Below, one piece after another: positions 1-64,000 of a DNA stretch of 64,000 nucleotides; the stretch's first letter is position 1; each line of letters starts with the position of its first letter. Source of the stretch: Gammaproteobacteria bacterium (GTDB taxonomy: Bacteria; Pseudomonadota; Gammaproteobacteria; Steroidobacterales; Steroidobacteraceae). Below the pieces are notes generated by a model. It had not been told where the DNA came from. It made no database searches and saw only the letters and a list, made by a program, of their open reading frames with translations. Made by a program: the position numbers and the translations under genes. The stretch spans positions 1 to 64,000 of the forward strand of contig JAQGOF010000080.1 of assembly GCA_028293745.1 (NCBI GenBank). Direction: 5' to 3'.

Positions 1-2129
1 AAACGGATCGACGTGCGTACCGGAACTTCAACCGGTGCGCCATTCGCGATAACCGGGTCGTAATGCCAGCGTTTCACCGCCGTGACGGCAGCTTTGTCGA
101 ACACTCCAGGCGGGGTCGCCTCGATGATTCGCACGTCACGTGGATCACCATTGGAGTCCACGGTGTATTCGACAGTCACTGCACCGCTCACGCGCTGTGA
201 CAACGCCTTGCTCGGGAATTCAGGCGGAACATACCGCGTGCGCTTCAACGTTGCAGCAAGCGAAGCCGTATTGACTCCAGAGGCGGCCGCAGAACGGGAT
301 GCCGCGGAAGAACCTGTCTTCGGCGCATTCTGAATCTGCTGCACAGCGAGGACGTCCTTCGGATCCGCACCCCAGCGCTTTGCCAGGTTGAGATCGCCAT
401 CGACCACCCCACCACCCTTGCCGGCCTGCGCAGAGGCGCGTGCGCGCTCTACAAGCTTAGCCGCAAGGTCGTGGCTCAACGGTCCAATCGCCGCGTTATT
501 GGGATCTGTACCCTGGAGCTGATTAATGTAGTACGCCGCGCTGTCTTGGACAGGATCGGTCAACCGTCCGTCCTTGATGCGATCGCGTGCGAGCCCTGCC
601 AGACGGTCGGATTCGGCGTTGATCGCCTTCTGGCGAGCGTTCGAGAGCTCCTTCTGGAAGGCGCTGATCTCATTGGTGCCCACGCCACCGGCCTTGGCTT
701 CGGTGATCCAGCGGTCCACATCAGGTGCGTGATTGCCAAGCGCGGCTTCGCGCGCCTTACGCATGTAGGCGCCATTCAGGTCGCGCGTCAGTCGCTGAGT
801 CGTCGCGTTCGTCGGCACCAGGTCATGCAGCTGCTGCAAGTACATTTTTGCGCTGTCATCGGCGGGCTCAATCAGGCGCCCGTCGCGAATGCGATCGGTG
901 ATCAGGCCCGCAACGCGTTGAACCTTTGCGTCTTCTGTGCGACGCGTGGTCTCAGCTTTCCACTTGTTGACCTGGTCAGCGGACACTGCCGAAGACGTCT
1001 GAGCCTGGCGGATGAGCGCGTTGGCGCGATCGAGATTGCCGTCCGCGAGTGCCTTGGAAATCTGTGCGGTCATCAATCGGACTTCGAGGCCGGGAGTCCG
1101 GCTGTCTTTCGGAGCGGCGGCCTTGAAATTCGCCAGCGTGATGCTGGCCTCATCGAAGTGCCCAGCGTTCATGGATTCGTCGAAGCGGACGGCCAGAACA
1201 CTGGCGACTCGCTGAAGACCGTCAGTCACCTCGCCGTTGGACGGGTCGGCGGCGGCCGCAGATCGGTAGTAGAGAAGCGCATTGTCGCCAATGGGTTCGG
1301 AGTAGCGCCGTTCGCGCATCGCGAGCCGGGCTCTCTCGAGCAGCTCATCGACTTTACCCGCAACCAGCGAGGTCTCCACTACGGGCCGTGGCGCGAGAGA
1401 CGCTTCCTCGGCGGATGGGGCTTGGGCCGCGGGTGCAACCGGAGTGGCGGCAACCTTGCGCTCGGCTGTGGCGGGTGCGGCGGCTTCCTTGCTTTTGCCA
1501 AGGAACATGTATGCGCCTGCCGCAATCGCGACTACGGCAATGCCAGCACCGACGATGAGGCCCATCTTGCTCTTGCCGTCAGAACCTGACGGCGGACCGG
1601 AGTCGATCTGAGACTGGAAAGACTCAACGCTGACACCAATGTTACGGTCGGGGCCGCGCATCGACTTGCGAGCGATGGCGTCTGCCATGGCGCCTTCGAA
1701 CACAACGCCGGTCTTGCGCCTGTCGAGGGGAATTGGCAGCACGGCGAATACATTTGAGCCCTTCACGGCGGCGCCAACCTGTTTTTCAGTTTCGGCAACC
1801 GTGAATATCAACACTACAGCGTGCGCTGCCTGTACGTGTGCCCGCTCGATATCTGCGCGTACGTCGCTGACGTCACGAGTATCAATCACCAGGACCTGTC
1901 CGCGCTTGGCGTTGGAGAGATACTCCAGTGCCGCGGACATCGAATCAACGGGCCTTACCGAGGCCTGGCCGCCGAGAGCTTCGCCGAGCTCGAGCAGGAA
2001 GTCATCGCGTGTTGTAATCGCGGTGACGTCCACCGACGGGCGGGTGTTGGACCCGGAGCCGGTTCCCGCGGAACTAGCCGCGGAGCTGCTTGTCTCAGTT
2101 ACACGAGAGGCATTCGATGCACTTGCCAC
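1..2129 (-). CDS. TonB-family energy transducer with cytoplasmic receiver-like N-terminal domain (3' end outside window)
   Basis: At least 709 codons are visible and the reading frame is still open at the window edge. The GTG start at 2129 is preceded by AAGGAGA at good spacing. The order read from the translation is a roughly 180-residue soluble N-terminal part with a receiver-like alpha/beta pattern (hydrophobic strand VLVIDTRD), one membrane segment from about residue 189 (MGLIVGAGIAVVAIAAGAYM), and an Ala/Pro linker. Three diverged TPR-like repeats follow (near residues 260-310, 410-450 and 514-557, sharing DGRL..P..DSA..Y). A TonB C-terminal domain from about residue 625 includes VTVEYTVDSNGDP and AVKRWHYDPV. 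This topology puts the TonB domain in the periplasm, where it would contact outer-membrane receptors. The N-terminal half may sense or recruit a cytoplasmic partner; that is inference. TonB assignment is firm; the receiver-like call is weak because I did not identify a canonical phospho-acceptor set. Confidence 0.85.
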   Translation of the reverse strand, partial: MASASNASRVTETSSSAASSAGTGSGSNTRPSVDVTAITTRDDFLLELGEALGGQASVRPVDSMSAALEYLSNAKRGQVLVIDTRDVSDVRADIERAHVQAAHAVVLIFTVAETEKQVGAAVKGSNVFAVLPIPLDRRKTGVVFEGAMADAIARKSMRGPDRNIGVSVESFQSQIDSGPPSGSDGKSKMGLIVGAGIAVVAIAAGAYMFLGKSKEAAAPATAERKVAATPVAPAAQAPSAEEASLAPRPVVETSLVAGKVDELLERARLAMRERRYSEPIGDNALLYYRSAAAADPSNGEVTDGLQRVASVLAVRFDESMNAGHFDEASITLANFKAAAPKDSRTPGLEVRLMTAQISKALADGNLDRANALIRQAQTSSAVSADQVNKWKAETTRRTEDAKVQRVAGLITDRIRDGRLIEPADDSAKMYLQQLHDLVPTNATTQRLTRDLNGAYMRKAREAALGNHAPDVDRWITEAKAGGVGTNEISAFQKELSNARQKAINAESDRLAGLARDRIKDGRLTDPVQDSAAYYINQLQGTDPNNAAIGPLSHDLAAKLVERARASAQAGKGGGVVDGDLNLAKRWGADPKDVLAVQQIQNAPKTGSSAASRSAAASGVNTASLAATLKRTRYVPPEFPSKALSQRVSGAVTVEYTVDSNGDPRDVRIIEATPPGVFDKAAVTAVKRWHYDPVIANGAPVEVPVRTSIR

Positions 2130-2146
2130 AGAGTGTCTCCTTCTGC

Positions 2147-2218
2147 GCGGGCTGTCGCCCGCTCGCCGTCGATCCTGGGTGTCACTCGCGTGACACCCGT
2201 GCAACGCATGCGTTGCAC
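2147..2218 (-). promoter_or_regulatory. three tandem stem-loops directly upstream of the TonB-family gene
   Basis: Read on the minus strand, three inverted repeats sit side by side just before the Shine-Dalgarno of the GTG start at 2129. They are a perfect 20-bp palindrome gtgcaacgcatgcgttgcac (2199-2218), a hairpin with arms gggtgtcac/gtgacaccc and loop tcgc (2177-2198), and a hairpin gcgggc/gcccgc with loop tgtc (2147-2162). If transcribed they would form a structured 5' leader ending a few bases from the ribosome site. The palindrome could instead be a dimeric operator. The remainder of the gap to the asmA-type start (2219-2555) holds no gene I can support and must contain the promoters of both divergent genes. 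Confidence 0.6.
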
Positions 2219-2555
2219 CCATTAGAGTGGCCCGCGAAGCTGACGTCCTCATGCCTGGGACCGCTAGCATGAGAATTCACGTGAAATGGAGCGGTACGGG
2301 ACTGCCGACGCAGCATAGTTTGCTGCTGCAGCACCGCAATGCCACAGTTCACAATAATGAGAGTGGAGCGTCTGTAACTGCAGACGCGTAGACAAACGTC
2401 TTGCGAACCTCGCGTTTTCCGTGACTCAGGTCCGAGTGCTGCCGATTTTGTGCGCTGCGCCACGTTCACGCAAGGATTGGCACGCGTCGCGCGGAACGCG
2501 ACAGAATCTTCGGCCGCACCGCTGGCCGGTCATACCTGAAGGGTGAGCCTCGAAC

Positions 2556-4550
2556 ATGCGCATACTCCGGATCGTCGCCATCATGGCGGGAGCGCTTCTG
2601 GCGCTCGTCGTGGTGGGCGTCGTTGCACTGTTGTTGTTCGTCGATCCCAATCGCTACCGCGGCGACATCGAGCGGGTGGCGAAGGAGCACTCGGCCCGGG
2701 TGCTCGTCATCCGTGGCAAGTTGGAGCTGAAAATATTTCCGTGGCTGGCGTTGTCGGTTCACGACGTGGAACTGAGCAATCCCCCGGGGTTCGGCGCGCA
2801 GCCCTTCATGACTGTGCAAAACGCCAGTATCGGGGTGAAGCTGTTACCGCTGTTGGGTAAGAGGCTGGAGGTCAGCCGGATCGCCCTGGACGGCGTCAAC
2901 GTCAACCTGGTCAGCCGGGGGCAGGAGAACAACTGGAAAGACCTGAGCGAGCCGAAGGGCTCCGCCGAGAGCCCTTCGGGCTCTGCCCCCTCGCGGGGAT
3001 CAGTCTCTATAGAAGGTGTGGACCTCGCCAAGTCTTCTGTGGTGTACCGGGATGAGGTCAAGAAGAGCACGACCGAGATCGCGAACCTCGAGCTTCATAC
3101 TGGGCGGCTCGAGACTGGCCCGGATCGGACTGCACTCAGGAACGTGGATTTTCGAGGGAGTTACCTGGCGCGCGCAGCTGGGCAGCAGGACTCTGCCCAG
3201 GTGAAGCCGCTGGTGTTCTCGCTGCGCACTGCGGGGCTGATCCTGGACAGTCAGCGGCTTGCGCCGGCGAAGGTCGACGTAAAGGTGGGCGATTCGGCGC
3301 TCGTCGTCTCGGTGGCCGGCGAGAACATGTCCACAGAGCGGTTAGTCACCGGAACTGTTGCGGTGCCGACGACATCGGCCCGTAAGTTATTGCAATCATT
3401 CGGCATTGCGCCGCCGATTACACGCGACAGCCGCGCGCTGTCGGCATTCGGGCTACAGACCAACTTCCGTCTGACCGCCAGGCAGCTGCAGCTTTCGGCA
3501 CTGCAACTCACACTGGACGACACGCGCATCCAGGGAACCGCAGCCGAGGATCTGGCAACTTCCGCGCTCAGCTTCGATCTGAATGTGAATGGAATCAACG
3601 TGGACCGCTATCGCGCGCCTGTGAATAAGACCACTGCGCGGCCGGCGGGTCCCCCGCCTGCGAAGGCCCCTCCTACCCCGCTCCCACTCGAAACGTTGAG
3701 GAAGCTCGACGCGCACGGGACCCTTCGCGTGGCCACTGCGACTTTCTCTAATGCCGTCTTTACAGACGTGGTCATGCCGCTGGTGGCTAAGGATGGTCAC
3801 ATCCGTCTCGGCCCGACACAGGCTCGCCTGTATGGGGGCTCGTATAGCGGCGACATCGTTCTCGATGCACGACCTGCGCAGGCGCAACTGTCGCTTGACC
3901 AGCACGTCCACGGCACCGACATTGCGGCGTTGATGAAAGCAGCGTTGGATAGTGCCCGGATTTCGGGCCGCGCCGATGCGAACGCGGCGGTTACAGGTGT
4001 CGGCAACACGGGCGACGCGATAATGCGCTCGCTTAACGGGAAGATTGACGCGAACGTCAAACAAGGCGCGCTCATCGGCATCGATATCGCTTACGAATTG
4101 CAGCGTGCCAACGCTTTGTTGAAGCGAGAAGTACCGCCGCAGCGCACCGGGCCGGCCCGCACCGTTTTCAATACCCTGCAGACGAGCGGTACGCTCGATA
4201 AGGGTGTGCTGCGAATTGATGATCTGCGAATGGAGACGGACTTTCTCAAAGTCCGCGGCAGGGGTACTCTCGATACGGCCACCGAGGCGATCAACTATCA
4301 GCTCGTCACGTCGGTTAATAAATTGCCGGCCAGTGGCGCCACTGCCGGCCGCGATGCCGGGGGCGGGCTCGACGCGCTGAGATCGGTGGACGTGCCACTC
4401 ATTATTACAGGCACGCTTTCGAGTCCGACCGTACGGCCTGACATCGAGGCGCTTGCCAAGGGGAAACTGGGACAGGAGGTGCAACAGAAGGCTGGTGATC
4501 TGGTCAAAAAGAAGCTGGGTGACAAGCTGAAGGATCTTTTTGGCCGCTGA
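2556..4550 (+). CDS. AsmA family protein
   Basis: 664 residues. An N-terminal membrane anchor (residues about 4-29) is followed by the typical AsmA N-terminal sequence FVDPNRYRGDIERVAKEHS, a long beta-rich periplasmic region and a C-terminal AsmA-type segment (about residues 450-640) with repeated short strands and a Lys-rich tail. AsmA-like proteins are inner-membrane-anchored, bridge-like proteins implicated in phospholipid traffic to and homeostasis of the outer membrane. AAGGGTGAG about 9 nt upstream supports the ATG. It is divergent from the TonB-family gene and stands alone as a transcription unit. A Pro-rich insert near residue 365 is probably a flexible linker. The specific lipid role is inferred from the family. 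Confidence 0.9.
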   Translation: MRILRIVAIMAGALLALVVVGVVALLLFVDPNRYRGDIERVAKEHSARVLVIRGKLELKIFPWLALSVHDVELSNPPGFGAQPFMTVQNASIGVKLLPLLGKRLEVSRIALDGVNVNLVSRGQENNWKDLSEPKGSAESPSGSAPSRGSVSIEGVDLAKSSVVYRDEVKKSTTEIANLELHTGRLETGPDRTALRNVDFRGSYLARAAGQQDSAQVKPLVFSLRTAGLILDSQRLAPAKVDVKVGDSALVVSVAGENMSTERLVTGTVAVPTTSARKLLQSFGIAPPITRDSRALSAFGLQTNFRLTARQLQLSALQLTLDDTRIQGTAAEDLATSALSFDLNVNGINVDRYRAPVNKTTARPAGPPPAKAPPTPLPLETLRKLDAHGTLRVATATFSNAVFTDVVMPLVAKDGHIRLGPTQARLYGGSYSGDIVLDARPAQAQLSLDQHVHGTDIAALMKAALDSARISGRADANAAVTGVGNTGDAIMRSLNGKIDANVKQGALIGIDIAYELQRANALLKREVPPQRTGPARTVFNTLQTSGTLDKGVLRIDDLRMETDFLKVRGRGTLDTATEAINYQLVTSVNKLPASGATAGRDAGGGLDALRSVDVPLIITGTLSSPTVRPDIEALAKGKLGQEVQQKAGDLVKKKLGDKLKDLFGR

Positions 4551-4874
4551 TACCCGCCGGACAGGCCACTTTAGAGTGCAACGGCCTCTGGAGTGACCCA
4601 AATTGTGACAGGCATGCATTTTGCTCTGCATCCTTGCACGCTTCAGCGTGGCGCTGAGGGCATTTTGCAACGTGTAGGGACAAACGGCGCGGCTTTTGCT
4701 TGCACTGAGGTACACAAGTGAACAATTCACTGTTGTGACCGTCTTAACGTAACAGCAGGGCTGGGAATTGAGGGCCATCACATACCGTGACGAGCGTTGG
4801 GACTAAGTTAAGAACAACGCTGGCATCGCTAGCACCCCGGCCGAGACGTTTGAACTCTACGGGAGGGAAGGACG
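4551..4874. other. intergenic region upstream of prkA
   Basis: 324 bp without a supported gene. It carries only short imperfect dyads, such as gtgaa/ttcac near 4720 and cagcg/cgctg near 4650, and a ribosome site AGGGAAGGAC just before the prkA ATG. In enterobacteria the equivalent region has stress-regulated promoters. I could not pick a promoter here with confidence. Confidence 0.4.
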
Positions 4875-6833
4875 ATGCGATCGCTCTCTGGTGATTCGGA
4901 CTCCGCGAGCCATTCTGCTTTCATCGAGTCCTTGAGCTCTTTCAGCCGCCTCCATCGCGCGCAGCGCTGGGAAGGCACCTTCGGCGAGTTTCTCGCCACC
5001 ATACTGCCGCCCAATCCGGCGGCCATGGCGCGTACCAGCCATCAATACATCTGGGACATGTTGCGCTGGCACGGGCGTGCAGCGCAGCCCGATATGGGCG
5101 ACAGCATGCGTGCGCGCGAGTTGTTCAAGCGCGAGCTGTTCGGAATCGACGAGCCGTTGTCACGTGTCGTTGATTACTTCAAAGGGGCTGCCGCGGGCTC
5201 CGATGTTGGCCGTCGCTTGCTGCTGCTGCTGGGGCCACCCTCTGGCGGCAAATCGACACTCGCCATTCTTCTGAAGCGCGGCCTCGAGGAATACAGCCGC
5301 ACCGACGAGGGTGCGATTTATGCCGTCAAGAGCTCGCCCATGCGCGAGAACCCTCTCAACCTCATACCCGCGAGCCTGCGCGCGGAATTCCGTGAGCGGT
5401 ACGGCGTTGATATCCAGGGCGAGCTTTCGCCCTGGGCCCGCGAGTGCGTGGAACGCGAGTTCGACGGTGACTTCGTGCGCGTCCCCGTGGAACGGGTATT
5501 CCTCTCCGAAGCCTCGCGAACGGGCATAGGTACGTACGCGCCCCACGATCCAACCACAGCCGATATTGCCGACCTGGTGGGATCGGTGGATCTCGCGAAG
5601 GTCGCCCAGATTGGTGACGAAGGCGACCCGCGCGCCTGGTCCTGGTCTGGAGCCGTCTATGCCGCGAGCCGCGGCATGCTCGAGATGATCGAGATTCTCA
5701 AGGTCAAGAGGGAGTTCCTGTACCTCCTGTTGACTATGACCCAGGAGAAGAACGTCAAGGTGTCGCGTTTCCCACTCATCCACCTGGACGAGACCATTCT
5801 CGCGCACACCAACCTTGCGGAATTCCACAAGTTCCTGCAGGAGAAGGAAAACGAGGCGCTCCTCGACCGCATGGTCATCATCAAGGTCCCGTATGCGTTG
5901 TCATATCGCGACGAGGCCCGCATTTATCAGAAGCTCGTGTCGGGCGCTCCCGCGTTCCGCAACGTTCATCTGGATCCGCACGTCCTGAATCTCGCGGCAG
6001 TATTCGCCATCCTGACTCGCCTCACGAAGACCGAGCGCGAGGGGTTGGACATGACGAAGAAGCTGCGGTTGTACGCTGGGGAGGCCGTCGAGGGCGTTCC
6101 CGAGTCCGAAGCCACGCGATTGCACGCGGAAAGCGGCGACGAGGGACTGAATGGTGTCAGCCCGCGTTTCGTCATCAATGCCCTCTCGAACGCCATTACC
6201 CGCGGTAATACTCATAGTCTGACAAGTATGGAGCTGCTGCTTGCGATCAAGGACGCCATCGAGAGCGATGCGCGGATGGAATCGAAACATAAGAAGGCCT
6301 GGGTCGATCACCTTGTGACCGCGCGCAAGGAGTTCTACAACCGCTGGGTCAAGGAGGATGTGCACCGCGCGATGTTTGCCTCGTTCGAAGAGGAGGCGCA
6401 GCAGTTGCTCGAGAAGTATCTCGATGAGGTCGAGGCATCACTCGATCACCGGCAGGTCACCGATCCCATCACGGGCGAGACGCGGCCGGCAGATGAACGC
6501 TTTCTGCGCTCGGTGGAAGAAAAGATCAAGGTGTCAGACTCGGGCAAGATGTCGTTCCGCCAGGAGGTCGTGCGCAAGGCCATGGTGGCTTTCAAGGTCG
6601 GAGAGAAGTTCAAGCTCGGGAGCCATGCGCGCATGCGCGAGGCCATCGAGCAGTACCTGTTCGAAGAGCGGCGCGATGTTCTGCGGCTCGTCACCTCGAC
6701 TGCACGCCCCGATGACGATGCGCGACAGAAGATCTCCGTCGTTCAGCAGCGCCTGGTGAGCGAATACGGCTACGACGAGCACAGCGCCAAGGAAGCGCTG
6801 AGCTACGTAACCACCCTACTGGCCCAGGAGTAG
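4875..6833 (+). CDS. prkA: PrkA family serine protein kinase
   Basis: 652 residues, close to the roughly 640 of E. coli PrkA (YeaG). The N-terminal AAA-type domain has a Walker A motif GPPSGGKST at residues 120-128; the C-terminal half is the PrkA kinase-like domain. It is the first gene of the conserved triad with yeaH (6983) and spoVR (8160), whose products are co-induced in starvation and stationary phase in enterobacteria. The start is supported by AGGGAAGGAC about 5 nt upstream; no better upstream start is apparent. Its substrates here are unknown. A role in general stress or nitrogen-starvation signalling follows from the family and context, not from this sequence. Confidence 0.95.
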   Translation: MRSLSGDSDSASHSAFIESLSSFSRLHRAQRWEGTFGEFLATILPPNPAAMARTSHQYIWDMLRWHGRAAQPDMGDSMRARELFKRELFGIDEPLSRVVDYFKGAAAGSDVGRRLLLLLGPPSGGKSTLAILLKRGLEEYSRTDEGAIYAVKSSPMRENPLNLIPASLRAEFRERYGVDIQGELSPWARECVEREFDGDFVRVPVERVFLSEASRTGIGTYAPHDPTTADIADLVGSVDLAKVAQIGDEGDPRAWSWSGAVYAASRGMLEMIEILKVKREFLYLLLTMTQEKNVKVSRFPLIHLDETILAHTNLAEFHKFLQEKENEALLDRMVIIKVPYALSYRDEARIYQKLVSGAPAFRNVHLDPHVLNLAAVFAILTRLTKTEREGLDMTKKLRLYAGEAVEGVPESEATRLHAESGDEGLNGVSPRFVINALSNAITRGNTHSLTSMELLLAIKDAIESDARMESKHKKAWVDHLVTARKEFYNRWVKEDVHRAMFASFEEEAQQLLEKYLDEVEASLDHRQVTDPITGETRPADERFLRSVEEKIKVSDSGKMSFRQEVVRKAMVAFKVGEKFKLGSHARMREAIEQYLFEERRDVLRLVTSTARPDDDARQKISVVQQRLVSEYGYDEHSAKEALSYVTTLLAQE

Positions 6834-6895
6834 AACCGCGCATGAAAATTGCGAGCGGACCATGACAAGTCGCGAGCGGTGCAGTCTTTTCTTCC

Positions 6896-6940
6896 AGCGC
6901 GCTTCGCGCTGCTACGCCTCGCGGGTTGCTTGCAACCCGC
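6896..6940 (+). promoter_or_regulatory. tandem hairpins between prkA and yeaH
   Basis: Two inverted repeats lie in the 149-bp gap: agcgcg/cgcgct with loop ctt (6896-6910), and gcgggttgc/gcaacccgc with a two-base loop (6921-6940). Neither is followed by a T-run, so they are not typical intrinsic terminators. They could stabilise the 3' end of the prkA message or attenuate yeaH-spoVR. Short direct repeats gcgagcgg (6851, 6872) and catgacaag (6861, 6960) lie beside them. Confidence 0.5.
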
Positions 6941-6982
6941 AGGACAGTTGCGCACAGCGCATGACAAGAGTACTACTAGATC

Positions 6983-8152
6983 ATGCCCGAGAGCAGTGAT
7001 AAGGCGGGTTCTGGTGCGAATAAGTGGTATGACCTGTTTTCGCGTGGCGCGCGTGACTGGCTACGACACGATGAGAAGGTCCGCGAATCCGTCCGCAAGC
7101 ACCTGCCGCAGATAATTTCCGGCGCCGATGTCATTAACGAGGGCGCGCGAACAGTTCGCGTGCCCGTGCGGATGCTCGAGCACTACCACTTCCGGCTGCG
7201 CCGCCCCGAGGAGCAACAGGGAGCCGGGCAAGGCAAAGCCAAACCTGGCGATGTATTTTCCGATCCGTCCAAGCAGCGCGGTCCTGGAGAGAAGGGGGCT
7301 GGCGGCCAGGACGAGGGTGAAGTGCAACTGCTGCTCGAATTCAAGATCGACGACATCGTCGATTGGCTGTGGGAAGAAATGCAGCTTCCCAACCTCAAGG
7401 CGCGCGTAGGGCCCTCCGAGGATACCGACTGGGTGCGGGAAGGTTGGGACCGGCGCGGAGCGCGCTCGAGACTTGACCGGCGCCGCTCCTTCAAGGAGAT
7501 GGTCAAGCGCCGCGGCAATCCCGGCGCCACTCCAACTTTCATTGACGAGGATCTGCGCTACAGGCAGCTCGCACGGCGCCGCCAGCCGGCGGTGCACGCG
7601 GTCGTGTTCTTCATGCTCGATGTGTCGGGCAGTATGTCGGACCGTGACCGCAAGTTGGCCAAGACCTTCTTCTTCTGGGTCGTGCAGGGGCTGCGCCGCG
7701 AGTATCGCTCTCTGGAAACCGTGTTCGTGGCTCATACCACCGAGGCCTGGGAGTTCACCGAGCCGGAGTTCTTCCAGGTCAGCGGCACCGGCGGAACCGT
7801 CTCATCCACAGGATTCAACAAGGTGCGCGAGATCATTGACGCGCGCTACAACCCGGGGCGTTGCAATATTTATCTGTTCTACGCTTCCGATGGTGACAAC
7901 TCAGTGAGCGACAGTGCGGAAGCGCGCGAGTCGCTATCATCAATCACGGGCGATGCGTGCTTCACAGGTTACGTCGAAGTTTCATCCGGGCTATCGCGTC
8001 AGTTGGCCACTGAGACGGGGCGGCTGTTCGCTGAGCTGTCTTCCGCGGGATGCGCGGCCGGCAGCTATGCGCTGAATGATTTCGATGATGTGTGGGGCGC
8101 CGTCCGACATTTCTTCAGTGCAGAAGCTAAAGCGCTGGAGGCGCCGGGGTGA
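6983..8152 (+). CDS. yeaH: YeaH/YhbH family protein (DUF444) with von Willebrand A-like domain
   Basis: 389 residues. The N-terminal region is charged with a Gly/Gln/Lys-rich low-complexity stretch (residues about 73-112). The C-terminal half is a VWA-like domain with the metal-site motif DVSGSMS (residues 213-219) followed by the conserved RKLAKTFFFW helix. This family is encoded between the PrkA kinase and SpoVR in many Proteobacteria. It is thought to act with PrkA as a stress-signalling partner, although its biochemical activity is not established. It is separated from prkA by a structured 149-bp gap and from spoVR by only 7 bp, so cotranscription with spoVR is likely. Assignment is firm; function remains family-level. 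Confidence 0.93.
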   Translation: MPESSDKAGSGANKWYDLFSRGARDWLRHDEKVRESVRKHLPQIISGADVINEGARTVRVPVRMLEHYHFRLRRPEEQQGAGQGKAKPGDVFSDPSKQRGPGEKGAGGQDEGEVQLLLEFKIDDIVDWLWEEMQLPNLKARVGPSEDTDWVREGWDRRGARSRLDRRRSFKEMVKRRGNPGATPTFIDEDLRYRQLARRRQPAVHAVVFFMLDVSGSMSDRDRKLAKTFFFWVVQGLRREYRSLETVFVAHTTEAWEFTEPEFFQVSGTGGTVSSTGFNKVREIIDARYNPGRCNIYLFYASDGDNSVSDSAEARESLSSITGDACFTGYVEVSSGLSRQLATETGRLFAELSSAGCAAGSYALNDFDDVWGAVRHFFSAEAKALEAPG

Positions 8153-8159
8153 CCATCTG

Positions 8160-9521
8160 ATGACCGAGGACTGGAAGGATTACACGCAGCGGATCGAGGA
8201 GCTTGCGGGACGTTCGGGGCTCAAATTTCATCCAGTCGAATTCGAAGCCGTCCCGGACACCTTCATGATGGAGATCGCCGTGTACGGGCTGCCGGTGCGC
8301 ATGCCGCACTGGTCCTTCGGCGTTCGCTACATCTACCAGCTCATCCAGCGCCACATGGGCAACTCGCGCCTGTTCGAGGTGGTGTTTCCGGGCAACCCGG
8401 GCCATGCCTACCTCGCCGCCAGTAACGGGCTTGCCGAGAACATACTCGTCACGGCCCATGTCCTGGGCCATGCGGACTTCTCGCGCAACAATCTGATGTT
8501 CCGCCGCTGCCAGGGGCAGGTGAGCGAGCACATCGTCGAGCACGCGGCCAACCACGCGCGCCAGATCCAACAGGCAATCGAGCAATACGGCATGCAGCGC
8601 GTCGAGGCCGTACTCGATGCGGCACTCGCGTTGGAACAACACATCGATGTCGACCAGTCTTTGCGGCGCGAGCGCTATCCCGAGTACGCTCCCGAGGCCA
8701 AGGCGCTCGCGGACGATGAGTTCCGCAAGCGCTTTGCGTCACTCGATCCCACTGCGGCCAGCACGGGACTGGAGATCAAGAAGCGCGCCCCGGTCCCGCC
8801 GCATCCGGAGCGCGATCTGCTCTGGTTCGTGGCGAACTATGCGCCCGAGATGGAGAGTTGGGAGCGGGATATCTTCCTGGCCGTGCGCGAGGAGTCGTTC
8901 TATTTCTATCCGGTGTTCGCCACGCAGATCATGAACGAGGGGTGGGCTTCGTACTGGCATGCGCGGCTGCTGCGCGAGGCAGACTTCGTCCCGCAGCAGG
9001 CGTATCTCGATGCGATCAAGTGTCATTCGGACGTCGTGCGGCCGGTGGCAGCCGATCAGCAGGTTGCGCTCCATATCAACCCGTATCACCTCGGATTCTC
9101 GATGTGGGAGAAGATAGTGGAGAAGGAGGGGATGGATGCCGCCCGCAACATCATGGAACAGGACGATGATTTCGGTTTCATCCGCAACCATCTGACCCGG
9201 GAGCTCGCGGACGAGCTCGGCCTCTTCCGCTTCAGTGCGCGCAACGACGGTCATGTCAAAGTGCTCGAGCACGACCTCACGGCTCTGCACGAGGCTGTGT
9301 TGGGCCCGAAATATAACTTCGGAGCGCCGTCAGTGTCGGCCACGCACGTGCGCACCGATGGAACGCTCGAGTTGACTCACGACAACAGCATTGACGGCCG
9401 CGGACTGGACCTCGAACGAAGCCGCCGTGTACTCGACTACGTGCAACGGGTCTGGCGGCGGCCGATCGTGCTCAGCACGGTGAACCAGGCGGGATCAACG
9501 CTGGAGCTCACCGCTCCTTAG
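8160..9521 (+). CDS. spoVR: SpoVR family protein
   Basis: About 453 residues starting MTEDWKDYTQRIEELAGR. The frame is open upstream to 8076, inside yeaH, but the ATG at 8160 is preceded by a GGAG-rich segment and matches the family N-terminus. Family hallmarks include a FFPGNPGHAYLAA-like segment (VVFPGNPGHAYLA), HADFSRNN, and MNEGWASYWHARLL around residue 260. It is the third member of the prkA-yeaH-spoVR stress locus. In Bacillus, SpoVR contributes to spore cortex formation; in Gram-negative bacteria the role is unknown but linked to stress survival. Its 3' end overlaps the convergent gene at 9508 by 14 bp. Confidence 0.93.
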   Translation: MTEDWKDYTQRIEELAGRSGLKFHPVEFEAVPDTFMMEIAVYGLPVRMPHWSFGVRYIYQLIQRHMGNSRLFEVVFPGNPGHAYLAASNGLAENILVTAHVLGHADFSRNNLMFRRCQGQVSEHIVEHAANHARQIQQAIEQYGMQRVEAVLDAALALEQHIDVDQSLRRERYPEYAPEAKALADDEFRKRFASLDPTAASTGLEIKKRAPVPPHPERDLLWFVANYAPEMESWERDIFLAVREESFYFYPVFATQIMNEGWASYWHARLLREADFVPQQAYLDAIKCHSDVVRPVAADQQVALHINPYHLGFSMWEKIVEKEGMDAARNIMEQDDDFGFIRNHLTRELADELGLFRFSARNDGHVKVLEHDLTALHEAVLGPKYNFGAPSVSATHVRTDGTLELTHDNSIDGRGLDLERSRRVLDYVQRVWRRPIVLSTVNQAGSTLELTAP

Positions 9522-9864
9522 GCGGTGGCGGAGCCGTCTCGCCTTCGCCCCAGTCCTCTTCTTCCTGTGACGTCACGATCGACACCGGATCGCTGGCCGG
9601 GAAAGAGGCTTCCAGGGCCTCATCCAGCTGCTTCTGGATCTTACGGCGTTGATCTTCATGGCCTGCGGCCAACTTTCCTGGGGGATCGCGAAGCGCGACC
9701 CCCGAAGAGTAGCGCTTGCCGCGCTCGGGGAAGACCGGAGGGTCCTGGATCTGGTGATCGGGCTCGGGCTCGTGCGGAGGCGGCGGGTCTGCTGGAACCG
9801 GCTCGGGGACATCTGCCGGGTTGGCAGGAGTGGGGGGCTCGGGCTTGGGTTGTGGGTTGGGCAT
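9508..9864 (-). CDS. small proline-rich hypothetical protein with a conserved FPASDP tail motif
   Basis: 118 residues. The N-terminal half is Pro/Glu-rich and probably disordered. The C-terminal half contains IQKQLDEALEASFPASDPVS, a short helix-plus-FPASDP motif that recurs in many small uncharacterised proteobacterial proteins, which supports it as a real gene. A start with AGAGGAC about 5 nt upstream is convincing. It converges on and overlaps spoVR by 14 bp, and its start lies 60 bp from the divergent EF-G-like gene. No signal peptide or membrane segment is present. Function is unknown. Confidence 0.75.
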   Translation of the reverse strand: MPNPQPKPEPPTPANPADVPEPVPADPPPPHEPEPDHQIQDPPVFPERGKRYSSGVALRDPPGKLAAGHEDQRRKIQKQLDEALEASFPASDPVSIVTSQEEEDWGEGETAPPPPKER

Positions 9865-9924
9865 GGCGTCCTCTGGGAGTAGACTTTAACGCCAGCATCC
9901 TGTGTTCCTTCGGGGGCGTCTGCT

Positions 9925-11973
9925 ATGGCGTATACGACTCAGGGGATTCGGAACGTCGGCCTGGTCGGCCAGGCAGGCACGGGCAAGACGTTGTTGCTGG
10001 AATCCCTGCTGCTCGAGGCGGGCGCGATCCGGAACAGGGGCAGCCTGCTGCGCGGAACGACGGTTTCCGACTCCGACGAGCAGGAGCGCCGTCTGCAACA
10101 CTCTCTCGATACCGCCATCTGCGGTTTCGACCACGGCAAGAACCACGTCAACATCATCGATACGCCCGGGTATCCCGATTTCCTGGGACGCACCTACTCG
10201 GTGCTGGAAGCCGTGGAGACCGCGGCTGTCGTCGTGAGCGCCACGAGCGGTATCGACACGGTTACCCAGCGGCTCATGGATTTCGCGCAGGACCGGCAGT
10301 TGTGCCGGCTCGTCATTATCAACAAGATCGATTGCCGCGACGCGAAGCCGGCCGAAGTGCTGCAACAGGTGCGCGAGACCTTCGGTGCGCACTGCCTGCC
10401 GCTCAATCTGCCCGCCGACTCCGGCAGCGCGGTGGTCGACTGTTTCTTCCAGGCGAGTGGCCGTGCAACCGATTTCTCAACTGCGCAAGGCGCACACACC
10501 CAGATCATCGACCAGGTGATCGAGTTGGACGAGCGCCTGATGGCGCTGTACCTCGAGCAGGGCGCCGAAGTGTCCCCGGAGCAGCTTCACGACCCTTTTG
10601 AGCAGGCGCTGCGCGAGGGTCATCTCATACCGGTGTGCTTTGTCTCGGCCGAGACGGGAGTCGGGGTCCCGGAGCTGCTGACCATCTTCGAGCGGCTCAT
10701 GCCGAACCCGACGGAGGGCAACCCGCCCCCTTTTCTGAAAGGGCCCCTGGGCGACGGCATGCAGCGAGTGCAAGTCTCGCCAGATCCGGACAAACATGTG
10801 ATTGCGCACGTGTTCAAGATCGCAATCGATCCTTACGTGGGCAAGCTGGGCCTGTTGCGCGTTCACCAGGGAACGATACGGCAGGGCAGCCAGCTGTTCG
10901 TCGGCGATGCCCGCAAGCCGGTGCGCGTGGCGCATCTATGGCGCCTCATGGGAAAAGAAACGACCGAAATGACCGCGGCGATTCCCGGCGATCTGTGCGC
11001 GCTGGCCAAGATCGACGAGCTGCACCTGGACGCCGTCCTGCATGACTCGCATGACGAAGACCAGTACCACCTGAAGCAGGTGAAATTTCCGCCGCCCATG
11101 CTCGGGATCGCCATCGAGCCCGAACGGCGCGGCGATGAGCAGCGGCTCGCAGACACTCTTCACAAGCTCACGGCAGAGGATCCGTGCGTCCGCATCGAGC
11201 ATCACCCTGCCGTCAACGAGACGGTTCTCTATGGAATGGGCGAATTGCACTTGCGGGTGTTGCTCGAACGGATGAGCGAGCGATATGGCGTGCGCATCAA
11301 GACCCGGCCGCCCAGCATCCCCTACCGTGAAACCATTACCCGTTCGGCCCAGGGACATTGCCGGCACAGGAAGCAGACGGGAGGCGCGGGACAGTTTGGT
11401 GAGGTGACCTTGCGCGTGGAGGCGCTGGAGCGTGGGCGGGGGTTCGAATTCGTAGACGAGGTTGTTGGGGGAGCGATTCCCGGACAATTCATCCCGGCGG
11501 TGGAGAAGGGCGTCCGGCAGGTTTTGACCGAAGGCGCGCTCGCCGGATTTCCTCTGCAGGACCTGCGCGTGACGGTGCTCGATGGCAAGCATCACCCAGT
11601 GGATTCCAAGGAAGTTGCATTCGTTTCCGCCGGACGCAAGGCGTTGCTCGATGCACTCCAGAAGGCGGGTCCCATCGTGCTCGAGCCCATCGTGCATGTG
11701 GAGATTACTGCGCCGGCAAGCTCAATTGGTGATATCACCGGCGATCTTGCGACCAAGCGCGCGCGGATCAACGGTAACAACGCCCTGCCGGGTCAGCGCG
11801 CAACGGTGAGCGCTCTCGTGCCGCTCGCCGAAGTGTCGGAGTATCAATCGCGGCTCAAGGCGCTCACGGGTGGCGAAGGAGCGTACGCGATGGAGCTGAG
11901 TCACTATGACCCGGTCCCGTCGCGCAAACAGCAGGAGCTGATGGACGCCTACCGGCCCCGCAGCGACGAGTGA
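9925..11973 (+). CDS. elongation factor G-like translational GTPase
   Basis: 682 residues, in the range of EF-G paralogues. The GTPase domain has the P-loop GQAGTGKT (residues 15-22), G3 DTPGYPD and G4 NKID. Domain II starts near residue 290, and EF-G domains III-V follow with the domain IV motif GGAGQFGEVTLRVE and domain V GDITGDLATKRARING. Several consensus positions differ from housekeeping EF-G (for example QAGTGKT in the P-loop), as in the auxiliary FusA2/EF-G2 group. No str operon genes (rpsL, rpsG, tuf) are nearby, which also argues for a paralogue. It probably acts in translation or ribosome rescue under special conditions; this is inference. Confidence 0.88.
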   Translation: MAYTTQGIRNVGLVGQAGTGKTLLLESLLLEAGAIRNRGSLLRGTTVSDSDEQERRLQHSLDTAICGFDHGKNHVNIIDTPGYPDFLGRTYSVLEAVETAAVVVSATSGIDTVTQRLMDFAQDRQLCRLVIINKIDCRDAKPAEVLQQVRETFGAHCLPLNLPADSGSAVVDCFFQASGRATDFSTAQGAHTQIIDQVIELDERLMALYLEQGAEVSPEQLHDPFEQALREGHLIPVCFVSAETGVGVPELLTIFERLMPNPTEGNPPPFLKGPLGDGMQRVQVSPDPDKHVIAHVFKIAIDPYVGKLGLLRVHQGTIRQGSQLFVGDARKPVRVAHLWRLMGKETTEMTAAIPGDLCALAKIDELHLDAVLHDSHDEDQYHLKQVKFPPPMLGIAIEPERRGDEQRLADTLHKLTAEDPCVRIEHHPAVNETVLYGMGELHLRVLLERMSERYGVRIKTRPPSIPYRETITRSAQGHCRHRKQTGGAGQFGEVTLRVEALERGRGFEFVDEVVGGAIPGQFIPAVEKGVRQVLTEGALAGFPLQDLRVTVLDGKHHPVDSKEVAFVSAGRKALLDALQKAGPIVLEPIVHVEITAPASSIGDITGDLATKRARINGNNALPGQRATVSALVPLAEVSEYQSRLKALTGGEGAYAMELSHYDPVPSRKQQELMDAYRPRSDE

Positions 11974-11985
11974 TCTCGCCGCCCG

Positions 11986-13617
11986 CTACGGCACCGAGGT
12001 TGGAAAATGGGGCGGCTGGCGGGCATGGCTTGCTTGTTCGAAGGCATACGCGCAGGCGATCAGCCTGGGCTCGCTCCACGCTGCGCCCACGAGCGAGAGG
12101 CCAACAGGTAGTCCGCGTACGAGGCCCATCGGCACTGTGATGTGGGGATAGCCTGCTATAGCCGGCGCGCTGGATACACCGCCGCCCAGGAAATGATCGC
12201 CATTCACCCAATCATTCGTCCAGGCGGCGCCCATCGTGGGAGCGACGAGCACATCCAGATGGTCTTTCGCGAGTGCGGCATCGATGCCCTCGACGCCGGC
12301 CAACCGCCTGGCACGCTCACGCGCCTCTACGTAGTCCTTGTCAGTAATTGGGCCCTTCGCCTGGGCATTGACGAACAACTCCTGCGCAAAAATCGGCATC
12401 TCCCGCTCGTGTTCGTTGTTGTTGAACACAATCAGGTCGGCGAGGGAGCGAGGAGTTGCGCCGCGGTTGGCCAGATAGCGGTTGATGCCGTCCTTGAATT
12501 CGTAGAGGAGTACGGTCTGTTCTTCCGCGTCAAACTTGCCTTGTGTAGGTATGTCTGCGGGATCGACGATGATCGCACCTCGGGCCCGCAACGTATCGAT
12601 GGCACGATTGAACACAGTGTCAACTTCGTCGTGAAAGCCTGCGTGTTGCCGCATCACTCTGATGCGCACACCCTTGAGCCCATCGCGGTTGAGAAACTGT
12701 GTGTAGTCCAACGGTGTTTGCAATTTGAGCGGCTCGGTTGCCGGGTCATCCGGGTCGTAGCCCGCAAGCACGCTCAGGAGGGCGGCGGCATCGGCTACCG
12801 AGCGAGCCATCGGACCTGCGGTATCCTGACTTGCGGCGATCGGGATGATTCCTGAGCGTGACACCAGGCCCACCGTGGGCTTGATGCCGACCAGGGCGTT
12901 GACGCTGCTCGGACACACGATGGAGCCATCTGTCTCCGTTCCAACCGCGGCGACGGCCAGGTCGGCCGCGATCGCGGCTCCCGACCCCGAGCTCGAGCCG
13001 CAGGGATTGCGGTTGAGTGCGTACGGATTGCGAGTCTGTCCACCCCGGCCGCTCCAGCCGCTCGTGGAGTGCGTCGAGCGGAAGTTGGCCCATTCACTCA
13101 GGTTGGTTTTGCCGAGAATCAGTGCTCCGGCCTGGCGCAACCTGCGTACGATGAAGGCGTCGCGGGGCGGCTTGGACCCGATGAGGGCAAGCGATCCGGC
13201 GGTCGTCTGCATGCGGTCGCCGGTGTCAATGTTGTCCTTGAGCAGGATGGGGACGCCGAAGAGCCGTTGCTGCTGCGCGCGCTTCGCGCGCGCGCGTTGA
13301 TCCGCACCGGTATCGAGGGTGGCCGCGATCTGCGCCGCATCTGGGTTGATTTCCAGCACGGAGTTGATCCTGGCGCCGGCGCGGTCGATGGCGTTGATAC
13401 GTGTTTCGTAGTGACGTTCGAGAGCTCGGACGTCGAAGCGCCCTGCGGCGAGCCCTTGCTGCACTTCTATGATGGATGGTTCCGTGGGGACGGAATCGCG
13501 CGCTGCAGCGTCGTTGGCGCATGTCGCGAGGACCGTCGTAACGAAGACACCGCTTAACCGGAACATTGCGGCCAAGCAGAGCGCAACACGCTTGCGGCCC
13601 GCATTCAGCCTGACCAC
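11986..13617 (-). CDS. exported amidase (amidase signature family)
   Basis: 543 residues. The N-terminus is hydrophobic and cleavable-looking (LATCANDAAARDS ends it), so the enzyme is probably periplasmic or surface-anchored. The Ser-cisSer-Lys core is visible: Lys in PILLKDNIDTGD, the Gly/Ser-rich loop GSSSGSGAAIAA, and the nucleophile Ser in GTETDGSIVCPSS. Such enzymes hydrolyse amide bonds, but the substrate cannot be read from sequence. The start is uncertain: GTG at 13617 lacks a clear ribosome site and an ATG at 13566 would give a shorter signal peptide. Its 3' end lies 12 bp from the convergent EF-G-like gene. Confidence 0.9.
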   Translation of the reverse strand: MVRLNAGRKRVALCLAAMFRLSGVFVTTVLATCANDAAARDSVPTEPSIIEVQQGLAAGRFDVRALERHYETRINAIDRAGARINSVLEINPDAAQIAATLDTGADQRARAKRAQQQRLFGVPILLKDNIDTGDRMQTTAGSLALIGSKPPRDAFIVRRLRQAGALILGKTNLSEWANFRSTHSTSGWSGRGGQTRNPYALNRNPCGSSSGSGAAIAADLAVAAVGTETDGSIVCPSSVNALVGIKPTVGLVSRSGIIPIAASQDTAGPMARSVADAAALLSVLAGYDPDDPATEPLKLQTPLDYTQFLNRDGLKGVRIRVMRQHAGFHDEVDTVFNRAIDTLRARGAIIVDPADIPTQGKFDAEEQTVLLYEFKDGINRYLANRGATPRSLADLIVFNNNEHEREMPIFAQELFVNAQAKGPITDKDYVEARERARRLAGVEGIDAALAKDHLDVLVAPTMGAAWTNDWVNGDHFLGGGVSSAPAIAGYPHITVPMGLVRGLPVGLSLVGAAWSEPRLIACAYAFEQASHARQPPHFPTSVP

Positions 13618-14014
13618 TGCAGAACACTGTTTGGGATTTTAGGTGCTTGTATCGTAACCATTTAGGGCTCAAGTAAAGCTAATCGGCCGGCCGCTGTCGC
13701 AAGTGCCGTGCATAAACCGCTCTTCGCGTCCCCATGCCGCACTGCAGCAGACACGACCGCTCTGTGGCGTTTTCGCTGCACGTGTTCCCTAATGTTTCAT
13801 ATTGCATCATATTGTGGTGCCCCTGGGGATATCCGTATACTCGCGCCCATAGCGAAAACCACGCACTTATGGGCATTTGTGGTGGAAGCGGCACGTTTGC
13901 GGAGCTTATCTAAAGCACTGCTCAAGTGTGGCAAAAGTACAGCGCCTGTCTACGTGGCCGGCCGTGGGGGATCTGCGGCTCCGCGCATAACTTATTTTTG
14001 GGAGACATCAGAAA
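13618..14014. other. divergent intergenic region between amidase and TonB-dependent receptor
   Basis: 397 bp, noticeably more AT-rich than its surroundings, especially around 13790-13870. It contains no supported ORF. It must hold the promoters of both the amidase (minus) and the receptor (plus). A GGGAGAC ribosome site lies just before the receptor ATG. No regulator site could be named. Confidence 0.4.
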
Positions 14015-17000
14015 ATGACGATTACAGCTGATGGGATCATCAGAAGAGCGGTTCGAACGGCTCTCCTGACCAGCGGAACGATCGCGGCGGGACTCGCGGG
14101 GCACTCTCAACAGGCGCGCGCCGCTGCGCCAGCTGACGCCGAAGAAGCGCCAGCGCTCCAGGAAGTGGTCGTGACGGGTTCACGCATCACGGCACCCAAC
14201 CTGGAGTCAATCAGCCCTGTCACCGCAATAAGCGCCGACGAAGTCAAGGAAACCGGCGTCACCCGCGTCGAGGACCTCCTGAACAGCCTGCCCCAGGTCG
14301 TTGCCGACCAGGGATCCGGCATTTCAATGGGCTCGAGCGGTACCGCGACCATCAACCTTCGCGGCCTTGGCCCTCAGCGCACCTTGGTGCTGATCAATGG
14401 CCGGCGCCTGATGGGCGGTGACCCCGTCTCGCCGAGCAATACGAACCTCGGCTATGCATCTACCGCGGACGTCAACCAGATCCCTGTCGCCCTGATCGAG
14501 CGCGTGGACGTACTCACGGGCGGCGCCTCCTCCACATACGGCGCGGACGCCGTGGCAGGCGTCGTGAACTTCGTGATGAACGATCACTTCGAGGGTGTGC
14601 GCGTTGATGCCAATTTCGGCATTTACAACCACAGCAACCACGAGGACTGGATCAACCCGCTGGCGGCAAAGAGAGGCTTCAACACGGTGACGGGCACCAA
14701 CTGGGACGGACAGAACAAGGATCTGACCGTCATCATGGGCCACAACTTCGCCGACGGCGCGGGAAATTTCGAAGGCTACATTGGTTATCGCCGCGCATCG
14801 CCCATTACAGCCGACCACCGTGATTTTTCGAACTGCGTGCTCGGCGATCAGCTGACCGGCGGTACTCCTTGGGTCTGCGGCGGCTCGAGCACTTCCGCGC
14901 CGGCGATCTGGTTCGATCCCGTCAGCGGCGCGGCGAGTCAGATCAATCCGGACGGTACCGTAGGTGCCCGGTACGCGCGTTACAACTATGCCGCGACCCA
15001 CTATCTGCAGCGTATCGATGAGCGCTACACCGCCGGATTCTTCGGTCATCTGAAGTTCAATGATCACGCCGAGGCGTACACCGAGTTCGGGTTCATGGAC
15101 GACACTACTCGCGGTAACTACGCCCCCGCGGGCGCGTTCATCGCCAGCGGTAAGTCCGTCGATAAGGATACCGGTCTGCCGGATGGCAACTGGTCGGTCA
15201 ATTGCGGAGCCGGGGCGTTCGGCAATGCGGGAATGAACCCGTACATGACGGCGTCAGAGTTCGGCACCTGGTGTAACCCCGGCGTCGGCGGAGTCACCAC
15301 GGACTTCACGAATGCGACCCGGGCAGCCGGCAACACCAGCACCTCCTACCAGGTCCAGAACGGCGTTGCGCAGTTGACTCTCGGCCGCCGCAACGTCGAA
15401 GGCGGTCCCCGCATGGACGAGTACACGCACACCACGTGGCGCGGCGTTCTGGGTCTTCGGGGTGCGATCAACGAGGCGTGGAATTACGATGTTTCTGGAA
15501 TTTTCGGGAAGACTCGCTCCTCCGATTACCACAACAACGACACTTCATCGGTCCGGATGCAGGAAGCGCTGCTGGCCACCAAGGATCCCACCACCGGAGC
15601 GATCACCTGCCTGAGCGGGAATCCGGCTTGCGTGCCGTGGAATATCTTCAATCCTACGATTCCGGTCACCTCGAATCAGCTGACTTACTTCACCAATCCC
15701 GGAATCTTCATCTCCGATCAGGAAGAGGACATTGTCAGCGGCTTCGTCAGCGGCGATCTGACTTCCTACGGCGTGAAGCTGCCGACTGCCGAGGATGGTC
15801 TGAAGGCTGTGTTCGGTTCGGAATACCGGCGCGTGACCCTGAGCACCCGTCCGGATCAGGAGTACCTCTCCGGAGATCTGGCCGGAAACGGCTCGCCCAT
15901 TCCGGGTGTGACCGCCGGCATGCATGTATGGGAGGCGTTCACCGAGTTCCGTATGCCTCTCGTACGCAACATGCCTGGCGTGCAGTCTCTCGACTTCGAG
16001 ACCGGCTATCGTTATTCGAACTACACCACCGGATTCTCAACCAATACGTACAAATTCGGTGTGGAATGGAAGCCGATCAACGATGTGAGGTTGCGGGCGA
16101 GCTACAACCGTGCGGTCCGCGCGCCCAACCTCCAAGAGCTGTTTCGCCCTGACATCGTGGGGCTGGATAGTGGCGGCGACAGCTGCGCGGCCCCCAGCAA
16201 CCTCACCGCGGCTCAGTGCGCACTGCAGGGTGTCACTCCCGCGCAGTACGTGGCTGGCGGCGGCGGTGTCGCCGGCAACCCTGCCGGTCAGTACCAGGGT
16301 CAGATCGGTGGTAATCCGAAGCTGAGACCGGAAGTGGGCAAGACCTACAACGTGGGTGTCGTCTTCACGCCGTCCTTCCTGCCGGGTTTCAGTGCGACGC
16401 TCGACTACACCGACATCAAGATCACGGACATCATCACCTCGTTCGGTCCGAATCTGATTCAGGGCAACTGCGTCCTGACCGGAAGTGCCTCGAGCTACTG
16501 GTGCCAGTTGGTCCATCGCAGCGCCACCGGGTCCCTGTGGACGAGCCCGCAAGGCTACACCGTCGATCCGCTGCTCAATCTCGGCAGCCTCGAGAACCGC
16601 TCGGTCGATGTGGGTCTCGCCGAACGCTTCGACATGGGTTCGTTTGGCAAGCTCCATGCGCGCTTGGACGGAACCTACCTGCTGAAACTGATCACCGCGC
16701 CGGGAACGTATCAGGGACTTACGTCGCCGACATCCGAGTGCGCCGGCCGTTTCGGCCCGTCCTGTGCGCCAGCAACTCCGAAGTGGCGGCATCGTCTGGC
16801 CGTCGATTGGCAAACCCCGCTCTCCGGTCTGGGCGTGGGCGCCACCTGGCGCTTCATCGGCAAGGCCCGAAACACGCTGTTGGATCCCACGAGCCCGGAC
16901 TATGTGGGTGATCCGACTCAGAAGCTCATCGACGACCATATCCCGAACATCAGCTACCTCGACCTGCGTGCTTCGTACCAGTGGAATAAGGTCACGATTC

Positions 17001-17155
17001 GCACGGGCGTCAACAACGTCGCGGATAAGGATCCGCCGCTGTTCGATACCGTCAATTCCGGTGGTAACTCCATTTACGCGGAGAGCAACACCTACGCAGG
17101 TATGTACGACATGGCCGGCCGGTTCGTGTACCTGAACCTGACGGTCGACTTCTAA
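14015..17155 (+). CDS. TonB-dependent receptor (large, oar-like/carbohydrate or peptide type)
   Basis: 1046 residues. A signal peptide ending near QARAAAPA is followed by the TonB-box-like LQEVVVTGSRI, a plug domain (about residues 65-190) containing RGLGPQRTLVLINGRR and TGGASSTYGADAVAGVVNF, and a large beta-barrel ending in an aromatic C-terminus LNLTVDF. It sits in the outer membrane and would use the proton-motive force through TonB. The plug sequence and size are typical of receptors that import oligosaccharides or peptides rather than siderophores; the substrate is unknown. It is closely related in design to the receptor at 29676-32699. A strong terminator follows the stop. Confidence 0.95.
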   Translation: MTITADGIIRRAVRTALLTSGTIAAGLAGHSQQARAAAPADAEEAPALQEVVVTGSRITAPNLESISPVTAISADEVKETGVTRVEDLLNSLPQVVADQGSGISMGSSGTATINLRGLGPQRTLVLINGRRLMGGDPVSPSNTNLGYASTADVNQIPVALIERVDVLTGGASSTYGADAVAGVVNFVMNDHFEGVRVDANFGIYNHSNHEDWINPLAAKRGFNTVTGTNWDGQNKDLTVIMGHNFADGAGNFEGYIGYRRASPITADHRDFSNCVLGDQLTGGTPWVCGGSSTSAPAIWFDPVSGAASQINPDGTVGARYARYNYAATHYLQRIDERYTAGFFGHLKFNDHAEAYTEFGFMDDTTRGNYAPAGAFIASGKSVDKDTGLPDGNWSVNCGAGAFGNAGMNPYMTASEFGTWCNPGVGGVTTDFTNATRAAGNTSTSYQVQNGVAQLTLGRRNVEGGPRMDEYTHTTWRGVLGLRGAINEAWNYDVSGIFGKTRSSDYHNNDTSSVRMQEALLATKDPTTGAITCLSGNPACVPWNIFNPTIPVTSNQLTYFTNPGIFISDQEEDIVSGFVSGDLTSYGVKLPTAEDGLKAVFGSEYRRVTLSTRPDQEYLSGDLAGNGSPIPGVTAGMHVWEAFTEFRMPLVRNMPGVQSLDFETGYRYSNYTTGFSTNTYKFGVEWKPINDVRLRASYNRAVRAPNLQELFRPDIVGLDSGGDSCAAPSNLTAAQCALQGVTPAQYVAGGGGVAGNPAGQYQGQIGGNPKLRPEVGKTYNVGVVFTPSFLPGFSATLDYTDIKITDIITSFGPNLIQGNCVLTGSASSYWCQLVHRSATGSLWTSPQGYTVDPLLNLGSLENRSVDVGLAERFDMGSFGKLHARLDGTYLLKLITAPGTYQGLTSPTSECAGRFGPSCAPATPKWRHRLAVDWQTPLSGLGVGATWRFIGKARNTLLDPTSPDYVGDPTQKLIDDHIPNISYLDLRASYQWNKVTIRTGVNNVADKDPPLFDTVNSGGNSIYAESNTYAGMYDMAGRFVYLNLTVDF

Positions 17156-17200
17156 GATTCCAGGACGGAAGCCAGGAAGTAAGACTGTTGTTGCTTATTG

Positions 17201-17227
17201 CGGCGGGCGCGAGCCCGCCGTTTTTTT
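17201..17227 (+). terminator. rho-independent terminator after TonB-dependent receptor
   Basis: A perfect 8-bp GC stem cggcgggc/gcccgccg with loop gcga is followed immediately by seven T residues, 45 bp after the receptor stop. It would end forward transcription before the convergent sulfotransferase gene. Confidence 0.92.
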
Positions 17228-17257
17228 GGGCAATTTGAGCCGACTCGCGCGCTGGAG

Positions 17258-19084
17258 TTACTCCAGGGAGTAGCTCCAGCGCTCGATCCAGGGCAGCAAA
17301 ACCGGCAACACCCCGCTGAAGTGCCGCTCGTAGTGCTTCCAACGCCGCACGGATCGGGCGCTCACGGGCTCGAGCACCTGAGCGTAGCTGGGTGTGCTGA
17401 TCAACCCCTTGGCAAGAGCGCGTTCCCCCGGCTCGAGCAGGGCGTCGTCCCAGGGTAACCCCAGGAATACCCTGAGCTTATCGACTTCGGATGCGAAGTC
17501 CGAGACGAGCCGTTCGTATTGCAGCTCGTAGCTGCGTGGACGCAGCAGAGGCCATTGCGAATACCAGAAGTCGAATACGCGCGCGTAGACCTTGGCCAGC
17601 GTCGGCAGATCACTGCACAGCAACGCAACGCCCGGTGAGCGGAAATGCTGCAGGAAGCAGCTCAGCAGCGTGTCGCAGGGATGACGGATGGCGAGAATGA
17701 TGCTCGCCTGGGGGAACAATCGTTGAATCAGCGGCAGCAGGACGAGGTTCAGCGGGTTCTTGTCCACGAGCCGCCGGCCCGGAAGCAAACCTCGCCGACG
17801 CGCACGATCCCAATAATTTGCGCGGATCACGTCGATGGTCTGTTGAGTCAACTTGCCCATCGCGGCTGGATATCTGAAACCGCTCTGCGTGACTTCATCG
17901 AGGGCCCTGAGCAGGAAAGGCTGCTCGTCCATGGACTGTAGCAAGGGATGAGCATCCAGTACGTGCTCCAACAGAGTCGTCCCTGAGCGTGGGAATCCCA
18001 CTATGAAGATGGGGCTGTCTTCCCTTGGAGGCCCCACGCCTTGCCAGGTTGCGATGTCGCCCGGATCGCATGTGCTGGAGGTCAGTGACCACGTCTGCGA
18101 CTCCTCTGCTGAGGATGCGCCTGTCGCGACTCGGAGAAATGCCAGCTGCGAACGGTGGGCTTCTTCCGTTACCGAGTACGCCTCCTCGTAACGACCCAGC
18201 GCGTCACAAACCTTGGCGAGCGGAAAGAGCAGAGTATGCCGGTGCGCGAGGTCGTCCTGGTTCTGCAGCGCCACGCTCAGGTGTTGATACGCCTCTTCGT
18301 GTTTACCGGCTCTATCAGCCAACACCGCCGACATCAGCAATCGATCGGGGTCGGCTTCGAGGCTGCGGTCATTGAGCAGGGCGCGCTCCATGGTCACACG
18401 TGCCTCGTCCAAATGATTCAGTCGCTCCAAAATGGATGCAAAACCGAGGGCTGCCCGCCCGTGCCGCGGAGGATTCGCTCGCAGCCGCTCCAACGCCTCC
18501 CGCACCTGCGGTACTACTCCCAAAGCTACGAGCAGGAGGACAATCCGCACGGTGATGTCGATCGTCTGTCCCTCCAGCTTTTGCCAGCCTTCCAGTGACA
18601 CCAGAGCTTCCTCGAGTAGTGAGAGCTCGTAACAGCACTGCGCGTACGCCCAGCGGACAGTGACATCGCCCGGCGCAAGAGCTGCGGCGTCCCGGAGCGC
18701 GCTGTATGCCGCCCTGTAGTCGCACCGGTCCATTTGCAGGATGCCCAGGTTGTAAAGCAGGCCCGCCGATGGAGGACCCAGCTGCAGTGCCCGCTCGAAT
18801 GCGTTGAGAGCTTGCGCGTACCTACGGGTCGGCCGCAGGGCAGTACCCAGATTTTGCCAATGTCCGGCGACGGTGGGCTGCATCAGTGTAAGGGCATTGA
18901 ATACCCGCACTGCGTCTTCATGACGACGTTGGGAATAGAGGACCTGGCCGAGTATTTCCATCGCGCCTGGATGATGGTGGTTCCCATCGAGGACCTGGAG
19001 GCACTTCGCCTGCGCGGCTGCGAGCTGGCCAGCAGCCAGATCCTGCCGTGCCAGCGCTACCAGCACTTCGGGGTCGCCTTGCAA
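17258..19084 (-). CDS. TPR-containing sulfotransferase
   Basis: 608 residues. The N-terminal half (about residues 1-330) is a run of tetratricopeptide repeats. The C-terminal part is a PAPS-dependent sulfotransferase with the 5'-phosphosulfate loop IVGFPRSGTTLLEHVLDAHP near residues 357-376 and a later RHPCDTLLSCF segment resembling the 3'-phosphate-binding region. The architecture resembles tyrosylprotein-sulfotransferase-like bacterial enzymes, so a protein or peptide acceptor is plausible but unproven. The start is TTG at 19084 with AGGAG 8 nt upstream, 17 bp after the stop of the PAP2-like gene, suggesting one transcript. No signal peptide is visible. Confidence 0.9.
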   Translation of the reverse strand: MQGDPEVLVALARQDLAAGQLAAAQAKCLQVLDGNHHHPGAMEILGQVLYSQRRHEDAVRVFNALTLMQPTVAGHWQNLGTALRPTRRYAQALNAFERALQLGPPSAGLLYNLGILQMDRCDYRAAYSALRDAAALAPGDVTVRWAYAQCCYELSLLEEALVSLEGWQKLEGQTIDITVRIVLLLVALGVVPQVREALERLRANPPRHGRAALGFASILERLNHLDEARVTMERALLNDRSLEADPDRLLMSAVLADRAGKHEEAYQHLSVALQNQDDLAHRHTLLFPLAKVCDALGRYEEAYSVTEEAHRSQLAFLRVATGASSAEESQTWSLTSSTCDPGDIATWQGVGPPREDSPIFIVGFPRSGTTLLEHVLDAHPLLQSMDEQPFLLRALDEVTQSGFRYPAAMGKLTQQTIDVIRANYWDRARRRGLLPGRRLVDKNPLNLVLLPLIQRLFPQASIILAIRHPCDTLLSCFLQHFRSPGVALLCSDLPTLAKVYARVFDFWYSQWPLLRPRSYELQYERLVSDFASEVDKLRVFLGLPWDDALLEPGERALAKGLISTPSYAQVLEPVSARSVRRWKHYERHFSGVLPVLLPWIERWSYSLE

Positions 19085-19101
19085 GGCTGAGACTCCTGCC
19101 G

Positions 19102-20322
19102 CTATTTGGCCGCAGCGCCTGTCCGCGCCAGTCCGTAAGCAGCAGCGACCAACGTACCAACCTGCTCGCCCATATGGTTCCCCACTTCACATGAGTTGCG
19201 AAAGTGTACGCCGTCGTAGATGCGGGCATTGGATACTTCCTTGACCAGATCCTCGGTCCGCGTCCAGTAGCGGGTCACGCCGCGTAACGTGTTGCTCGTT
19301 GTGCTCAAAGTCGGCATCGTTTCCTTGCCAACGTCAGCACGAATAAGGGTGGCTATGGTCGACGCAATAACACAGTGCGCACAGGGATACTCCGGGTGCA
19401 TAGGCGTGGCGATCAGCGGTGTCCAATCAGCATCGCGCTCGGTTTTGGCGTTGCCGTCGCGATCTCCGTTACGGACAGCGGTAATCGGCCGCCAAAACTG
19501 ATAGTGGTATTTGGCATCGAGCGCCGCAATCTCGGCGTCGTTGATCGCGGCGGCGATAGCGGCGAAGAGTCGCGCGTTGCGCGTCACCTCGCGGCCGGGT
19601 GCGGCGCTCAGGGAGCGCACAACACCTATGTGGATGTCAGGCAATGCCGTTGCCCAGAACCGCGCGATTTCCGTTTGCTGCGAGGTGCGTTCCGTACTGC
19701 TTGCAGAACCGAGTGTTTTTATTTCGTTGTAATCTCGCGCCCACAGCTCGCCCTTGAGGTCTGGAGGGGGGCCTGGCCGGAGCTGTGCCCCACTCTTCAG
19801 GAACCAAGGTCGGTGCTGCGCAACCGCATACCCGAGTGGAAATGTCGTTGGAACATACACACCCGGTGTGGTGACAGGGCGATAGGGCTCGATTGCCCCG
19901 ATATCGTCGGCGTGCTTCGCGATCACATCCGCGGCCGCTTTCTCGCCGAGCTCGATGCCACGCTTCCGCGCTGAATCATCCGGAATCGCAGTAAGCGCTT
20001 TCTGGTAGGCAGTCTCGGTCTGCGCTTTCAGCAGGGGTGCCTCGTGGATCAGTACGCTGCGGCTCGCGGCGGCAATGGCTGCATCGATCGAGGCACCCTG
20101 CGCCGACCCAAGATCGACACGGTCGTGCGGGTAACGCGCGGTGATCGCGTTCACCGCTTCGTACACTGCACTCTGCGCCAGGGCCACGGTCCGCGTCGTG
20201 TTGGGACCGTCGTCCGCGATCTCGCAGGTCTTACCCGCCCAATCGGCGAGAGTGTCGGCGTGCGCTGCCAGTGAGACCCACAGCAGCGTCAATTGAGCGA
20301 GCCGGCCAAGGAACGTCTGCAT
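19102..20322 (-). CDS. exported PAP2/vanadium haloperoxidase-superfamily protein
   Basis: About 406 residues. I chose the ATG at 20322 because it begins a good signal peptide (MQTFLGRLAQLTLLWVSLAA then HADTLAD) and leaves 52 bp to the divergent gene; the frame is open further upstream to 20394. Vanadate/phosphate-site motifs are present in order: KYHYQFWRPITAVR, MHPEYPCAHC, and ARIYDGVHFRNSCEVG. These correspond to the three PAP2/haloperoxidase motifs, with PCAH in place of the more common PSGH. It may be a periplasmic acid phosphatase or a haloperoxidase; sequence alone does not decide. It lies directly upstream of, and probably in an operon with, the TPR-sulfotransferase. Confidence 0.85.
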   Translation of the reverse strand: MQTFLGRLAQLTLLWVSLAAHADTLADWAGKTCEIADDGPNTTRTVALAQSAVYEAVNAITARYPHDRVDLGSAQGASIDAAIAAASRSVLIHEAPLLKAQTETAYQKALTAIPDDSARKRGIELGEKAAADVIAKHADDIGAIEPYRPVTTPGVYVPTTFPLGYAVAQHRPWFLKSGAQLRPGPPPDLKGELWARDYNEIKTLGSASSTERTSQQTEIARFWATALPDIHIGVVRSLSAAPGREVTRNARLFAAIAAAINDAEIAALDAKYHYQFWRPITAVRNGDRDGNAKTERDADWTPLIATPMHPEYPCAHCVIASTIATLIRADVGKETMPTLSTTSNTLRGVTRYWTRTEDLVKEVSNARIYDGVHFRNSCEVGNHMGEQVGTLVAAAYGLARTGAAAK

Positions 20323-20374
20323 GAGGACTTTTCCCCCTGTTTTCGAAGGTGCCCATAGTAGTGGATACTGAGTC

Positions 20375-22591
20375 ATGAGCTCGATAGATCCCACCAGGAT
20401 GCGTGACCTGGAATCCGCTGTCCGTGACCACCGCGCGGGTCGCCTTCGCGAGGCGGTAGCGGCCTACGAGAGCTTGCTGCGGCGGAACCCCGATGATGCC
20501 GATCTGATGCAATTGCTCGGAGTGGCACTTGGACAGCGCGGAGATCATGAAGCCGGTGCCCGGTTCCTGGCTCGTTCGCTCGAGCTGAAGCCCGATCGTC
20601 CCACCGTTCTCCTGAATCTCGCTCACGCATTACGCACGCTAGGACGGGAGGAGGAGGCGCTACGCTGCTGTAATCGAGCGCTCGCACTGGATCCGTCACT
20701 CGCCGGCGGATACCGCACGCGAGCAGCAGCACTGGCTGCGCTCGGACGTCTTCAGGACGCACTGGCAAACTACGGCCAGGCGGTGCGCCTCGCTCCGAAT
20801 GATCCCTCGGCACACGCTGACCTTGGTGTGGCGTTGGATGCGGTAGGGCGTACCGCAGATGCTTTGTCATGCTTCGAGCGAGCAATTGCGCTCGATCCGA
20901 ATATAGCCGCCGCGCATCATAATCACGCCATGCTGAACGCTCGTCTGGGTAACCAGGAGCGGGCGCTGCAGAGCTTCGATCGCGCAGTCGCGTTGCAGCC
21001 CCATCATGCGGCGCTTCATAACAACCGGGCCAATACCCTCAAGGAGCTCGGGCGCTTACCTGAAGCGCTGAAAGGTTACTCGCTTGCACTTGCGATCGAG
21101 CCAGGCAACCCCGAGACATTGCACAACCGGGCAGTCGTCAGCTCGCTGCTCGGCGATCATACCGAAGCGCTGCGAGATTACGACGAGTTGCTCGCTCGTG
21201 GTGGTGAGAAAGCGCCGGATTTGATTGGGCGAGGCGCTGCCCTGGTCGCCCTGAAACGCAACGCTGAGGCGCTCGCACCGCTGCAGCGAGGCACTGAGCT
21301 CTTGCCGAACGACGCGGAGGGGCACACTCAGTACGGGGTTGCGTTGCTACGACTGAGTCGTTACGCGGAGGCTCTGGCCAGCTTCGACCGGGCTCTGGCA
21401 CTCGAGCCTGACCAGCCGGAAGTGCTCAACAATCGCAGTATCGCACTGGTCGCCCTCGGTCGGGTGGAGGAGGCCCTCATCACGCTCCAAGGTGCAATCG
21501 CCCTGAGCAAGGAGTCCGCCGATACCTACACCAACCTCGGCCTCGTCTACCGGGCGCTGGGTCGTAACTACGAGGCCATGGCCAGTTTCCGGCAAACGCT
21601 CGCGCGCAAGCCCGCCGATCCCGCCGCGAGTTTTGCATTGGCCTTCGCTCACCTCACCGTGGGCGAATTCAAGGAGGGATGGCCACTGTACGAGTCACGC
21701 TTCCAGGAGCCGACGCTCGCCGTTCCAACACGTGACTTCGGCGTGCCGCGCTGGAACGGAGTGGACTCGCTGGTGGGCAAGACGCTGTTGGTGAACGCGG
21801 AGCAGGGTCTCGGCGATGCGATCCATTTCTGCCGTTACCTGCCACCGCTGGCCGCGCGGGGAATCAACATCGTCTTCGAAGTGATGCCAGCGCTCAAAGC
21901 ACTGCTGCGAACGCTCCCGGGCTCCATTCAGATCATCGGCCGGGGCGAGCGGATTCCGGCGGCCGACTATCACTGTCCCTTGCTCAGCCTGCCGCTGGCG
22001 TTGGGTACGGATCTCGCCACGATTCCGGCCGATGTGCCGTACCTGGCGACGGATGCGGAACGCACTGCGAAATGGGCGGGTCGGATACAGGCCATTCCGG
22101 GATTGCGCGTCGGAATCGCCTGGCAGGGCAATCCGACAGTCGAGCAGCTCATGTGGGCGCGCGGGCGTTCCATGCCGCTCGTGGAGCTCGCGCCGCTGGC
22201 TCGAATCCCGGGTGTCAGTCTGATTTCCCTGCAGAAGGGGGCCGGATCAGAGCAGATCCGGGACGTTCCGTTCAGCGACCGGGTGCTCGATCTGGGCGCG
22301 GAGCTCGATGAGGGGCCGGATGCGTTTGTGGATACCGCAGCGGTAATGGCGGGCCTCGATCTTGTCATCAGCACTGATACCTCCATTGCGCATCTCGCGG
22401 GGGCACTCGCGCGACCGGCGTGGATCGCCCTGCCCGCGGCTGCTGAATGGCGTTGGCTCCTGGAGCGCAGCGACAGCCCCTGGTACCCAACCATGCGCCT
22501 CTTTCGGCAACGGCGCCGAGGCCACTGGCCATCCGTCGTTTCGGCCATGGTCTCGGCCCTGACGCCGCTTGCGTCCGGGCACCCGCGCTAG
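20375..22591 (+). CDS. TPR protein with C-terminal glycosyltransferase-like domain
   Basis: 738 residues. Roughly the first 440 residues are about a dozen tandem tetratricopeptide repeats with consensus such as ALASFDRALALEPDQPEVL. The C-terminal 280 residues resemble glycosyltransferase family 9/41-type folds: LVNAEQGLGDAIHFCRYLPPL, RVGIAWQGNP, and near the end DLVISTDTSIAHLAGALARP. This matches the nucleotide-sugar-binding half of such enzymes. It could glycosylate a protein or act as a scaffold. It is divergent from the PAP2-sulfotransferase pair and convergent with the hydroxylase pair. No export signal is apparent. Donor and acceptor cannot be read from the sequence. Confidence 0.85.
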   Translation: MSSIDPTRMRDLESAVRDHRAGRLREAVAAYESLLRRNPDDADLMQLLGVALGQRGDHEAGARFLARSLELKPDRPTVLLNLAHALRTLGREEEALRCCNRALALDPSLAGGYRTRAAALAALGRLQDALANYGQAVRLAPNDPSAHADLGVALDAVGRTADALSCFERAIALDPNIAAAHHNHAMLNARLGNQERALQSFDRAVALQPHHAALHNNRANTLKELGRLPEALKGYSLALAIEPGNPETLHNRAVVSSLLGDHTEALRDYDELLARGGEKAPDLIGRGAALVALKRNAEALAPLQRGTELLPNDAEGHTQYGVALLRLSRYAEALASFDRALALEPDQPEVLNNRSIALVALGRVEEALITLQGAIALSKESADTYTNLGLVYRALGRNYEAMASFRQTLARKPADPAASFALAFAHLTVGEFKEGWPLYESRFQEPTLAVPTRDFGVPRWNGVDSLVGKTLLVNAEQGLGDAIHFCRYLPPLAARGINIVFEVMPALKALLRTLPGSIQIIGRGERIPAADYHCPLLSLPLALGTDLATIPADVPYLATDAERTAKWAGRIQAIPGLRVGIAWQGNPTVEQLMWARGRSMPLVELAPLARIPGVSLISLQKGAGSEQIRDVPFSDRVLDLGAELDEGPDAFVDTAAVMAGLDLVISTDTSIAHLAGALARPAWIALPAAAEWRWLLERSDSPWYPTMRLFRQRRRGHWPSVVSAMVSALTPLASGHPR

Positions 22592-22609
22592 GAGCCGGTC
22601 TGACAGCCC

Positions 22610-23071
22610 TTACCTGATGCGTTTGACCTTGGTCTTGCGCCCGTGATCGGCCACGAGCCACAGGGAGGTCATCGCCCCGTGCTCGATGTGCACAGCCTCG
22701 CCAACGGAGAAACTAATGTTGGGCGAGGGTTCGGCCTGCCGCCATACCTGCTCGTTGTCCAGTGTAAAGATCAACTCGCCACGAGGTGCCTGCCGCAGGG
22801 CGCGGATCTTACCTGTCAGTACGCCGCTCTCGGGCTTGTGTTCTTCAGACGGGGAGCGCTTGTGTTCGATCTCGGCTGTCATGCCGAACTTGTCCGCCTC
22901 CACCTTGGGCAGTGAGCCGGCCAAGGCATCGAAGCACGCCAGCCGTTGTGCCTGGTCGCTTTCGTGGGCACAACGACGCATCCCATCACTGAGGGCGTCA
23001 GTTCCTGCCAGCACCGGCAGGCAGACTGGCGCGAGCAGGAGCAACGATCTGCGTAATAGAGACCAAGTCAT
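22610..23071 (-). CDS. small secreted hypothetical protein coupled to the beta-hydroxylase gene
   Basis: 153 residues. The frame is open further upstream, but the ATG at 23071 overlaps the TGA of the upstream hydroxylase gene (ATGA, 4 bp) and begins a clear signal peptide (MTWSLLRRSLLLLAPVCLPV ending near LAG). The mature part starts with MRRCAHESDQAQRLACFDAL, a paired-cysteine motif found in several small envelope proteins, and continues with a predicted beta-rich region. Translation is likely coupled to the hydroxylase. It could be a periplasmic partner or substrate, but no function is recognised. Confidence 0.8.
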   Translation of the reverse strand: MTWSLLRRSLLLLAPVCLPVLAGTDALSDGMRRCAHESDQAQRLACFDALAGSLPKVEADKFGMTAEIEHKRSPSEEHKPESGVLTGKIRALRQAPRGELIFTLDNEQVWRQAEPSPNISFSVGEAVHIEHGAMTSLWLVADHGRKTKVKRIR

Positions 23072-24378
23072 CTCGAGCCCAACTGAGGCGCATCTGCGCC
23101 GTAATAGCGACCCACACCGATAGTCAACGCGCGTACGAGGTCGCGTTCCGGTGCTGTCAGCAGCGGATTCCAGATATCGAATATCAGGATGACCCGCGTC
23201 GCGTCGCTCTCGTTCCATGCCTCGTGCTCGATCGTATCATCGAATACCCAGGCCTTGCCTTTCTGCCAGGCGCGCACCTGTGAGCCGACCCGGAATTCGC
23301 AGCCCCCCGGAATGATGAGGGGAAGGTGGACGATGGAGCGCGTGTTGGTTGTTCCCGTATGCGGCGGGAGGCGCGTGCGCGGCTTGAGCACCGAGAAGTA
23401 GGCTCCCGGAGCATAGCCGGGTACATCACACAGGGGCAGGCGCGCCAGGACCGCGGCAGTCTTCGGACATTTTGCGATATGACTCTCTACGGGCGTGCCG
23501 TCGTGCCAGAGAGAGTAGGTGCTCCAATCCATTGAATGATTGAGCGGACCCCATTGATCCACTGGCGTACCCGGCGGGAAGTCGACGTACGGGGTGAAGC
23601 CTGAACCGTCGGTGTCCAACACCGACAGGGCTTCGGCAGCGACGTCCTCAGTGGCCTCTTCGAGAATATCCAGCCAGGGAAAGTCCTCGCGGGGGAAGAA
23701 CTCGATAGCGGGCAAGTACGGGAAGAGCATGCTCTTGGGCTCACTCGCGTACACGCGCCGCTTGCCCAGCAGAATGTCGCGGCAACCGCTGAAACGCTGT
23801 TGCTCCACCGCGGCGTGCTGAGACACCACCGAGGCAACTTCCTGATCGAGAAACGCTTCCATGTCGCGACGGTTTGCGAGCACCACGTCCCTGGCGCGGG
23901 CCAGGGCGGGCCCCATATGTTGGGGAGCCTGACCGCTGCGCGCGGCTGAAGCAAGTGCGCCCTCGTATACCATGGCCGCCGCTTTGGGCTTGCCGAGCCG
24001 CTCGAGGAGATCACCCTTCTGCAGCAAAGCCAGCACGTAGCGCGGCTCGAGAGCAAGCGCCTTGTCGAGAGCTTCGGATTGCGCCTGCAGGTCGCCGAGA
24101 GCACGGCACACGGCCGCCAGGTTGGTCCACAGCACCTTCGAATTGGCATCACTGACCAGAGCGCGCTCAAAGAGCTCTCTGGCGCGAGCGGCGTTGCCCG
24201 TGCGAAACAGGTAGCCGCCAGCCGCATTGAGAACGATCGGTTGCTGCGGGGCACGAGCCAGGGCCATCTCGACGAGCTTCAGGGCCTCCGTGGGCGGTTG
24301 GTTCCTTGAAACCTGGTCAATGGCGTCTGCGAGGGCTCGGGCTTCGGGTTCGCTGATGGGTATCGCTGTTGCGTTCAC
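23068..24378 (-). CDS. TPR-containing aspartyl/asparaginyl beta-hydroxylase
   Basis: 436 residues with a GTG start. TPR repeats occupy about residues 1-170. The C-terminal domain is a 2-oxoglutarate/Fe(II) Asp/Asn beta-hydroxylase with the first iron His in PPHTGTTNTRSIVHLPL, the second in DDTIEHEAWNESD, and the following Arg in TRVILIFDIWNP for 2-oxoglutarate. The family hydroxylates Asp/Asn side chains in proteins or peptides, or in some cases lipids. It overlaps the next gene by 4 bp. Its pairing with a TPR-sulfotransferase and TonB receptors is a recurring type of neighbourhood in my recollection, but a common substrate is not known. Confidence 0.9.
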   Translation of the reverse strand: MNATAIPISEPEARALADAIDQVSRNQPPTEALKLVEMALARAPQQPIVLNAAGGYLFRTGNAARARELFERALVSDANSKVLWTNLAAVCRALGDLQAQSEALDKALALEPRYVLALLQKGDLLERLGKPKAAAMVYEGALASAARSGQAPQHMGPALARARDVVLANRRDMEAFLDQEVASVVSQHAAVEQQRFSGCRDILLGKRRVYASEPKSMLFPYLPAIEFFPREDFPWLDILEEATEDVAAEALSVLDTDGSGFTPYVDFPPGTPVDQWGPLNHSMDWSTYSLWHDGTPVESHIAKCPKTAAVLARLPLCDVPGYAPGAYFSVLKPRTRLPPHTGTTNTRSIVHLPLIIPGGCEFRVGSQVRAWQKGKAWVFDDTIEHEAWNESDATRVILIFDIWNPLLTAPERDLVRALTIGVGRYYGADAPQLGSR

Positions 24379-24513
24379 GGTACTTGTGGGTGGTAGCGCT
24401 TATAGCGGCGAAGTGTACCCGGAGTAAGGGCTCAAGGGCGTATACGACACAAATGCGACGAATTCCGAGGAGTGGCACCTTCGCTATCCGCCGGAAAGTG
24501 GTAGGTTCGTGGC

Positions 24514-25578
24514 GTGCGCAGAATTGCACCCATACTTCTCGACGGGCGAGGCACCGCGCGGGCTGTCAGTCTCTGGGTGTTGCTGCTCGCGTTCCCCTGC
24601 CAGGTTGTCTTGTGCGCGGCCGATGAGCCGTCAGCTGCCCTGCCAGCGACCGCTTTGCATACAACTGAGCGCGAACAGGTCGAGCCTTTGCTGTTCGCGT
24701 CCCCGACTACACGCGATCACATCGGGCGCGTGATCGTTCCGGTCACCATCAACGGCAAGGGACCGTTCCGATTTATCGTAGACACGGGTGCCACCCACTC
24801 GACCATCTCGCCGGGACTGGTACAAACTTTGGGCTTGCAGCCCTCCGCGGAAGCTTCGGTCGTCCTGAACGGCATCACAGGCTCAGCCCTGGTGACGTTC
24901 GTGACAGTAGACCGATTGCAGGCGGGTGACATGACAATCGAGGCAACAGCGCTGCCCGTGGTCTCGGCCGACGTCATGAACGGTGCCGATGGAATACTGG
25001 GAGCCGCCGGCTTTACGACCAGAACCCTCATGGTCGACTTCCAACATAACCGAGTGGCCATCTCCCGCGGTGTCGCTGCCGCGGTGCGCACGGAAGCGAT
25101 GAGGGTCCATGCTCTGCGTCTGACGCATGGCCTGATCACGTTGGAGACGCGGGTGGGCGGAGTGCGCGTTCAGGCGGTGGTCGATACAGGTTCGGAGCGT
25201 ACTCTCGGCAATCTCGCGTTGCGCGATGCCCTTCGTATGCCAGGGCGAGGCGCAGGCCTGGTTCAGGTGACCTCGGTGTATGGAGCTACCGCGAAGATAG
25301 AGGCGGGCGAGATTCGAATTGCTCCAACCATCGTCATCGATTCCCTGCGTATCACTGATGTGGGCATCGTGTACGGGGATTTTCACATCTTCAAGGTTTG
25401 GGAAATGACGGACAAGCCTGCAATGATCATTGGCATGGACGTGCTGGGCACCGTTCCCCTGCTGGGTATCGATTTCGAGAGACAGGACGTGTATCTCGCA
25501 GGCGTGCGCAGCAAGAACGGCGAGGACGTGTTCCAGGCAATGCACGGATACAATGGGGACCCGGCGATTAAAAAGTAG
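24514..25578 (+). CDS. exported retropepsin-like aspartic protease with two DTG domains
   Basis: 354 residues with a GTG start at 24514. An N-terminal signal segment (WVLLLAFPCQVVLCAADE) points to the periplasm. Two aspartic-protease half-sites are present in one chain: FIVDTGATHSTIS (about residue 90) and AVVDTGSERTLGN (about residue 225), each followed by the beta-hairpin and IIG/ILG-type psi-loop residues (DGILGAAG, AMIIGMDVLG). Retropepsins are usually dimers of one half-site, so a tandem fusion would act as a pepsin-like monomer. It is divergent from the hydroxylase gene (135 bp) and convergent with the receptor at 25671. It may process exported peptides; the substrate is unknown. Confidence 0.88.
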   Translation: MRRIAPILLDGRGTARAVSLWVLLLAFPCQVVLCAADEPSAALPATALHTTEREQVEPLLFASPTTRDHIGRVIVPVTINGKGPFRFIVDTGATHSTISPGLVQTLGLQPSAEASVVLNGITGSALVTFVTVDRLQAGDMTIEATALPVVSADVMNGADGILGAAGFTTRTLMVDFQHNRVAISRGVAAAVRTEAMRVHALRLTHGLITLETRVGGVRVQAVVDTGSERTLGNLALRDALRMPGRGAGLVQVTSVYGATAKIEAGEIRIAPTIVIDSLRITDVGIVYGDFHIFKVWEMTDKPAMIIGMDVLGTVPLLGIDFERQDVYLAGVRSKNGEDVFQAMHGYNGDPAIKK

Positions 25579-25589
25579 AACCCCGGTTC

Positions 25590-25653
25590 CGTGGGACGTA
25601 GAGCCCCGTTACGGTTGGAGGTCCCACGACGCCCAGCTTCGGTGCCGTGGGAC
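25590..25653. repeat. triplicated GTGGGAC motif between convergent genes
   Basis: The octamer cgtgggac occurs at 25590-25597 and 25646-25653, with its complement gtcccacg at 25621-25628, inside the 92-bp gap between the protease stop and the receptor stop. The first and second copies can pair as an 8-bp stem with a 23-nt loop, and the second and third can also pair. It may act as a bidirectional transcription barrier, though no T-run follows. Confidence 0.5.
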
Positions 25654-25670
25654 CCACCCCTACCTCTGGA

Positions 25671-28634
25671 TCAGAACTTCGTCGATACCCTGGCGAACAC
25701 AAACCGGCCAACCATGTCGAATGGACCGGCCAGCGTGTTGCATTTGCAAATGCTGTCCGCGCTCAGGAACGGCGGCTGTTTGTCGAACACGTTGTTGGCT
25801 CCCACCACGAAGCGTGCGTCCTTGAAGATCCATTTGTCCTTGAGCGCATAGCTGCCGCTGACGTTGTTGTAGTACATGTCCGGGATCCGGTTCCCTACGA
25901 CATCCGGCCCACCGTCGAAGCTGGCCAGGTGCTCGATGTAGCGCGTATCCCAGTGAGCCGTGAAGGGTCCAACGCTGTATTCGAGCGTGACCAGCCCCTT
26001 CCATTTCGGGTTGATGTTCTCGTTGGCGTACTGGAAGAAGCCGACGTAACTGCTGACCGTGCCGTCCGCATTCGTCTGCGTGTTCTTGTACTGATGTTCA
26101 GCCTGCAGGTCGAATCGTATCGCGCCCGGGAACGGCAGATTCAGCTGTGCCTGGGCCGTGTCGTACGAGAGCTGATAGTCCACACCCGTCACCCGTGCGA
26201 TGCCGAAGTTGGCATTGAGGCTATTGATCTGGGTGATCGTTCCACTGGTCGGAGAGCGCGCGATCAGGTCGCAATATGCCTTGTTCTGCGCCGGTCCGTA
26301 GCAGCCGAGCAGCACCGAGTCCACACTGGTCGCGTTGACGATGCCACCGGTGAGGACGGTGTTATCGATACGGATGTTGTAGTAATCCACCGCGAGGCTG
26401 AGCCCGGGGGTCACCGGCGGGGTCAGCACGAACCCAAAGCCGTACTGGAACGACTTCTCGGGCTGAAGGTGCGGATTGCCGCCCTGCAGCACCTGCTGCT
26501 GCTGGGCAGTCTGATTGTTGTTGCCGGACTGGAAGTTCGTCACGGCGGCGCCATTTGCAACGGCCGCCGAGCAGGTTGAGCCCGCCGCCAGCACGCCCTT
26601 GCCGACGTTCGAGTTGCCGTTGAAACCGGCCGCCCGCGTGTCGCACGGATCTCCGTTCCCCGTAATATCGCTGATGCCCTGGCCAGCGAACAGCTCAGAG
26701 ACGCTCGGCGCCCGGAAACCAGTCGAGTATGAGCCGCGGAACCGGATGGTATCGAGCGGCTTCCATTCCAGGCCTACCTTCCATGTCTTCGCATCGCCGA
26801 AGGTATCGTACTTGTCATAGCGCGCACTGGGCGAGAGCGTGAGGGTCTTGGCGAACGGCGCGTCCTTGAGAATCGGAACGTTGAATTCCCCGTAGACCGA
26901 AGACACGTGGTAGCCACCCGATGTTGGTTGCGACTGGTTTGGGCCCCAGCCTTCCTGTACGAGGATGTCAGGGGTGTCGCCGGCTGCCTCATCGCGGTGT
27001 TCAGCACCGAATGCGCCGCGCACTGGACCGGCAGGCAGATCGAATAACGATCCGTTCACGTCCGCGTACCAGTAACGCTCGGTCGAAGTGTTGATGTCGG
27101 TGTTGTTCCACGTGAGGTAGGCTACCTGCGCGCCTGTGAACATGTTCGGACCGTTGAAGAAGTTCGGCATCACGGTCGGTACCGAGGTGACGAGCGCCTT
27201 TTGAGTCCCTGCCGCAAGGGCCGCCTGCGACGACGCCAACTGTGCCGCCGTTGCGGCGCTGCAGCCGCCCGGCACGTCGATGCAGTTGATCTGGCCGGTC
27301 ATCTGCGCCAGGTGGTTGAAATTGCCCTCGTTGTGGGTCACGTTGCGAGTCGTGTTGTGCTGGTCGACGAAACCCGCTTCCCAGTTGAAGCTCGTGTCGC
27401 CGAATGTTCCCTCGAAGCCGGCCCGGACGCGGGACGTCTGTGAGTTGTCCTCATAGCGGCGGGGACCGAACTGATCCGGTGTAAGGAACCCCGTGATGGT
27501 CTGCCCGGTCGTATTGCCCGGGGCGTAATCCGGAACGAAGAACCCGGCAAACGCAGTCGTGCTGATGGTATCGCCCAGCAGCGGCTCGGGACGCAGCGAG
27601 CCTTTGCTCGTGCGGTCCGAGAAGAATCCCTCGAGGACGAACCGCGTGTACGGGGCGATATCGTAGTGGGAGTTGAGGCTGATCTCCTTGCGGTCGAGTC
27701 CCTGCGTCAGGTAGTTCCAACCCGGCGCGCCGGCATTGAGCTTCAACGCATTCTTCGGAGCGGTCAGATAGACCGTGTTCGGAACGAGCCCGGCAGTGGC
27801 CGGATCCTTCAAACTGTATTGCGTACCCCCGATCCAGATATTGTTCGAGAACTCGTCCTGCAGGACGTTCAGCTGCGAACGGTAGGTCGATCCGCCTGCG
27901 CCGAAAGCGGCACCCTGGTGCGGGTCAACGGACCAGGAGCGCTGCGCCTGCTGGACTGGGTCGATGTGGTCCCAGCTGACCCCGACCATTACGTTGCCCT
28001 TCTCCGAATTCATGCCGATCGTACCGGAAAGGGTCCTGGTGTCGCCGCCACCGCCACTGTTGGTGGGCGCCCCATAGCTGGCGTCGAAGCTGACGCCTTC
28101 GGAGTGCTTCTTGGTAATGATGTTGACCACGCCGGCGATGGCGTCGGCGCCGTAGATCGAGGACGCGCCGTCGCGCAGGACTTCGATCCGCTCCACCATC
28201 CCGATCGGCACTGAGTTCAGGTCGGGAATGGTCTGCGTAACACCGAAAACCGGAATCAGCCGCTGGCCGTCGATCAGGATGAGGGTCCGTGCCTGGCCGA
28301 GGTCGCGAAGGGCGACGCTCGAGGAGCCACCGCCGCCGTTGTTGGACGCGAGCGTAGTGCTCATTGTAACGCCCGTCATTCTGCTCAGGGCGTCTTCGAT
28401 GTTAGCGGCCTTCGTCATTGAGATTTCTTCGGCCGTGACCACCGAAACAGGGCTTGCGCTGTCGGCGTTGGTAACGCCCTTGATGCGCGAGCCCGTAACC
28501 ACGACTTCCTGTATTACTGGTGCCGCCGAGCTCTCCGGCTCATCCGCCATCGCGGGCAGAGCCACGGTCGCCCCGAGCGCGCTCAGCGCGAGCGCGCGCC
28601 GGGTGGCGCGACCTATCCGACTGATACTGGACAT
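25671..28634 (-). CDS. TonB-dependent receptor
   Basis: 987 residues from the ATG at 28634, chosen because AGGAGG lies 6 nt upstream (an in-frame TTG 15 bp further out overlaps this site). A signal peptide (ALALSALGATVALPAMADE) is followed by TonB-box-like IQEVVVTGSRIKG, a plug with RDLGQARTLILIDGQRLIP and RDGASSIYGADAIAGVVNI, and a beta-barrel ending in VGRFVFARVSTKF. It belongs to the large receptors with Gly/Ser-rich plug loops (NNGGGGSSSVAL) seen for complex nutrients. The substrate is unknown. It is convergent with the retropepsin gene, and its promoter must lie in 28635-29010. Confidence 0.95.
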   Translation of the reverse strand: MSSISRIGRATRRALALSALGATVALPAMADEPESSAAPVIQEVVVTGSRIKGVTNADSASPVSVVTAEEISMTKAANIEDALSRMTGVTMSTTLASNNGGGGSSSVALRDLGQARTLILIDGQRLIPVFGVTQTIPDLNSVPIGMVERIEVLRDGASSIYGADAIAGVVNIITKKHSEGVSFDASYGAPTNSGGGGDTRTLSGTIGMNSEKGNVMVGVSWDHIDPVQQAQRSWSVDPHQGAAFGAGGSTYRSQLNVLQDEFSNNIWIGGTQYSLKDPATAGLVPNTVYLTAPKNALKLNAGAPGWNYLTQGLDRKEISLNSHYDIAPYTRFVLEGFFSDRTSKGSLRPEPLLGDTISTTAFAGFFVPDYAPGNTTGQTITGFLTPDQFGPRRYEDNSQTSRVRAGFEGTFGDTSFNWEAGFVDQHNTTRNVTHNEGNFNHLAQMTGQINCIDVPGGCSAATAAQLASSQAALAAGTQKALVTSVPTVMPNFFNGPNMFTGAQVAYLTWNNTDINTSTERYWYADVNGSLFDLPAGPVRGAFGAEHRDEAAGDTPDILVQEGWGPNQSQPTSGGYHVSSVYGEFNVPILKDAPFAKTLTLSPSARYDKYDTFGDAKTWKVGLEWKPLDTIRFRGSYSTGFRAPSVSELFAGQGISDITGNGDPCDTRAAGFNGNSNVGKGVLAAGSTCSAAVANGAAVTNFQSGNNNQTAQQQQVLQGGNPHLQPEKSFQYGFGFVLTPPVTPGLSLAVDYYNIRIDNTVLTGGIVNATSVDSVLLGCYGPAQNKAYCDLIARSPTSGTITQINSLNANFGIARVTGVDYQLSYDTAQAQLNLPFPGAIRFDLQAEHQYKNTQTNADGTVSSYVGFFQYANENINPKWKGLVTLEYSVGPFTAHWDTRYIEHLASFDGGPDVVGNRIPDMYYNNVSGSYALKDKWIFKDARFVVGANNVFDKQPPFLSADSICKCNTLAGPFDMVGRFVFARVSTKF

Positions 28635-29010
28635 GAAATCCTCCTGCAAACGGTCAAACCGTTAGACAAATTGATGCGAGTGGGTCCGCTGGGAACCCAC
28701 CGGCATTTGCTCTGCTGTTGTTTGCGACTCCTGGCCCCGCTGGGGACGGTTCCAGGTCCGCGTGTGGCCGATACTACCGCGGTGCACAATTTTCTGGTGC
28801 GTTTTTGGAGAAAAAACAACAGCCCGGAAGGCGGCCAGCACTGTTACGAGGCGCGAAAAGATCGAGACAATTCGTTACTTTGGCGCGCTTGTTCAAAAAG
28901 GGGGCAGTCGCGGGGATATGCGTTGCAACTGTGCAACCAACTTCCCTGGCAATTCACTGACTTATGGTGCCGCGCACCACGGGGGGTCACCCCGGCAGGG
29001 GCCGGATAAC
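28635..29010. other. intergenic region upstream of the second TonB-dependent receptor
   Basis: 376 bp without a supported gene. It contains the AGGAGG ribosome site of the receptor and an inverted repeat gtgggt/acccac at 28680-28700, 45-65 bp upstream of the start and suitable for an operator. An A/T-rich tract lies around 28790-28825. Near 28968-29000, hairpin-forming sequence (ggtgc/gcacc, gggg/cccc) sits downstream of the stop of the next gene and may help end its transcript. Confidence 0.4.
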
Positions 29011-29625
29011 TTATTGTTGGAAAGCGGGTGCTTCGAACGTGACACGGCCCGCGAAGTCGAAAGTGGTCACCAGGATGGTCTGCTGGTCGGTCAGCGCCAT
29101 GGCGGGCGCGATGCAAAAACCACGGGCGATCACGCGATAGGAGCGGCTCGGTCCGCCCAATGCTCCGACTCGTTCCTGGCTGAGCTCATCCACCGTGCAT
29201 TTGTCATCTCCGCGGGTCGCGAACAAACGTTGTTCCCCTTCGAAGATGACTGTCAGGTTTGTCGGTAGCTCCCGGCCGGCGGTCCCTTCCCTTGCCGTTG
29301 CGACGCCAAACACCATACGCAGGCGGCGTCCGTCCGAGCGCAGCGGGCCTGCAAAACTGACTCGAATGCCGCTGCCGTCGGGACGTGCGCCCCCGTCGCA
29401 TTCCAGCTCGGCGTTGTGCAGGTCCACGTCGAGCTTCAATGTGCCGCGGATTTGCGCGCGCAAATAGCCGTTGCCGGCGGCGAGGCAGCCAGGTGTGCCC
29501 GCAGGCTTGGCTGGGTCCGCCGTGGGCAGGCTGGTCAGCGGCGCTGCGCCAGGTGTACCGGCAGTCTGCGTCCAAGCGGGCGTAGCACCGAGCACGGCAA
29601 TGAGTGGCCAATGAGCGAATCGCAT
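29011..29625 (-). CDS. secreted hypothetical protein
   Basis: 204 residues. A signal peptide (MRFAHWPLIAVLGATPAWTQ) is followed by a Pro/Thr/Ala-rich linker and a compact domain with four cysteines (in GCLAAG, AELECDGG, DDKCTVDE and RGFCIAPA) that could form two disulfides in the periplasm. No family is recognised. Its start lies 376 bp from the receptor at 28634 and its upstream neighbour is the receptor at 29676, 50 bp away, so it may be cotranscribed with that receptor as an accessory periplasmic or surface protein. Confidence that it is real comes from the clean signal peptide and composition. Confidence 0.75.
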   Translation of the reverse strand: MRFAHWPLIAVLGATPAWTQTAGTPGAAPLTSLPTADPAKPAGTPGCLAAGNGYLRAQIRGTLKLDVDLHNAELECDGGARPDGSGIRVSFAGPLRSDGRRLRMVFGVATAREGTAGRELPTNLTVIFEGEQRLFATRGDDKCTVDELSQERVGALGGPSRSYRVIARGFCIAPAMALTDQQTILVTTFDFAGRVTFEAPAFQQ

Positions 29626-29675
29626 GGCCGCAGTTTACATGCGCGGCTCTGCCGCGAGAGCGACCGTTCGCCGGC

Positions 29676-32600
29676 TCAGAATTTGGCAGTGAAGCCAATA
29701 AAGGCCTGACGTCCCACCAGGTCGTAGCTGGGAAAAGCGTTCGCCGAGCCCGCACCCCCTACGTAAGATGCCGTTGTCAACGGCGGATCCTTGTCCAGAA
29801 CGTTGTTGACACCCGCGCGGATCGAGATGCCGTCAGTGACGGAATACATTGCCGACAGGTCGATATAGCTCATGTTTGGGAGTTGCGCGTTGTACGGGTC
29901 GTAGTGCCCTTGTGAGCTGCCGAACAGGCTCGGGTCGGGGTCGTTGTTGTCCACCCCGACCTTGCCGATGAAGCGCCACTGCACCGCGAAGCTGGCCTTG
30001 AACGGTGTTTCCCAGCTCACGCGCATGTTGTGCCGCCACTTCGGATTGATCGTGGTGCCGCAGTTGGGCCCGAACAGGCCGGCGCAATTGAACGTATGCT
30101 GCCCAGGCGCCGGGGTCGTAAGGGACTTCAGCAGATAGGAGCCGTTGAAGCTCGAGGAGAGCGATCCCCAGCTTCCCGGAAGCGTATACCGGTAGGCGGC
30201 CTGGACATCGATGCCCCTGAAGACCACCTTGGCAATATTCTGGGAGGTCTGCACGATATAACCGCCGCCCGCCACGGTAGCCCCGGTCAGGGCACCGTTG
30301 ACGTGATTGCGCACTACCTGGCTGCAGAAAGTGGGATCTGCGGTACCGAGGCACTGGTTGAACAGGTAGGCCCCCGGAAAAGTGCCAATCTGGTTCTTCA
30401 GGGCGATGTTGAAGAAATCGATGCTGCCGCTGAAACCGGGCAGCATCGTGGGTGTCAGCGTCAGCCCGATCGTGTAGGTGTTGGCCACCTCCGGTTTCAG
30501 CGTCATGTTACCGCCTGTTATCTGGCCGCACTGGAGCGAAACGCATTGTGGAATGTGGCCATATTGCCCCGGCGTCACTCCGGTGTGCGCGCATTGATCG
30601 AGCGGAGCCGTCGGATTGGCACCGGCACACGGGTCGAGGCCGAGGAATCCCTGTTGCCCGTACGAGGGCGGCGTGAACAGTTCGATCAGGTTGGGCGCAC
30701 GGATGGCGCGCTCGAATGAGGCGCGGAAACGTACGTCATCGAGCGGGGCGTATTGCACCTCGAACTTGTACGCATTGGTGTGGCCCGCGGTCGAGTATTT
30801 GGAATACCGGTAGCCGGCATTGAGATTCAATTCATTTATCCAAGGCATATTCTGCGCGATGGGGGCACGGGCTTCGAGGAAGCCTTCCGAGACGTTGTAG
30901 CCGGCGTGTATTGGCACCACGGCACCGCTGAAGCCTGCAAGATTGCCTGCCAACTCGCCTTCATCCGGGTCCCAGGCGAGGGAGTCGGAGCGATGCTCGA
31001 AACCCAGGTTGACGCCGACAGCGTCGCTGGCGAGAGGTGACTTCACGTTGTACTGGCCGAGATCGCCCGTCACATCGGCGTGCAGGATCCGCTCCGTGAC
31101 CGAGCCAAACCCGGTGCCGGGCGAAGTCAGATAAGCAAGCTGATCGGCAGTTACACCGCCCGTGGTCCAGATGTTGTAGGGCACGCAGGGCGGGCCGCTG
31201 ATGCAGGCAGGCTGGCCGGTAGCCGGGTTGGTCGTTACCTGCAGGGCGCTGGTGACCTTCGCGTAATCCAGGTAGCCGCGGTTCGCGTTGAACAGAGTTG
31301 TGTAGTAGTACTGCGCGTACGCATCGTAGGTCCAGCCTTGAATGACGTCGCCATTCGCTCCCGCGACGACGCGATAGTTCGTGTGTTCGAAATACGCGCT
31401 GCGCGGGCCGCCCTCGATGTTGCGGCGCCCGATGTCGACTACTGCACTGCCGTTGATCACATTCGCAGGGTTACCGCACAGGACGCTCACCTCCTGTGCA
31501 CTCAGCAGAGGATTGGTGCAGTTGACGAGGTTCTGTCCGCCGACACCCGGGATGGAGGCCGTGACGGTGTTGCCGGCCGGATAGAACAGCCCGGAGGGCG
31601 CCACAAACGTGGTGCTCCGGTCGTTCATGAAGCTGAAGTCGGCGTATGGCCGGACGTGCTCGTTGACATTCATGTGAGCCATGAAGCCGGCGTTGTAGCG
31701 CTCATCCTCGCGCGACAGGGTGATGTACTGGTTCGAGTTGAATTGCGGCGGAGGCGAGGAGCCGGGCTGGGGGTAGGGCAGCAACTGGTTGCCTACCACC
31801 GAATACACGGCATCGCCAACGCCGAAATGATTGGAATTCTGCGTGCCGATGCAATGATTCGGGAGCGGATTGCCGGCGGCGTCGGAGTTGTTCGCGAGCT
31901 CGCAGGCGGCGAAGTCGCGCGCCGGAGCGAAGACCGGGTTGGCACGCCGGTATTCCAGGTACGCGGTGATGTTGCCTTTGCCGTCTGCAACATTGGTGCC
32001 GGCCAGAATCGAGAAGTTCCTGGATTGCCCGTCGAGCTCACTCGAGGTGTCCGTGGGGAAGCCGGCCTGGATTGCGAGGTTCTGCATGTAGTCGTTGTGG
32101 TTGCTGTGCTGGCTCACGCCCCACTGGCCATCGATCTGAATGCCCTCGAAGTTCTTTTTCATGATGAAGTTGACCACGCCGGCGATGGCGTCCGAGCCGT
32201 ACACGGCCGAGGCGCCACCCGTGACGATGTCAATACGGTCGATGAGCGAGACGGGAATCTGGTCGAGGTCCGGGGCCGGGTTGGGGTTGAGCGTGTTCGG
32301 GTCGCCGGGCCCGAGCCGCCGCCCATCCACGAGCACCAGCGTGCGCTGCGGTCCGAGACCGCGCAGATCGGCGGTCGATAAGCCGCCGGCGGAGATCAGT
32401 GGATTGGTATTGTTCGAGAAATCAGTTGCCGCACCCTGGAAGTTCTGCGGCAGCGTGTTCAGCACATCGATGGCATCCGTGTAGCCCTGCTGCCTGATTT
32501 CCTGCGAGGTCACTACCTGGATGGGACTCGTGCTGGTCAGATTCGGTTGTGGGATGCGCGAGCCTGTGATGATGACTTCTTCCGGCGGGGGCGTCTGCGC

Positions 32601-32699
32601 AGCCGCAGCGGTCGGTGCCTGAGCGTAGAGCGGAGCTGCCGCTACCAGCGAAAGCACGGTGGCAAGCTGTAGCAACCGCCGCATGTTGGAATGACTCAT
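29676..32699 (-). CDS. TonB-dependent receptor
   Basis: 1007 residues, with AAGGAGG upstream of the ATG. A signal peptide (ATVLSLVAAAPLYAQAP) is followed by EEVIITGSRIPQP, a plug with RGLGPQRTLVLVDGRRLGPG and TGGASAVYGSDAIAGVVNFIMKK, then a long barrel ending GRQAFIGFTAKF. Plug and barrel loops (SQHSNHNDYM, GYRYSKYSTAGHTNAYKFE) closely parallel those of the receptor at 14015-17155, pointing to a related ligand. It is followed in the same direction by a small secreted protein gene and preceded by the PadR-type frame and a perfect palindrome, which may regulate it. Confidence 0.95.
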   Translation of the reverse strand: MSHSNMRRLLQLATVLSLVAAAPLYAQAPTAAAAQTPPPEEVIITGSRIPQPNLTSTSPIQVVTSQEIRQQGYTDAIDVLNTLPQNFQGAATDFSNNTNPLISAGGLSTADLRGLGPQRTLVLVDGRRLGPGDPNTLNPNPAPDLDQIPVSLIDRIDIVTGGASAVYGSDAIAGVVNFIMKKNFEGIQIDGQWGVSQHSNHNDYMQNLAIQAGFPTDTSSELDGQSRNFSILAGTNVADGKGNITAYLEYRRANPVFAPARDFAACELANNSDAAGNPLPNHCIGTQNSNHFGVGDAVYSVVGNQLLPYPQPGSSPPPQFNSNQYITLSREDERYNAGFMAHMNVNEHVRPYADFSFMNDRSTTFVAPSGLFYPAGNTVTASIPGVGGQNLVNCTNPLLSAQEVSVLCGNPANVINGSAVVDIGRRNIEGGPRSAYFEHTNYRVVAGANGDVIQGWTYDAYAQYYYTTLFNANRGYLDYAKVTSALQVTTNPATGQPACISGPPCVPYNIWTTGGVTADQLAYLTSPGTGFGSVTERILHADVTGDLGQYNVKSPLASDAVGVNLGFEHRSDSLAWDPDEGELAGNLAGFSGAVVPIHAGYNVSEGFLEARAPIAQNMPWINELNLNAGYRYSKYSTAGHTNAYKFEVQYAPLDDVRFRASFERAIRAPNLIELFTPPSYGQQGFLGLDPCAGANPTAPLDQCAHTGVTPGQYGHIPQCVSLQCGQITGGNMTLKPEVANTYTIGLTLTPTMLPGFSGSIDFFNIALKNQIGTFPGAYLFNQCLGTADPTFCSQVVRNHVNGALTGATVAGGGYIVQTSQNIAKVVFRGIDVQAAYRYTLPGSWGSLSSSFNGSYLLKSLTTPAPGQHTFNCAGLFGPNCGTTINPKWRHNMRVSWETPFKASFAVQWRFIGKVGVDNNDPDPSLFGSSQGHYDPYNAQLPNMSYIDLSAMYSVTDGISIRAGVNNVLDKDPPLTTASYVGGAGSANAFPSYDLVGRQAFIGFTAKF

Positions 32700-32756
32700 C
32701 GGGCCGTCCTCCTTGTTGGCCCGATGTAACCACGGCGTGGGGCGCAGAAAATTGAT

Positions 32757-32840
32757 TCAGCGCAAAAACAACATGAGTTTTATCGGGCTCCCGCGGGAGC
32801 CCGTCACGCTCGTGTAGCGGGAGAACAACGCCGCGGTCAT
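32757..32840 (-). other. 27-codon ORF coupled to the PadR frame, possible gene remnant
   Basis: The ATG at 32840 overlaps the TGA of the PadR-type frame (ATGA). The product begins MTAALFSRYTSVTGS and ends after 27 codons at the TGA at 32757-32759. PadR genes often have their regulated membrane-protein gene immediately downstream in exactly this coupled arrangement. This may therefore be the truncated start of such a partner, interrupted near the palindrome at 32784. It could equally be chance. Confidence 0.3.
32784..32803. repeat. perfect 20-bp palindrome upstream of a TonB-dependent receptor
   Basis: CGGGCTCCCGCGGGAGCCCG is perfectly self-complementary. It lies about 85-105 bp upstream of the receptor ATG at 32699 and just downstream of the PadR frame. 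It could be a dimeric operator or the stem of a terminator, but no T-run follows on either strand. Confidence 0.6.
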
Positions 32841-33178
32841 CTCTCAACTCCTTCAATAAAGCGATCTACGAAGTTGCGGGTCTGGCGCCAGATACCGCTC
32901 CAGTCCTTCAGGACTGCCCGGCCTTCATCGGTGATGTGGTAGTAGCGCCGGGGCGGGCGGGCATACGAGGGGACGACGTGGCTGGTCAGCAGGCCGTTGG
33001 CGCTGAGAGCGCGGAGGACGGGATGGACGGTGCCTTCCTTGAAGAGCGCCTCGCCCTCGTTCGCCTTCTGCAGCCGTTTGGCAATTTCGTAGCCATAGAG
33101 GTGTTCGGGGGTCTGGTCGAGGACGGCGAGCAGTACGAGGGCGACGAGGCCGGCATTGAGGTCTTTCTGGAATTTGCG
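32837..33178 (-). pseudogene. PadR-family transcriptional regulator frame without any usable start codon
   Basis: The minus-strand frame ending at the TGA (32839-32837) encodes a complete PadR winged-helix protein: RKFQKDLNAGLVALVLLAVL, YGYEIAKRL, GTVHPVLRALSANGLL, PPRRYYHITDEGRAVLKDW, and FVDRFIEGVER. That is about 113 residues, the normal family length. The frame is open upstream to a stop near 33287, yet contains no ATG, GTG or TTG anywhere, and neither other frame supplies a start that could be joined without crossing a stop. The gene has either lost its start by mutation or sequencing error, or uses a rare codon (ACG 33241-33239 and AGG 33187-33185 are the only near-cognates just upstream). 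The intact domain argues for recent loss or non-standard initiation. It faces away from glgP. Confidence 0.75.
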
Positions 33179-33264
33179 GCGTGGCCTTCGTCCGGGCGGG
33201 CGGGGTTTACAGAATGCTTTTGGTAGACTTCGCCCCCTCGTGCCTGGCTGTCGTGAAAAAACTG

Positions 33265-35832
33265 ATGAGAAACCCGCTACTTGAGGTCACCCCGATCATT
33301 CCGGACAGCTTGGGACGGTTGCCGGAGCTGACGGGCAATCTGTTCTTCAGCTGGCATCGCCCCACCCGGGCGCTGTTCGAGGACCTGGATCCTGAGCTGT
33401 GGAAGCAGACGCGTGGCAACCCCCGGCTCATGCTTCGCTGCGTCAGCCAGGACACGCTCGATCGGGTGGCCCAGGATCCGGTCTACCGGGCCCGGTACAG
33501 CCAGGCTCTGCAGACGCTGGATGCATACCTCTCGGCCGCTTCGCCCTCGGCGGATGCTCCCCTGGTTGCGTACTTCTGTGCTGAGTACGGCTTTCACGAA
33601 AGCTTCCAGATCTACTCCGGTGGCCTGGGTGTGCTGGCCGGCGACTACTGCAAGTCCGCCAGCGACGCGCGTGCGAATTTCGTTGCCGTTGGACTCCTTT
33701 ACGAGCAGGGCTACTTCACTCAGACCGTCGACAATGACGGTAACCAACACGCGGAATACAGCGAGCGCGATCCTCGCGACCTGCCCGTGGAGCCTGCCCG
33801 GAGAGCCAACGGAGAGTGGGTCCAGGTCAGCGTGCGGATTGCCGGGCGCGACGTGGTCTCGCGACTCTGGAAGGCGCAGGTCGGGCGGGTTCCTGTTTAC
33901 CTGCTCGATACCAACTGCCCGGAGAACGCGCCGTCGGATCGCGACATCACTCATCGTCTCTACGGCGGGGATGAGTCCACTCGCATCCGGCAAGAGATCA
34001 TTCTGGGCATCGGCGGCACGCGCGCGTTGCGTGCGCTGGGTATTGCCCCGGCGGTCTGGCACTTGAACGAGGGACACGCCGCTTTTCTGATCCTGGAGTT
34101 GCTGCGCGAGAGGCTGGGCGAAGGGTTGCCTTTCGCCGCTGCGCTCGAAGCGGTTGCGGCCTATTGTGTGTTTACGACGCATACGCCGGTCGCTGCAGGC
34201 CACGACGCGTTCTCGCATGACTTGGTGATTTCGCACCTTGGCGATTTCATCCGCGAGCTGGGCATCACGGTGGAGCGCTTCCTCGACCTCGGACGGTCGC
34301 CGTCGGTTGGCGGCCTGTTCAACATGACGCGGCTGGCGTTGAACGGCACCCGGCACGTGAATGCGGTAAGCCGCATCCACGCAGTCGTCAGCTCGCGGCT
34401 CGTGGCTGACCAGTGGCCGGAGATTCGCCCGGAGGAGAATCCCGTCGGCTTCGTGACCAACGGTGTGCATGTGCCCACGTTCCTCCACCAGACGTGGGCG
34501 GATTTCCTGGACCAGGAGATCGGCCGCGACTGGCGGGACCGGCTGCGCGATGTGGCGTTCTGGAATGCGCTCGAGCGGGTGCCAGACGAGCGTTATTGGA
34601 CGACCTCGCAGTCGGTCAAATCACGGATGCTCGCCAGCGTGCGCGAACGGCTGCAGCGCGAATACGCTCGTAAAGGTATGAGCCCGGCGCAGTTGCGGCA
34701 CGTGACGCGCTTCCTCGATCCCACCCGGCCCGATGTTCTCACGATCGGCTTTGCGCGGCGCTTCGCTACCTACAAGCGGGCGACGCTGCTGCTGCGGGAC
34801 CGGGCGCGGCTGGTGAGAATTCTCCGCAACCCCGATCGTCCCGTCGTTCTGCTGTTCGCGGGCAAGGCTCACCCGGCCGACGAGCCAGCCAAGCAGGTGC
34901 TGCGCGAAGTGCGCCAGCTCATGACGGCGCCGGAGTTCCTGGGGCACATTATCTTTCTCGAGGACTACGATCTGCAGTTGGCCCGTTGGCTGGTGTCGGG
35001 CGTGGACGTCTGGCTCAACAATCCGATTGCGCCGTTGGAAGCCAGTGGGACCTCGGGCATCAAGGCGGCCATCAACGGCAAACTGAACTTGAGCATCCTG
35101 GATGGCTGGTGGGCCGAAGCCTGGATGCAGGACAACGGCTGGGGAATACCTCCGGCCAATGTGCAGGACCCTGAGCGGCGCGACGCGCTCGAGGCGGAGA
35201 TGATCTATGACACGCTCGAAGAGGAGGTCGTCCCTCTTTATTACGATCGCAAGGACAGCGGCCTGTCTGCCGAGTGGGTCAGGCGCAGCAAGCGCGCGAT
35301 GAGTACCGTGATTCCCCGATTCAACATGGATCGCGTGCTGTTCGATTACACGCGGGGTTTGTACCAGCCGGCCGCTCAGCAGTACCGCAGGCTGGCCGCG
35401 GATGGATTTGCGGGTGCCCGGCAACTGGCCGAGTGGAAGCAGCGTGTCCGCCAAGCATGGCCAAAGGTCAGTTTGCGGCTGCTGGTCGATGCATCTCCTG
35501 ATGTTCCCCGCGGCGAGACGTTGAGCCTGAAAGTGGCCGCAGACTTGAAAGGAATGCAGCCGTCGGACGTACGAGTCGAGTTCGTCGCTCGCCGGTTGCT
35601 GCCGGAAGCCGATCTGGGTGCGCCGCCGCTGTCCGCGTATGGTAACGGCGAGCGGGACGGGATCTGGCACGCGGCATTCGCACCGGCGGGTGATGATTCC
35701 GACGGCGCGGCCGTGTTCGCGCTCGATGTCGCTCCGAAGGAATGCGGACAGTTTGCCACCGAGATACGTATTTATCCGTGGCACGAGCTTCTGTCGCATC
35801 CCTACGAGCTCGGGCTCATGAAATGGCTCTGA
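33265..35832 (+). CDS. glgP: alpha-glucan (glycogen) phosphorylase, short DUF3417-containing type
   Basis: 855 residues from the ATG at 33265; an in-frame GTG at 33253 and an ATG at 33214 are alternatives, none with a strong ribosome site. The N-terminal segment (about residues 1-100, LPELTGNLFFSWHRPTRALF) is the DUF3417 module of the bacterial/archaeal alpha-glucan phosphorylase group. The GT35 core follows with AYFCAEYGFHE-like VAYFCAEYGFHESF, HLNEGHAAF, and the PLP-lysine region SGTSGIKAAINGKLNLSILD. It releases glucose-1-phosphate from alpha-1,4-glucans in the cytoplasm. It heads the forward run glgP-glgC-GH57-malQ; a 93-bp gap with a hairpin separates it from glgC. Confidence 0.93.
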   Translation: MRNPLLEVTPIIPDSLGRLPELTGNLFFSWHRPTRALFEDLDPELWKQTRGNPRLMLRCVSQDTLDRVAQDPVYRARYSQALQTLDAYLSAASPSADAPLVAYFCAEYGFHESFQIYSGGLGVLAGDYCKSASDARANFVAVGLLYEQGYFTQTVDNDGNQHAEYSERDPRDLPVEPARRANGEWVQVSVRIAGRDVVSRLWKAQVGRVPVYLLDTNCPENAPSDRDITHRLYGGDESTRIRQEIILGIGGTRALRALGIAPAVWHLNEGHAAFLILELLRERLGEGLPFAAALEAVAAYCVFTTHTPVAAGHDAFSHDLVISHLGDFIRELGITVERFLDLGRSPSVGGLFNMTRLALNGTRHVNAVSRIHAVVSSRLVADQWPEIRPEENPVGFVTNGVHVPTFLHQTWADFLDQEIGRDWRDRLRDVAFWNALERVPDERYWTTSQSVKSRMLASVRERLQREYARKGMSPAQLRHVTRFLDPTRPDVLTIGFARRFATYKRATLLLRDRARLVRILRNPDRPVVLLFAGKAHPADEPAKQVLREVRQLMTAPEFLGHIIFLEDYDLQLARWLVSGVDVWLNNPIAPLEASGTSGIKAAINGKLNLSILDGWWAEAWMQDNGWGIPPANVQDPERRDALEAEMIYDTLEEEVVPLYYDRKDSGLSAEWVRRSKRAMSTVIPRFNMDRVLFDYTRGLYQPAAQQYRRLAADGFAGARQLAEWKQRVRQAWPKVSLRLLVDASPDVPRGETLSLKVAADLKGMQPSDVRVEFVARRLLPEADLGAPPLSAYGNGERDGIWHAAFAPAGDDSDGAAVFALDVAPKECGQFATEIRIYPWHELLSHPYELGLMKWL

Positions 35833-35851
35833 TTTCCTGAACATGCATCTT

Positions 35852-35886
35852 GCGCGGGTATAATTGATCAGGTTTAGTACCCGCGC
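35852..35886 (+). promoter_or_regulatory. hairpin enclosing a TATAAT box between glgP and glgC
   Basis: A perfect 9-bp inverted repeat gcgcgggta (35852-35860) / tacccgcgc (35878-35886) encloses a 17-nt loop. TATAAT at 35859-35864, a perfect -10 hexamer, straddles the stem edge and loop. I see no good -35 at 17 bp. The site may be an internal glgC promoter, an mRNA processing or stability hairpin, or both. Confidence 0.5.
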
Positions 35887-35925
35887 TTCCCCAACAAAGC
35901 CCCTAACGAAGAAAAGTAGCTCCGC

Positions 35926-37209
35926 ATGCCCAGACAGCCCGCACGAGCTTCTTCCGGACGCTACGTGAGTCGCCTGACGGGCGGCACGCTGGCGGTGATC
36001 ATGGCGGGCGGCCGCGGCGAGCGGCTCAAAGATCTGACGGCCCACCGGGCCAAGCCGGCGACACCCTTCGGGGGCAAGTTCCGCATCGTGGATTTTGTGC
36101 TGTCGAACTGTGTGAATTCGGGCATCCGGCAGATTTCGATTCTGACGCAGTACAAGGCCCAGTCCCTGATCCAGCACGTGCAGCGAGGCTGGAGCTATCT
36201 GCGCGGCGAGTTCGGCGAATTCGTCGAAGTGATTCCGGCACAGCAGCAGATCGGCCCGAGCTGGTACCAGGGCACCTCGGATGCCGTATATCAGAACATG
36301 GAGCTGATCCTCTCGCACCGTCCCAAGCATGTGCTGGTGCTGGCAGGCGACCACATTTACAAGATGGATTACGGTCCGATGATCGCCTATCACGTCGAGA
36401 AGGGCGCGGATATCACTGTCGGCGTCGTGGAAGTGCCTGCCAGTGACTCCATCCACTTCGGCGTGCTCACGGCCACGGAATGGAACCGGGTCACCAAGTT
36501 CTCGGAGAAGCCGAAAGTGCCTGACACTTTGCCCGGCCGGCCGGATTCGATCCTGGCCTCGATGGGCATCTACGTTTTCAATACCCGGCTGCTCGAGAAA
36601 CTGCTGATCGAAGATGCCGCCGATAGCGCCTCGGCGCACGACTTCGGCAAGGACGTCCTGCCGAAGGCCATTGCCAACAATCTGCAGGTGTTTGCCTACC
36701 CGTTCCAGGACGTGAAGACGCGTGCGCAAAGTTACTGGCGCGATGTCGGAACGATCGATGCGTACTACGACGCCAACCTCGAGCTGGTACACGTCAAACC
36801 GGAGCTCAACATCTACGACCAGGACTGGCCCATCTGGACTTACCAGGTGCAGCAGCCGCCGGCGAAGTTCGTCCTGGACGAGGAGGGCCGTCGGGGCACG
36901 GCCATCAATTCCGTGGTGTCGGGCGGTTGCATCATCTCCGGGGCGGTCGTCCGCTCATCGTTGCTGTTCTCCGATGTGCGAATCGATGAGCGCTCCCGCA
37001 TCAACCGGTCGGTGATACTGCCGCATGTCGAGATTGGCACCTCCTGTGTCATCGAGGGAGCCATCGTCGATGAAGGCTGCGAGATCCCCAACGGCATGCA
37101 AATAGGGGTCAACGCCCAGGAAGATGCCAAGCGATTTCATGTGACCGAGAAAGGTGTGGTGCTCGTGACGGCAGATATGCTGCGCAGCCTGCAGACGCAG
37201 CAACAATGA
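35926..37209 (+). CDS. glgC: glucose-1-phosphate adenylyltransferase (ADP-glucose pyrophosphorylase)
   Basis: 427 residues, the usual length. The N-terminal nucleotidyltransferase signature is AVIMAGGRGERLKDLTAHRA followed by KPATPFGGKFRIVDFVLSN. WYQGTSDAV and LAGDHIYKMDY form the active-site region, SEKP occurs mid-protein, and a C-terminal left-handed beta-helix follows with GCIISGAVV-type hexapeptides. It makes ADP-glucose from glucose-1-phosphate and ATP, the donor for GlgA encoded at 43452-44906. The stop overlaps the start of the GH57 gene by 4 bp (ATGA). Confidence 0.97.
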   Translation: MPRQPARASSGRYVSRLTGGTLAVIMAGGRGERLKDLTAHRAKPATPFGGKFRIVDFVLSNCVNSGIRQISILTQYKAQSLIQHVQRGWSYLRGEFGEFVEVIPAQQQIGPSWYQGTSDAVYQNMELILSHRPKHVLVLAGDHIYKMDYGPMIAYHVEKGADITVGVVEVPASDSIHFGVLTATEWNRVTKFSEKPKVPDTLPGRPDSILASMGIYVFNTRLLEKLLIEDAADSASAHDFGKDVLPKAIANNLQVFAYPFQDVKTRAQSYWRDVGTIDAYYDANLELVHVKPELNIYDQDWPIWTYQVQQPPAKFVLDEEGRRGTAINSVVSGGCIISGAVVRSSLLFSDVRIDERSRINRSVILPHVEIGTSCVIEGAIVDEGCEIPNGMQIGVNAQEDAKRFHVTEKGVVLVTADMLRSLQTQQQ

Positions 37210-38906
37210 CAGTCCAGTCCCGCCTACCGGTTGTGCTGTTGTGGCACATGCACCAGCCGCAATATCGCGATGCCCTTACGGGCCAATACGTCCTGCCCTG
37301 GACGTATCTGCACGCGCTCAAAGACTACACCGACATGGCCGCACACCTCGAGGCCATACCGGGGGCGCGTGCGGTGGTCAATTTCACTCCCGTGCTGATC
37401 GAGCAGCTCGAGGAGATTGCACAGCGGGCGACCGATCACCTGCAGACGGGATCTGCGCTGCCGGACCCTGTGCTGGCCTTGTTGGGCCCCGACCCGATAC
37501 CGCGAGATCCGGCTGAGCGCCTGGAGCTGATGCGGGCCTGTCTGCGTGCGCAGCGCAAGCAGATGATCGAGCGGTTCGGGCCGTACCTCGAGCTTGCCAC
37601 CATCGCGGAGACGTTGGCGACGCCCGAACGTATCGTTTACGCCTCGAACCAACTCATTCACGATCTCGCGGTCTGGTATCACCTCGCGTGGTTAGGTGAG
37701 ACAGTCCGGCGTGCCGATCCCGTCGCGACCGCGCTGACGACCCAGGGGCGCGGATTCACCGAAGCGCAGCGGCGTCAGTTGCTGGAACTGGTTGCCGAAC
37801 AAATCAGCGCCGTGGTGCCGCGCTATCGACGCCTCGCCGAGCGGGGACAGTGTGAGCTGTCTGTCACTCCGTACGGTCATCCGATTGTGCCGTTGCTATT
37901 GGATTTCCAGTCCGCGCGCGAGGCAGTTCCGACGATGCCGCTACCGCAGCACGCGAGCTATCCCGGCGGATCAGAGCGGGCAGCCTGGCATGTGGAAGAG
38001 GGCTTGCGCGTTTTCATGCGCGCCTTTGGCGTGCGTCCTGCGGGTTGCTGGCCCTCAGAGGGCGCGATCAGCCGCGGTACGCTCGAGCTGCTCGATCGTA
38101 CCGGGTTCAAGTGGGCGGCCAGCAGCACAAATGTGCTGCGGGGCAGCCTGTCGCTGACCAATGCCGAGGTTGCGTCGGACCCGCTCGCCTTCAACCGGCC
38201 CTATCAGTTGCCCGGCACCTCGATGAGCACTTTTTTTCGCGATGATGCACTGTCGGATCTCATCGGCTTCACCTACGCAACCTGGCATGGTGATGATGCG
38301 GCCAATCACCTGGTCAATGAAGTCGCCCAGTTGGCGCACCGGTATGCAGATTCTCCCAATCACGCCGTCGTGATTGCTCTCGATGGCGAGAATGCGTGGG
38401 AACATTATCCGTTCAACGGCTATTACTTCTTGCGTGCCTTGTACGCGGGTCTGGCCAGCCATCCCTTGCTCGAATTGACCACACTGTCGGAATGCCTCGC
38501 GCGCGGCATCAAGCCCACAGCGCTGCCGCATGTGGTGGCCGGCAGCTGGGTGCACGGCACTCTCGCTACGTGGATGGGCGATCCCGAAAAGAACCGGGCG
38601 TGGGACCTGCTGTGCGATGCGAAATCAGCCTTCGACCGTGTGATGCGCATCGGTGCGCTCGCGCCGGGGCAGAAGGCTGCGGCGGAGCGTCAGCTTGCCT
38701 TGTGCGAAAGCTCTGACTGGTTCTGGTGGTTCGGTGATTACAACCCGCAGGACGCGGTGTCGCAGTTCGACCGGTTGTATCGCCGCCAGCTCATGAATCT
38801 CTACCGGCTCCTGGGCATTGCCCCGCCCGAGACTCTCTCACAGCCGATTTCCATCGGCCGAGGCGCGCCCGAGCATGGAGGAGTCATGCGCCGCGCGAAC
38901 GCCTGA
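37206..38906 (+). CDS. glycoside hydrolase family 57 protein (alpha-amylase/branching-type)
   Basis: 566 residues. GH57 hallmarks in order are VVLLWHMHQPQYRD at the N-terminus, GHPIVPLL, the nucleophile Glu in GCWPSEGAIS (about residue 282), and the acid Asp region IALDGENAWEHYPFNG. GH57 members in glycogen loci act as amylases, 4-alpha-glucanotransferases or branching enzymes. No GH13 glgB was recognised in this window, so a branching role is possible but unproven. The ATG overlaps the glgC stop (ATGA) and the TGA overlaps the malQ start (TGATG), giving tight translational coupling. Confidence 0.93.
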   Translation: MTVQSRLPVVLLWHMHQPQYRDALTGQYVLPWTYLHALKDYTDMAAHLEAIPGARAVVNFTPVLIEQLEEIAQRATDHLQTGSALPDPVLALLGPDPIPRDPAERLELMRACLRAQRKQMIERFGPYLELATIAETLATPERIVYASNQLIHDLAVWYHLAWLGETVRRADPVATALTTQGRGFTEAQRRQLLELVAEQISAVVPRYRRLAERGQCELSVTPYGHPIVPLLLDFQSAREAVPTMPLPQHASYPGGSERAAWHVEEGLRVFMRAFGVRPAGCWPSEGAISRGTLELLDRTGFKWAASSTNVLRGSLSLTNAEVASDPLAFNRPYQLPGTSMSTFFRDDALSDLIGFTYATWHGDDAANHLVNEVAQLAHRYADSPNHAVVIALDGENAWEHYPFNGYYFLRALYAGLASHPLLELTTLSECLARGIKPTALPHVVAGSWVHGTLATWMGDPEKNRAWDLLCDAKSAFDRVMRIGALAPGQKAAAERQLALCESSDWFWWFGDYNPQDAVSQFDRLYRRQLMNLYRLLGIAPPETLSQPISIGRGAPEHGGVMRRANA

Positions 38907-40255
38907 TGCGCTTGCCTGTTTTCGACAGGCGGCGCTCGGGAGCGCTGCTGCATCTTGGCTCCCTCGACGCCGCTCTGGGGCGAGGCGGGCGAGCATTCAT
39001 TGATTGGCTCGCGGATGGCGGTTTCAGCGTTTGGCAGATATTGCCGGTAGGGCCGACGGGTCCTGACGGCTCACCGTACTGGGTGCGCTCCGACTTTGCA
39101 GGCAGGTACGCGTTCGTCGATTCGCAGGAGCTTCCTGATACCCACTCTCCTGAGTATCAGCAGTTTCTCGCGGGGTCCGCACGCTGGCTGCCTGACTATG
39201 CGTTGTTCGAGGCATTGAGCGCCGTTCATCAGTGGCAGCCGTGGTGGCTTTGGCCGGCTGATGTGCGAGATCGGGAATCCGCCGCGATGGCGCGCGTGAG
39301 CCGCGAGCTTGCAGCCGAGATTGAGAGGGTCAAGACGGAGCAGTTTGCGTTTGCCATGCAGTGGCGTCGCCTGCGCGAGCATGCCCAGTCACGCGGGGTG
39401 AGGCTGCTCGGCGATCTGCCTTTTTATGTGGCGCCCGATTCGGCCGAGACTTGGGTACACCGCTCGAAGTTTCAGTTGGATGCAACCGGAAGGCCCACGG
39501 CGGTTGCAGGGGTGCCGCCCGACTACTTTTCGGCCGACGGCCAGTTGTGGGGCAACCCGCTCTATGACTGGAAGGCAATTCAGGATGACGGCTTCGCGCT
39601 TTGGCGGGATCGGGTCGTACAACAGCTCGAGCGCGTCGACGTCCTGCGTATCGATCACTTTCGCGCGCTTGCGGCGCACTGGGCTGTCCCGGCTGGGGCT
39701 CCCAACGCTCGCGGTGGCGAGTGGCGGCCGACGCCGGGTATGGAGTTGATGCGCCTGTTGCAACGGGAATTGGGGGATTTGCCGATCGTCGCCGAGGATC
39801 TCGGCGTCATCACCGAGGATGTTGAAGCGCTGCGCAAGCAGTTCAGGATGCCGGGGATGAAGGTGCTCCAGTTTGCCTTCGGTGGCACTGGCGACAACCC
39901 GCATCTGCCTCACATGCACGAGCCTGACTGCGTGGTGTACACCGGCACTCACGACAACGATACGACCCTTGGATGGTATTCGAGCCTGGATGGTGAGTCG
40001 TTGCGGCGCGTGGAGTACTTTCTCCGGCTGACGCCCGGGGCGATGCCGGATGCACTGATCCGGGCGACGCTGGGATCGGTAGGCCGCCTTTCGGTCATTC
40101 CGGTCCAGGATTTGCTGCGTTTGGGATCGGAGGCGCGGTTGAATACTCCAGGGACCGCGGTTGGGAACTGGAGCTGGCGGTTGCCTGCGGGCGCGCTGAC
40201 CTCCGGGCTGGCCCGCGAGTGTGTCCTTATGAACAAAGTCTACGGTCGAAGCTAG
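38906..40255 (+). CDS. malQ: 4-alpha-glucanotransferase (GH77, amylomaltase)
   Basis: 449 residues, shorter than many MalQ proteins but with the full catalytic set: nucleophile Asp in VLRIDHFRALAAHW, acid/base Glu in IVAEDLGVITEDV, and the stabilising Asp in YTGTHDNDTTLGWY. It begins with the family N-terminus SGALLHLGSL and QILPVGPTGPDGSPYW. It transfers alpha-1,4-glucan segments, releasing glucose and remodelling maltodextrins. It overlaps the GH57 gene by one base and ends the glg forward run. About 100 bp separate it from the next gene. Confidence 0.95.
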   Translation: MRLPVFDRRRSGALLHLGSLDAALGRGGRAFIDWLADGGFSVWQILPVGPTGPDGSPYWVRSDFAGRYAFVDSQELPDTHSPEYQQFLAGSARWLPDYALFEALSAVHQWQPWWLWPADVRDRESAAMARVSRELAAEIERVKTEQFAFAMQWRRLREHAQSRGVRLLGDLPFYVAPDSAETWVHRSKFQLDATGRPTAVAGVPPDYFSADGQLWGNPLYDWKAIQDDGFALWRDRVVQQLERVDVLRIDHFRALAAHWAVPAGAPNARGGEWRPTPGMELMRLLQRELGDLPIVAEDLGVITEDVEALRKQFRMPGMKVLQFAFGGTGDNPHLPHMHEPDCVVYTGTHDNDTTLGWYSSLDGESLRRVEYFLRLTPGAMPDALIRATLGSVGRLSVIPVQDLLRLGSEARLNTPGTAVGNWSWRLPAGALTSGLARECVLMNKVYGRS

Positions 40256-40352
40256 CCGCCGCGGCTACCCGCCCGGCTTGAAACTGCGACACGCGTAAGA
40301 GTACGGAGCGTCTCTCACCGGCGACGCGCTTACGCTTTGTTACTATCCGCCC

Positions 40353-40793
40353 ATGAGATCGCTCTTCTTAGTCTTGGCGGCGTTGGGACTTTCGGGCTGC
40401 TCACTGTTCGTGCCGAAGCTCGAGAAGCCGACGCTGTCCGTCGTGAGTGTCCAGCTGCTGAAGGGTGACTTGTGGCACCAGGAGCTCAAGCTGCGGATGC
40501 GGGTGCAGAATCCCAACGATCGCGCCTTGCCGGTCAGAGGACTGACGTACGAGCTCGATGTGGATGACCAGGAGCTCGCGCACGGGACGTCGGGGGACAG
40601 TTTCGTCGTACCGCCACTCGGCGAGGCGGAGTTCGACATGAGCGTGTCGGCCAACATGGCGAGCGTGCTGGTCAAGGTGCTCGGCCAGGGCAGCAACCAG
40701 GTTGATTACCGCCTGACGGGCAAGATTGCGCTGTCCTCGGGGTTGTTCCGGTCGATTCCATTCGACGAGCACGGCACGTTCAAGTGGCAGTAA
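40353..40793 (+). CDS. LEA type 2 (WHy-domain) lipoprotein
   Basis: 146 residues. A lipoprotein signal (MRSLFLVLAALGLSGC, lipobox LSGC) is followed by one WHy/LEA14-like beta-sandwich domain: LKLRMRVQNPNDRALPVRGL, YELDVDDQELAHG, and VPPLGEAEFDMSV. The family is linked to desiccation and stress tolerance in plants and bacteria. As an envelope lipoprotein it could buffer stress or assist envelope proteins; the exact role is unknown. It converges with the PQQ-propeller gene, 17 bp apart. Confidence 0.88.
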   Translation: MRSLFLVLAALGLSGCSLFVPKLEKPTLSVVSVQLLKGDLWHQELKLRMRVQNPNDRALPVRGLTYELDVDDQELAHGTSGDSFVVPPLGEAEFDMSVSANMASVLVKVLGQGSNQVDYRLTGKIALSSGLFRSIPFDEHGTFKWQ

Positions 40794-40810
40794 GCGCGCT
40801 ATAGATGCGT

Positions 40811-42739
40811 CTAATGTAACAGCCCGAATATGGCCACTGAGTTGGTCGTTCCCACGAGCACCTTGCCGCCTGCCACGGTGGGGGTGATGAACTTGTTGCC
40901 TGCACCGAACTGGTCGCGGCTGCCGGTTGCCTGGTTGCTGTTATACAGCTCATGCGCGAGGTTGGTCGCATCGTAGGCGTGGAGGACTGCAATCGCCCCG
41001 TTGTTCTGGTTCTCATGCGCCCACACGATGGGGTTCGCCGTGCCGTTCGCGGAGACGACGGGTGAGGTACCGGGATATCCGAACGTCCCTGCGGACTGCG
41101 ATGTGGGGACTGTCGAGACCTTGGCCTTGCTGATGCCGAACGCCTTGAGTGTGCTGCCGACCGCACCATAGTACAGCGTGCCGTTGAACCAGGCGGGCGA
41201 GGAGAAGACCGCGCCGCCCAGCGCGCCGTCGAGCTGCTGCCAGATGTTGTTTTTAGCCGGGTCGAATTTGCCCATGTTGTCGCGATCGACGACGTAGAGC
41301 GCCCCGTCCTTGCCGGCTCCGACTACGAGGTGTTTGACGGTGTTGGTGCTGTCCATCAGGTCCGGCAGCAGCAGCTCGCCGCCCGAGCCCAGGTCGACAT
41401 CGCGGTTCGACAGGTCCACTGCGTTGAACATGGTGAAGTAGTCGGCAACGCTGAGCGTGCCGCCCGAATTGGCGATTTTCACGAACGAGTTGCCGTAGTC
41501 GGCCTGGTTGGGGAAACCCTTCGCATCCAGGGTCGTCTCGAAGCGGCCATTTCCCGATAGCAGGTAGATGTTGCCTGCCGGGTCTGCGCCGGGGCCATCG
41601 CCAGCCATCCAGATCGCCGGACCCCAGGTGCCATTGGTGCGGGCGCCGTTCATTGGCACCCCGCTGTTAGGCGCTATGTTGAGGACGGCCGCCCCGGCGA
41701 GTGTCGTTTGCTTGAAGCCGATGATCCAGCCGCTGTAAGGGGGTGCGTCGCAATGGGATGTCCAGGAGGTATAGATCGTGCCGTTCAGGAGAAGTAGCGC
41801 CGCACGCTCTTCATATTGGCCGGGCTCGAAGGTTGTCGTGCCGGCGCTGTTGGGGAAAGATCCCGAAATCTCCGTCGGCCCATTGAGCAGCTCTGCGCCG
41901 GTGGTGAGGTCGAGTGCGTGCAGCCGTTGGTGGTACTTCGACGATTTATCAATCGACATCGCAACGACATAGATAGTGCCGTGTGCTCCGGCCGTGCGAT
42001 CGATCACCGGGGTGGCTGTTATTCCAACCTCCGGGGTCACCTGCGGGCAACCATGGGTGTCACTAGGCGTTTCGCCGGAGGCGAGCAGAGAGACCTGCCA
42101 GAGCGGCGTGCCGGAATCGGTATCGAACGCGTAGACGGAGCCGTGCTCCGTCGCGACATACACGACGTTATGTGGCGTCGAGCCGATCTGCGAAACATAT
42201 AGAGGCTGCGCGTCTACTTTCCCGTCTACCTTCAGATTGTGCAGCAGGCCGAAGGAGGTCGAGTTGACGTTCGCGGGCGTAAGGGTTGTTTCGACGAGGT
42301 ACTGGCCGGTGCGGGCCACGTCATTTTTGAAGGTCACGACGTCCGCAGCTGATGGTGGGTCGGGGGACGTTGCGGCAACGCTCAGTTTGGCGCTGCTGCT
42401 CGTCACGCTGCCGGCGGAATTCGTGACGACCACGGCGAACGTCGCGCCGTTGTCGGTGATCTGAACGGCGGGCGTGGTGTAGCTGGCTCCTGTCGCGCCC
42501 ATAATGGCGGTGCCGTCCTTCTGCCATTGGTACGTCAATGGTGCTGTCCCTGAGGCAACAATCGTGAAGACTGCCGTACTGCCAACAGTCACTGCCGCGT
42601 TCGTGGGTTGGGTTGTGATCACGGGCGCGGCTGCGGCCGCATCACCCGGCGTCATTGGGGCATTGGAGGAGCCGCCGCCGCACGCGGTGAACAGGGCTAT
42701 GACCAGCCAGGGAATGGCGCGAGCGAGTTTTTCGATCAT
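40811..42739 (-). CDS. Ig-like and PQQ-type beta-propeller lipoprotein
   Basis: 642 residues. A signal peptide with lipobox (IALFTACGGGSS) is followed by one Ig-like domain (about residues 35-125; PVITTQPTNAAVTVGSTAVF, PLTYQWQKDG) and a large PQQ/quinoprotein-like beta-propeller. Its blades carry VYVATEHGSVYAFDTDSG, HALDLTTGAEL, and ALYVVDRDNMGKF. No PQQ-ligand set was recognised, so it is probably a carbohydrate- or protein-binding surface propeller rather than a dehydrogenase. It stands alone on the minus strand between glg genes. Function beyond surface binding is inference. Confidence 0.82.
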   Translation of the reverse strand: MIEKLARAIPWLVIALFTACGGGSSNAPMTPGDAAAAAPVITTQPTNAAVTVGSTAVFTIVASGTAPLTYQWQKDGTAIMGATGASYTTPAVQITDNGATFAVVVTNSAGSVTSSSAKLSVAATSPDPPSAADVVTFKNDVARTGQYLVETTLTPANVNSTSFGLLHNLKVDGKVDAQPLYVSQIGSTPHNVVYVATEHGSVYAFDTDSGTPLWQVSLLASGETPSDTHGCPQVTPEVGITATPVIDRTAGAHGTIYVVAMSIDKSSKYHQRLHALDLTTGAELLNGPTEISGSFPNSAGTTTFEPGQYEERAALLLLNGTIYTSWTSHCDAPPYSGWIIGFKQTTLAGAAVLNIAPNSGVPMNGARTNGTWGPAIWMAGDGPGADPAGNIYLLSGNGRFETTLDAKGFPNQADYGNSFVKIANSGGTLSVADYFTMFNAVDLSNRDVDLGSGGELLLPDLMDSTNTVKHLVVGAGKDGALYVVDRDNMGKFDPAKNNIWQQLDGALGGAVFSSPAWFNGTLYYGAVGSTLKAFGISKAKVSTVPTSQSAGTFGYPGTSPVVSANGTANPIVWAHENQNNGAIAVLHAYDATNLAHELYNSNQATGSRDQFGAGNKFITPTVAGGKVLVGTTNSVAIFGLLH

Positions 42740-42909
42740 GAGAGCTGCCTGCCGCCAATGAAGCGTCGAGGATTGTAAGTGCTGCGAGTACCGCGCAACG
42801 GTCTGCGATTTGCGACACGCAGTGCGTGGTAATACAACGCGCGACCCTGGAGACAGTTCGCCCGGGGCACGCAGCTATGATGTTGGATGTGGGCGGCGGG
42901 CGATGGAAG

Positions 42910-43452
42910 CTACAGCAGCCGGTCGCCTCGCTCAAGGTCGAGCAGGAACTGTTTGCGCAGGAGGCCGCCGCCGTAGCCGCCCAGCTTGCCGTCCGAGTTG
43001 ATCACCCGGTGACAGGGGACCAGGATCGCGATTGGGTTTTGCCCGTTTGCCTGCGCCACCGCGCGAATCGCCTTCTCATCGCCCACCCGGCGCGACTGCT
43101 CGAGATAGGAGATTCGCTCGCCATAGCCGATGCTGCACAAGGCACTCCAGACTCGCTCCTGGAAGGGTGTTCCGGGAAAGCTCAGAGGGACTTCGAAGCG
43201 CTGGCGCGTGCCTGCGAAGTACTCGGCGAGCTCGCGCCGGGTCTGATCGAGCAGCGGCGTGTTGGCCCCGGGGTGGGTCGGTATCTCGCCGGGTTGTGCC
43301 CGTAACTGGCCGGGGTTTGCCGGTAGCGGGTTGGAATCGGCCGCAACGAACTCGAGCAGCTGCAATGCTGTATCCGAGGCACCGGCCCGCAGCAGGCCGA
43401 CCGGACTTTCAATCCAGGCGATCTGCAGCGATCTGCGCTCCGGGGGAGTCAT
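42910..43452 (-). CDS. ogt: methylated-DNA--protein-cysteine methyltransferase
   Basis: About 180 residues. The MGMT core is FPGTPFQERVWSALCSIGYG, RRVGDEKAIRAVAQANG and the active site ILVPCHRVINSDGKLGGYGG with the acceptor Cys in PCHR. It repairs O6-alkylguanine by self-alkylation. ATG (43452) overlaps the glgA TGA by one base; a GTG at 43455 overlaps it as GTGA. Either way translation is coupled to glgA, an odd partnership of DNA repair and glycogen synthesis. A second methyltransferase fused to an AraC-type domain lies at 46045. Confidence 0.92.
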   Translation of the reverse strand: MTPPERRSLQIAWIESPVGLLRAGASDTALQLLEFVAADSNPLPANPGQLRAQPGEIPTHPGANTPLLDQTRRELAEYFAGTRQRFEVPLSFPGTPFQERVWSALCSIGYGERISYLEQSRRVGDEKAIRAVAQANGQNPIAILVPCHRVINSDGKLGGYGGGLLRKQFLLDLERGDRLL

Positions 43453-44906
43453 CACGCAATCAGTCTTTTATATAGATCCACGTACAGGCCGCCCTGCCGC
43501 TGCCACGAGAAGTCGCGCTGCATGCCGTTGCGGACCATCCGGGCCCAGTGCTCCGGCTCGGCGTACAGGTCCAGGGCAGTGTTGAGGCCCCACTCGAGCG
43601 CCTCTGAATCAAAATCGTTGAACACGATTCCGGTTCCATGGCCGGTGACCGGATCGTAGTTCTCGACGGAATCCGCCAGGCCACCCGTCTTGCGGACGAT
43701 GGGCACCGTGCCATAACGAAGGCTGTACATCTGGTTCAGACCGCAGGGCTCGTAGAGCGATGGCATCACGAACATGTCGCAGGCGGCCTCGATCCAGTGT
43801 GCGAGCTCGTCATCGTAACCGCGCCGGAACACGACGCGTCCGGGGAAATTCTGTTGCAGCTCCGTGAGGACTTTCTCGTACTGGGCGTCCCCGCTGCCCA
43901 GGGCGACGAAGCCGAGGTCGCGCCATTCGAGTACCTGCGGCACCGATTCGAACATCAGGTCGATACCCTTCTGCGAGGCGAGACGGCTGACCATTCCCGC
44001 CAGCGGCGTTGCAGGGGGAATCTCGAGTTTGAGTCGCTGCAGCAGCTGCTGTTTGAGCTGTGCTTTCACTTCGAGCGTGCCAGGATCGAAGTGCTTGGGA
44101 AGATAGTGATCATGCCGCGGATCCCACTCGTCGTAATCAACACCATTCAGGATGCCGGTCAAGGCGCTGCCGCGCGCGCGCAGTGTGTCCTGCAGGCCCA
44201 TGCCGTACTGGTCGGTCGAAATCTCGCGCGCATGCGTCGGGCTCACAGTCGTAATCGCGTCCGCGTAGATGATCCCGTGGCGCAGCGGGTTGATACGTCC
44301 CCCGCGCAAGTCCTCCTGGTGGAGCAGGTAGTTTTTGGGGCCGAGGGCCAGGTCCTCGATCGATGCCGAGCTGAACACTCCCTGGTAGCCGATGTTGTGA
44401 ATGGTGAGCACCGAGCGGGTGCCGGCGAACGATCTGTCCCAGTCGTACGCGCCTTTCAGAAACAGTGGCGCGAACGCCGTATGCCAGTCGTTGCAATGGA
44501 GGATCTGGGGTGACCACTGCATTCGCTGGCAACACGCGAAAACGGCGCGGGTGAAGGCGAGGAACCGCAGGTGCTCGTCCGGATCCGCGGTGTACAGGGT
44601 CGCGCGCGAGTAGAGGGCCGGGCAGTCGATCAGGTAAATGGATGCAGCCGAGCCAGGCATCGGTGTCGTCATGACTGACATAACATAACGGTGGGGCCCC
44701 ACTGCGACGTCCATGTTCTGCAGGCCTTCCACCGGTAGCATCGGGAATTTGCCGCGATCGATCGACGAATACGCAGGGGTGAACAACCTGACGTCGTGCC
44801 CTGCAGCATGCAGGTACTTGGTGAGTGCCGAGGATACGTCGGCGAGGCCACCGGTCTTCGACAGGGGGGCGGCTTCGGATGCCATGAGACAGACGGTCAG
44901 GGTCAT
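43452..44906 (-). CDS. glgA: glycogen synthase (GT5, ADP-glucose type)
   Basis: 484 residues, the usual length for GlgA. The ADP-glucose site KTGGLAD is at residues 17-23, with HCNDWHTAF, a C-terminal RLASQKGIDL, and the conserved ExxGL-type segment YEPCGLNQMYSLRYGTVPIVRKTGGLADSV. It elongates alpha-1,4-glucan from ADP-glucose made by GlgC, whose gene lies 6 kb away on the other strand. It is the first gene of a two-gene unit with the DNA methyltransferase. The upstream ribosome site is weak. Confidence 0.97.
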   Translation of the reverse strand: MTLTVCLMASEAAPLSKTGGLADVSSALTKYLHAAGHDVRLFTPAYSSIDRGKFPMLPVEGLQNMDVAVGPHRYVMSVMTTPMPGSAASIYLIDCPALYSRATLYTADPDEHLRFLAFTRAVFACCQRMQWSPQILHCNDWHTAFAPLFLKGAYDWDRSFAGTRSVLTIHNIGYQGVFSSASIEDLALGPKNYLLHQEDLRGGRINPLRHGIIYADAITTVSPTHAREISTDQYGMGLQDTLRARGSALTGILNGVDYDEWDPRHDHYLPKHFDPGTLEVKAQLKQQLLQRLKLEIPPATPLAGMVSRLASQKGIDLMFESVPQVLEWRDLGFVALGSGDAQYEKVLTELQQNFPGRVVFRRGYDDELAHWIEAACDMFVMPSLYEPCGLNQMYSLRYGTVPIVRKTGGLADSVENYDPVTGHGTGIVFNDFDSEALEWGLNTALDLYAEPEHWARMVRNGMQRDFSWQRQGGLYVDLYKRLIA

Positions 44907-44967
44907 TATGAGATTACCGGTTTATGATGTCGGCCAAAGGCGCCACAGGGCCGGGCGGAGGTGAGTT

Positions 44968-45123
44968 TTGGCCATCGAACAAGGGGGACGGGTTTCGCCG
45001 ATGCGCCGCTTTCTGATCGGACTGGTCGTGGCGTTGCTGCTCATTGCGTCGATAGGAGTCGGCGTTACTGTTGCGCGCTGGCCCGATCTGATGCTGTCCT
45101 GGCAACCGGATCGAGCCCGTTAG
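44968..45123 (+). CDS. very small single-pass membrane protein
   Basis: A 51-residue frame starting with TTG at 44968, which has a strong GGAGGTGAG site 6 nt upstream; an in-frame ATG at 45001 would give 40 residues. The product has one obvious membrane segment (FLIGLVVALLLIASIGVGVTV) and a short C-terminal tail ending QPDRAR. It is divergent from glgA (61 bp apart) and its stop overlaps the convergent esterase gene by 4 bp. The ribosome site plus clean transmembrane helix make it likely real. Function unknown. Confidence 0.6.
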   Translation: MAIEQGGRVSPMRRFLIGLVVALLLIASIGVGVTVARWPDLMLSWQPDRAR

Positions 45124-45875
45124 GGCTGACCCGCCGGCGGACCCGCAGGTGGACTTGTAAGCTGCTCGGCCAGGAGACGGGGCAGCATTTCGCGCCAGGT
45201 GGACCACGTATGGTCACGCCCGGGTCCCCATAGACTCAACCGACAGGGAATTCCTTTGGCAGCGCAGGCGTCGGCCATGCGGCGGGAATCGGCAGGATTT
45301 TCGTAGTCTCCTTCGCCGCTACCCAGAATGATTGCGCGGCGCCGCAGCTGCTCGAGCCGCGCTCCCTTCAGAGTCTCCAGGCGGGCGAGCGGAGAAAACG
45401 CGGCGCTGTCCTCACCACAGTACCTGTGGGACATGTCGTAAACGCCGCTCAATCCGATCGCCGCACGGAAGGAATCGGGATGCCGGCAGATACCGCAGAG
45501 GGCTGCGAATGCTCCGAGCGATGCTCCAGCCAGAATGGGTTCGATGCGGTCGTCGTGACAATCCTCTCGAATACGCTGCAGCACCTCCTCATATACAAAG
45601 GAGTCGTAGCGATCCTGCAGACGCGCGCAGTCCGGCTTTGAGGTGGTGGCGGAGAGCCACGCGCGCACCGCGGCTCCATCGGTGGAGTAGGCTTTGATGC
45701 GGCCCGCATCGATGAGCTCGCCGAGCGCGGCGATCAGCTGGAATCGCTCGATTTCTTCGAAGTCGCCACCGGCGGTTGGGAAGATCACCACCGGGGTGCC
45801 GAAGTGTCCCCACCGAGCCATGCGGGCAGGTTGGGGGAGGCGCCGCGTTGTCCAGGTCCAGGCTTGTTTTTGCAT
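45120..45875 (-). CDS. esterase-family alpha/beta hydrolase
   Basis: 251 residues from the ATG at 45875. The frame is open upstream to 46103, but that stretch is Arg/Pro-rich and lacks domain character. The protein begins MQKQAWTWTTRRLP and PVVIFPTAGGDFEEIERF, with the nucleophile elbow GASLGAF (Ser about residue 118) and a late His in GPGRDHTWSTW. It resembles the putative-esterase (esterase D/Fes-like) group and is cytoplasmic. The substrate is not predictable from sequence. It sits between glycogen genes and a DNA-repair gene. Confidence 0.85.
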   Translation of the reverse strand: MQKQAWTWTTRRLPQPARMARWGHFGTPVVIFPTAGGDFEEIERFQLIAALGELIDAGRIKAYSTDGAAVRAWLSATTSKPDCARLQDRYDSFVYEEVLQRIREDCHDDRIEPILAGASLGAFAALCGICRHPDSFRAAIGLSGVYDMSHRYCGEDSAAFSPLARLETLKGARLEQLRRRAIILGSGEGDYENPADSRRMADACAAKGIPCRLSLWGPGRDHTWSTWREMLPRLLAEQLTSPPAGPPAGQP

Positions 45876-46044
45876 GGGGCGGGAAGTGTAGCGGAAGGGC
45901 GGGGGCGTCGAGCCCGGGCGGTGTCGGCGCGGCGCCGAACGCGGGCCGCGCAAGGCGTCGAGCGCGTGGGTGCCTAGGGGCGTCGAGCCATGCGTGTCGG
46001 GCCCGCAAGATTCGGGTCGATCCTGGCGCGGGCGGGTCAATATC

Positions 46045-46917
46045 ATGTCTGCCATGGCAAACGCTGACGACAAGTTCGTGGATAGCCGGGACTTCGCGCG
46101 CATCGCGCGGGCGATCCGCTATATCGAAGACAAATTCCGGGAGCAGCCGAGTCTGGCGGCTGTCGCTGCGCATGCGGGGCTGTCCGAGTTTCACTTCAAT
46201 CGCTTATTCCGGCGTTGGGCCGGCGTCACGCCTAAACAGTACCTGACGTTCGTGACCGGCAATGCAGCCAAGGGCGCGCTCCTGACCCAGCCGTCTGTTC
46301 TCGATGCCGCGTATTCCGTTGGACTGTCTGGTCCTGGCCGTCTGCACGATCTGATCGTGACGCTCGATGCGATGACGCCGGGAGAGCTGAAGTTACTGGG
46401 ACGCGGTACTGTGATTCGATACGGATTCACCGACACGCCCTTCGGACGTGCGCTGGTGGCATCGACGTCGCGGGGTGTGTGCCATCTCGCGTTTGTCGAG
46501 GCGGGAAAAGAGAAGTCGGCAGTCCGGGCGCTTCAAGAACAGTGGCCGGACGCTACCCTGGAGCAAGACGACGCCCGTGCTCTGATCATCGCGCGTCAAA
46601 TCTGGGACGGCGAGGGCGACTCCGCTCTCAAAGTGAGCGTGGGCGGTACGAACTTCCAATTAAAAGTGTGGCAGGCGCTCATCGATTTAGGCGGCCGCGG
46701 AAGAACGACTTACACCGAAGTCGCGGACGCTGTCGGGAGTCGCTCCGGTACGCGCGCTGTTGGCAATGCGGTTGGTGCAAATTCCGTCGGTTGGTTGATT
46801 CCATGCCACAACGTGTTGCGGAAAGACGGAAGTCTAGGTGGGTACCACTGGGGTGAGGACCGGAAACGGGCCATGCTCGCGTGGAAATCGTTGCCGGCGG
46901 TGGCCCAGAATATGTAA
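46045..46917 (+). CDS. AraC-type HTH fused to methylated-DNA-protein-cysteine methyltransferase (Ada-like, no N-terminal zinc domain)
   Basis: 290 residues from the ATG at 46045 (46054 is an alternative). An N-terminal AraC-type helix-turn-helix (LAAVAAHAGLSEFHFNRLFRR) is followed by an MGMT domain: LKVWQALIDLGGRGRTTYTE, AVGNAVGANSVGWLIP, and the acceptor Cys in PCHNVLRKDGSLGGYHWG. The usual PCHRV is PCHNV here. It lacks the Cys4 zinc module of E. coli Ada, so it resembles the shorter Ada-like repair/regulator fusions. It would both repair O6-alkylguanine and regulate genes; the latter is inference. The upstream region 45876-46044 shows no clear promoter. Confidence 0.88.
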   Translation: MSAMANADDKFVDSRDFARIARAIRYIEDKFREQPSLAAVAAHAGLSEFHFNRLFRRWAGVTPKQYLTFVTGNAAKGALLTQPSVLDAAYSVGLSGPGRLHDLIVTLDAMTPGELKLLGRGTVIRYGFTDTPFGRALVASTSRGVCHLAFVEAGKEKSAVRALQEQWPDATLEQDDARALIIARQIWDGEGDSALKVSVGGTNFQLKVWQALIDLGGRGRTTYTEVADAVGSRSGTRAVGNAVGANSVGWLIPCHNVLRKDGSLGGYHWGEDRKRAMLAWKSLPAVAQNM

Positions 46918-47093
46918 TGAAACCCAGGGGTCGCCAGCGACGTGTCAATCGCCGTTCTGCATGTCTAAGTACCTGATTAGATTAGATAAACGGTTGGGCA
47001 CCCCGAGCTTGGCCGTGGCCCGCTGGTAAACTACCCCCCGTCGTTCTGCTCGCGGCCCGCAATTCAGCCGGTCGCGACCCGAGTATCAAACCA

Positions 47094-48614
47094 ATGTCAG
47101 CCTCACCCTATAAGCAACTCGAACAGGAGTTCAAACGGCTTTACGCCTTCCGCGGCGCTCTTTCGCTTTTGCGATGGGACGCTGCCGTGATGATGCCGCG
47201 TGGCAGCGCCGACGTTCGAGGTGAGCAGCTCGCTGCGCTCGAGACCGAGCACCACGCCCTGCTCACCGCGCCGCGTATTACCCGTCTGCTCGACCGAGCC
47301 CAGGCCAATAGCCAGGGTCTGATCGACTGGCAGATCGCAAACCTTCGCGAGATGCGCAGGCAGCGCGACCACGCGATCGCCACTCCGGTCGCACTGATCT
47401 CCCGATTGACGAAAGCGGCCGCGCGAGCCGAGGCTCGCTGGCTGGAAGCGCGTCAGCAAGGCAAGTTCGAATTATTCGCTCCCCATCTCGAGGAAGTCGT
47501 TCACCTCGTCCGCGACAAGGCGGCGCTGCTTGGGCAAGCGCTGAACCTCGCACCGTACGATGCCCTGGTAGATGAGTTCAGTCCCGGCGTCACCACCGCC
47601 GACATCGACGCGATGTTCAAGGGGCTCTCGCGACGTCTGCCTTCGCTGATTCGCGAAGCGATCGCTCTGCAGGAAACCCGGGTGCTGCCGCCGCTGACGG
47701 GCAAATTCCCGCCTGGCAAGCAGAAGGCGCTGATCCTGGAAGTCATGAAGTCGATGGGCTTTCCGTTTGATCGGGGCCGCCTCGACGAGAGCGAGCATCC
47801 GTTCACCGAAGGTGTTCCCGGCGACATCCGGGTCACGACGCGCCTGGATCCCAATGATCCATTCTCTGGCCTTCTCGGCGCACTTCACGAGACTGGCCAC
47901 GCGTTGTACGACCTGGGCTTGCCACAGGACTGGCGTGATCAGCCAGTTGGACGCGATCGCGGCATGGCCCTCGGTGAGAGCCAATCGCTGCTGATCGAGA
48001 TGATCCTCTGCAGGAGCCGCCCCTTCGTCCGGTATGTCCAGCCGCTGCTGTTGAAACATTTTGGTGTGAGCGGGCCGGAGTGGGAGCTCGAGAACGTGTA
48101 CGCCCACCTGACACGGGTCAAGCGCGGGCTGATTCGCGTCGACGCGGACGAGCTGACTTATCCGCTTCACATCATGCTGCGCTACGAGTTGGAGAAGCAG
48201 TTATTGAGCGGTGAGCTCGCGGTGCGCGATCTGCCCGAGGCGTGGAATGCCGGCATGGAACAGAGATTGAGTATTCGCCCGCCTAACGATGCGGACGGCT
48301 GCCTGCAGGACATCCATTGGGCGGTTGGATCGTTTGGTTACTTCCCGTCCTATGCGTTGGGTGCCGTGATTGCCGCGCAGCTCTACGAAACGCTGCGCAC
48401 CGATGTTCCCGAGCTGGATGAGCAGCTCGCGAAGGGCGAGTACTCCGGGTTGCTGGGTTGGCTGCGTACGCACGTGCACGGGTTGGGTGCGAAGGTACCG
48501 GTGCAGGACCTGCTCAAGGCCGCGACCGGCAAACCGCTGTCCGCCGTGTCATTCGTACGTTATGTTGAGTCCAAGTACCTGGAGGAGAGTGCACAAAGCG
48601 TCGCCGCGGCCTGA
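47094..48614 (+). CDS. carboxypeptidase M32 (Taq-like)
   Basis: 506 residues, the normal family length. The zinc motif HETGH (about residues 265-269) follows FSGLLGAL, with downstream GESQSLLIE and the family segments HIMLRYELEK and IRPPNDADGCLQDIHW. It is a cytoplasmic metallocarboxypeptidase with broad specificity for large C-terminal residues. It is transcribed alone or with ttcA (33 bp downstream). The 176-bp upstream gap holds no other gene. Confidence 0.95.
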   Translation: MSASPYKQLEQEFKRLYAFRGALSLLRWDAAVMMPRGSADVRGEQLAALETEHHALLTAPRITRLLDRAQANSQGLIDWQIANLREMRRQRDHAIATPVALISRLTKAAARAEARWLEARQQGKFELFAPHLEEVVHLVRDKAALLGQALNLAPYDALVDEFSPGVTTADIDAMFKGLSRRLPSLIREAIALQETRVLPPLTGKFPPGKQKALILEVMKSMGFPFDRGRLDESEHPFTEGVPGDIRVTTRLDPNDPFSGLLGALHETGHALYDLGLPQDWRDQPVGRDRGMALGESQSLLIEMILCRSRPFVRYVQPLLLKHFGVSGPEWELENVYAHLTRVKRGLIRVDADELTYPLHIMLRYELEKQLLSGELAVRDLPEAWNAGMEQRLSIRPPNDADGCLQDIHWAVGSFGYFPSYALGAVIAAQLYETLRTDVPELDEQLAKGEYSGLLGWLRTHVHGLGAKVPVQDLLKAATGKPLSAVSFVRYVESKYLEESAQSVAAA

Positions 48615-48647
48615 AAACACCCCTCGGCGGCTGGTAAGATCGTTGCC

Positions 48648-49538
48648 ATGACTGCCACTTCCGCCGCCGGACCGAAACTTTCGAGGACCTTTCACAAGCT
48701 GCAGGCCCATTTACGCGGGCGGGTCGGCAAGGCGATCGAGGATTTCGGCATGATCGGCGCCGGCGATCGTGTCATGGTGTGCGTGTCAGGGGGAAAAGAC
48801 TCCTACACGCTGCTCGACATCCTTCTGTCCCTGAAGCGCAGCGCCCCGGTTCATTTCGACCTGATCGCCGTCAACCTGGATCAGAAGCAGCCGGAGTTTC
48901 CCGCGCACGTGCTGCCGGCGTACCTCGAGGAGCTGGGGGTCGAATACCGGATCATCGAGCAGGACACCTACAGCGTCGTCAAGCGAGTGATTCCCGAAGG
49001 GCGCACGATGTGCGGGCTGTGTTCCCGCTTGCGGCGGGGAGCGCTGTACCGCTTCGCATCCGAGAACGGCATCACCAAAGTTGCTCTCGGTCACCACCGC
49101 GACGACATCGTGGAGACCTTGTTCCTCAACCTGTTCTTCGGTGGGCGCCTGAAGGCGATGGCGCCGAAGCTCCTGTCCGAGGACGGCCGCCATATCGTCA
49201 TTCGGCCGCTGGCCTACGTTGCCGAGCGCGACGTCGAGCGCTACGCGCGCGCGCGCGGTTTTCCCATCATTCCCTGCAAGTTGTGCGGGTCCCAGGACAA
49301 CATGCAGCGGGTCGCCATCAAGAAAATGCTGGCCGACTGGGAGCGTCAGTTTCCCGGCCGCACGGAGACCATTTTTTCGTCACTGCGCAATGTCGAGCTC
49401 GAGCACCTCGCCGACACGCGCAAGTTTGATTTTGCAGGCCTCGAAGCGCAGCGTGTCCCGCACATGACGGAACGCGAGGAAGTTGCGCTCGCGGGCCAGC
49501 TCGGGCGCGCGCTAGGCGCGCGTGCCCTGACCGTTTAA
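48648..49538 (+). CDS. ttcA: tRNA 2-thiocytidine(32) synthetase
   Basis: 296 residues. The PP-loop ATPase motif is [12 protein letters not shown] at about residue 45. The two CxxC pairs are [10 protein letters not shown] and CKLCGSQDN, which hold the [4Fe-4S] cluster and sulfur transfer site. The sequence [22 protein letters not shown] at the start is typical of gammaproteobacterial TtcA. It thiolates C32 in certain tRNAs. It is followed after 25 bp by the phosphatase fusion gene. Confidence 0.97.
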
Positions 49539-49563
49539 GCCTGACACGGACTCGTTTGCTGCA

Positions 49564-52023
49564 ATGAGCGCGCCTACAGCCGCATCTCCTCAGCTGCCCC
49601 TGCGACATTGCTACTGGGTGGTTCCCGGGCTGTTGCTGGCGGGCGAGCATCCCGGCGGGCCTACGCGCGAGAAGACGAAGGACCGGCTCAAGAAGCTGCT
49701 GGCGGCCGGCATCGAATGTTTTGTCGACCTGACCAAGCCGACGGAGCTGTTGCGGTACGACACTCATCTGCCGTTTTACGTGGAGTACACGCGCAAGGCG
49801 ATCAAGGATCACGGCCTGCCGGGCTCGCGCGATCAGATGCTCGAGATACTCGACTATGTTGGTAATGCGATGCGTGCCGGACGGCCGGTGTACGTGCATT
49901 GTCGCGCGGGGATCGGCCGCACCGGGACGGTGATTGGCTGTCTGTTGGTGGAGCGCGGGCTGTCGGGTGACGGCGCGCTCGATGAGCTCAATCGGCTGTG
50001 GCAGCAGAGCAAGCGATCAAAGAGTTGGGCGTTCGTTCCGGAAACGGAAGCGCAGACGAGCTACGTCCGCGAGTGGAAGCCGCGCCTGAAGGGCGGCGGA
50101 TTCGAGTTGAATGCGCTTGCTTCTGCAGTCTCGACCGTGGGTCCAATGTTCACAATGGAGGATCCGCGGCCGGGAGTGTTGACCGTCGCGGATGTGCAGT
50201 CACGTGCGTCGCGGCAGACCACCGGCGCGGGACAGGCGCGGGCGGCGATGCAAAACCTCGCGGCCGGCAAGGGTGCAAAAACTCCGGGTGCAAATTACGT
50301 GGCTGGCGCTGGGCTCGCTGCGGCCGCCGGGCAGGCGCGTGCCGCAGCTCAGCGCGAAGAGGCGGGGAGCCCAGGTGCGGGGGCTGCGCGGCGCCAAGAA
50401 GTGGCGAGCCCGAGCGCAGGCCCGGGGTCTGCGCATGGTGCTGGCCGCAGTGCAACCGCTGCGAACGCTCGCGCTGCTGCTGATCGGGATAAGGCGTCGC
50501 GCGAGACGCTAGCAGCGGATAGAAGCGTCGCCAATGGGCGCAACGGCGCCGGCTTGAGCGGTGAATTGGCCGCTGGTGCCGTGACGCACACATCGGCCGC
50601 TGCATCTGCGGGTGATGGCTCGCGCACGAGCGCCCGCCAGGCGCCCCCACCTTCGGGGGTCGTGCCCGCCCCGGGGGTTGGCCGAGGTGCGGGGGTTGGC
50701 GCAGGGTCGGGCGTCGGCCTAGGTTCGGGGGTCGGCCCCAGCAGGACGGCCGGCGGCCTGGGTTCCGGGGTCGGCCCGCGCTCGGGGAGCGGTCCAGGCT
50801 CAGCCTCGGCGGGCGCGGCAGGCTCGGCGGTCGGCCGAGGTCCGGGAGTCGCCTCGGTCGCCGCGGGGCGCCCAGGTCCGGTGGTGGGGCCAAGCTCGGG
50901 GGTTGGCCCAGGCTCGGCGGCCGGCTCAGGCTCGGGCTCGGGAGTCGGCCCAGGACCTGCCGTCGGTGCAGGCTCGGGGTTCGGTCCAGGTCCAGTGGGC
51001 CACCCGGGTCCGGCGGCTGGCCCAGGCTCGGGGGTCGGGCGAGCCCCGGTAGGCGCCCCAGCCCCGGGGATTGTTCCTGCCCGGGGGTTTGTCCCCCCGT
51101 CGGCGGAGGCTCGGGCTGATGCCGACCCGCTGCTTGATACCGCCACGTTGGTGGCGGCGCGTGCGTTGCGCGAGCGCTTCGTTGGCACTCTGTTCGGTCT
51201 TGCGGTCGGTGACGCGGTGGCGGCGGCTACTCAATTCCGCCGGGCGGGGTCGTTCAGTCCTGTGGGCGACATGATCGGTGGTGGGCCGTTTGATCTGCCC
51301 CGCGGGGCATGGTCGGACGACACAGCTATGGCGCTCTGCCTGGCTGAGAGCCTGCTGGAGTGCAACGGGTTTGACCCTCGCGATCAGGTGCAGAGGTACG
51401 GGCGCTGGCAGCAGGAAGGTTATCTGTCTTGCACTGGCCAGTGTGTCGGGATCACTGCGAGCACGGCGCGCTCGCTCGCCCTTGCGAAGTGGCGACGGGT
51501 GGTATTCCCAGGGTCATTTGATCCTGAGCAGCTTGATCCGGAGCCGCTCTCGCGGATCGCTCCGATCGCGCTCTACTATTTAGCTTCTCCCGAGACGACT
51601 CTCCAGCAGGCTGCCGACTCCTCACGGACCACTTGCCAGGCGCCCGCTGTGCTGGACGCATGCCGCCAATTGGGGCGTGCACTGAACGCTGCGCTATCTG
51701 GTCAGCCGAAGGCTCGCATCCTCGCCGACGTTACGCCGATCACCGAGGCGGCTGCGCAGATGAACAATACCGCCGCGGGAGCCCTTGCCGCCGCCTTGTG
51801 GGCATTCAGCTCGACGGACAATTTTCGCGATGCTGTGCTGCGCGCCGCAAACGTTGGTGGTAACTCGGACGTAGTCGCCTCGGTCTGTGGACAGCTCGCC
51901 GGAGCGCACTACGGTGTCAGTGCCATTCCACCAGCATGGCGCAATGGCCTGATGCAGCAGGACTTGATCGAAGGCTACGCGGATCGCCTGCTCGCGCACG
52001 GGCTGGTCAGCCTGAGTAGCTGA
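49564..52023 (+). CDS. dual-specificity phosphatase / ADP-ribosylglycohydrolase fusion with low-complexity linker
   Basis: 819 residues in three parts. Residues about 1-180 form a dual-specificity/tyrosine phosphatase domain with P-loop HCRAGIGRTG (112-121; Cys113, Arg119) and LTKPTELL upstream. Residues about 200-530 are an Ala/Gly/Pro/Ser-rich linker dominated by GSGVGP-like hexapeptides encoded by a degenerate 18-bp repeat. From about 530, an ADP-ribosylglycohydrolase (DraG/ARH) domain has LFGLAVGDAVAAATQF, WSDDTAMAL (about 583) and NVGGNSDVVASVCGQLAGA (about 762). The last magnesium motif, normally GGDxDT, is GGNSDV, so metal binding may be altered. It may reverse two modifications on one target. 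Confidence 0.88.
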   Translation: MSAPTAASPQLPLRHCYWVVPGLLLAGEHPGGPTREKTKDRLKKLLAAGIECFVDLTKPTELLRYDTHLPFYVEYTRKAIKDHGLPGSRDQMLEILDYVGNAMRAGRPVYVHCRAGIGRTGTVIGCLLVERGLSGDGALDELNRLWQQSKRSKSWAFVPETEAQTSYVREWKPRLKGGGFELNALASAVSTVGPMFTMEDPRPGVLTVADVQSRASRQTTGAGQARAAMQNLAAGKGAKTPGANYVAGAGLAAAAGQARAAAQREEAGSPGAGAARRQEVASPSAGPGSAHGAGRSATAANARAAADRDKASRETLAADRSVANGRNGAGLSGELAAGAVTHTSAAASAGDGSRTSARQAPPPSGVVPAPGVGRGAGVGAGSGVGLGSGVGPSRTAGGLGSGVGPRSGSGPGSASAGAAGSAVGRGPGVASVAAGRPGPVVGPSSGVGPGSAAGSGSGSGVGPGPAVGAGSGFGPGPVGHPGPAAGPGSGVGRAPVGAPAPGIVPARGFVPPSAEARADADPLLDTATLVAARALRERFVGTLFGLAVGDAVAAATQFRRAGSFSPVGDMIGGGPFDLPRGAWSDDTAMALCLAESLLECNGFDPRDQVQRYGRWQQEGYLSCTGQCVGITASTARSLALAKWRRVVFPGSFDPEQLDPEPLSRIAPIALYYLASPETTLQQAADSSRTTCQAPAVLDACRQLGRALNAALSGQPKARILADVTPITEAAAQMNNTAAGALAAALWAFSSTDNFRDAVLRAANVGGNSDVVASVCGQLAGAHYGVSAIPPAWRNGLMQQDLIEGYADRLLAHGLVSLSS

Positions 52024-52166
52024 ACAGTCGCACCCGCTGGGCGCGCGTGGCGTTCGCCCCGGATGTGGCCATTAACTGCCCGAAGAACTATTGCCCGAAG
52101 ACAGGGCGCGGGCACTTTGGTAATTTGCCGGTCTCACCAGACCTGAACAACCCGCAGGAAATTCCG

Positions 52167-53246
52167 TTGGCACAGGCCGCCCGCAGCCGCGCCGCCTCCG
52201 CCAGGCGATCCCCTCATGCCGGAAAGCGCCGTGACGCGCTTCCGTGGACGCGGCTGTCCGACGAAGAACTTCTCTCGCTGCGTTTTTGCGATCTGAAGCT
52301 GTCGATTGAGCGCTCACCACTGAAGCGTCGAGTGGACCGTCTTTACTCCGAGCTCGAAGGACGAGGCATTCAGGTGCGTCCTCATGTGTGGCTATCGGAG
52401 GAATGGTTTTCACCGGACGGCGTGCCGGGTATTGCTGTGCCGTTCTACCTTGCACACCCACGGCTCGAAAAGCTCGAGCGGCACATCATGCGCGAGGTGG
52501 AGGGCGGCAATGCGCGCTGGTTCATGCGCATCCTTCGTCATGAGGCGGGACACGCTGTCGACAACGCCTACCGATTGAGGCGCCGTAAGCGATGGCGCGA
52601 AGTTTTCGGACCGGCTTCCCTGCAATACCCCAACCGTTACAAGGCGCGTCCCGGCAGCAGGAGATACGTGCATCATCTTGGCGAATGGTACGCACAAGCC
52701 CATCCCACCGAGGATTTTGCTGAAACGTTCGCCGTCTGGCTGAAGCCGAATTCCAACTGGCGACGCAGTTACGCCGATTGGCCTGCGTTCCACAAGCTCA
52801 GCGTCGTCGAAGAGTTGGTCGCGAGCGTGCGCGGCGAGCCGGCTCCGGTGCGCAACAAGTCCAGAATAGAGCCCATTGATCTCAACACGCGCACGCTGGC
52901 TGAGCACTACCAGCGGCGACTCACCCGCAACAACCAGATTCGCCGTGGCCTCACGGATGAGTTGCTGAAAAGAATCTTCAGTGCGCAAAGGCTGCGCCGC
53001 GGGGCAATGCGCGCGTCGGCTTTGTTGCGCGGCCAGAAAAATCCTCTGATCAATGCCGTCGCCCGCGAGCTAGGCATGGAGCGTTATAGTGTCCACCAGA
53101 TTCTGCGCATGCTGATCGAACGCAGCGAGTCCCTTCAGTTGTTCGTGCAAGGCAATCGGCGCGATGCCATCCGGCACTCCCGCTGGATGCTCGGACGACT
53201 CGTGCGCCTGTATTCCCAAGGCGAGACTCCGCACTTGCCCCTATGA
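52167..53246 (+). CDS. putative zinc-binding metallopeptidase
   Basis: About 359 residues from the TTG at 52167, chosen because AGGAA lies 6 nt upstream; the frame is open to a GTG at 52047 without a ribosome site. A gluzincin-like motif HEAGH (about residue 125) is followed by HPTEDFAETFAVWL some 50 residues on, giving the third ligand candidate. The C-terminal part is Arg-rich. It overlaps the ATP-grasp gene by 4 bp (ATGA), so the two are translationally coupled. It may trim or hydrolyse bonds made by the ligase; this is inference. Confidence 0.82.
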   Translation: MAQAARSRAASARRSPHAGKRRDALPWTRLSDEELLSLRFCDLKLSIERSPLKRRVDRLYSELEGRGIQVRPHVWLSEEWFSPDGVPGIAVPFYLAHPRLEKLERHIMREVEGGNARWFMRILRHEAGHAVDNAYRLRRRKRWREVFGPASLQYPNRYKARPGSRRYVHHLGEWYAQAHPTEDFAETFAVWLKPNSNWRRSYADWPAFHKLSVVEELVASVRGEPAPVRNKSRIEPIDLNTRTLAEHYQRRLTRNNQIRRGLTDELLKRIFSAQRLRRGAMRASALLRGQKNPLINAVARELGMERYSVHQILRMLIERSESLQLFVQGNRRDAIRHSRWMLGRLVRLYSQGETPHLPL

Positions 53247-54277
53247 AAAAACTGCGCACGCTCGTGGTCATGCACGAGAGTTTGGTGCCGCCGGAAAATC
53301 TCGAAGGTCATACCGATAAGGAAATCGAAGAATGGCGCACTGAGTACGACGTCACGACGACTCTGCGCAAGGGCGGCCACGATGTCCGGTGCATGGGCGT
53401 CCTCGACAGCCTGACCGAGTTGCGCAGCGCCATTGCCGACTGGAAGCCCGATGTGGTTTTCAACCTGCTCGAGGAATTCAACGGCATCGTCACCTACGAT
53501 CAACATGTCGTTGCGTTTCTCGAGCTGATGCGTCAGCCGTACACGGGCTGCAATCCGCGGGGTCTGCTGCTGTCGCGCGACAAGTCGCTGTGCAAGCAAC
53601 TCCTGACATTCCATAGAATTCCCACGCCACAGTTTGCCGTATTTGCGCGCGGTGCGCGGATTCACGTGCCGCGCAAGTTGCAATTTCCCCTGTTCGTGAA
53701 ATCCACGGTCGAGGATGCCTCGCTCGGCATCGCGCAGGCGTCGGTGGTCGATGACCTCGCGAAGCTGAAAGAGCGGATCGAGTTCGTGCACCAGCAGGTC
53801 GGCTCGGATGCGCTCGTCGAAGAATTCGTCGAGGGCCGGGAGTTGTATGTAGGCGTGATGGGCAACGACCGCCTGACGCGCCTGCCCGTGTGGGAGATGG
53901 TGTTCGGCTCCATGCCCGACTCCCTGCCCGCCATAGCTACTCGCAAGGTGAAGTGGGACAAGCGCTACCAGGCGAAGTACGGCATCACGACGCGGGCCGC
54001 CGAGGATCTGCCGCCCGCCGTGCTCGCGACGCTCGACAAGCTGTCGCGACGCATCTATCGCGCGTTGGGGCTATCAGGCTATGCGCGGATGGACTTTCGC
54101 GTCAGGCCGGACGGACAGGTGTACGTGCTGGAGGCCAACGCCAACCCCAACCTCGAAGCTGCGGAGGATTTCGCAGAATCCGCACGTGCGGCCGGGGTAG
54201 GTTACGATGAGCTGCTCGAGAAGATCATGGGGCTGGGAACGTCGTATCGTGCGGAGTGGCGCGCCTACTATGGATAA
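53243..54277 (+). CDS. ATP-grasp ligase (D-Ala-D-Ala ligase-like)
   Basis: 344 residues. The N-terminal domain resembles the preATP-grasp region of D-Ala-D-Ala ligases (VVFNLLEEFNG, YTGCNPRGLLLSRDKSLCKQ). The ATP-grasp core has PLFVKSTVEDASLGIAQAS, VEEFVEGRELYVGVMG, and the metal-binding ARMDFRVRPDGQVYVLEANANPNL, with N in place of the usual TLPG loop. It therefore probably joins a carboxylate to an amine but need not make D-Ala-D-Ala. It is coupled to the upstream metallopeptidase and followed 6 bp on by a lipoprotein gene. Confidence 0.88.
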   Translation: MKKLRTLVVMHESLVPPENLEGHTDKEIEEWRTEYDVTTTLRKGGHDVRCMGVLDSLTELRSAIADWKPDVVFNLLEEFNGIVTYDQHVVAFLELMRQPYTGCNPRGLLLSRDKSLCKQLLTFHRIPTPQFAVFARGARIHVPRKLQFPLFVKSTVEDASLGIAQASVVDDLAKLKERIEFVHQQVGSDALVEEFVEGRELYVGVMGNDRLTRLPVWEMVFGSMPDSLPAIATRKVKWDKRYQAKYGITTRAAEDLPPAVLATLDKLSRRIYRALGLSGYARMDFRVRPDGQVYVLEANANPNLEAAEDFAESARAAGVGYDELLEKIMGLGTSYRAEWRAYYG

Positions 54278-54283
54278 CAAGTG

Positions 54284-54973
54284 ATGCCCACGGGGTTGTG
54301 CGGATATCTGACCATGGCGACGTCTGTCGCGATGGCCATGGTGTGCCCGGGGCTCACCGGCTGCGCGAGCACGGAAGAGAAACGCGATATCGCCATGCAG
54401 GAGCTGGTGTTGATGTTTCCCGGCCATTACGACAACACAGCCCAGGTGGAGGCAGACATTGCGCACGGCGTGCAGCCCCCACATGAGGCGGTCGTGCTGG
54501 ATATCGTGCCGATCGAAGCCATCATGATCGGCGAGAACGTCTTCTACGTGCAGGAGAGTGTTGCCGGCGACCCGAAGCGTGTTCTCGGGCAGAAGGTGGT
54601 GATGTTTGGTGTGGTCAAGAAGGAAATCGTGCAGACCGACTACTCTCTCAACGAGCCGTACCGCTGGCGCAACGGCCAGCTCAATCCGGATCTGTTCAAG
54701 GCACTGATGGTGCAGGACGTCCACTCGAACAAGGGCTGCAGCCTGCGCTGGAAGCGCTCCGAAGGACATTTCGTCGCCGCCAACGAACCGAAGACCTGCC
54801 ACAGCCGCGCCGACGGCGCCGGCGGGATCGCGCAGATCCAATCCCGCGCGGAGCTGGGACCGGTGGAATATGCGACAGCGCAGCTTGCCTTCGACAAGCC
54901 GGGCCACCTGGCGCAAGGGCGCACGGACGAGCCGTTCTACCGCTTTCGCAAACAGTCACGCGAGAGCGAGTAG
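54284..54973 (+). CDS. CpcT/CpeT-like lipoprotein
   Basis: 229 residues; GTG at 54281 is an alternative start. A lipoprotein signal (AMAMVCPGLTGC, lipobox LTGC) is followed by a CpcT/CpeT-type fold: LVLMFPGHYDNTAQVEADI, NVFYVQESV, then the family segment GCSLRWKRSEGHFVAANEP with a Cys-containing TCHSR. The founding CpcT members attach bilins to phycobiliproteins in cyanobacteria, but the fold is widespread in bacteria without phycobilisomes and its role there is unknown. It lies 6 bp after the ATP-grasp ligase and is probably the last gene of that transcript. Confidence 0.75.
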   Translation: MPTGLCGYLTMATSVAMAMVCPGLTGCASTEEKRDIAMQELVLMFPGHYDNTAQVEADIAHGVQPPHEAVVLDIVPIEAIMIGENVFYVQESVAGDPKRVLGQKVVMFGVVKKEIVQTDYSLNEPYRWRNGQLNPDLFKALMVQDVHSNKGCSLRWKRSEGHFVAANEPKTCHSRADGAGGIAQIQSRAELGPVEYATAQLAFDKPGHLAQGRTDEPFYRFRKQSRESE

Positions 54974-54987
54974 CAGCCGGTGCGAGC

Positions 54988-57132
54988 TCAGTTGCGCAGA
55001 TGCGCATCGAGCCAGCCGAGCACGTTCTGATACCACTGCACCGAATCGGCGGGCTGCAACACCCAGTGGTTCTCGTTGGGAAACAGCAGCAGCCGGCTTT
55101 CGATCGCGCGCCGCTGCAACGCGGTGAACGCGGCGATTCCATGGTCATAGGGGATACGGAAATCCTGCTCGCCATGCACGACCAACATCGGCGTGTGCCA
55201 CTTTGACACGAAGTTGACCGGGTTGAATTGCTCGTAGGCCTGTGGGTTCTCGTATTGCGGGCCGCCGTTCTCCCACTCAGCGAACCACAGCTCCTCGGTG
55301 GTGTAGTACATCATCCGGTTGTCGAAGACGCCGTCGTGGTTGACGAGGCAGCGGAAGCGGTCGGGCCAGTTGCCTTCGATCCAGTTCATCATGTACCCGC
55401 CATACGAGCCGCCAAGGGCGCAGGCGCGTTCAGCCTCCAACCAGGGATAACGTGCGGTGGCTGCCTCCAGGCCCTTCTGCAGGTCCACCAGCGGCTTGCC
55501 GCCCCAATCGCGGCGGATCGAGTCGGTGAAGGCCTGCCCGTAGCCTTGCGAGCCGTGGAAGTCGATCATGACCACGGCGTAGCCGCTGGCGGCGAATGTC
55601 TGTGCATTCCAGCGATAGGTCCAGTAGTTCCCGAAGCTGCCCTCCGGTCCGCCGTGGACGAGGAAAGCTATGGGATAGCGTTTGCCCGGCTCGAATCCGT
55701 ACGGCCTCACCACGTAGCCGTACACGGTCTCGTCGTTCCAGCCCTTGAAGTTGAATTGCTCGAACTCGCTCAGGATGCGCCGGCCCAGCAGCTCCTGGTT
55801 CACTTTCGTCAGCCGGTGCGGTGAGCCGCTGCCCGGCGGTACGGCAAACAGGTCGGCCGGTGCGCCCAGGTTTTCCCACGCGAATACGATCGAATCCGGG
55901 GCTGCGGCAAAGCTGCCGACATGCCCGGTGCCCACGATCTTGTGGGGCGTGCCATTGGCCGGGTCGATCCAGAAAAGCGACACCTGCCCCACATCCTCGG
56001 CCGTCGCCAGGAGCCTGCGGCCATCGGCGGTTGCGCCGAGGTGGCTGACCGAGCGATCCCAGGATTGAGTGAGCGGCCGCGCGACCCCGGTCTTCCCATC
56101 GCGCAACATCACGTGAAAGCGATCAGCCTCGAAACCAGGCCTGTCCATTGCGAGCCACGCCAGGTCGCCGTTCTTCAGGAAGACGGGCTGAGTGTCCCAG
56201 GCGTGATTCGCGGCCGTGAGGTTCCTGGGCTGCGCTACGTGGTCCACGGGAACCTGGTACAGGTCGAAGTTGGTGGACCACGGCTCGGTGCGGCCGGCAA
56301 TGCGCGCCGAGAAGACGATTGAGCCGCCATCGGGACTGAACGCAAACTCTTCATCGCCGCCCATCGGCTTGGAAGGAATGTCGGCGTCGAGTGACCGGGA
56401 GAGATCGAGCGGGGTGTCTGCCTTGCCGTCCGCGTTGATGCGCGCAACAAACAGGTGCGAGCGCGTACCGTTACTCCAGGTGTCCCAGTGCCGGATGAAC
56501 AGACGGTCATACACCCGGCCCGTCGCCTTGTTCTTGTCGCGCGCCGCGAGCCTGTCCTGGGTGCAACGCAAATCGGTGCAGTCGGGAAAGACGTCCAGGG
56601 TAATGGCAATGCGGTCGCCCCTCGGCGAAACCTTGAGCGTGCCAACATCGAGGGGATAGTCCGTCACGCGCGCCGCTTCGCCCCCGGCCAGGGACAAGCG
56701 CCACACTTGCGACTGACCGGAGCGTGTCGATAGGAAATAGATCGTACGGCTGTCGGGTGCCCACCGTGGGCTCGAGTCGTTGGCGTCGTTCTGAGTGAGG
56801 CGGCGCGGTGTCGCGTCCTTTTGCGTCAGGTCGAGCAGCCACACATCGGTGCGGCCCCGGTTTGCTTCCATGTCCGTTTCGCGCAGCACGAAGGCGACGT
56901 AGTGACCGTCCGGCGAAACCTGTGGATCCGTAACTCGCTTGAGTCGGACTAGATCGTCGACGGTGAAAGGTCTCATCTGCGCGGGCGCGGCCCGCGCGGC
57001 GGCTGGCACGGGCGCTGTTGGAGCGGCCCGAGTGGCCGAGGCGTGCGGAGGAGGTGAGGCCTGCGGAGCGGATGACGCGTGAGGAGCTCCCGCCAGAAAC
57101 AGGGCGGGTAGTGCGGCGGCGAAGCGAATCAC
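54988..57132 (-). CDS. exported S9-family (prolyl oligopeptidase/acylaminoacyl-like) serine peptidase
   Basis: 714 residues from a GTG at 57132 that overlaps the GST stop as GTGA and begins a signal peptide (MIRFAAALPALFLAGAPHAS). Upstream starts at 57168 and 57195 would sit deep within GST and spoil the leader. An N-terminal beta-propeller (about residues 40-430, with TPRRLTQNDANDSSPRWAPD blades) is followed by a C-terminal alpha/beta hydrolase with catalytic Ser in GGSYGGYMMNW. The Asp lies in VVHGEQDFRIPY and the His in FPNENHWVL. It hydrolyses short peptides, probably in the periplasm, and is coupled to the GST gene. Confidence 0.92.
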   Translation of the reverse strand: MIRFAAALPALFLAGAPHASSAPQASPPPHASATRAAPTAPVPAAARAAPAQMRPFTVDDLVRLKRVTDPQVSPDGHYVAFVLRETDMEANRGRTDVWLLDLTQKDATPRRLTQNDANDSSPRWAPDSRTIYFLSTRSGQSQVWRLSLAGGEAARVTDYPLDVGTLKVSPRGDRIAITLDVFPDCTDLRCTQDRLAARDKNKATGRVYDRLFIRHWDTWSNGTRSHLFVARINADGKADTPLDLSRSLDADIPSKPMGGDEEFAFSPDGGSIVFSARIAGRTEPWSTNFDLYQVPVDHVAQPRNLTAANHAWDTQPVFLKNGDLAWLAMDRPGFEADRFHVMLRDGKTGVARPLTQSWDRSVSHLGATADGRRLLATAEDVGQVSLFWIDPANGTPHKIVGTGHVGSFAAAPDSIVFAWENLGAPADLFAVPPGSGSPHRLTKVNQELLGRRILSEFEQFNFKGWNDETVYGYVVRPYGFEPGKRYPIAFLVHGGPEGSFGNYWTYRWNAQTFAASGYAVVMIDFHGSQGYGQAFTDSIRRDWGGKPLVDLQKGLEAATARYPWLEAERACALGGSYGGYMMNWIEGNWPDRFRCLVNHDGVFDNRMMYYTTEELWFAEWENGGPQYENPQAYEQFNPVNFVSKWHTPMLVVHGEQDFRIPYDHGIAAFTALQRRAIESRLLLFPNENHWVLQPADSVQWYQNVLGWLDAHLRN

Positions 57133-57791
57133 TTGACCAAACCCACTTCGTATCCGGGGACGGTCCATGTCTCGCTCTTGGCGGCGAGCAACCATTTCTG
57201 CAGGACGGGATCTTCGAGGCCCGCAGCTAAGTACCAGCGGGCGGTCTGGGTGAGAGGCGCGCCGTAAGTGTTGAAACGCAGCACCACTGGAGCGTACATG
57301 GCGTCAGCTACCGAATACTCGCCGAACAGCCAGGGGCCGCTGCTCTTGCCAAAGCGCGATCTGCAGTCGCTCCAGATCTCTTCGATGCGCTCGATGTCGG
57401 CTTCGAGTCCCGGCGTCAGGGGTGTGCGCCGGTTGCGAGCCGTCGCATTGAGCGGCCATTCGGCGCGCAGGTTGGCAAAACCGGAATGCATCTCGGCGCA
57501 CACCGAGCGCGCGACTGCACGAGCTGTGCGGTCCACGGGCCAGCCGTGGCCCGTGACCTCGGCGATGTATTCGCAGATGGCGAGGGAATCCCAAATGGCC
57601 AACTCGCCGTGCAGCAGCACCGGCACCCGGCCAGTGGGGCTGTAGCGAGCGATTTCGTCTTTAAACTGTGCAGTGTCGAGCGGTAGGATGGTTTCCCGGA
57701 ACTTCACTCCCAGGTGCGTCATCAGCATCCAGGGCCGCAGCGACCAGGAGGAGAAGTTCTTGTTGCCGATCACGAGGTGAAATTCAGACAT
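57129..57791 (-). CDS. glutathione S-transferase family protein
   Basis: 220 residues from the ATG at 57791. The thioredoxin-like N-terminal domain has IGNKNFSSWSLRPWML and the cis-Pro region TGRVPVLLHG followed by WDSLAICEYIAE. The C-terminal helical domain has LFGEYSVADAMYAPVV with the N-capping Asp. It probably handles electrophiles or maleylacetoacetate-type isomerisations, since the IGNKNFSSWSLR type occurs widely in gammaproteobacteria. Its start codon abuts the start codon of the divergent HAD gene (CATATG) and its stop overlaps the S9 peptidase start. Confidence 0.92.
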   Translation of the reverse strand: MSEFHLVIGNKNFSSWSLRPWMLMTHLGVKFRETILPLDTAQFKDEIARYSPTGRVPVLLHGELAIWDSLAICEYIAEVTGHGWPVDRTARAVARSVCAEMHSGFANLRAEWPLNATARNRRTPLTPGLEADIERIEEIWSDCRSRFGKSSGPWLFGEYSVADAMYAPVVLRFNTYGAPLTQTARWYLAAGLEDPVLQKWLLAAKSETWTVPGYEVGLVK

Positions 57792-58490
57792 ATGGTGGCC
57801 CTTTCGCACGCGATCCGTGCCGTCGCTTTCGATCTGGATAATACCTTGTGGGACGTCGATCCTGTGCTCGTGCGAGCCGAGGAACGCTGGCTGCAGTGGT
57901 TGCGCGAGAACTGTCCACGCATCCCCGAGCGGCTCTCGATGGATGACATGCGCACTGCCCGGATGCAGCTTGCGGCGCGCGAGCCCCACAATGCGCATGA
58001 TTTCACGTACCTGCGAATCGCTTCACTCGCGCAACATGCGCGCGAATACGGTTACGACGAGAGCATCGCGGAAGCGGCATTCGAGATCTTCATCACTGCG
58101 CGCAACCAGCTCGACCTGTACGCCGATGTCCGCCCTGGGCTGCAGAGACTGCGCGCCCGATACGCGCTCGCGACACTCAGCAACGGGAATGCCGACCTGG
58201 GTCGCATCGGGGTGGCTGATCTGTTCAGTGTGTCACTGAACGCTCGCGGCGTCGGTGCCGCAAAGCCCGATCGCCGTTGTTTCGAGCGTTTGGTCGAAGA
58301 TCTGCGCCTCGAGCCGCAGGAAGTCATTTATGTAGGCGACGATCCGCTGCTGGACGTTGAAGCGGCGCGCATTGCCGGCCTGGCGACTGCCTGGATGAAT
58401 CGAACGGGTCAGACCTGGCCGGCTGCGGTGCGTCCCGCGGACGTCGATGTCAGCGACTGCATCGAATTGGCGGTCCAACTGGGAACCTGA
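57792..58490 (+). CDS. HAD-family hydrolase
   Basis: 232 residues from the ATG at 57792. HAD motif I is AVAFDLDNTLWD, motif II LATLSNGNADL, the Lys lies in GAAKPDRRCFERL, and motif IV is VIYVGDDPLLDVEAAR. It resembles HAD-IA phosphatases (YjjG/nucleotidase or haloacid-dehalogenase type). The ATG shares the CATATG with the GST start, so each gene's leader and promoter must lie inside the other. The substrate is unknown. Confidence 0.9.
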   Translation: MVALSHAIRAVAFDLDNTLWDVDPVLVRAEERWLQWLRENCPRIPERLSMDDMRTARMQLAAREPHNAHDFTYLRIASLAQHAREYGYDESIAEAAFEIFITARNQLDLYADVRPGLQRLRARYALATLSNGNADLGRIGVADLFSVSLNARGVGAAKPDRRCFERLVEDLRLEPQEVIYVGDDPLLDVEAARIAGLATAWMNRTGQTWPAAVRPADVDVSDCIELAVQLGT

Positions 58491-58493
58491 GCC

Positions 58494-59867
58494 TTACTGC
58501 AGCGGCAGGCTGCGCGTCTCGACGATGAAGTATTTCGCGGTGAGCGCGGCAATAAGGGGAATCACGCTTACCCACAACAGGGTATCGCTCAGAACGCCGC
58601 TGGAGCCGCCGGCACGCGCGGAGACCATTCCGACGAACAGTGGGCCGCCCGCCGCGACCAGGCGGCCGATGTTGTAGCAGAAACCGGCGCCGGTGGCGCG
58701 CAGGCGGGCCGGAAACAACTCCGGCAGGTAGAATGGAAACGTGCCGAACACGCCATACACACCGGCGCCGACAAAGAAGAGCATCGCCAGCCGTGTTGGT
58801 GGCGCAAGATCCAAGCCGAACGTCACGAATAGCATCAGTGCCGAATACAGGAAGTAGGCGACGTACATCGGCCGGCGACCGAGTGTTCGACTCAGGACGA
58901 TGGCGGCGAACGCGCCCAGCAGACCGCCTAAGTTGAAGGCGTTGGATGCGCGCGCCTTCCACGTCTCGGCTAGAAGTCGCGAGGCATCTGCGGACAGACC
59001 CAGGTGGGCGGCATGCTCGCCGGCCAGTGTGCTGCCGAGAAGAGGCACGAAAGCGTTGCACGCCCACCAGCTGACGACAGCCGTGATGGCTACTCCAGCA
59101 CCGCTGATTGTCCGCTTTCGCATGTCTGCGCTGAACAATTCGCGTGGCGAGGGCGGGTGTTCCCGCGCAGCTGCGGCAGTCCAGTGTGTGCTCTCGCGTA
59201 CAAATATTCTAATCAGCAACGCGAGAATCACCGGCGCGAGACCAGCGAGGAACACGTATCTCCAGGAGGTCTGAGGCGTCGCCGCGAACCAGACTCCCGC
59301 GATCAGGTAATTGACAGTGCTCGCAAGGACGATGCCGAGCGGCGACGAGCTTTGCAAAATGACGCCAGCTTCGACACGCCGGTCTTCCGGAACCGTCTCG
59401 GCAACGAGGGCAGCGCCAATCCCCCACTCGCCGCCGATTCCGAGGCTCGCCAACGCCCGAAACGCAATGAGCTGCCAGATATTGGTTGCGGCCGCGCACA
59501 ACGCGGTCCCTGCGGCGTACACTGCAATCGTCGCAAACAGAGCATGTTTGCGTCCGATCCGGTCGGCGAGCCAGCCGAACAACACGCCGCCAGCGGCCCA
59601 ACCTACGAGCAGGATTGACGTGATGGCGCCGGTCCAGAAGACCGTCGCCTCGTGAGCACCGGGCGCCCCGGGTTGAAGGCCGAGTAGCACGGGCACGCAG
59701 TTGGGCGCCACGAAGTTGAAAAGCAGGGCATCGAAGACATCGAATCCCCAGCCCGCCCAGGCGGCGGCGATCACGAGCCAGTGATAGCCCGAAAAGCCCA
59801 GAAAACCTTTGCGTGCGACGTCGATTCGCGAAGTCGAGACCACTCTTCCTCCGGGCCGGGCGTTCAT
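58494..59867 (-). CDS. MFS transporter
   Basis: 457 residues with about 12 hydrophobic segments. The MFS signature between helices 2 and 3 is GWLADRIGRKHAL, and the symmetric mid-protein segment is SRTLGRRPMY. It begins SGYHWLVIAAAWAGWGFDVFD and contains RALASLGIGGEWGIGAALVAE, as in the aromatic-acid/sialate/metabolite-proton symporters. The large central loop is followed by WWACNAFVPLLG. It sits in the inner membrane and probably imports a small carboxylate; the substrate is unknown. Confidence 0.92.
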   Translation of the reverse strand: MNARPGGRVVSTSRIDVARKGFLGFSGYHWLVIAAAWAGWGFDVFDALLFNFVAPNCVPVLLGLQPGAPGAHEATVFWTGAITSILLVGWAAGGVLFGWLADRIGRKHALFATIAVYAAGTALCAAATNIWQLIAFRALASLGIGGEWGIGAALVAETVPEDRRVEAGVILQSSSPLGIVLASTVNYLIAGVWFAATPQTSWRYVFLAGLAPVILALLIRIFVRESTHWTAAAAREHPPSPRELFSADMRKRTISGAGVAITAVVSWWACNAFVPLLGSTLAGEHAAHLGLSADASRLLAETWKARASNAFNLGGLLGAFAAIVLSRTLGRRPMYVAYFLYSALMLFVTFGLDLAPPTRLAMLFFVGAGVYGVFGTFPFYLPELFPARLRATGAGFCYNIGRLVAAGGPLFVGMVSARAGGSSGVLSDTLLWVSVIPLIAALTAKYFIVETRSLPLQ

Positions 59868-59941
59868 GGCGCTCGCCGGTTGGCGTTCGTTGTTAGCAGT
59901 CTAACCGCTCCGCTGCCAGGGTCGGAAATTCCTACACGATG

Positions 59942-59958
59942 CGTGAAACTCTTTCACG
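59942..59958. repeat. 7-bp dyad upstream of the paired uncharacterised genes
   Basis: cgtgaaa/tttcacg with a three-base spacer lies about 125 bp upstream of the ATG at 60082 and is also 75-90 bp upstream of the divergent MFS gene. Its symmetry suits a dimeric regulator shared by both genes, but no regulator is encoded next to it. Confidence 0.45.
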
Positions 59959-60081
59959 TGCGCGCACAGGGTCGGATTTGGTGGAATTGGTCACGGAATC
60001 AACGGCTGCAGGTGAGTGAACTTTAACCACCGTCTGCCGTTCTACTTATGAGAGAGTGAAAAGTCAGGAGGCCATTGCTGT

Positions 60082-60729
60082 ATGCCAAGCGGTCACCCCT
60101 CGACCCGTGTAGTACCGGTTGCCAATCTGCGCGAGTTCTTCAAAGACGAGCTGCACGGAGCTCTGGAGAAACAGCAGGTGGCGGTCGAAGACCAGACCGA
60201 GCACTACGTGGTTAATCTCCTCACGCTGTTCTCACGCTCGGAAGCGCTGTACGAACAGACCTCCGATGGCCCTCGCCTCAAACCTCTCGTGGTCATGCTG
60301 TCCGAAGCCCTGGAGGCACCCTCCGCTGGAGACCGCAATCGCGCCTTGCAGCGGCTCGGAGATGTCTCGCTCTTCATTGCCGGCTTCTTTGCACAGAGCT
60401 TTGCCCGCAAGCTGATCGACATCGACTATCACATTGCCATGGGCGGACGTGCCTATGCGACGCTGGCCGAAGCTCTGTCGCGGGGAAGAAGCCGGGTGCT
60501 GGGCAACGTATTCGGCGAGCTTGCCGAGAAGTTTCAACCGATGGTCGATGCGCTGAACGAGCTGAGCGAGACCTCGTACGCGCATTCCGACAAGGACATC
60601 CTGAGGCTCTATGAGATCTGGCTGAAGACCGGCAGCCGCCGTTGCTTCGACATTCTCAAGCGCCTGGGCGTCGATCCGACGGCCTCCGGCGGTACGGCCT
60701 TCGCCGGCGGCGCGACGTTCTCACACTGA
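60082..60729 (+). CDS. uncharacterised all-helical protein, first of a pair
   Basis: 215 residues, with AGGAGG upstream of the ATG. No signal peptide or membrane helix is visible. The sequence is rich in amphipathic helix (LREFFKDELHGALEKQQV, LRLYEIWLKTGSRRCFDIL) with a conserved-looking TEHYVVNLLTLFSRSE segment and ends in Gly/Ala/Thr. I recall this type as a conserved hypothetical of gammaproteobacteria with no assigned function. It lies 4 bp before the next gene and the two almost certainly form one unit. Confidence 0.8.
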   Translation: MPSGHPSTRVVPVANLREFFKDELHGALEKQQVAVEDQTEHYVVNLLTLFSRSEALYEQTSDGPRLKPLVVMLSEALEAPSAGDRNRALQRLGDVSLFIAGFFAQSFARKLIDIDYHIAMGGRAYATLAEALSRGRSRVLGNVFGELAEKFQPMVDALNELSETSYAHSDKDILRLYEIWLKTGSRRCFDILKRLGVDPTASGGTAFAGGATFSH

Positions 60730-60733
60730 CCCC

Positions 60734-61399
60734 ATGATCCTGAAACGGCTCCAGGATCTGATCGGTGACATCTACGACGTGAGCATCTCTCACGATGTGT
60801 ATGACTTCCTGGTCACTGACCGGGAGCACCTGCCGGCCGCCGCGCGCCCCCGCGGACCCACTGACGAAGAGCTCATCGTCGCCCAGCCCGAAGAGGGTGG
60901 CAGTGGCGAGATCGCAATGTCGCTGTACCTCGATCCGGAGCTGCTGGAGCGGCTCGATCGCGCGGATCCGATGGAGCGGCTGCACGATGGGAATGTGGCG
61001 GACTATTGGACCGCACTCGAGGGTGTCAGCCATTTTCTGTACCTCGCCTGGAATGCGGGACACGACAAGCCCGTGTCGCTTCTCGAGTTGGAGATGCAGG
61101 CGGAGGTGGACAAGTACGTGGGCAGCTACTGGCTCATGCGCCGCCAGTTCCCGGATCGGTTTCCAGCCGAGTTGCTGCGGTTGTTATTCGAGCGGACGCG
61201 CATCGATTCTCGCCTGGCCGGTGGACGGGAGGATCTGTATCGCGAGGCGAGTCGTTATGCGCAGAAGTTCTGCACGCGGCTGGAGCAGTCGTTGCGCGGC
61301 GCGCAGGGGCGCTCACAGGGGGAAGTGCTGGCAGAGCTGCGGCGGTTCTATCGGCTGACCAATGCCAGGAAGGTCGCGCACATTCAAAGGAGCGCTTGA
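60734..61399 (+). CDS. uncharacterised protein, second of a pair
   Basis: 221 residues. It starts MILKRLQDLIGDIYDV and is mainly helical, with SHFLYLAWNAGHDKPVSLLE and LEMQAEVDKYVGSYWLMRRQ, the latter resembling a helical, metal-binding-like E/D-rich helix. No known family could be named with confidence. It is 4 bp after the previous gene, so the two proteins may act together. A short terminator-like hairpin follows the stop. Confidence 0.8.
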   Translation: MILKRLQDLIGDIYDVSISHDVYDFLVTDREHLPAAARPRGPTDEELIVAQPEEGGSGEIAMSLYLDPELLERLDRADPMERLHDGNVADYWTALEGVSHFLYLAWNAGHDKPVSLLELEMQAEVDKYVGSYWLMRRQFPDRFPAELLRLLFERTRIDSRLAGGREDLYREASRYAQKFCTRLEQSLRGAQGRSQGEVLAELRRFYRLTNARKVAHIQRSA

Positions 61400-61420
61400 A
61401 GCGCGCCAGTCGCTTTTTTT
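61399..61420 (+). terminator. weak rho-independent terminator after the paired genes
   Basis: A five-base stem aagcg/cgctt with a seven-base loop overlaps the stop codon and runs into a T-tract. The stem is short, so confidence is modest. Confidence 0.45.
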
Positions 61421-61808
61421 ATTCCTCGTCTTCGTCTTTTCGCTTCTTGGCCTCTTCCAGGGAACGCATCAGCTTGATCCACGCAGACAGCTTGCGAAGG
61501 TCAGTGCGCGTGGTGGTGCCGGTGGGGACGGCGTCGCGCTTGCGCCCGGCTTCAGGGACGCGCGTGTACGGATTGTGTGAATCTTCGGCCTCGATCGCCA
61601 GCGAGCCGGTGCTCAACCCGCGCTCGTGTGGCGCGCTGGCGGCCTCGATTTCGAACACTTGGCGCTCATAGTCGGCCGGGGCGTCGTACCATTGAACGAT
61701 GGCGTTGCCCTTGTGATCGTGAACGATCCTGCTCAGGCGCCTGCGCTCAGCCTTCGGTTCGGTGTCGGGTTGAGCAGGGTACGGAACGCGGTGCTTTGGA
61801 TCTGCCAT
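61419..61808 (-). CDS. small charged hypothetical protein
   Basis: 129 residues. No signal peptide. The protein begins MADPKHRVPYPAQPDTEPK, has a central RLSRIVHDHKGNAIVQWYDA patch that looks like a folded beta element, and ends with an acidic/basic tail KKRKDEDEE. A conserved function is not recognised. It converges with the paired genes and is separated from the NUDIX gene by 79 bp. Confidence 0.7.
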   Translation of the reverse strand: MADPKHRVPYPAQPDTEPKAERRRLSRIVHDHKGNAIVQWYDAPADYERQVFEIEAASAPHERGLSTGSLAIEAEDSHNPYTRVPEAGRKRDAVPTGTTTRTDLRKLSAWIKLMRSLEEAKKRKDEDEE

Positions 61809-61887
61809 GGATTACGTTCAATCGGTAGTCGTTACATCCGGTATGAACACGTTACCCGGCGGGTCTGCGGACTTTCCAAGACTTCTG

Positions 61888-62439
61888 TCACGGATTGTCG
61901 GCAGAGGATGACCGACGCACTGCAGCAAGCGCAATTGTCCGGGCGAGTGCAATGATTGTCTTGGCATCGCTGATCTGGCCGTTCATGGCCCACTCATACG
62001 CCTCGGCCAACGGGATCCAGTGAACTTCGATGACCTCGGAGTGCTCGTGAGCTGCAGTGCTCGGTTCGATCTCCGTGGCATAAAAGAGGTGCAGAACCTC
62101 GGAAAATACACCGGGCGAGCTCAGGGCCGTGCCGAGGCTCTCCCACTGACTTGCGCTGACGCCAGCTTCTTCTATGAGCTCGCGTTTCGCAGTTTCGAGC
62201 GGTGGCTCGTTGGGCTCCAGTTTCCCGGCGGGCAGCTCCCAGATCCAGCCGCCGGCCACATATCGGTACTGCCGCAGGAGGCATACCCGCCGCTGCGAAT
62301 CGAGGGCGACAACCGCAGCGCCGCCCGGGTGGTGAACGACCTCGAGCGTCGCTCGATGTCCATTGGGGAGGACGACCTCATCGGTGGTGACCGTAATGAC
62401 TCGCCCGCGAAAGTGAACAGTCTGGTTTTCAGGTTTCAT
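61888..62439 (-). CDS. NUDIX hydrolase (ADP-ribose pyrophosphatase type)
   Basis: 183 residues. The Nudix box is GKLEPNEPPLETAKRELIEE followed by AG, with WELPAGK just before it, as in ADP-ribose/ADP-sugar pyrophosphatases. N-terminal strands (RGRVITVTTDEVVLPNGHRA) match the dimer domain. It probably hydrolyses ADP-ribose or an ADP-sugar; ADP-glucose is possible given the glg genes, but that is speculation. It is divergent from the P-loop kinase gene, with 11 bp between start codons. Confidence 0.93.
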   Translation of the reverse strand: MKPENQTVHFRGRVITVTTDEVVLPNGHRATLEVVHHPGGAAVVALDSQRRVCLLRQYRYVAGGWIWELPAGKLEPNEPPLETAKRELIEEAGVSASQWESLGTALSSPGVFSEVLHLFYATEIEPSTAAHEHSEVIEVHWIPLAEAYEWAMNGQISDAKTIIALARTIALAAVRRSSSADNP

Positions 62440-62450
62440 ACAAGCTGAGT

Positions 62451-62957
62451 ATGCGGAAGTTTCGCTTAATCATCATTACCGGGCTTCCGGGCACGGGCAA
62501 GACCACGCTCGCGCGGGATCTGGCGAAACGCTACGGGTTACCACTCTTTTCCAAAGATACGATCAAGGAGCCCTTGATGGATGTGTTGGGAACCGATGCG
62601 CCTTCCCGCGCGCTGAGTGACATTTCGTTCGCTGTCATGTTCTCGATGGCGCGGGAACAGCTGGCGCTCGGTCACAGTTTGATTCTCGAAGGCAACTTCC
62701 GCGCACGCGAGCACGAAGCGCCGCTGCTCGCCGCGTTCCCGCCGATCGGGCCGACCATTGTCCAGGTGTTGTGTCGTGCGCATGAAGAGGAGCGCCGCTC
62801 GAGATTGCTCCAGCGCGCCGGGGACCCGACCCGGCATGCAGGTCACCGGGACGCCCGGCAGCTGGAGCCGGTCGCAGCCTGCGATTCGTTCCTGGAATTG
62901 CCGGGAGAACGCGTTACGCATCGTGTAGGCTCTCCGTTATGCGAAACACTATTCTGA
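62451..62957 (+). CDS. P-loop NTPase, predicted small-molecule kinase
   Basis: 168 residues. Walker A is IIITGLPGTGKTTLARDLA, followed by SKDTIKEPLMD and LILEGNFRAREHE, typical of the zeta-toxin/AAA_33 small kinases. The C-terminal part has RAGDPTRHAGHRD, usual in this group, before a short divergent end. Its 3' end overlaps the M16 protease start by 19 bp in a different frame. The substrate is unknown. Confidence 0.85.
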   Translation: MRKFRLIIITGLPGTGKTTLARDLAKRYGLPLFSKDTIKEPLMDVLGTDAPSRALSDISFAVMFSMAREQLALGHSLILEGNFRAREHEAPLLAAFPPIGPTIVQVLCRAHEEERRSRLLQRAGDPTRHAGHRDARQLEPVAACDSFLELPGERVTHRVGSPLCETLF

Positions 62958-64000
62958 CTCTGCTGGTGGCATTGTGGACGTCTGCACAGGCCTGCGCTGC
63001 TGGTACCCCTGTGCTGGCCGATGTCGAGATTCCCTATCAGAAGTATGTCCTGCCGAACGGCCTAACGCTGATCGTTCATGAGGACCACAAGGCCCCGATC
63101 GTCGCCGTGGATATCTGGTATCACGTGGGCAGCAAGGACGAGCATCCGGGTCGCACAGGCTTCGCGCACCTGTTCGAGCATCTGATGTTCACGAATACGG
63201 AGAACCACCACGACGAGTTCTTCCGTCCTCTGATCAGCGTGGGCGGCACCAAGATGAACGGCAACACGTGGCTAGATCGCACAACATATTTCGAGAATGT
63301 GCCGGTCAACGCGCTGGACACTGCGCTGTGGTTGGAATCCGACCGCATGGGCCACCTGCTCGGCGCCGTCGACCAGGGGAAACTCGACGAGCAGCGTGGC
63401 GTCGTACAGAACGAGAAGCGGCAGGGCGAGAACCGTCCTTACGGCAAGGTCGACGAGTTGATTGCCTCGAGCACGTATCCGGCGGGGCATCCGTACTCCT
63501 GGACGACCATCGGGTCGATGGAGGATCTCAACGCAGCCTCGCTGGAGGATGTCAAAACCTGGTTCCGTACGTACTACGGTGCAGCCAATGCGGTGTTGGT
63601 GATTGCCGGTGACGTGCAGCCCGAGGAGGTGCACAAGAAGGTCGAGCACTACTTCGGGGATATCGGCCCTGGGCCGGTGCTGAAGCGCAACGAGGCCTGG
63701 GTTGCCAGGATGAGCGGCGAGAAGCGCGCCAGCCTGCAGGACCGTGTGCCGCAGTCGCGGATTTACAAGACCTGGAACGTCCCGGGTTACAACACTCGCG
63801 ATTTCACGCTGCTGCAGATAGCCGGGGAAGTCCTGGCCGGCGGCAAGAACAGCCGCCTGTACAAGCGCCTCGTCTACACAGACCAGGTGGCGACCAGCGT
63901 GAGTGCGGGTGTCGGGCCGTTTGAGATCGGGTCACAGTTTCAAGTGATCGCCACGGTCAAGCCGGGAGGCGATCCGGCGGTCGTGGAAAAAGCGTTGGAC
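62939..64000 (+). CDS. M16 family zinc protease, exported (3' end outside window)
   Basis: 354 codons are visible. A signal peptide (MRNTILTLLVALWTSAQACA) is followed by IPYQKYVLPNGLTLIVHEDH and the inverted zinc motif HLFEH (about residues 76-80), with the distal Glu region of M16 (DEQRGVVQNEKRQGEN) downstream. The M16 beta fold continues (LVIAGDVQPEEVHKKVEHYF). The full protein would be a two-half periplasmic pitrilysin-like protease that degrades peptides. The start is within the kinase gene, overlapping by 19 bp. Confidence 0.93.
   Translation, partial: MRNTILTLLVALWTSAQACAAGTPVLADVEIPYQKYVLPNGLTLIVHEDHKAPIVAVDIWYHVGSKDEHPGRTGFAHLFEHLMFTNTENHHDEFFRPLISVGGTKMNGNTWLDRTTYFENVPVNALDTALWLESDRMGHLLGAVDQGKLDEQRGVVQNEKRQGENRPYGKVDELIASSTYPAGHPYSWTTIGSMEDLNAASLEDVKTWFRTYYGAANAVLVIAGDVQPEEVHKKVEHYFGDIGPGPVLKRNEAWVARMSGEKRASLQDRVPQSRIYKTWNVPGYNTRDFTLLQIAGEVLAGGKNSRLYKRLVYTDQVATSVSAGVGPFEIGSQFQVIATVKPGGDPAVVEKALD

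Follow-up and report, generated by a model that had tools for sequence, protein, structure and literature searches.

In a Steroidobacteraceae genome, a sulfotransferase (ST), an AspH-like Asp/Asn beta-hydroxylase (AspH), and a putative glycosyltransferase (GT), each with its own TPR array, are encoded among TonB-dependent receptors (TBDTs), and this gene set is conserved beyond that genome. We propose, at slightly less than an even chance, that such cytosolic TPR enzymes modify a surface protein encoded beside them before it is exported, with receptor A (Table 1) as the likeliest client here. More tentatively, these enzymes could belong to a widespread system of the Pseudomonadota in which TPR-fused TPST-like and AspH-like proteins sulfate and hydroxylate TBDTs, autotransporters, and adhesins before export. 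The locus described here would then be among its richest versions, carrying the GT, a protease, and a haloperoxidase homologue as well.

We analyzed positions 1–64,000 of the forward strand of contig JAQGOF010000080.1 (GCA_028293745.1), hereafter the window, and all coordinates refer to this 64-kb stretch. The ST, PAP2-fold, GT, AspH, and retropepsin genes were found between two TBDTs where an initial annotation had placed them (ORF and domain scan), and the domain scan likewise recovered a separate TPR array on each of the ST, AspH, and GT. Two genes it had not listed, the small VasI-like gene and a third TBDT, are included in Table 1, and the 28634 given earlier as the end of receptor B corresponds to an inner ATG. 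Because strands alternate across the block, it is not one operon. The genome (6.9 Mb in 259 contigs) contains 14 matches to PF13469, one to PF05118, and 116 to the Plug domain, along with two full APS-kinase matches as a source of PAPS. Repeats in the block revealed nothing telling, and no tRNA genes were found in the window.

Table 1. Genes of the block and neighboring receptors, in window coordinates
Feature	Position	Strand	Basis and remarks
TBDT A	14015-17155	+	Plug and barrel domains; candidate client
TPR-ST, TPST-like	17258-19084	-	PF13469 E 5e-33 plus TPRs
PAP2-fold, vanadium-haloperoxidase homologue, exported	19102-20394	-	4cit E 1e-14; PCAHC instead of PSGH
TPR-GT, weakly GT9-like	20375-22591	+	TPRs; GT9 E 6e-4
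VasI-like small exported protein	22610-23071	-	PF11319 E 0.002, below cut-off
TPR-Asp/Asn beta-hydroxylase (AspH-like 2OG oxygenase)	23068-24378	-	PF05118 E 6e-40
Two-domain retropepsin-like aspartic protease, probably exported	24514-25578	+	PF13650 twice
TBDT B	25671-28649	-	Plug and barrel; outside the recurring block
TBDT C	29676-32699	-	Plug and barrel; beyond the initially annotated range; 41% identical to receptor A

Among solved structures, the ST domain was closest to protein-tyrosine sulfotransferase (phmmer, E 1e-16), with CurM as the next family (5e-6). The whole-protein model (mean pLDDT 86) retrieved the TPR arrays of OGT and SPINDLY as its top fold-search hits and matched human TPST-1 with a TM-score to target of 0.72–0.75. 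Across nine homologues the PRSGTT, DEQPF, DKNP, and RHP motifs varied little or not at all, and the protein has a PAPS-binding sulfotransferase fold with TPST as its nearest solved relative. The best NCBIfam match of the domain was to NoeE, a Nod-factor enzyme acting on a glycolipid, at 43 bits vs. a cut-off of 500.

The oxygenase domain of the hydroxylase, searched alone, matched only AspH chains among solved structures (best E 7e-29). Residues H340, G342, R347, H351, and H385 were invariant in the hydroxylase alignment, and alignment and fold search agree on TPRs followed by a double-stranded beta-helix oxygenase with two Fe-binding His residues. The whole model (mean pLDDT 85) matched human AspH over its full length and in domain order; the two do not superimpose as one rigid body (whole-length rmsd 18 Å, TM 0.44), and the oxygenase domain alone gave 3.4 Å. 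Its best NCBIfam match was the lipid hydroxylase OlsC (87 bits vs. a cut-off of 450), and LpxO, at 52 bits, was also below cut-off. Given that PF13469 is a broad family and that OlsC, LpxO, and NoeE, all far below their cut-offs, were the best NCBIfam matches, we treat a protein substrate as a likelihood rather than a result. The ST probably transfers sulfate to protein, with tyrosine as its target, and the hydroxylase likely beta-hydroxylates Asp or Asn of a protein. The ATG of the VasI-like gene overlaps the AspH stop codon as ATGA.

The other members of the block were assigned with varying precision. The GT domain matched Pfam PF01075 (GT9) at E 6e-4 and 19.6 bits, which is under the curated cut-off of 22 and leaves it outside that family, and NCBIfam heptosyltransferase I at E 0.0016 and 17.7 bits vs. 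a cut-off of 185; the Aah/TibC model was absent from the NCBIfam hits listed. Vanadium haloperoxidases are marked by K, RP, PSGH, R, and GVH motifs. The PAP2-fold protein retains KYH/RP, ARI, and GVH but has PCAHC at the PSGH site, a substitution seen in each of the five homologues compared, and thus falls outside that class by motif set; its activity may have been changed or lost through PCAHC. The aspartic protease, with two PF13650 domains and DTG present twice in six homologues, is a member of the retropepsin family.

To establish how far the set travels together, we examined related genomes. An ST search yielded 5 of 99 genomes, the window's own included, each with a TPR-hydroxylase nearby. 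The block of receptor A, ST, GT, AspH, VasI-like, retropepsin, and PAP2 genes recurs in rearranged order in three other genomes (L009, L015, and L064 [G002]) and in part on a short contig (L069). The genomes G000, G001, and G002 have a single PF05118 match each and G043 has two; the single matches and the stronger G043 match all lie within 6 kb of an ST, a placement with a chance of 0.02–0.05 per genome; these four are of one genus and therefore do not represent four independent events.

We then compared 29 stretches around the TPR-AspH gene from close relatives (the window plus relatives sharing its genus, family, or order; 31 of 36 places taken in, some on short contigs). Presence profiles, which were built from close-relative and named loci and therefore favor those sets, detected a TBDT in 23 of the 29, an ST in 18, and a VasI-like gene beside AspH in 17, often joined to it by an overlapping start. 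A GT and a PF13759-type oxygenase were each present in 12, a PF13640-type oxygenase and a retropepsin each in 4, and a vanadium-haloperoxidase-like gene in 3. These relatives are rich in TBDTs (36–116 Plug matches per genome), but rough arithmetic on TBDT density alone predicts a receptor in 15–28% of 20-kb stretches, and the 23 of 29 seen is well above this.

A phylum-wide draw placed TPR-AspH in 28 of 397 genomes, again counting the window's own. Across 36 such stretches outside the window, we detected TBDTs in 11 (13 at a lax cut), STs in 9, and VasI-like genes in 5, vs. 1 (2 lax), 1, and 0 in 40 control stretches, which were hand-picked at round positions in phylum-wide TPR-AspH genomes (35) and close relatives (5). 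One-sided Fisher values for AspH stretches against controls ranged from 8e-12 to 0.02, uncorrected for relatedness. The remaining 23 of the 36 contained no TBDT detectable even at the lax cut. Mapped onto a TPR-AspH tree (73 rows, 72 of them different), the TBDT-linked label required 13 changes, where shuffling gave a mean of 23.4. One starred group of 22 rows was mostly TBDT-unlinked (19 of 22), indicating that linked and unlinked AspH lineages both exist. One contig, entered twice (L014 and L068), contributes rows to both the stretch counts and the tree, in different groups. A lack of co-conservation beyond the window's genome, which the initial annotation had named as the outcome that would count against it, was not what its suggested gene-neighborhood comparison returned.

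AspH and ST also occur as single proteins. One gene (L012:13712-15529) encodes both Asp_Arg_Hydrox and Sulfotransfer_3 domains, with a relative at L013:13948-15864. It aligned with a Diaphorobacter plasmid gene at 98% coverage and 42% identity, and with Asticcacaulis at full coverage and 52% identity, where the annotated gene comprises the sulfotransferase half only; accessions with such fusions are NZ_CP049906.1 and NZ_AP029026.1. Asticcacaulis (sp. DW145) additionally carries a same-strand TBDT-ST-AspH-ST row, and the alphaproteobacterium Polymorphobacter a TBDT, a VasI-like gene, and AspH in a row. The association can be pared down further, as five loci (L074, L083, L084, L086, and L089) contain just a TBDT and AspH.

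To ask what TPR-sulfotransferases adjoin more generally, we classed STs in four genomes as TPR-type when the domain match was up to 600 bases in a frame of 480 aa or more. At least 18 of 37 TPR-type STs lay within 5 kb of a listed Plug match vs. 4.2 expected, whereas other STs did so in at least 3 of 25 cases vs. 2.8 expected; these are lower bounds, as the Plug list held 150 of 248 matches, and two fragment ST rows were left out. A TPR-ST query found a match in 103 of 249 sampled genomes. Stretches from 40 of those 103 contained a TBDT in 13 cases, 12 of them as direct neighbor by ORF map, vs. 3 of 40 controls. Pfam was then run on 15 large neighbors from the TPR-ST stretches alone. Two were Calx-beta proteins, one was an autotransporter, and one was a type V (ESPR) protein, with other or no families in the remaining 11. 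A home-made autotransporter profile from seven plasmid sequences was rejected: it scored zero in these 40 stretches, missing the case found by Pfam, and given this lack of sensitivity its zero in the controls means little. An ASPH label in the same stretches arose from the TPR part of the AspH profile and was disregarded.

Annotated plasmids gave a broader view of these neighbors. A surface or outer-membrane protein was present in 15 of 20 annotated stretches of the named TPR-ST set (flanks 6–12 kb; H4, H6, H7, H11, and H12 left out, H16 and H22 without annotation), and in 17 of 40 unnamed stretches; the other five named stretches (H8, H9, H13, H15, and H69) contained no surface gene. Autotransporters lay beside the TPR-ST in Pacificitalea, Kluyvera, Azospirillum, Thalassospira, Lelliottia, and Enterobacter sp. 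638, the last two representing the same plasmid region, and a porin did so in Cereibacter. On a Comamonas endophytica plasmid (L216, NZ_CP106882.1), a 4321-aa cadherin-domain protein, regarded here as a giant adhesin, a TPR-ST, the type I secretion genes TolC, ABC, and HlyD, and the APS kinase cysC form one row. The TBDT cases comprised three Pseudoalteromonas that share one conserved locus (with the TPR-ST directly beside the TBDT in Pseudoalteromonas sp. Bsw20308), two Novosphingobium, Asticcacaulis, and Komagataeibacter, in which three genes intervene. When four 50-kb control stretches were cut into 16 tiles, annotation placed a TBDT or porin in 5 and an autotransporter or adhesin in none. 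A TBDT somewhere in the vicinity is therefore weak evidence, and the weight rests on direct adjacency and on the stretches with autotransporters or an adhesin. The enzyme genes thus adjoin genes for exported surface proteins of several kinds, as in a surface-protein modification system, and the common factor among TPR-ST neighbors appears to be a large exported surface polypeptide rather than a transport function.

Some stretches held further enzyme combinations. The Lelliottia, Enterobacter sp. 638, and Kluyvera plasmids (L219, L220, and L210) share a row of TPR-ST, GT8-type glycosyltransferase, and autotransporter. A single 1725-aa frame with two sulfotransferase matches (L230:3875-9052, +) lies near a type V (ESPR) protein, and a protein combining GT41 (OGT family), TPR, and FkbM methyltransferase domains (L234:8033-12190, +) directly adjoins a TPR-ST.

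Beyond the architecture, homology, co-conservation, and fusions observed, we infer a substrate, the residues modified, an order of steps, and a purpose. Because the neighbors are surface polypeptides, TPR arrays commonly bind peptides, the solved relatives of the enzymes act on proteins, and the gaps of the block yielded no precursor, a linked surface protein is the likeliest client. The ST, AspH, and GT, which by eye have no signal peptide, would remain in the cytosol, where their TPR arrays would hold an unfolded polypeptide. The ST would sulfate this client, probably on tyrosine, AspH would beta-hydroxylate its Asp or Asn, and the GT would add a sugar. The client would be the neighboring surface protein, here most likely receptor A and perhaps also the VasI-like protein, and would be modified first and then exported by Sec. 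The exported retropepsin and haloperoxidase homologue could act later, in the envelope.

The best-scoring relatives of receptor A in six genomes sit in AspH clusters, and a receptor A clade of 23 in the receptor tree lies in AspH clusters throughout, with an SH-aLRT of 85 that is under the starred level. Other receptor types in the tree were also AspH-linked. Receptors more than 5.5 kb from AspH were labeled "far," including receptor A at 5.9 kb. No clear signature of Asp, Asn, or Tyr modification was seen in clade-marking positions or Asn content, and any such signal is weak at best: the 13 positions marking the linked clade include 3 Asn, 0 Tyr, and 0 Asp, and Asn content was 7.1% vs. 5.9%. 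This absent signature counts against the client model. So do the AspH lineages with no TBDT link, the abundance of TBDTs in close-relative genomes, the weak matches to lipid enzymes, the poor rigid-body fit of the hydroxylase model to human AspH, and the five TPR-ST stretches free of surface genes.

The initial annotation had read the locus as a dedicated pathway that modifies a peptide or protein and imports or exports it. Its view of a dedicated set that modifies a protein or peptide, is conserved together, and goes with TBDTs held up, whereas its notion of peptide synthesis followed by import or export did not. The enzymes could form a peptide-modifying set, RaxST sulfates a secreted peptide according to PMC4216712, and a table in PMC10040529 lists lasso B2 with STs and an aspartyl beta-hydroxylase in Pontixanthobacter kin, all of which would suit a modified ribosomal peptide, its precursor encoded elsewhere or unrecognized, that is exported and taken up by TBDTs. 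However, when we looked for the short conserved precursor ORF that this reading anticipates, none of 59 small ORFs compared was common to the core gaps of four orthologous blocks, so these gaps lack the conserved precursor gene that characterizes a RiPP cluster. Moreover, no lasso-type B2 gene lay near the cluster in 12 genomes searched, 7 of which had none at all, and TPR-STs occur beside autotransporters, an adhesin, and a porin. Peptide import or export is thus unsupported, and we consider this model unlikely, although a precursor could be encoded elsewhere in the genome.

The tendency of one receptor subfamily to travel with the module, together with loci that comprise only a receptor and AspH, could instead mean that the enzymes act on a ligand imported by the receptor, or serve to load or disarm that ligand inside the cell. 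We find this distinctly improbable, as no inner-membrane transporter stands out in the window's block and the autotransporters and adhesins that TPR-STs also adjoin import nothing. An envelope lipid or glycan could also be the substrate: hydroxylation would be of the LpxO/OlsC type, the ST would sulfate a glycan, and the GT would act like a heptosyltransferase, with outer-membrane genes nearby. The GT9-like domain and the OlsC, LpxO, and NoeE matches point this way, but those matches are the sub-threshold ones described above, all three enzymes bear TPR arrays, and in the stretches seen it is individual receptor, autotransporter, and adhesin genes, not those for LPS or capsule, to which the enzymes are tied, making this quite unlikely. 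Finally, a loose neighborhood of TBDT-rich and TPR-rich genes with no common function might be expected given the many Plug matches in the window's genome, the alternating strands, and the common descent of the close-relative loci. Yet the association recurs outside the genus and is kept when gene order changes, and both the AspH-ST fusions and the same-strand row in Asticcacaulis speak against chance, which we regard as highly improbable.

The eukaryotic secretory pathway is the main known setting for protein tyrosine sulfation and Asp/Asn hydroxylation, and human AspH and the TPSTs, the latter not known to carry TPRs, belong to it. The window's enzymes resemble human AspH in their order of TPR then oxygenase and in the HxG, R, H, and HE positions, and TPST1/2 in fold. 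Unlike these, they are bacterial and cytosolic by sequence, and their client is putative. To our knowledge, Rax is the bacterial case of sulfation; the product of RaxST is a small secreted peptide (RaxX), and the enzyme is not known to carry a TPR array. Aah/TibC and HMW1C are cytosolic glycosyltransferases that act on some autotransporters before export. Our client model follows the same logic of an enzyme modifying the surface protein encoded next to it before export, but those systems are known only to glycosylate, not to sulfate or hydroxylate.

PMC4216712 describes RaxST of Xanthomonas as a functional tyrosine sulfotransferase whose gene lies in an operon with secretion genes of the Rax type I system, a likeness to the loci studied here. 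By contrast, blocks of the window's type had no precursor ORF that we could find in their core gaps, and their neighbors are large surface proteins. Table 2 of PMC10040529 lists for Pontixanthobacter kin (clusters 1738-1748) a lasso B2, nucleotidyltransferase, sulfotransferase, aspartyl beta-hydroxylase, sulfotransferase, PqqD, Asn synthase, and glycosyltransferase. Taking consecutive numbers as adjacency, the listing suggests a lasso-type cluster with two STs, an aspartyl beta-hydroxylase, and a GT side by side as in the window, but one carrying B2, PqqD, and Asn synthase, whereas clusters of the window's type have no B2 nearby. Among the matches listed in the open-access literature, none described a link to surface proteins for a TPR-sulfotransferase or for AspH. 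If TBDTs and autotransporters are indeed clients, a common but role-less class of bacterial genes, the TPR-STs, would gain a role, and receptor specificity and cell-surface recognition would gain a chemical layer hidden from genome annotation. Proteomics on cultured strains offers a direct way to test the client model.

Some loci contain the module more than once. One stretch (L071) holds two modules, each with AspH, a VasI-like gene, an ST, and a TBDT, and another (L075) holds two AspH-VasI pairs with one TBDT within the stretch. On a single contig (G009:C44:86383-109206; L071, L177, L181, L186, and L190), five receptor-A-like TBDTs are clustered, with two TPR-AspH genes in the same contig stretch.
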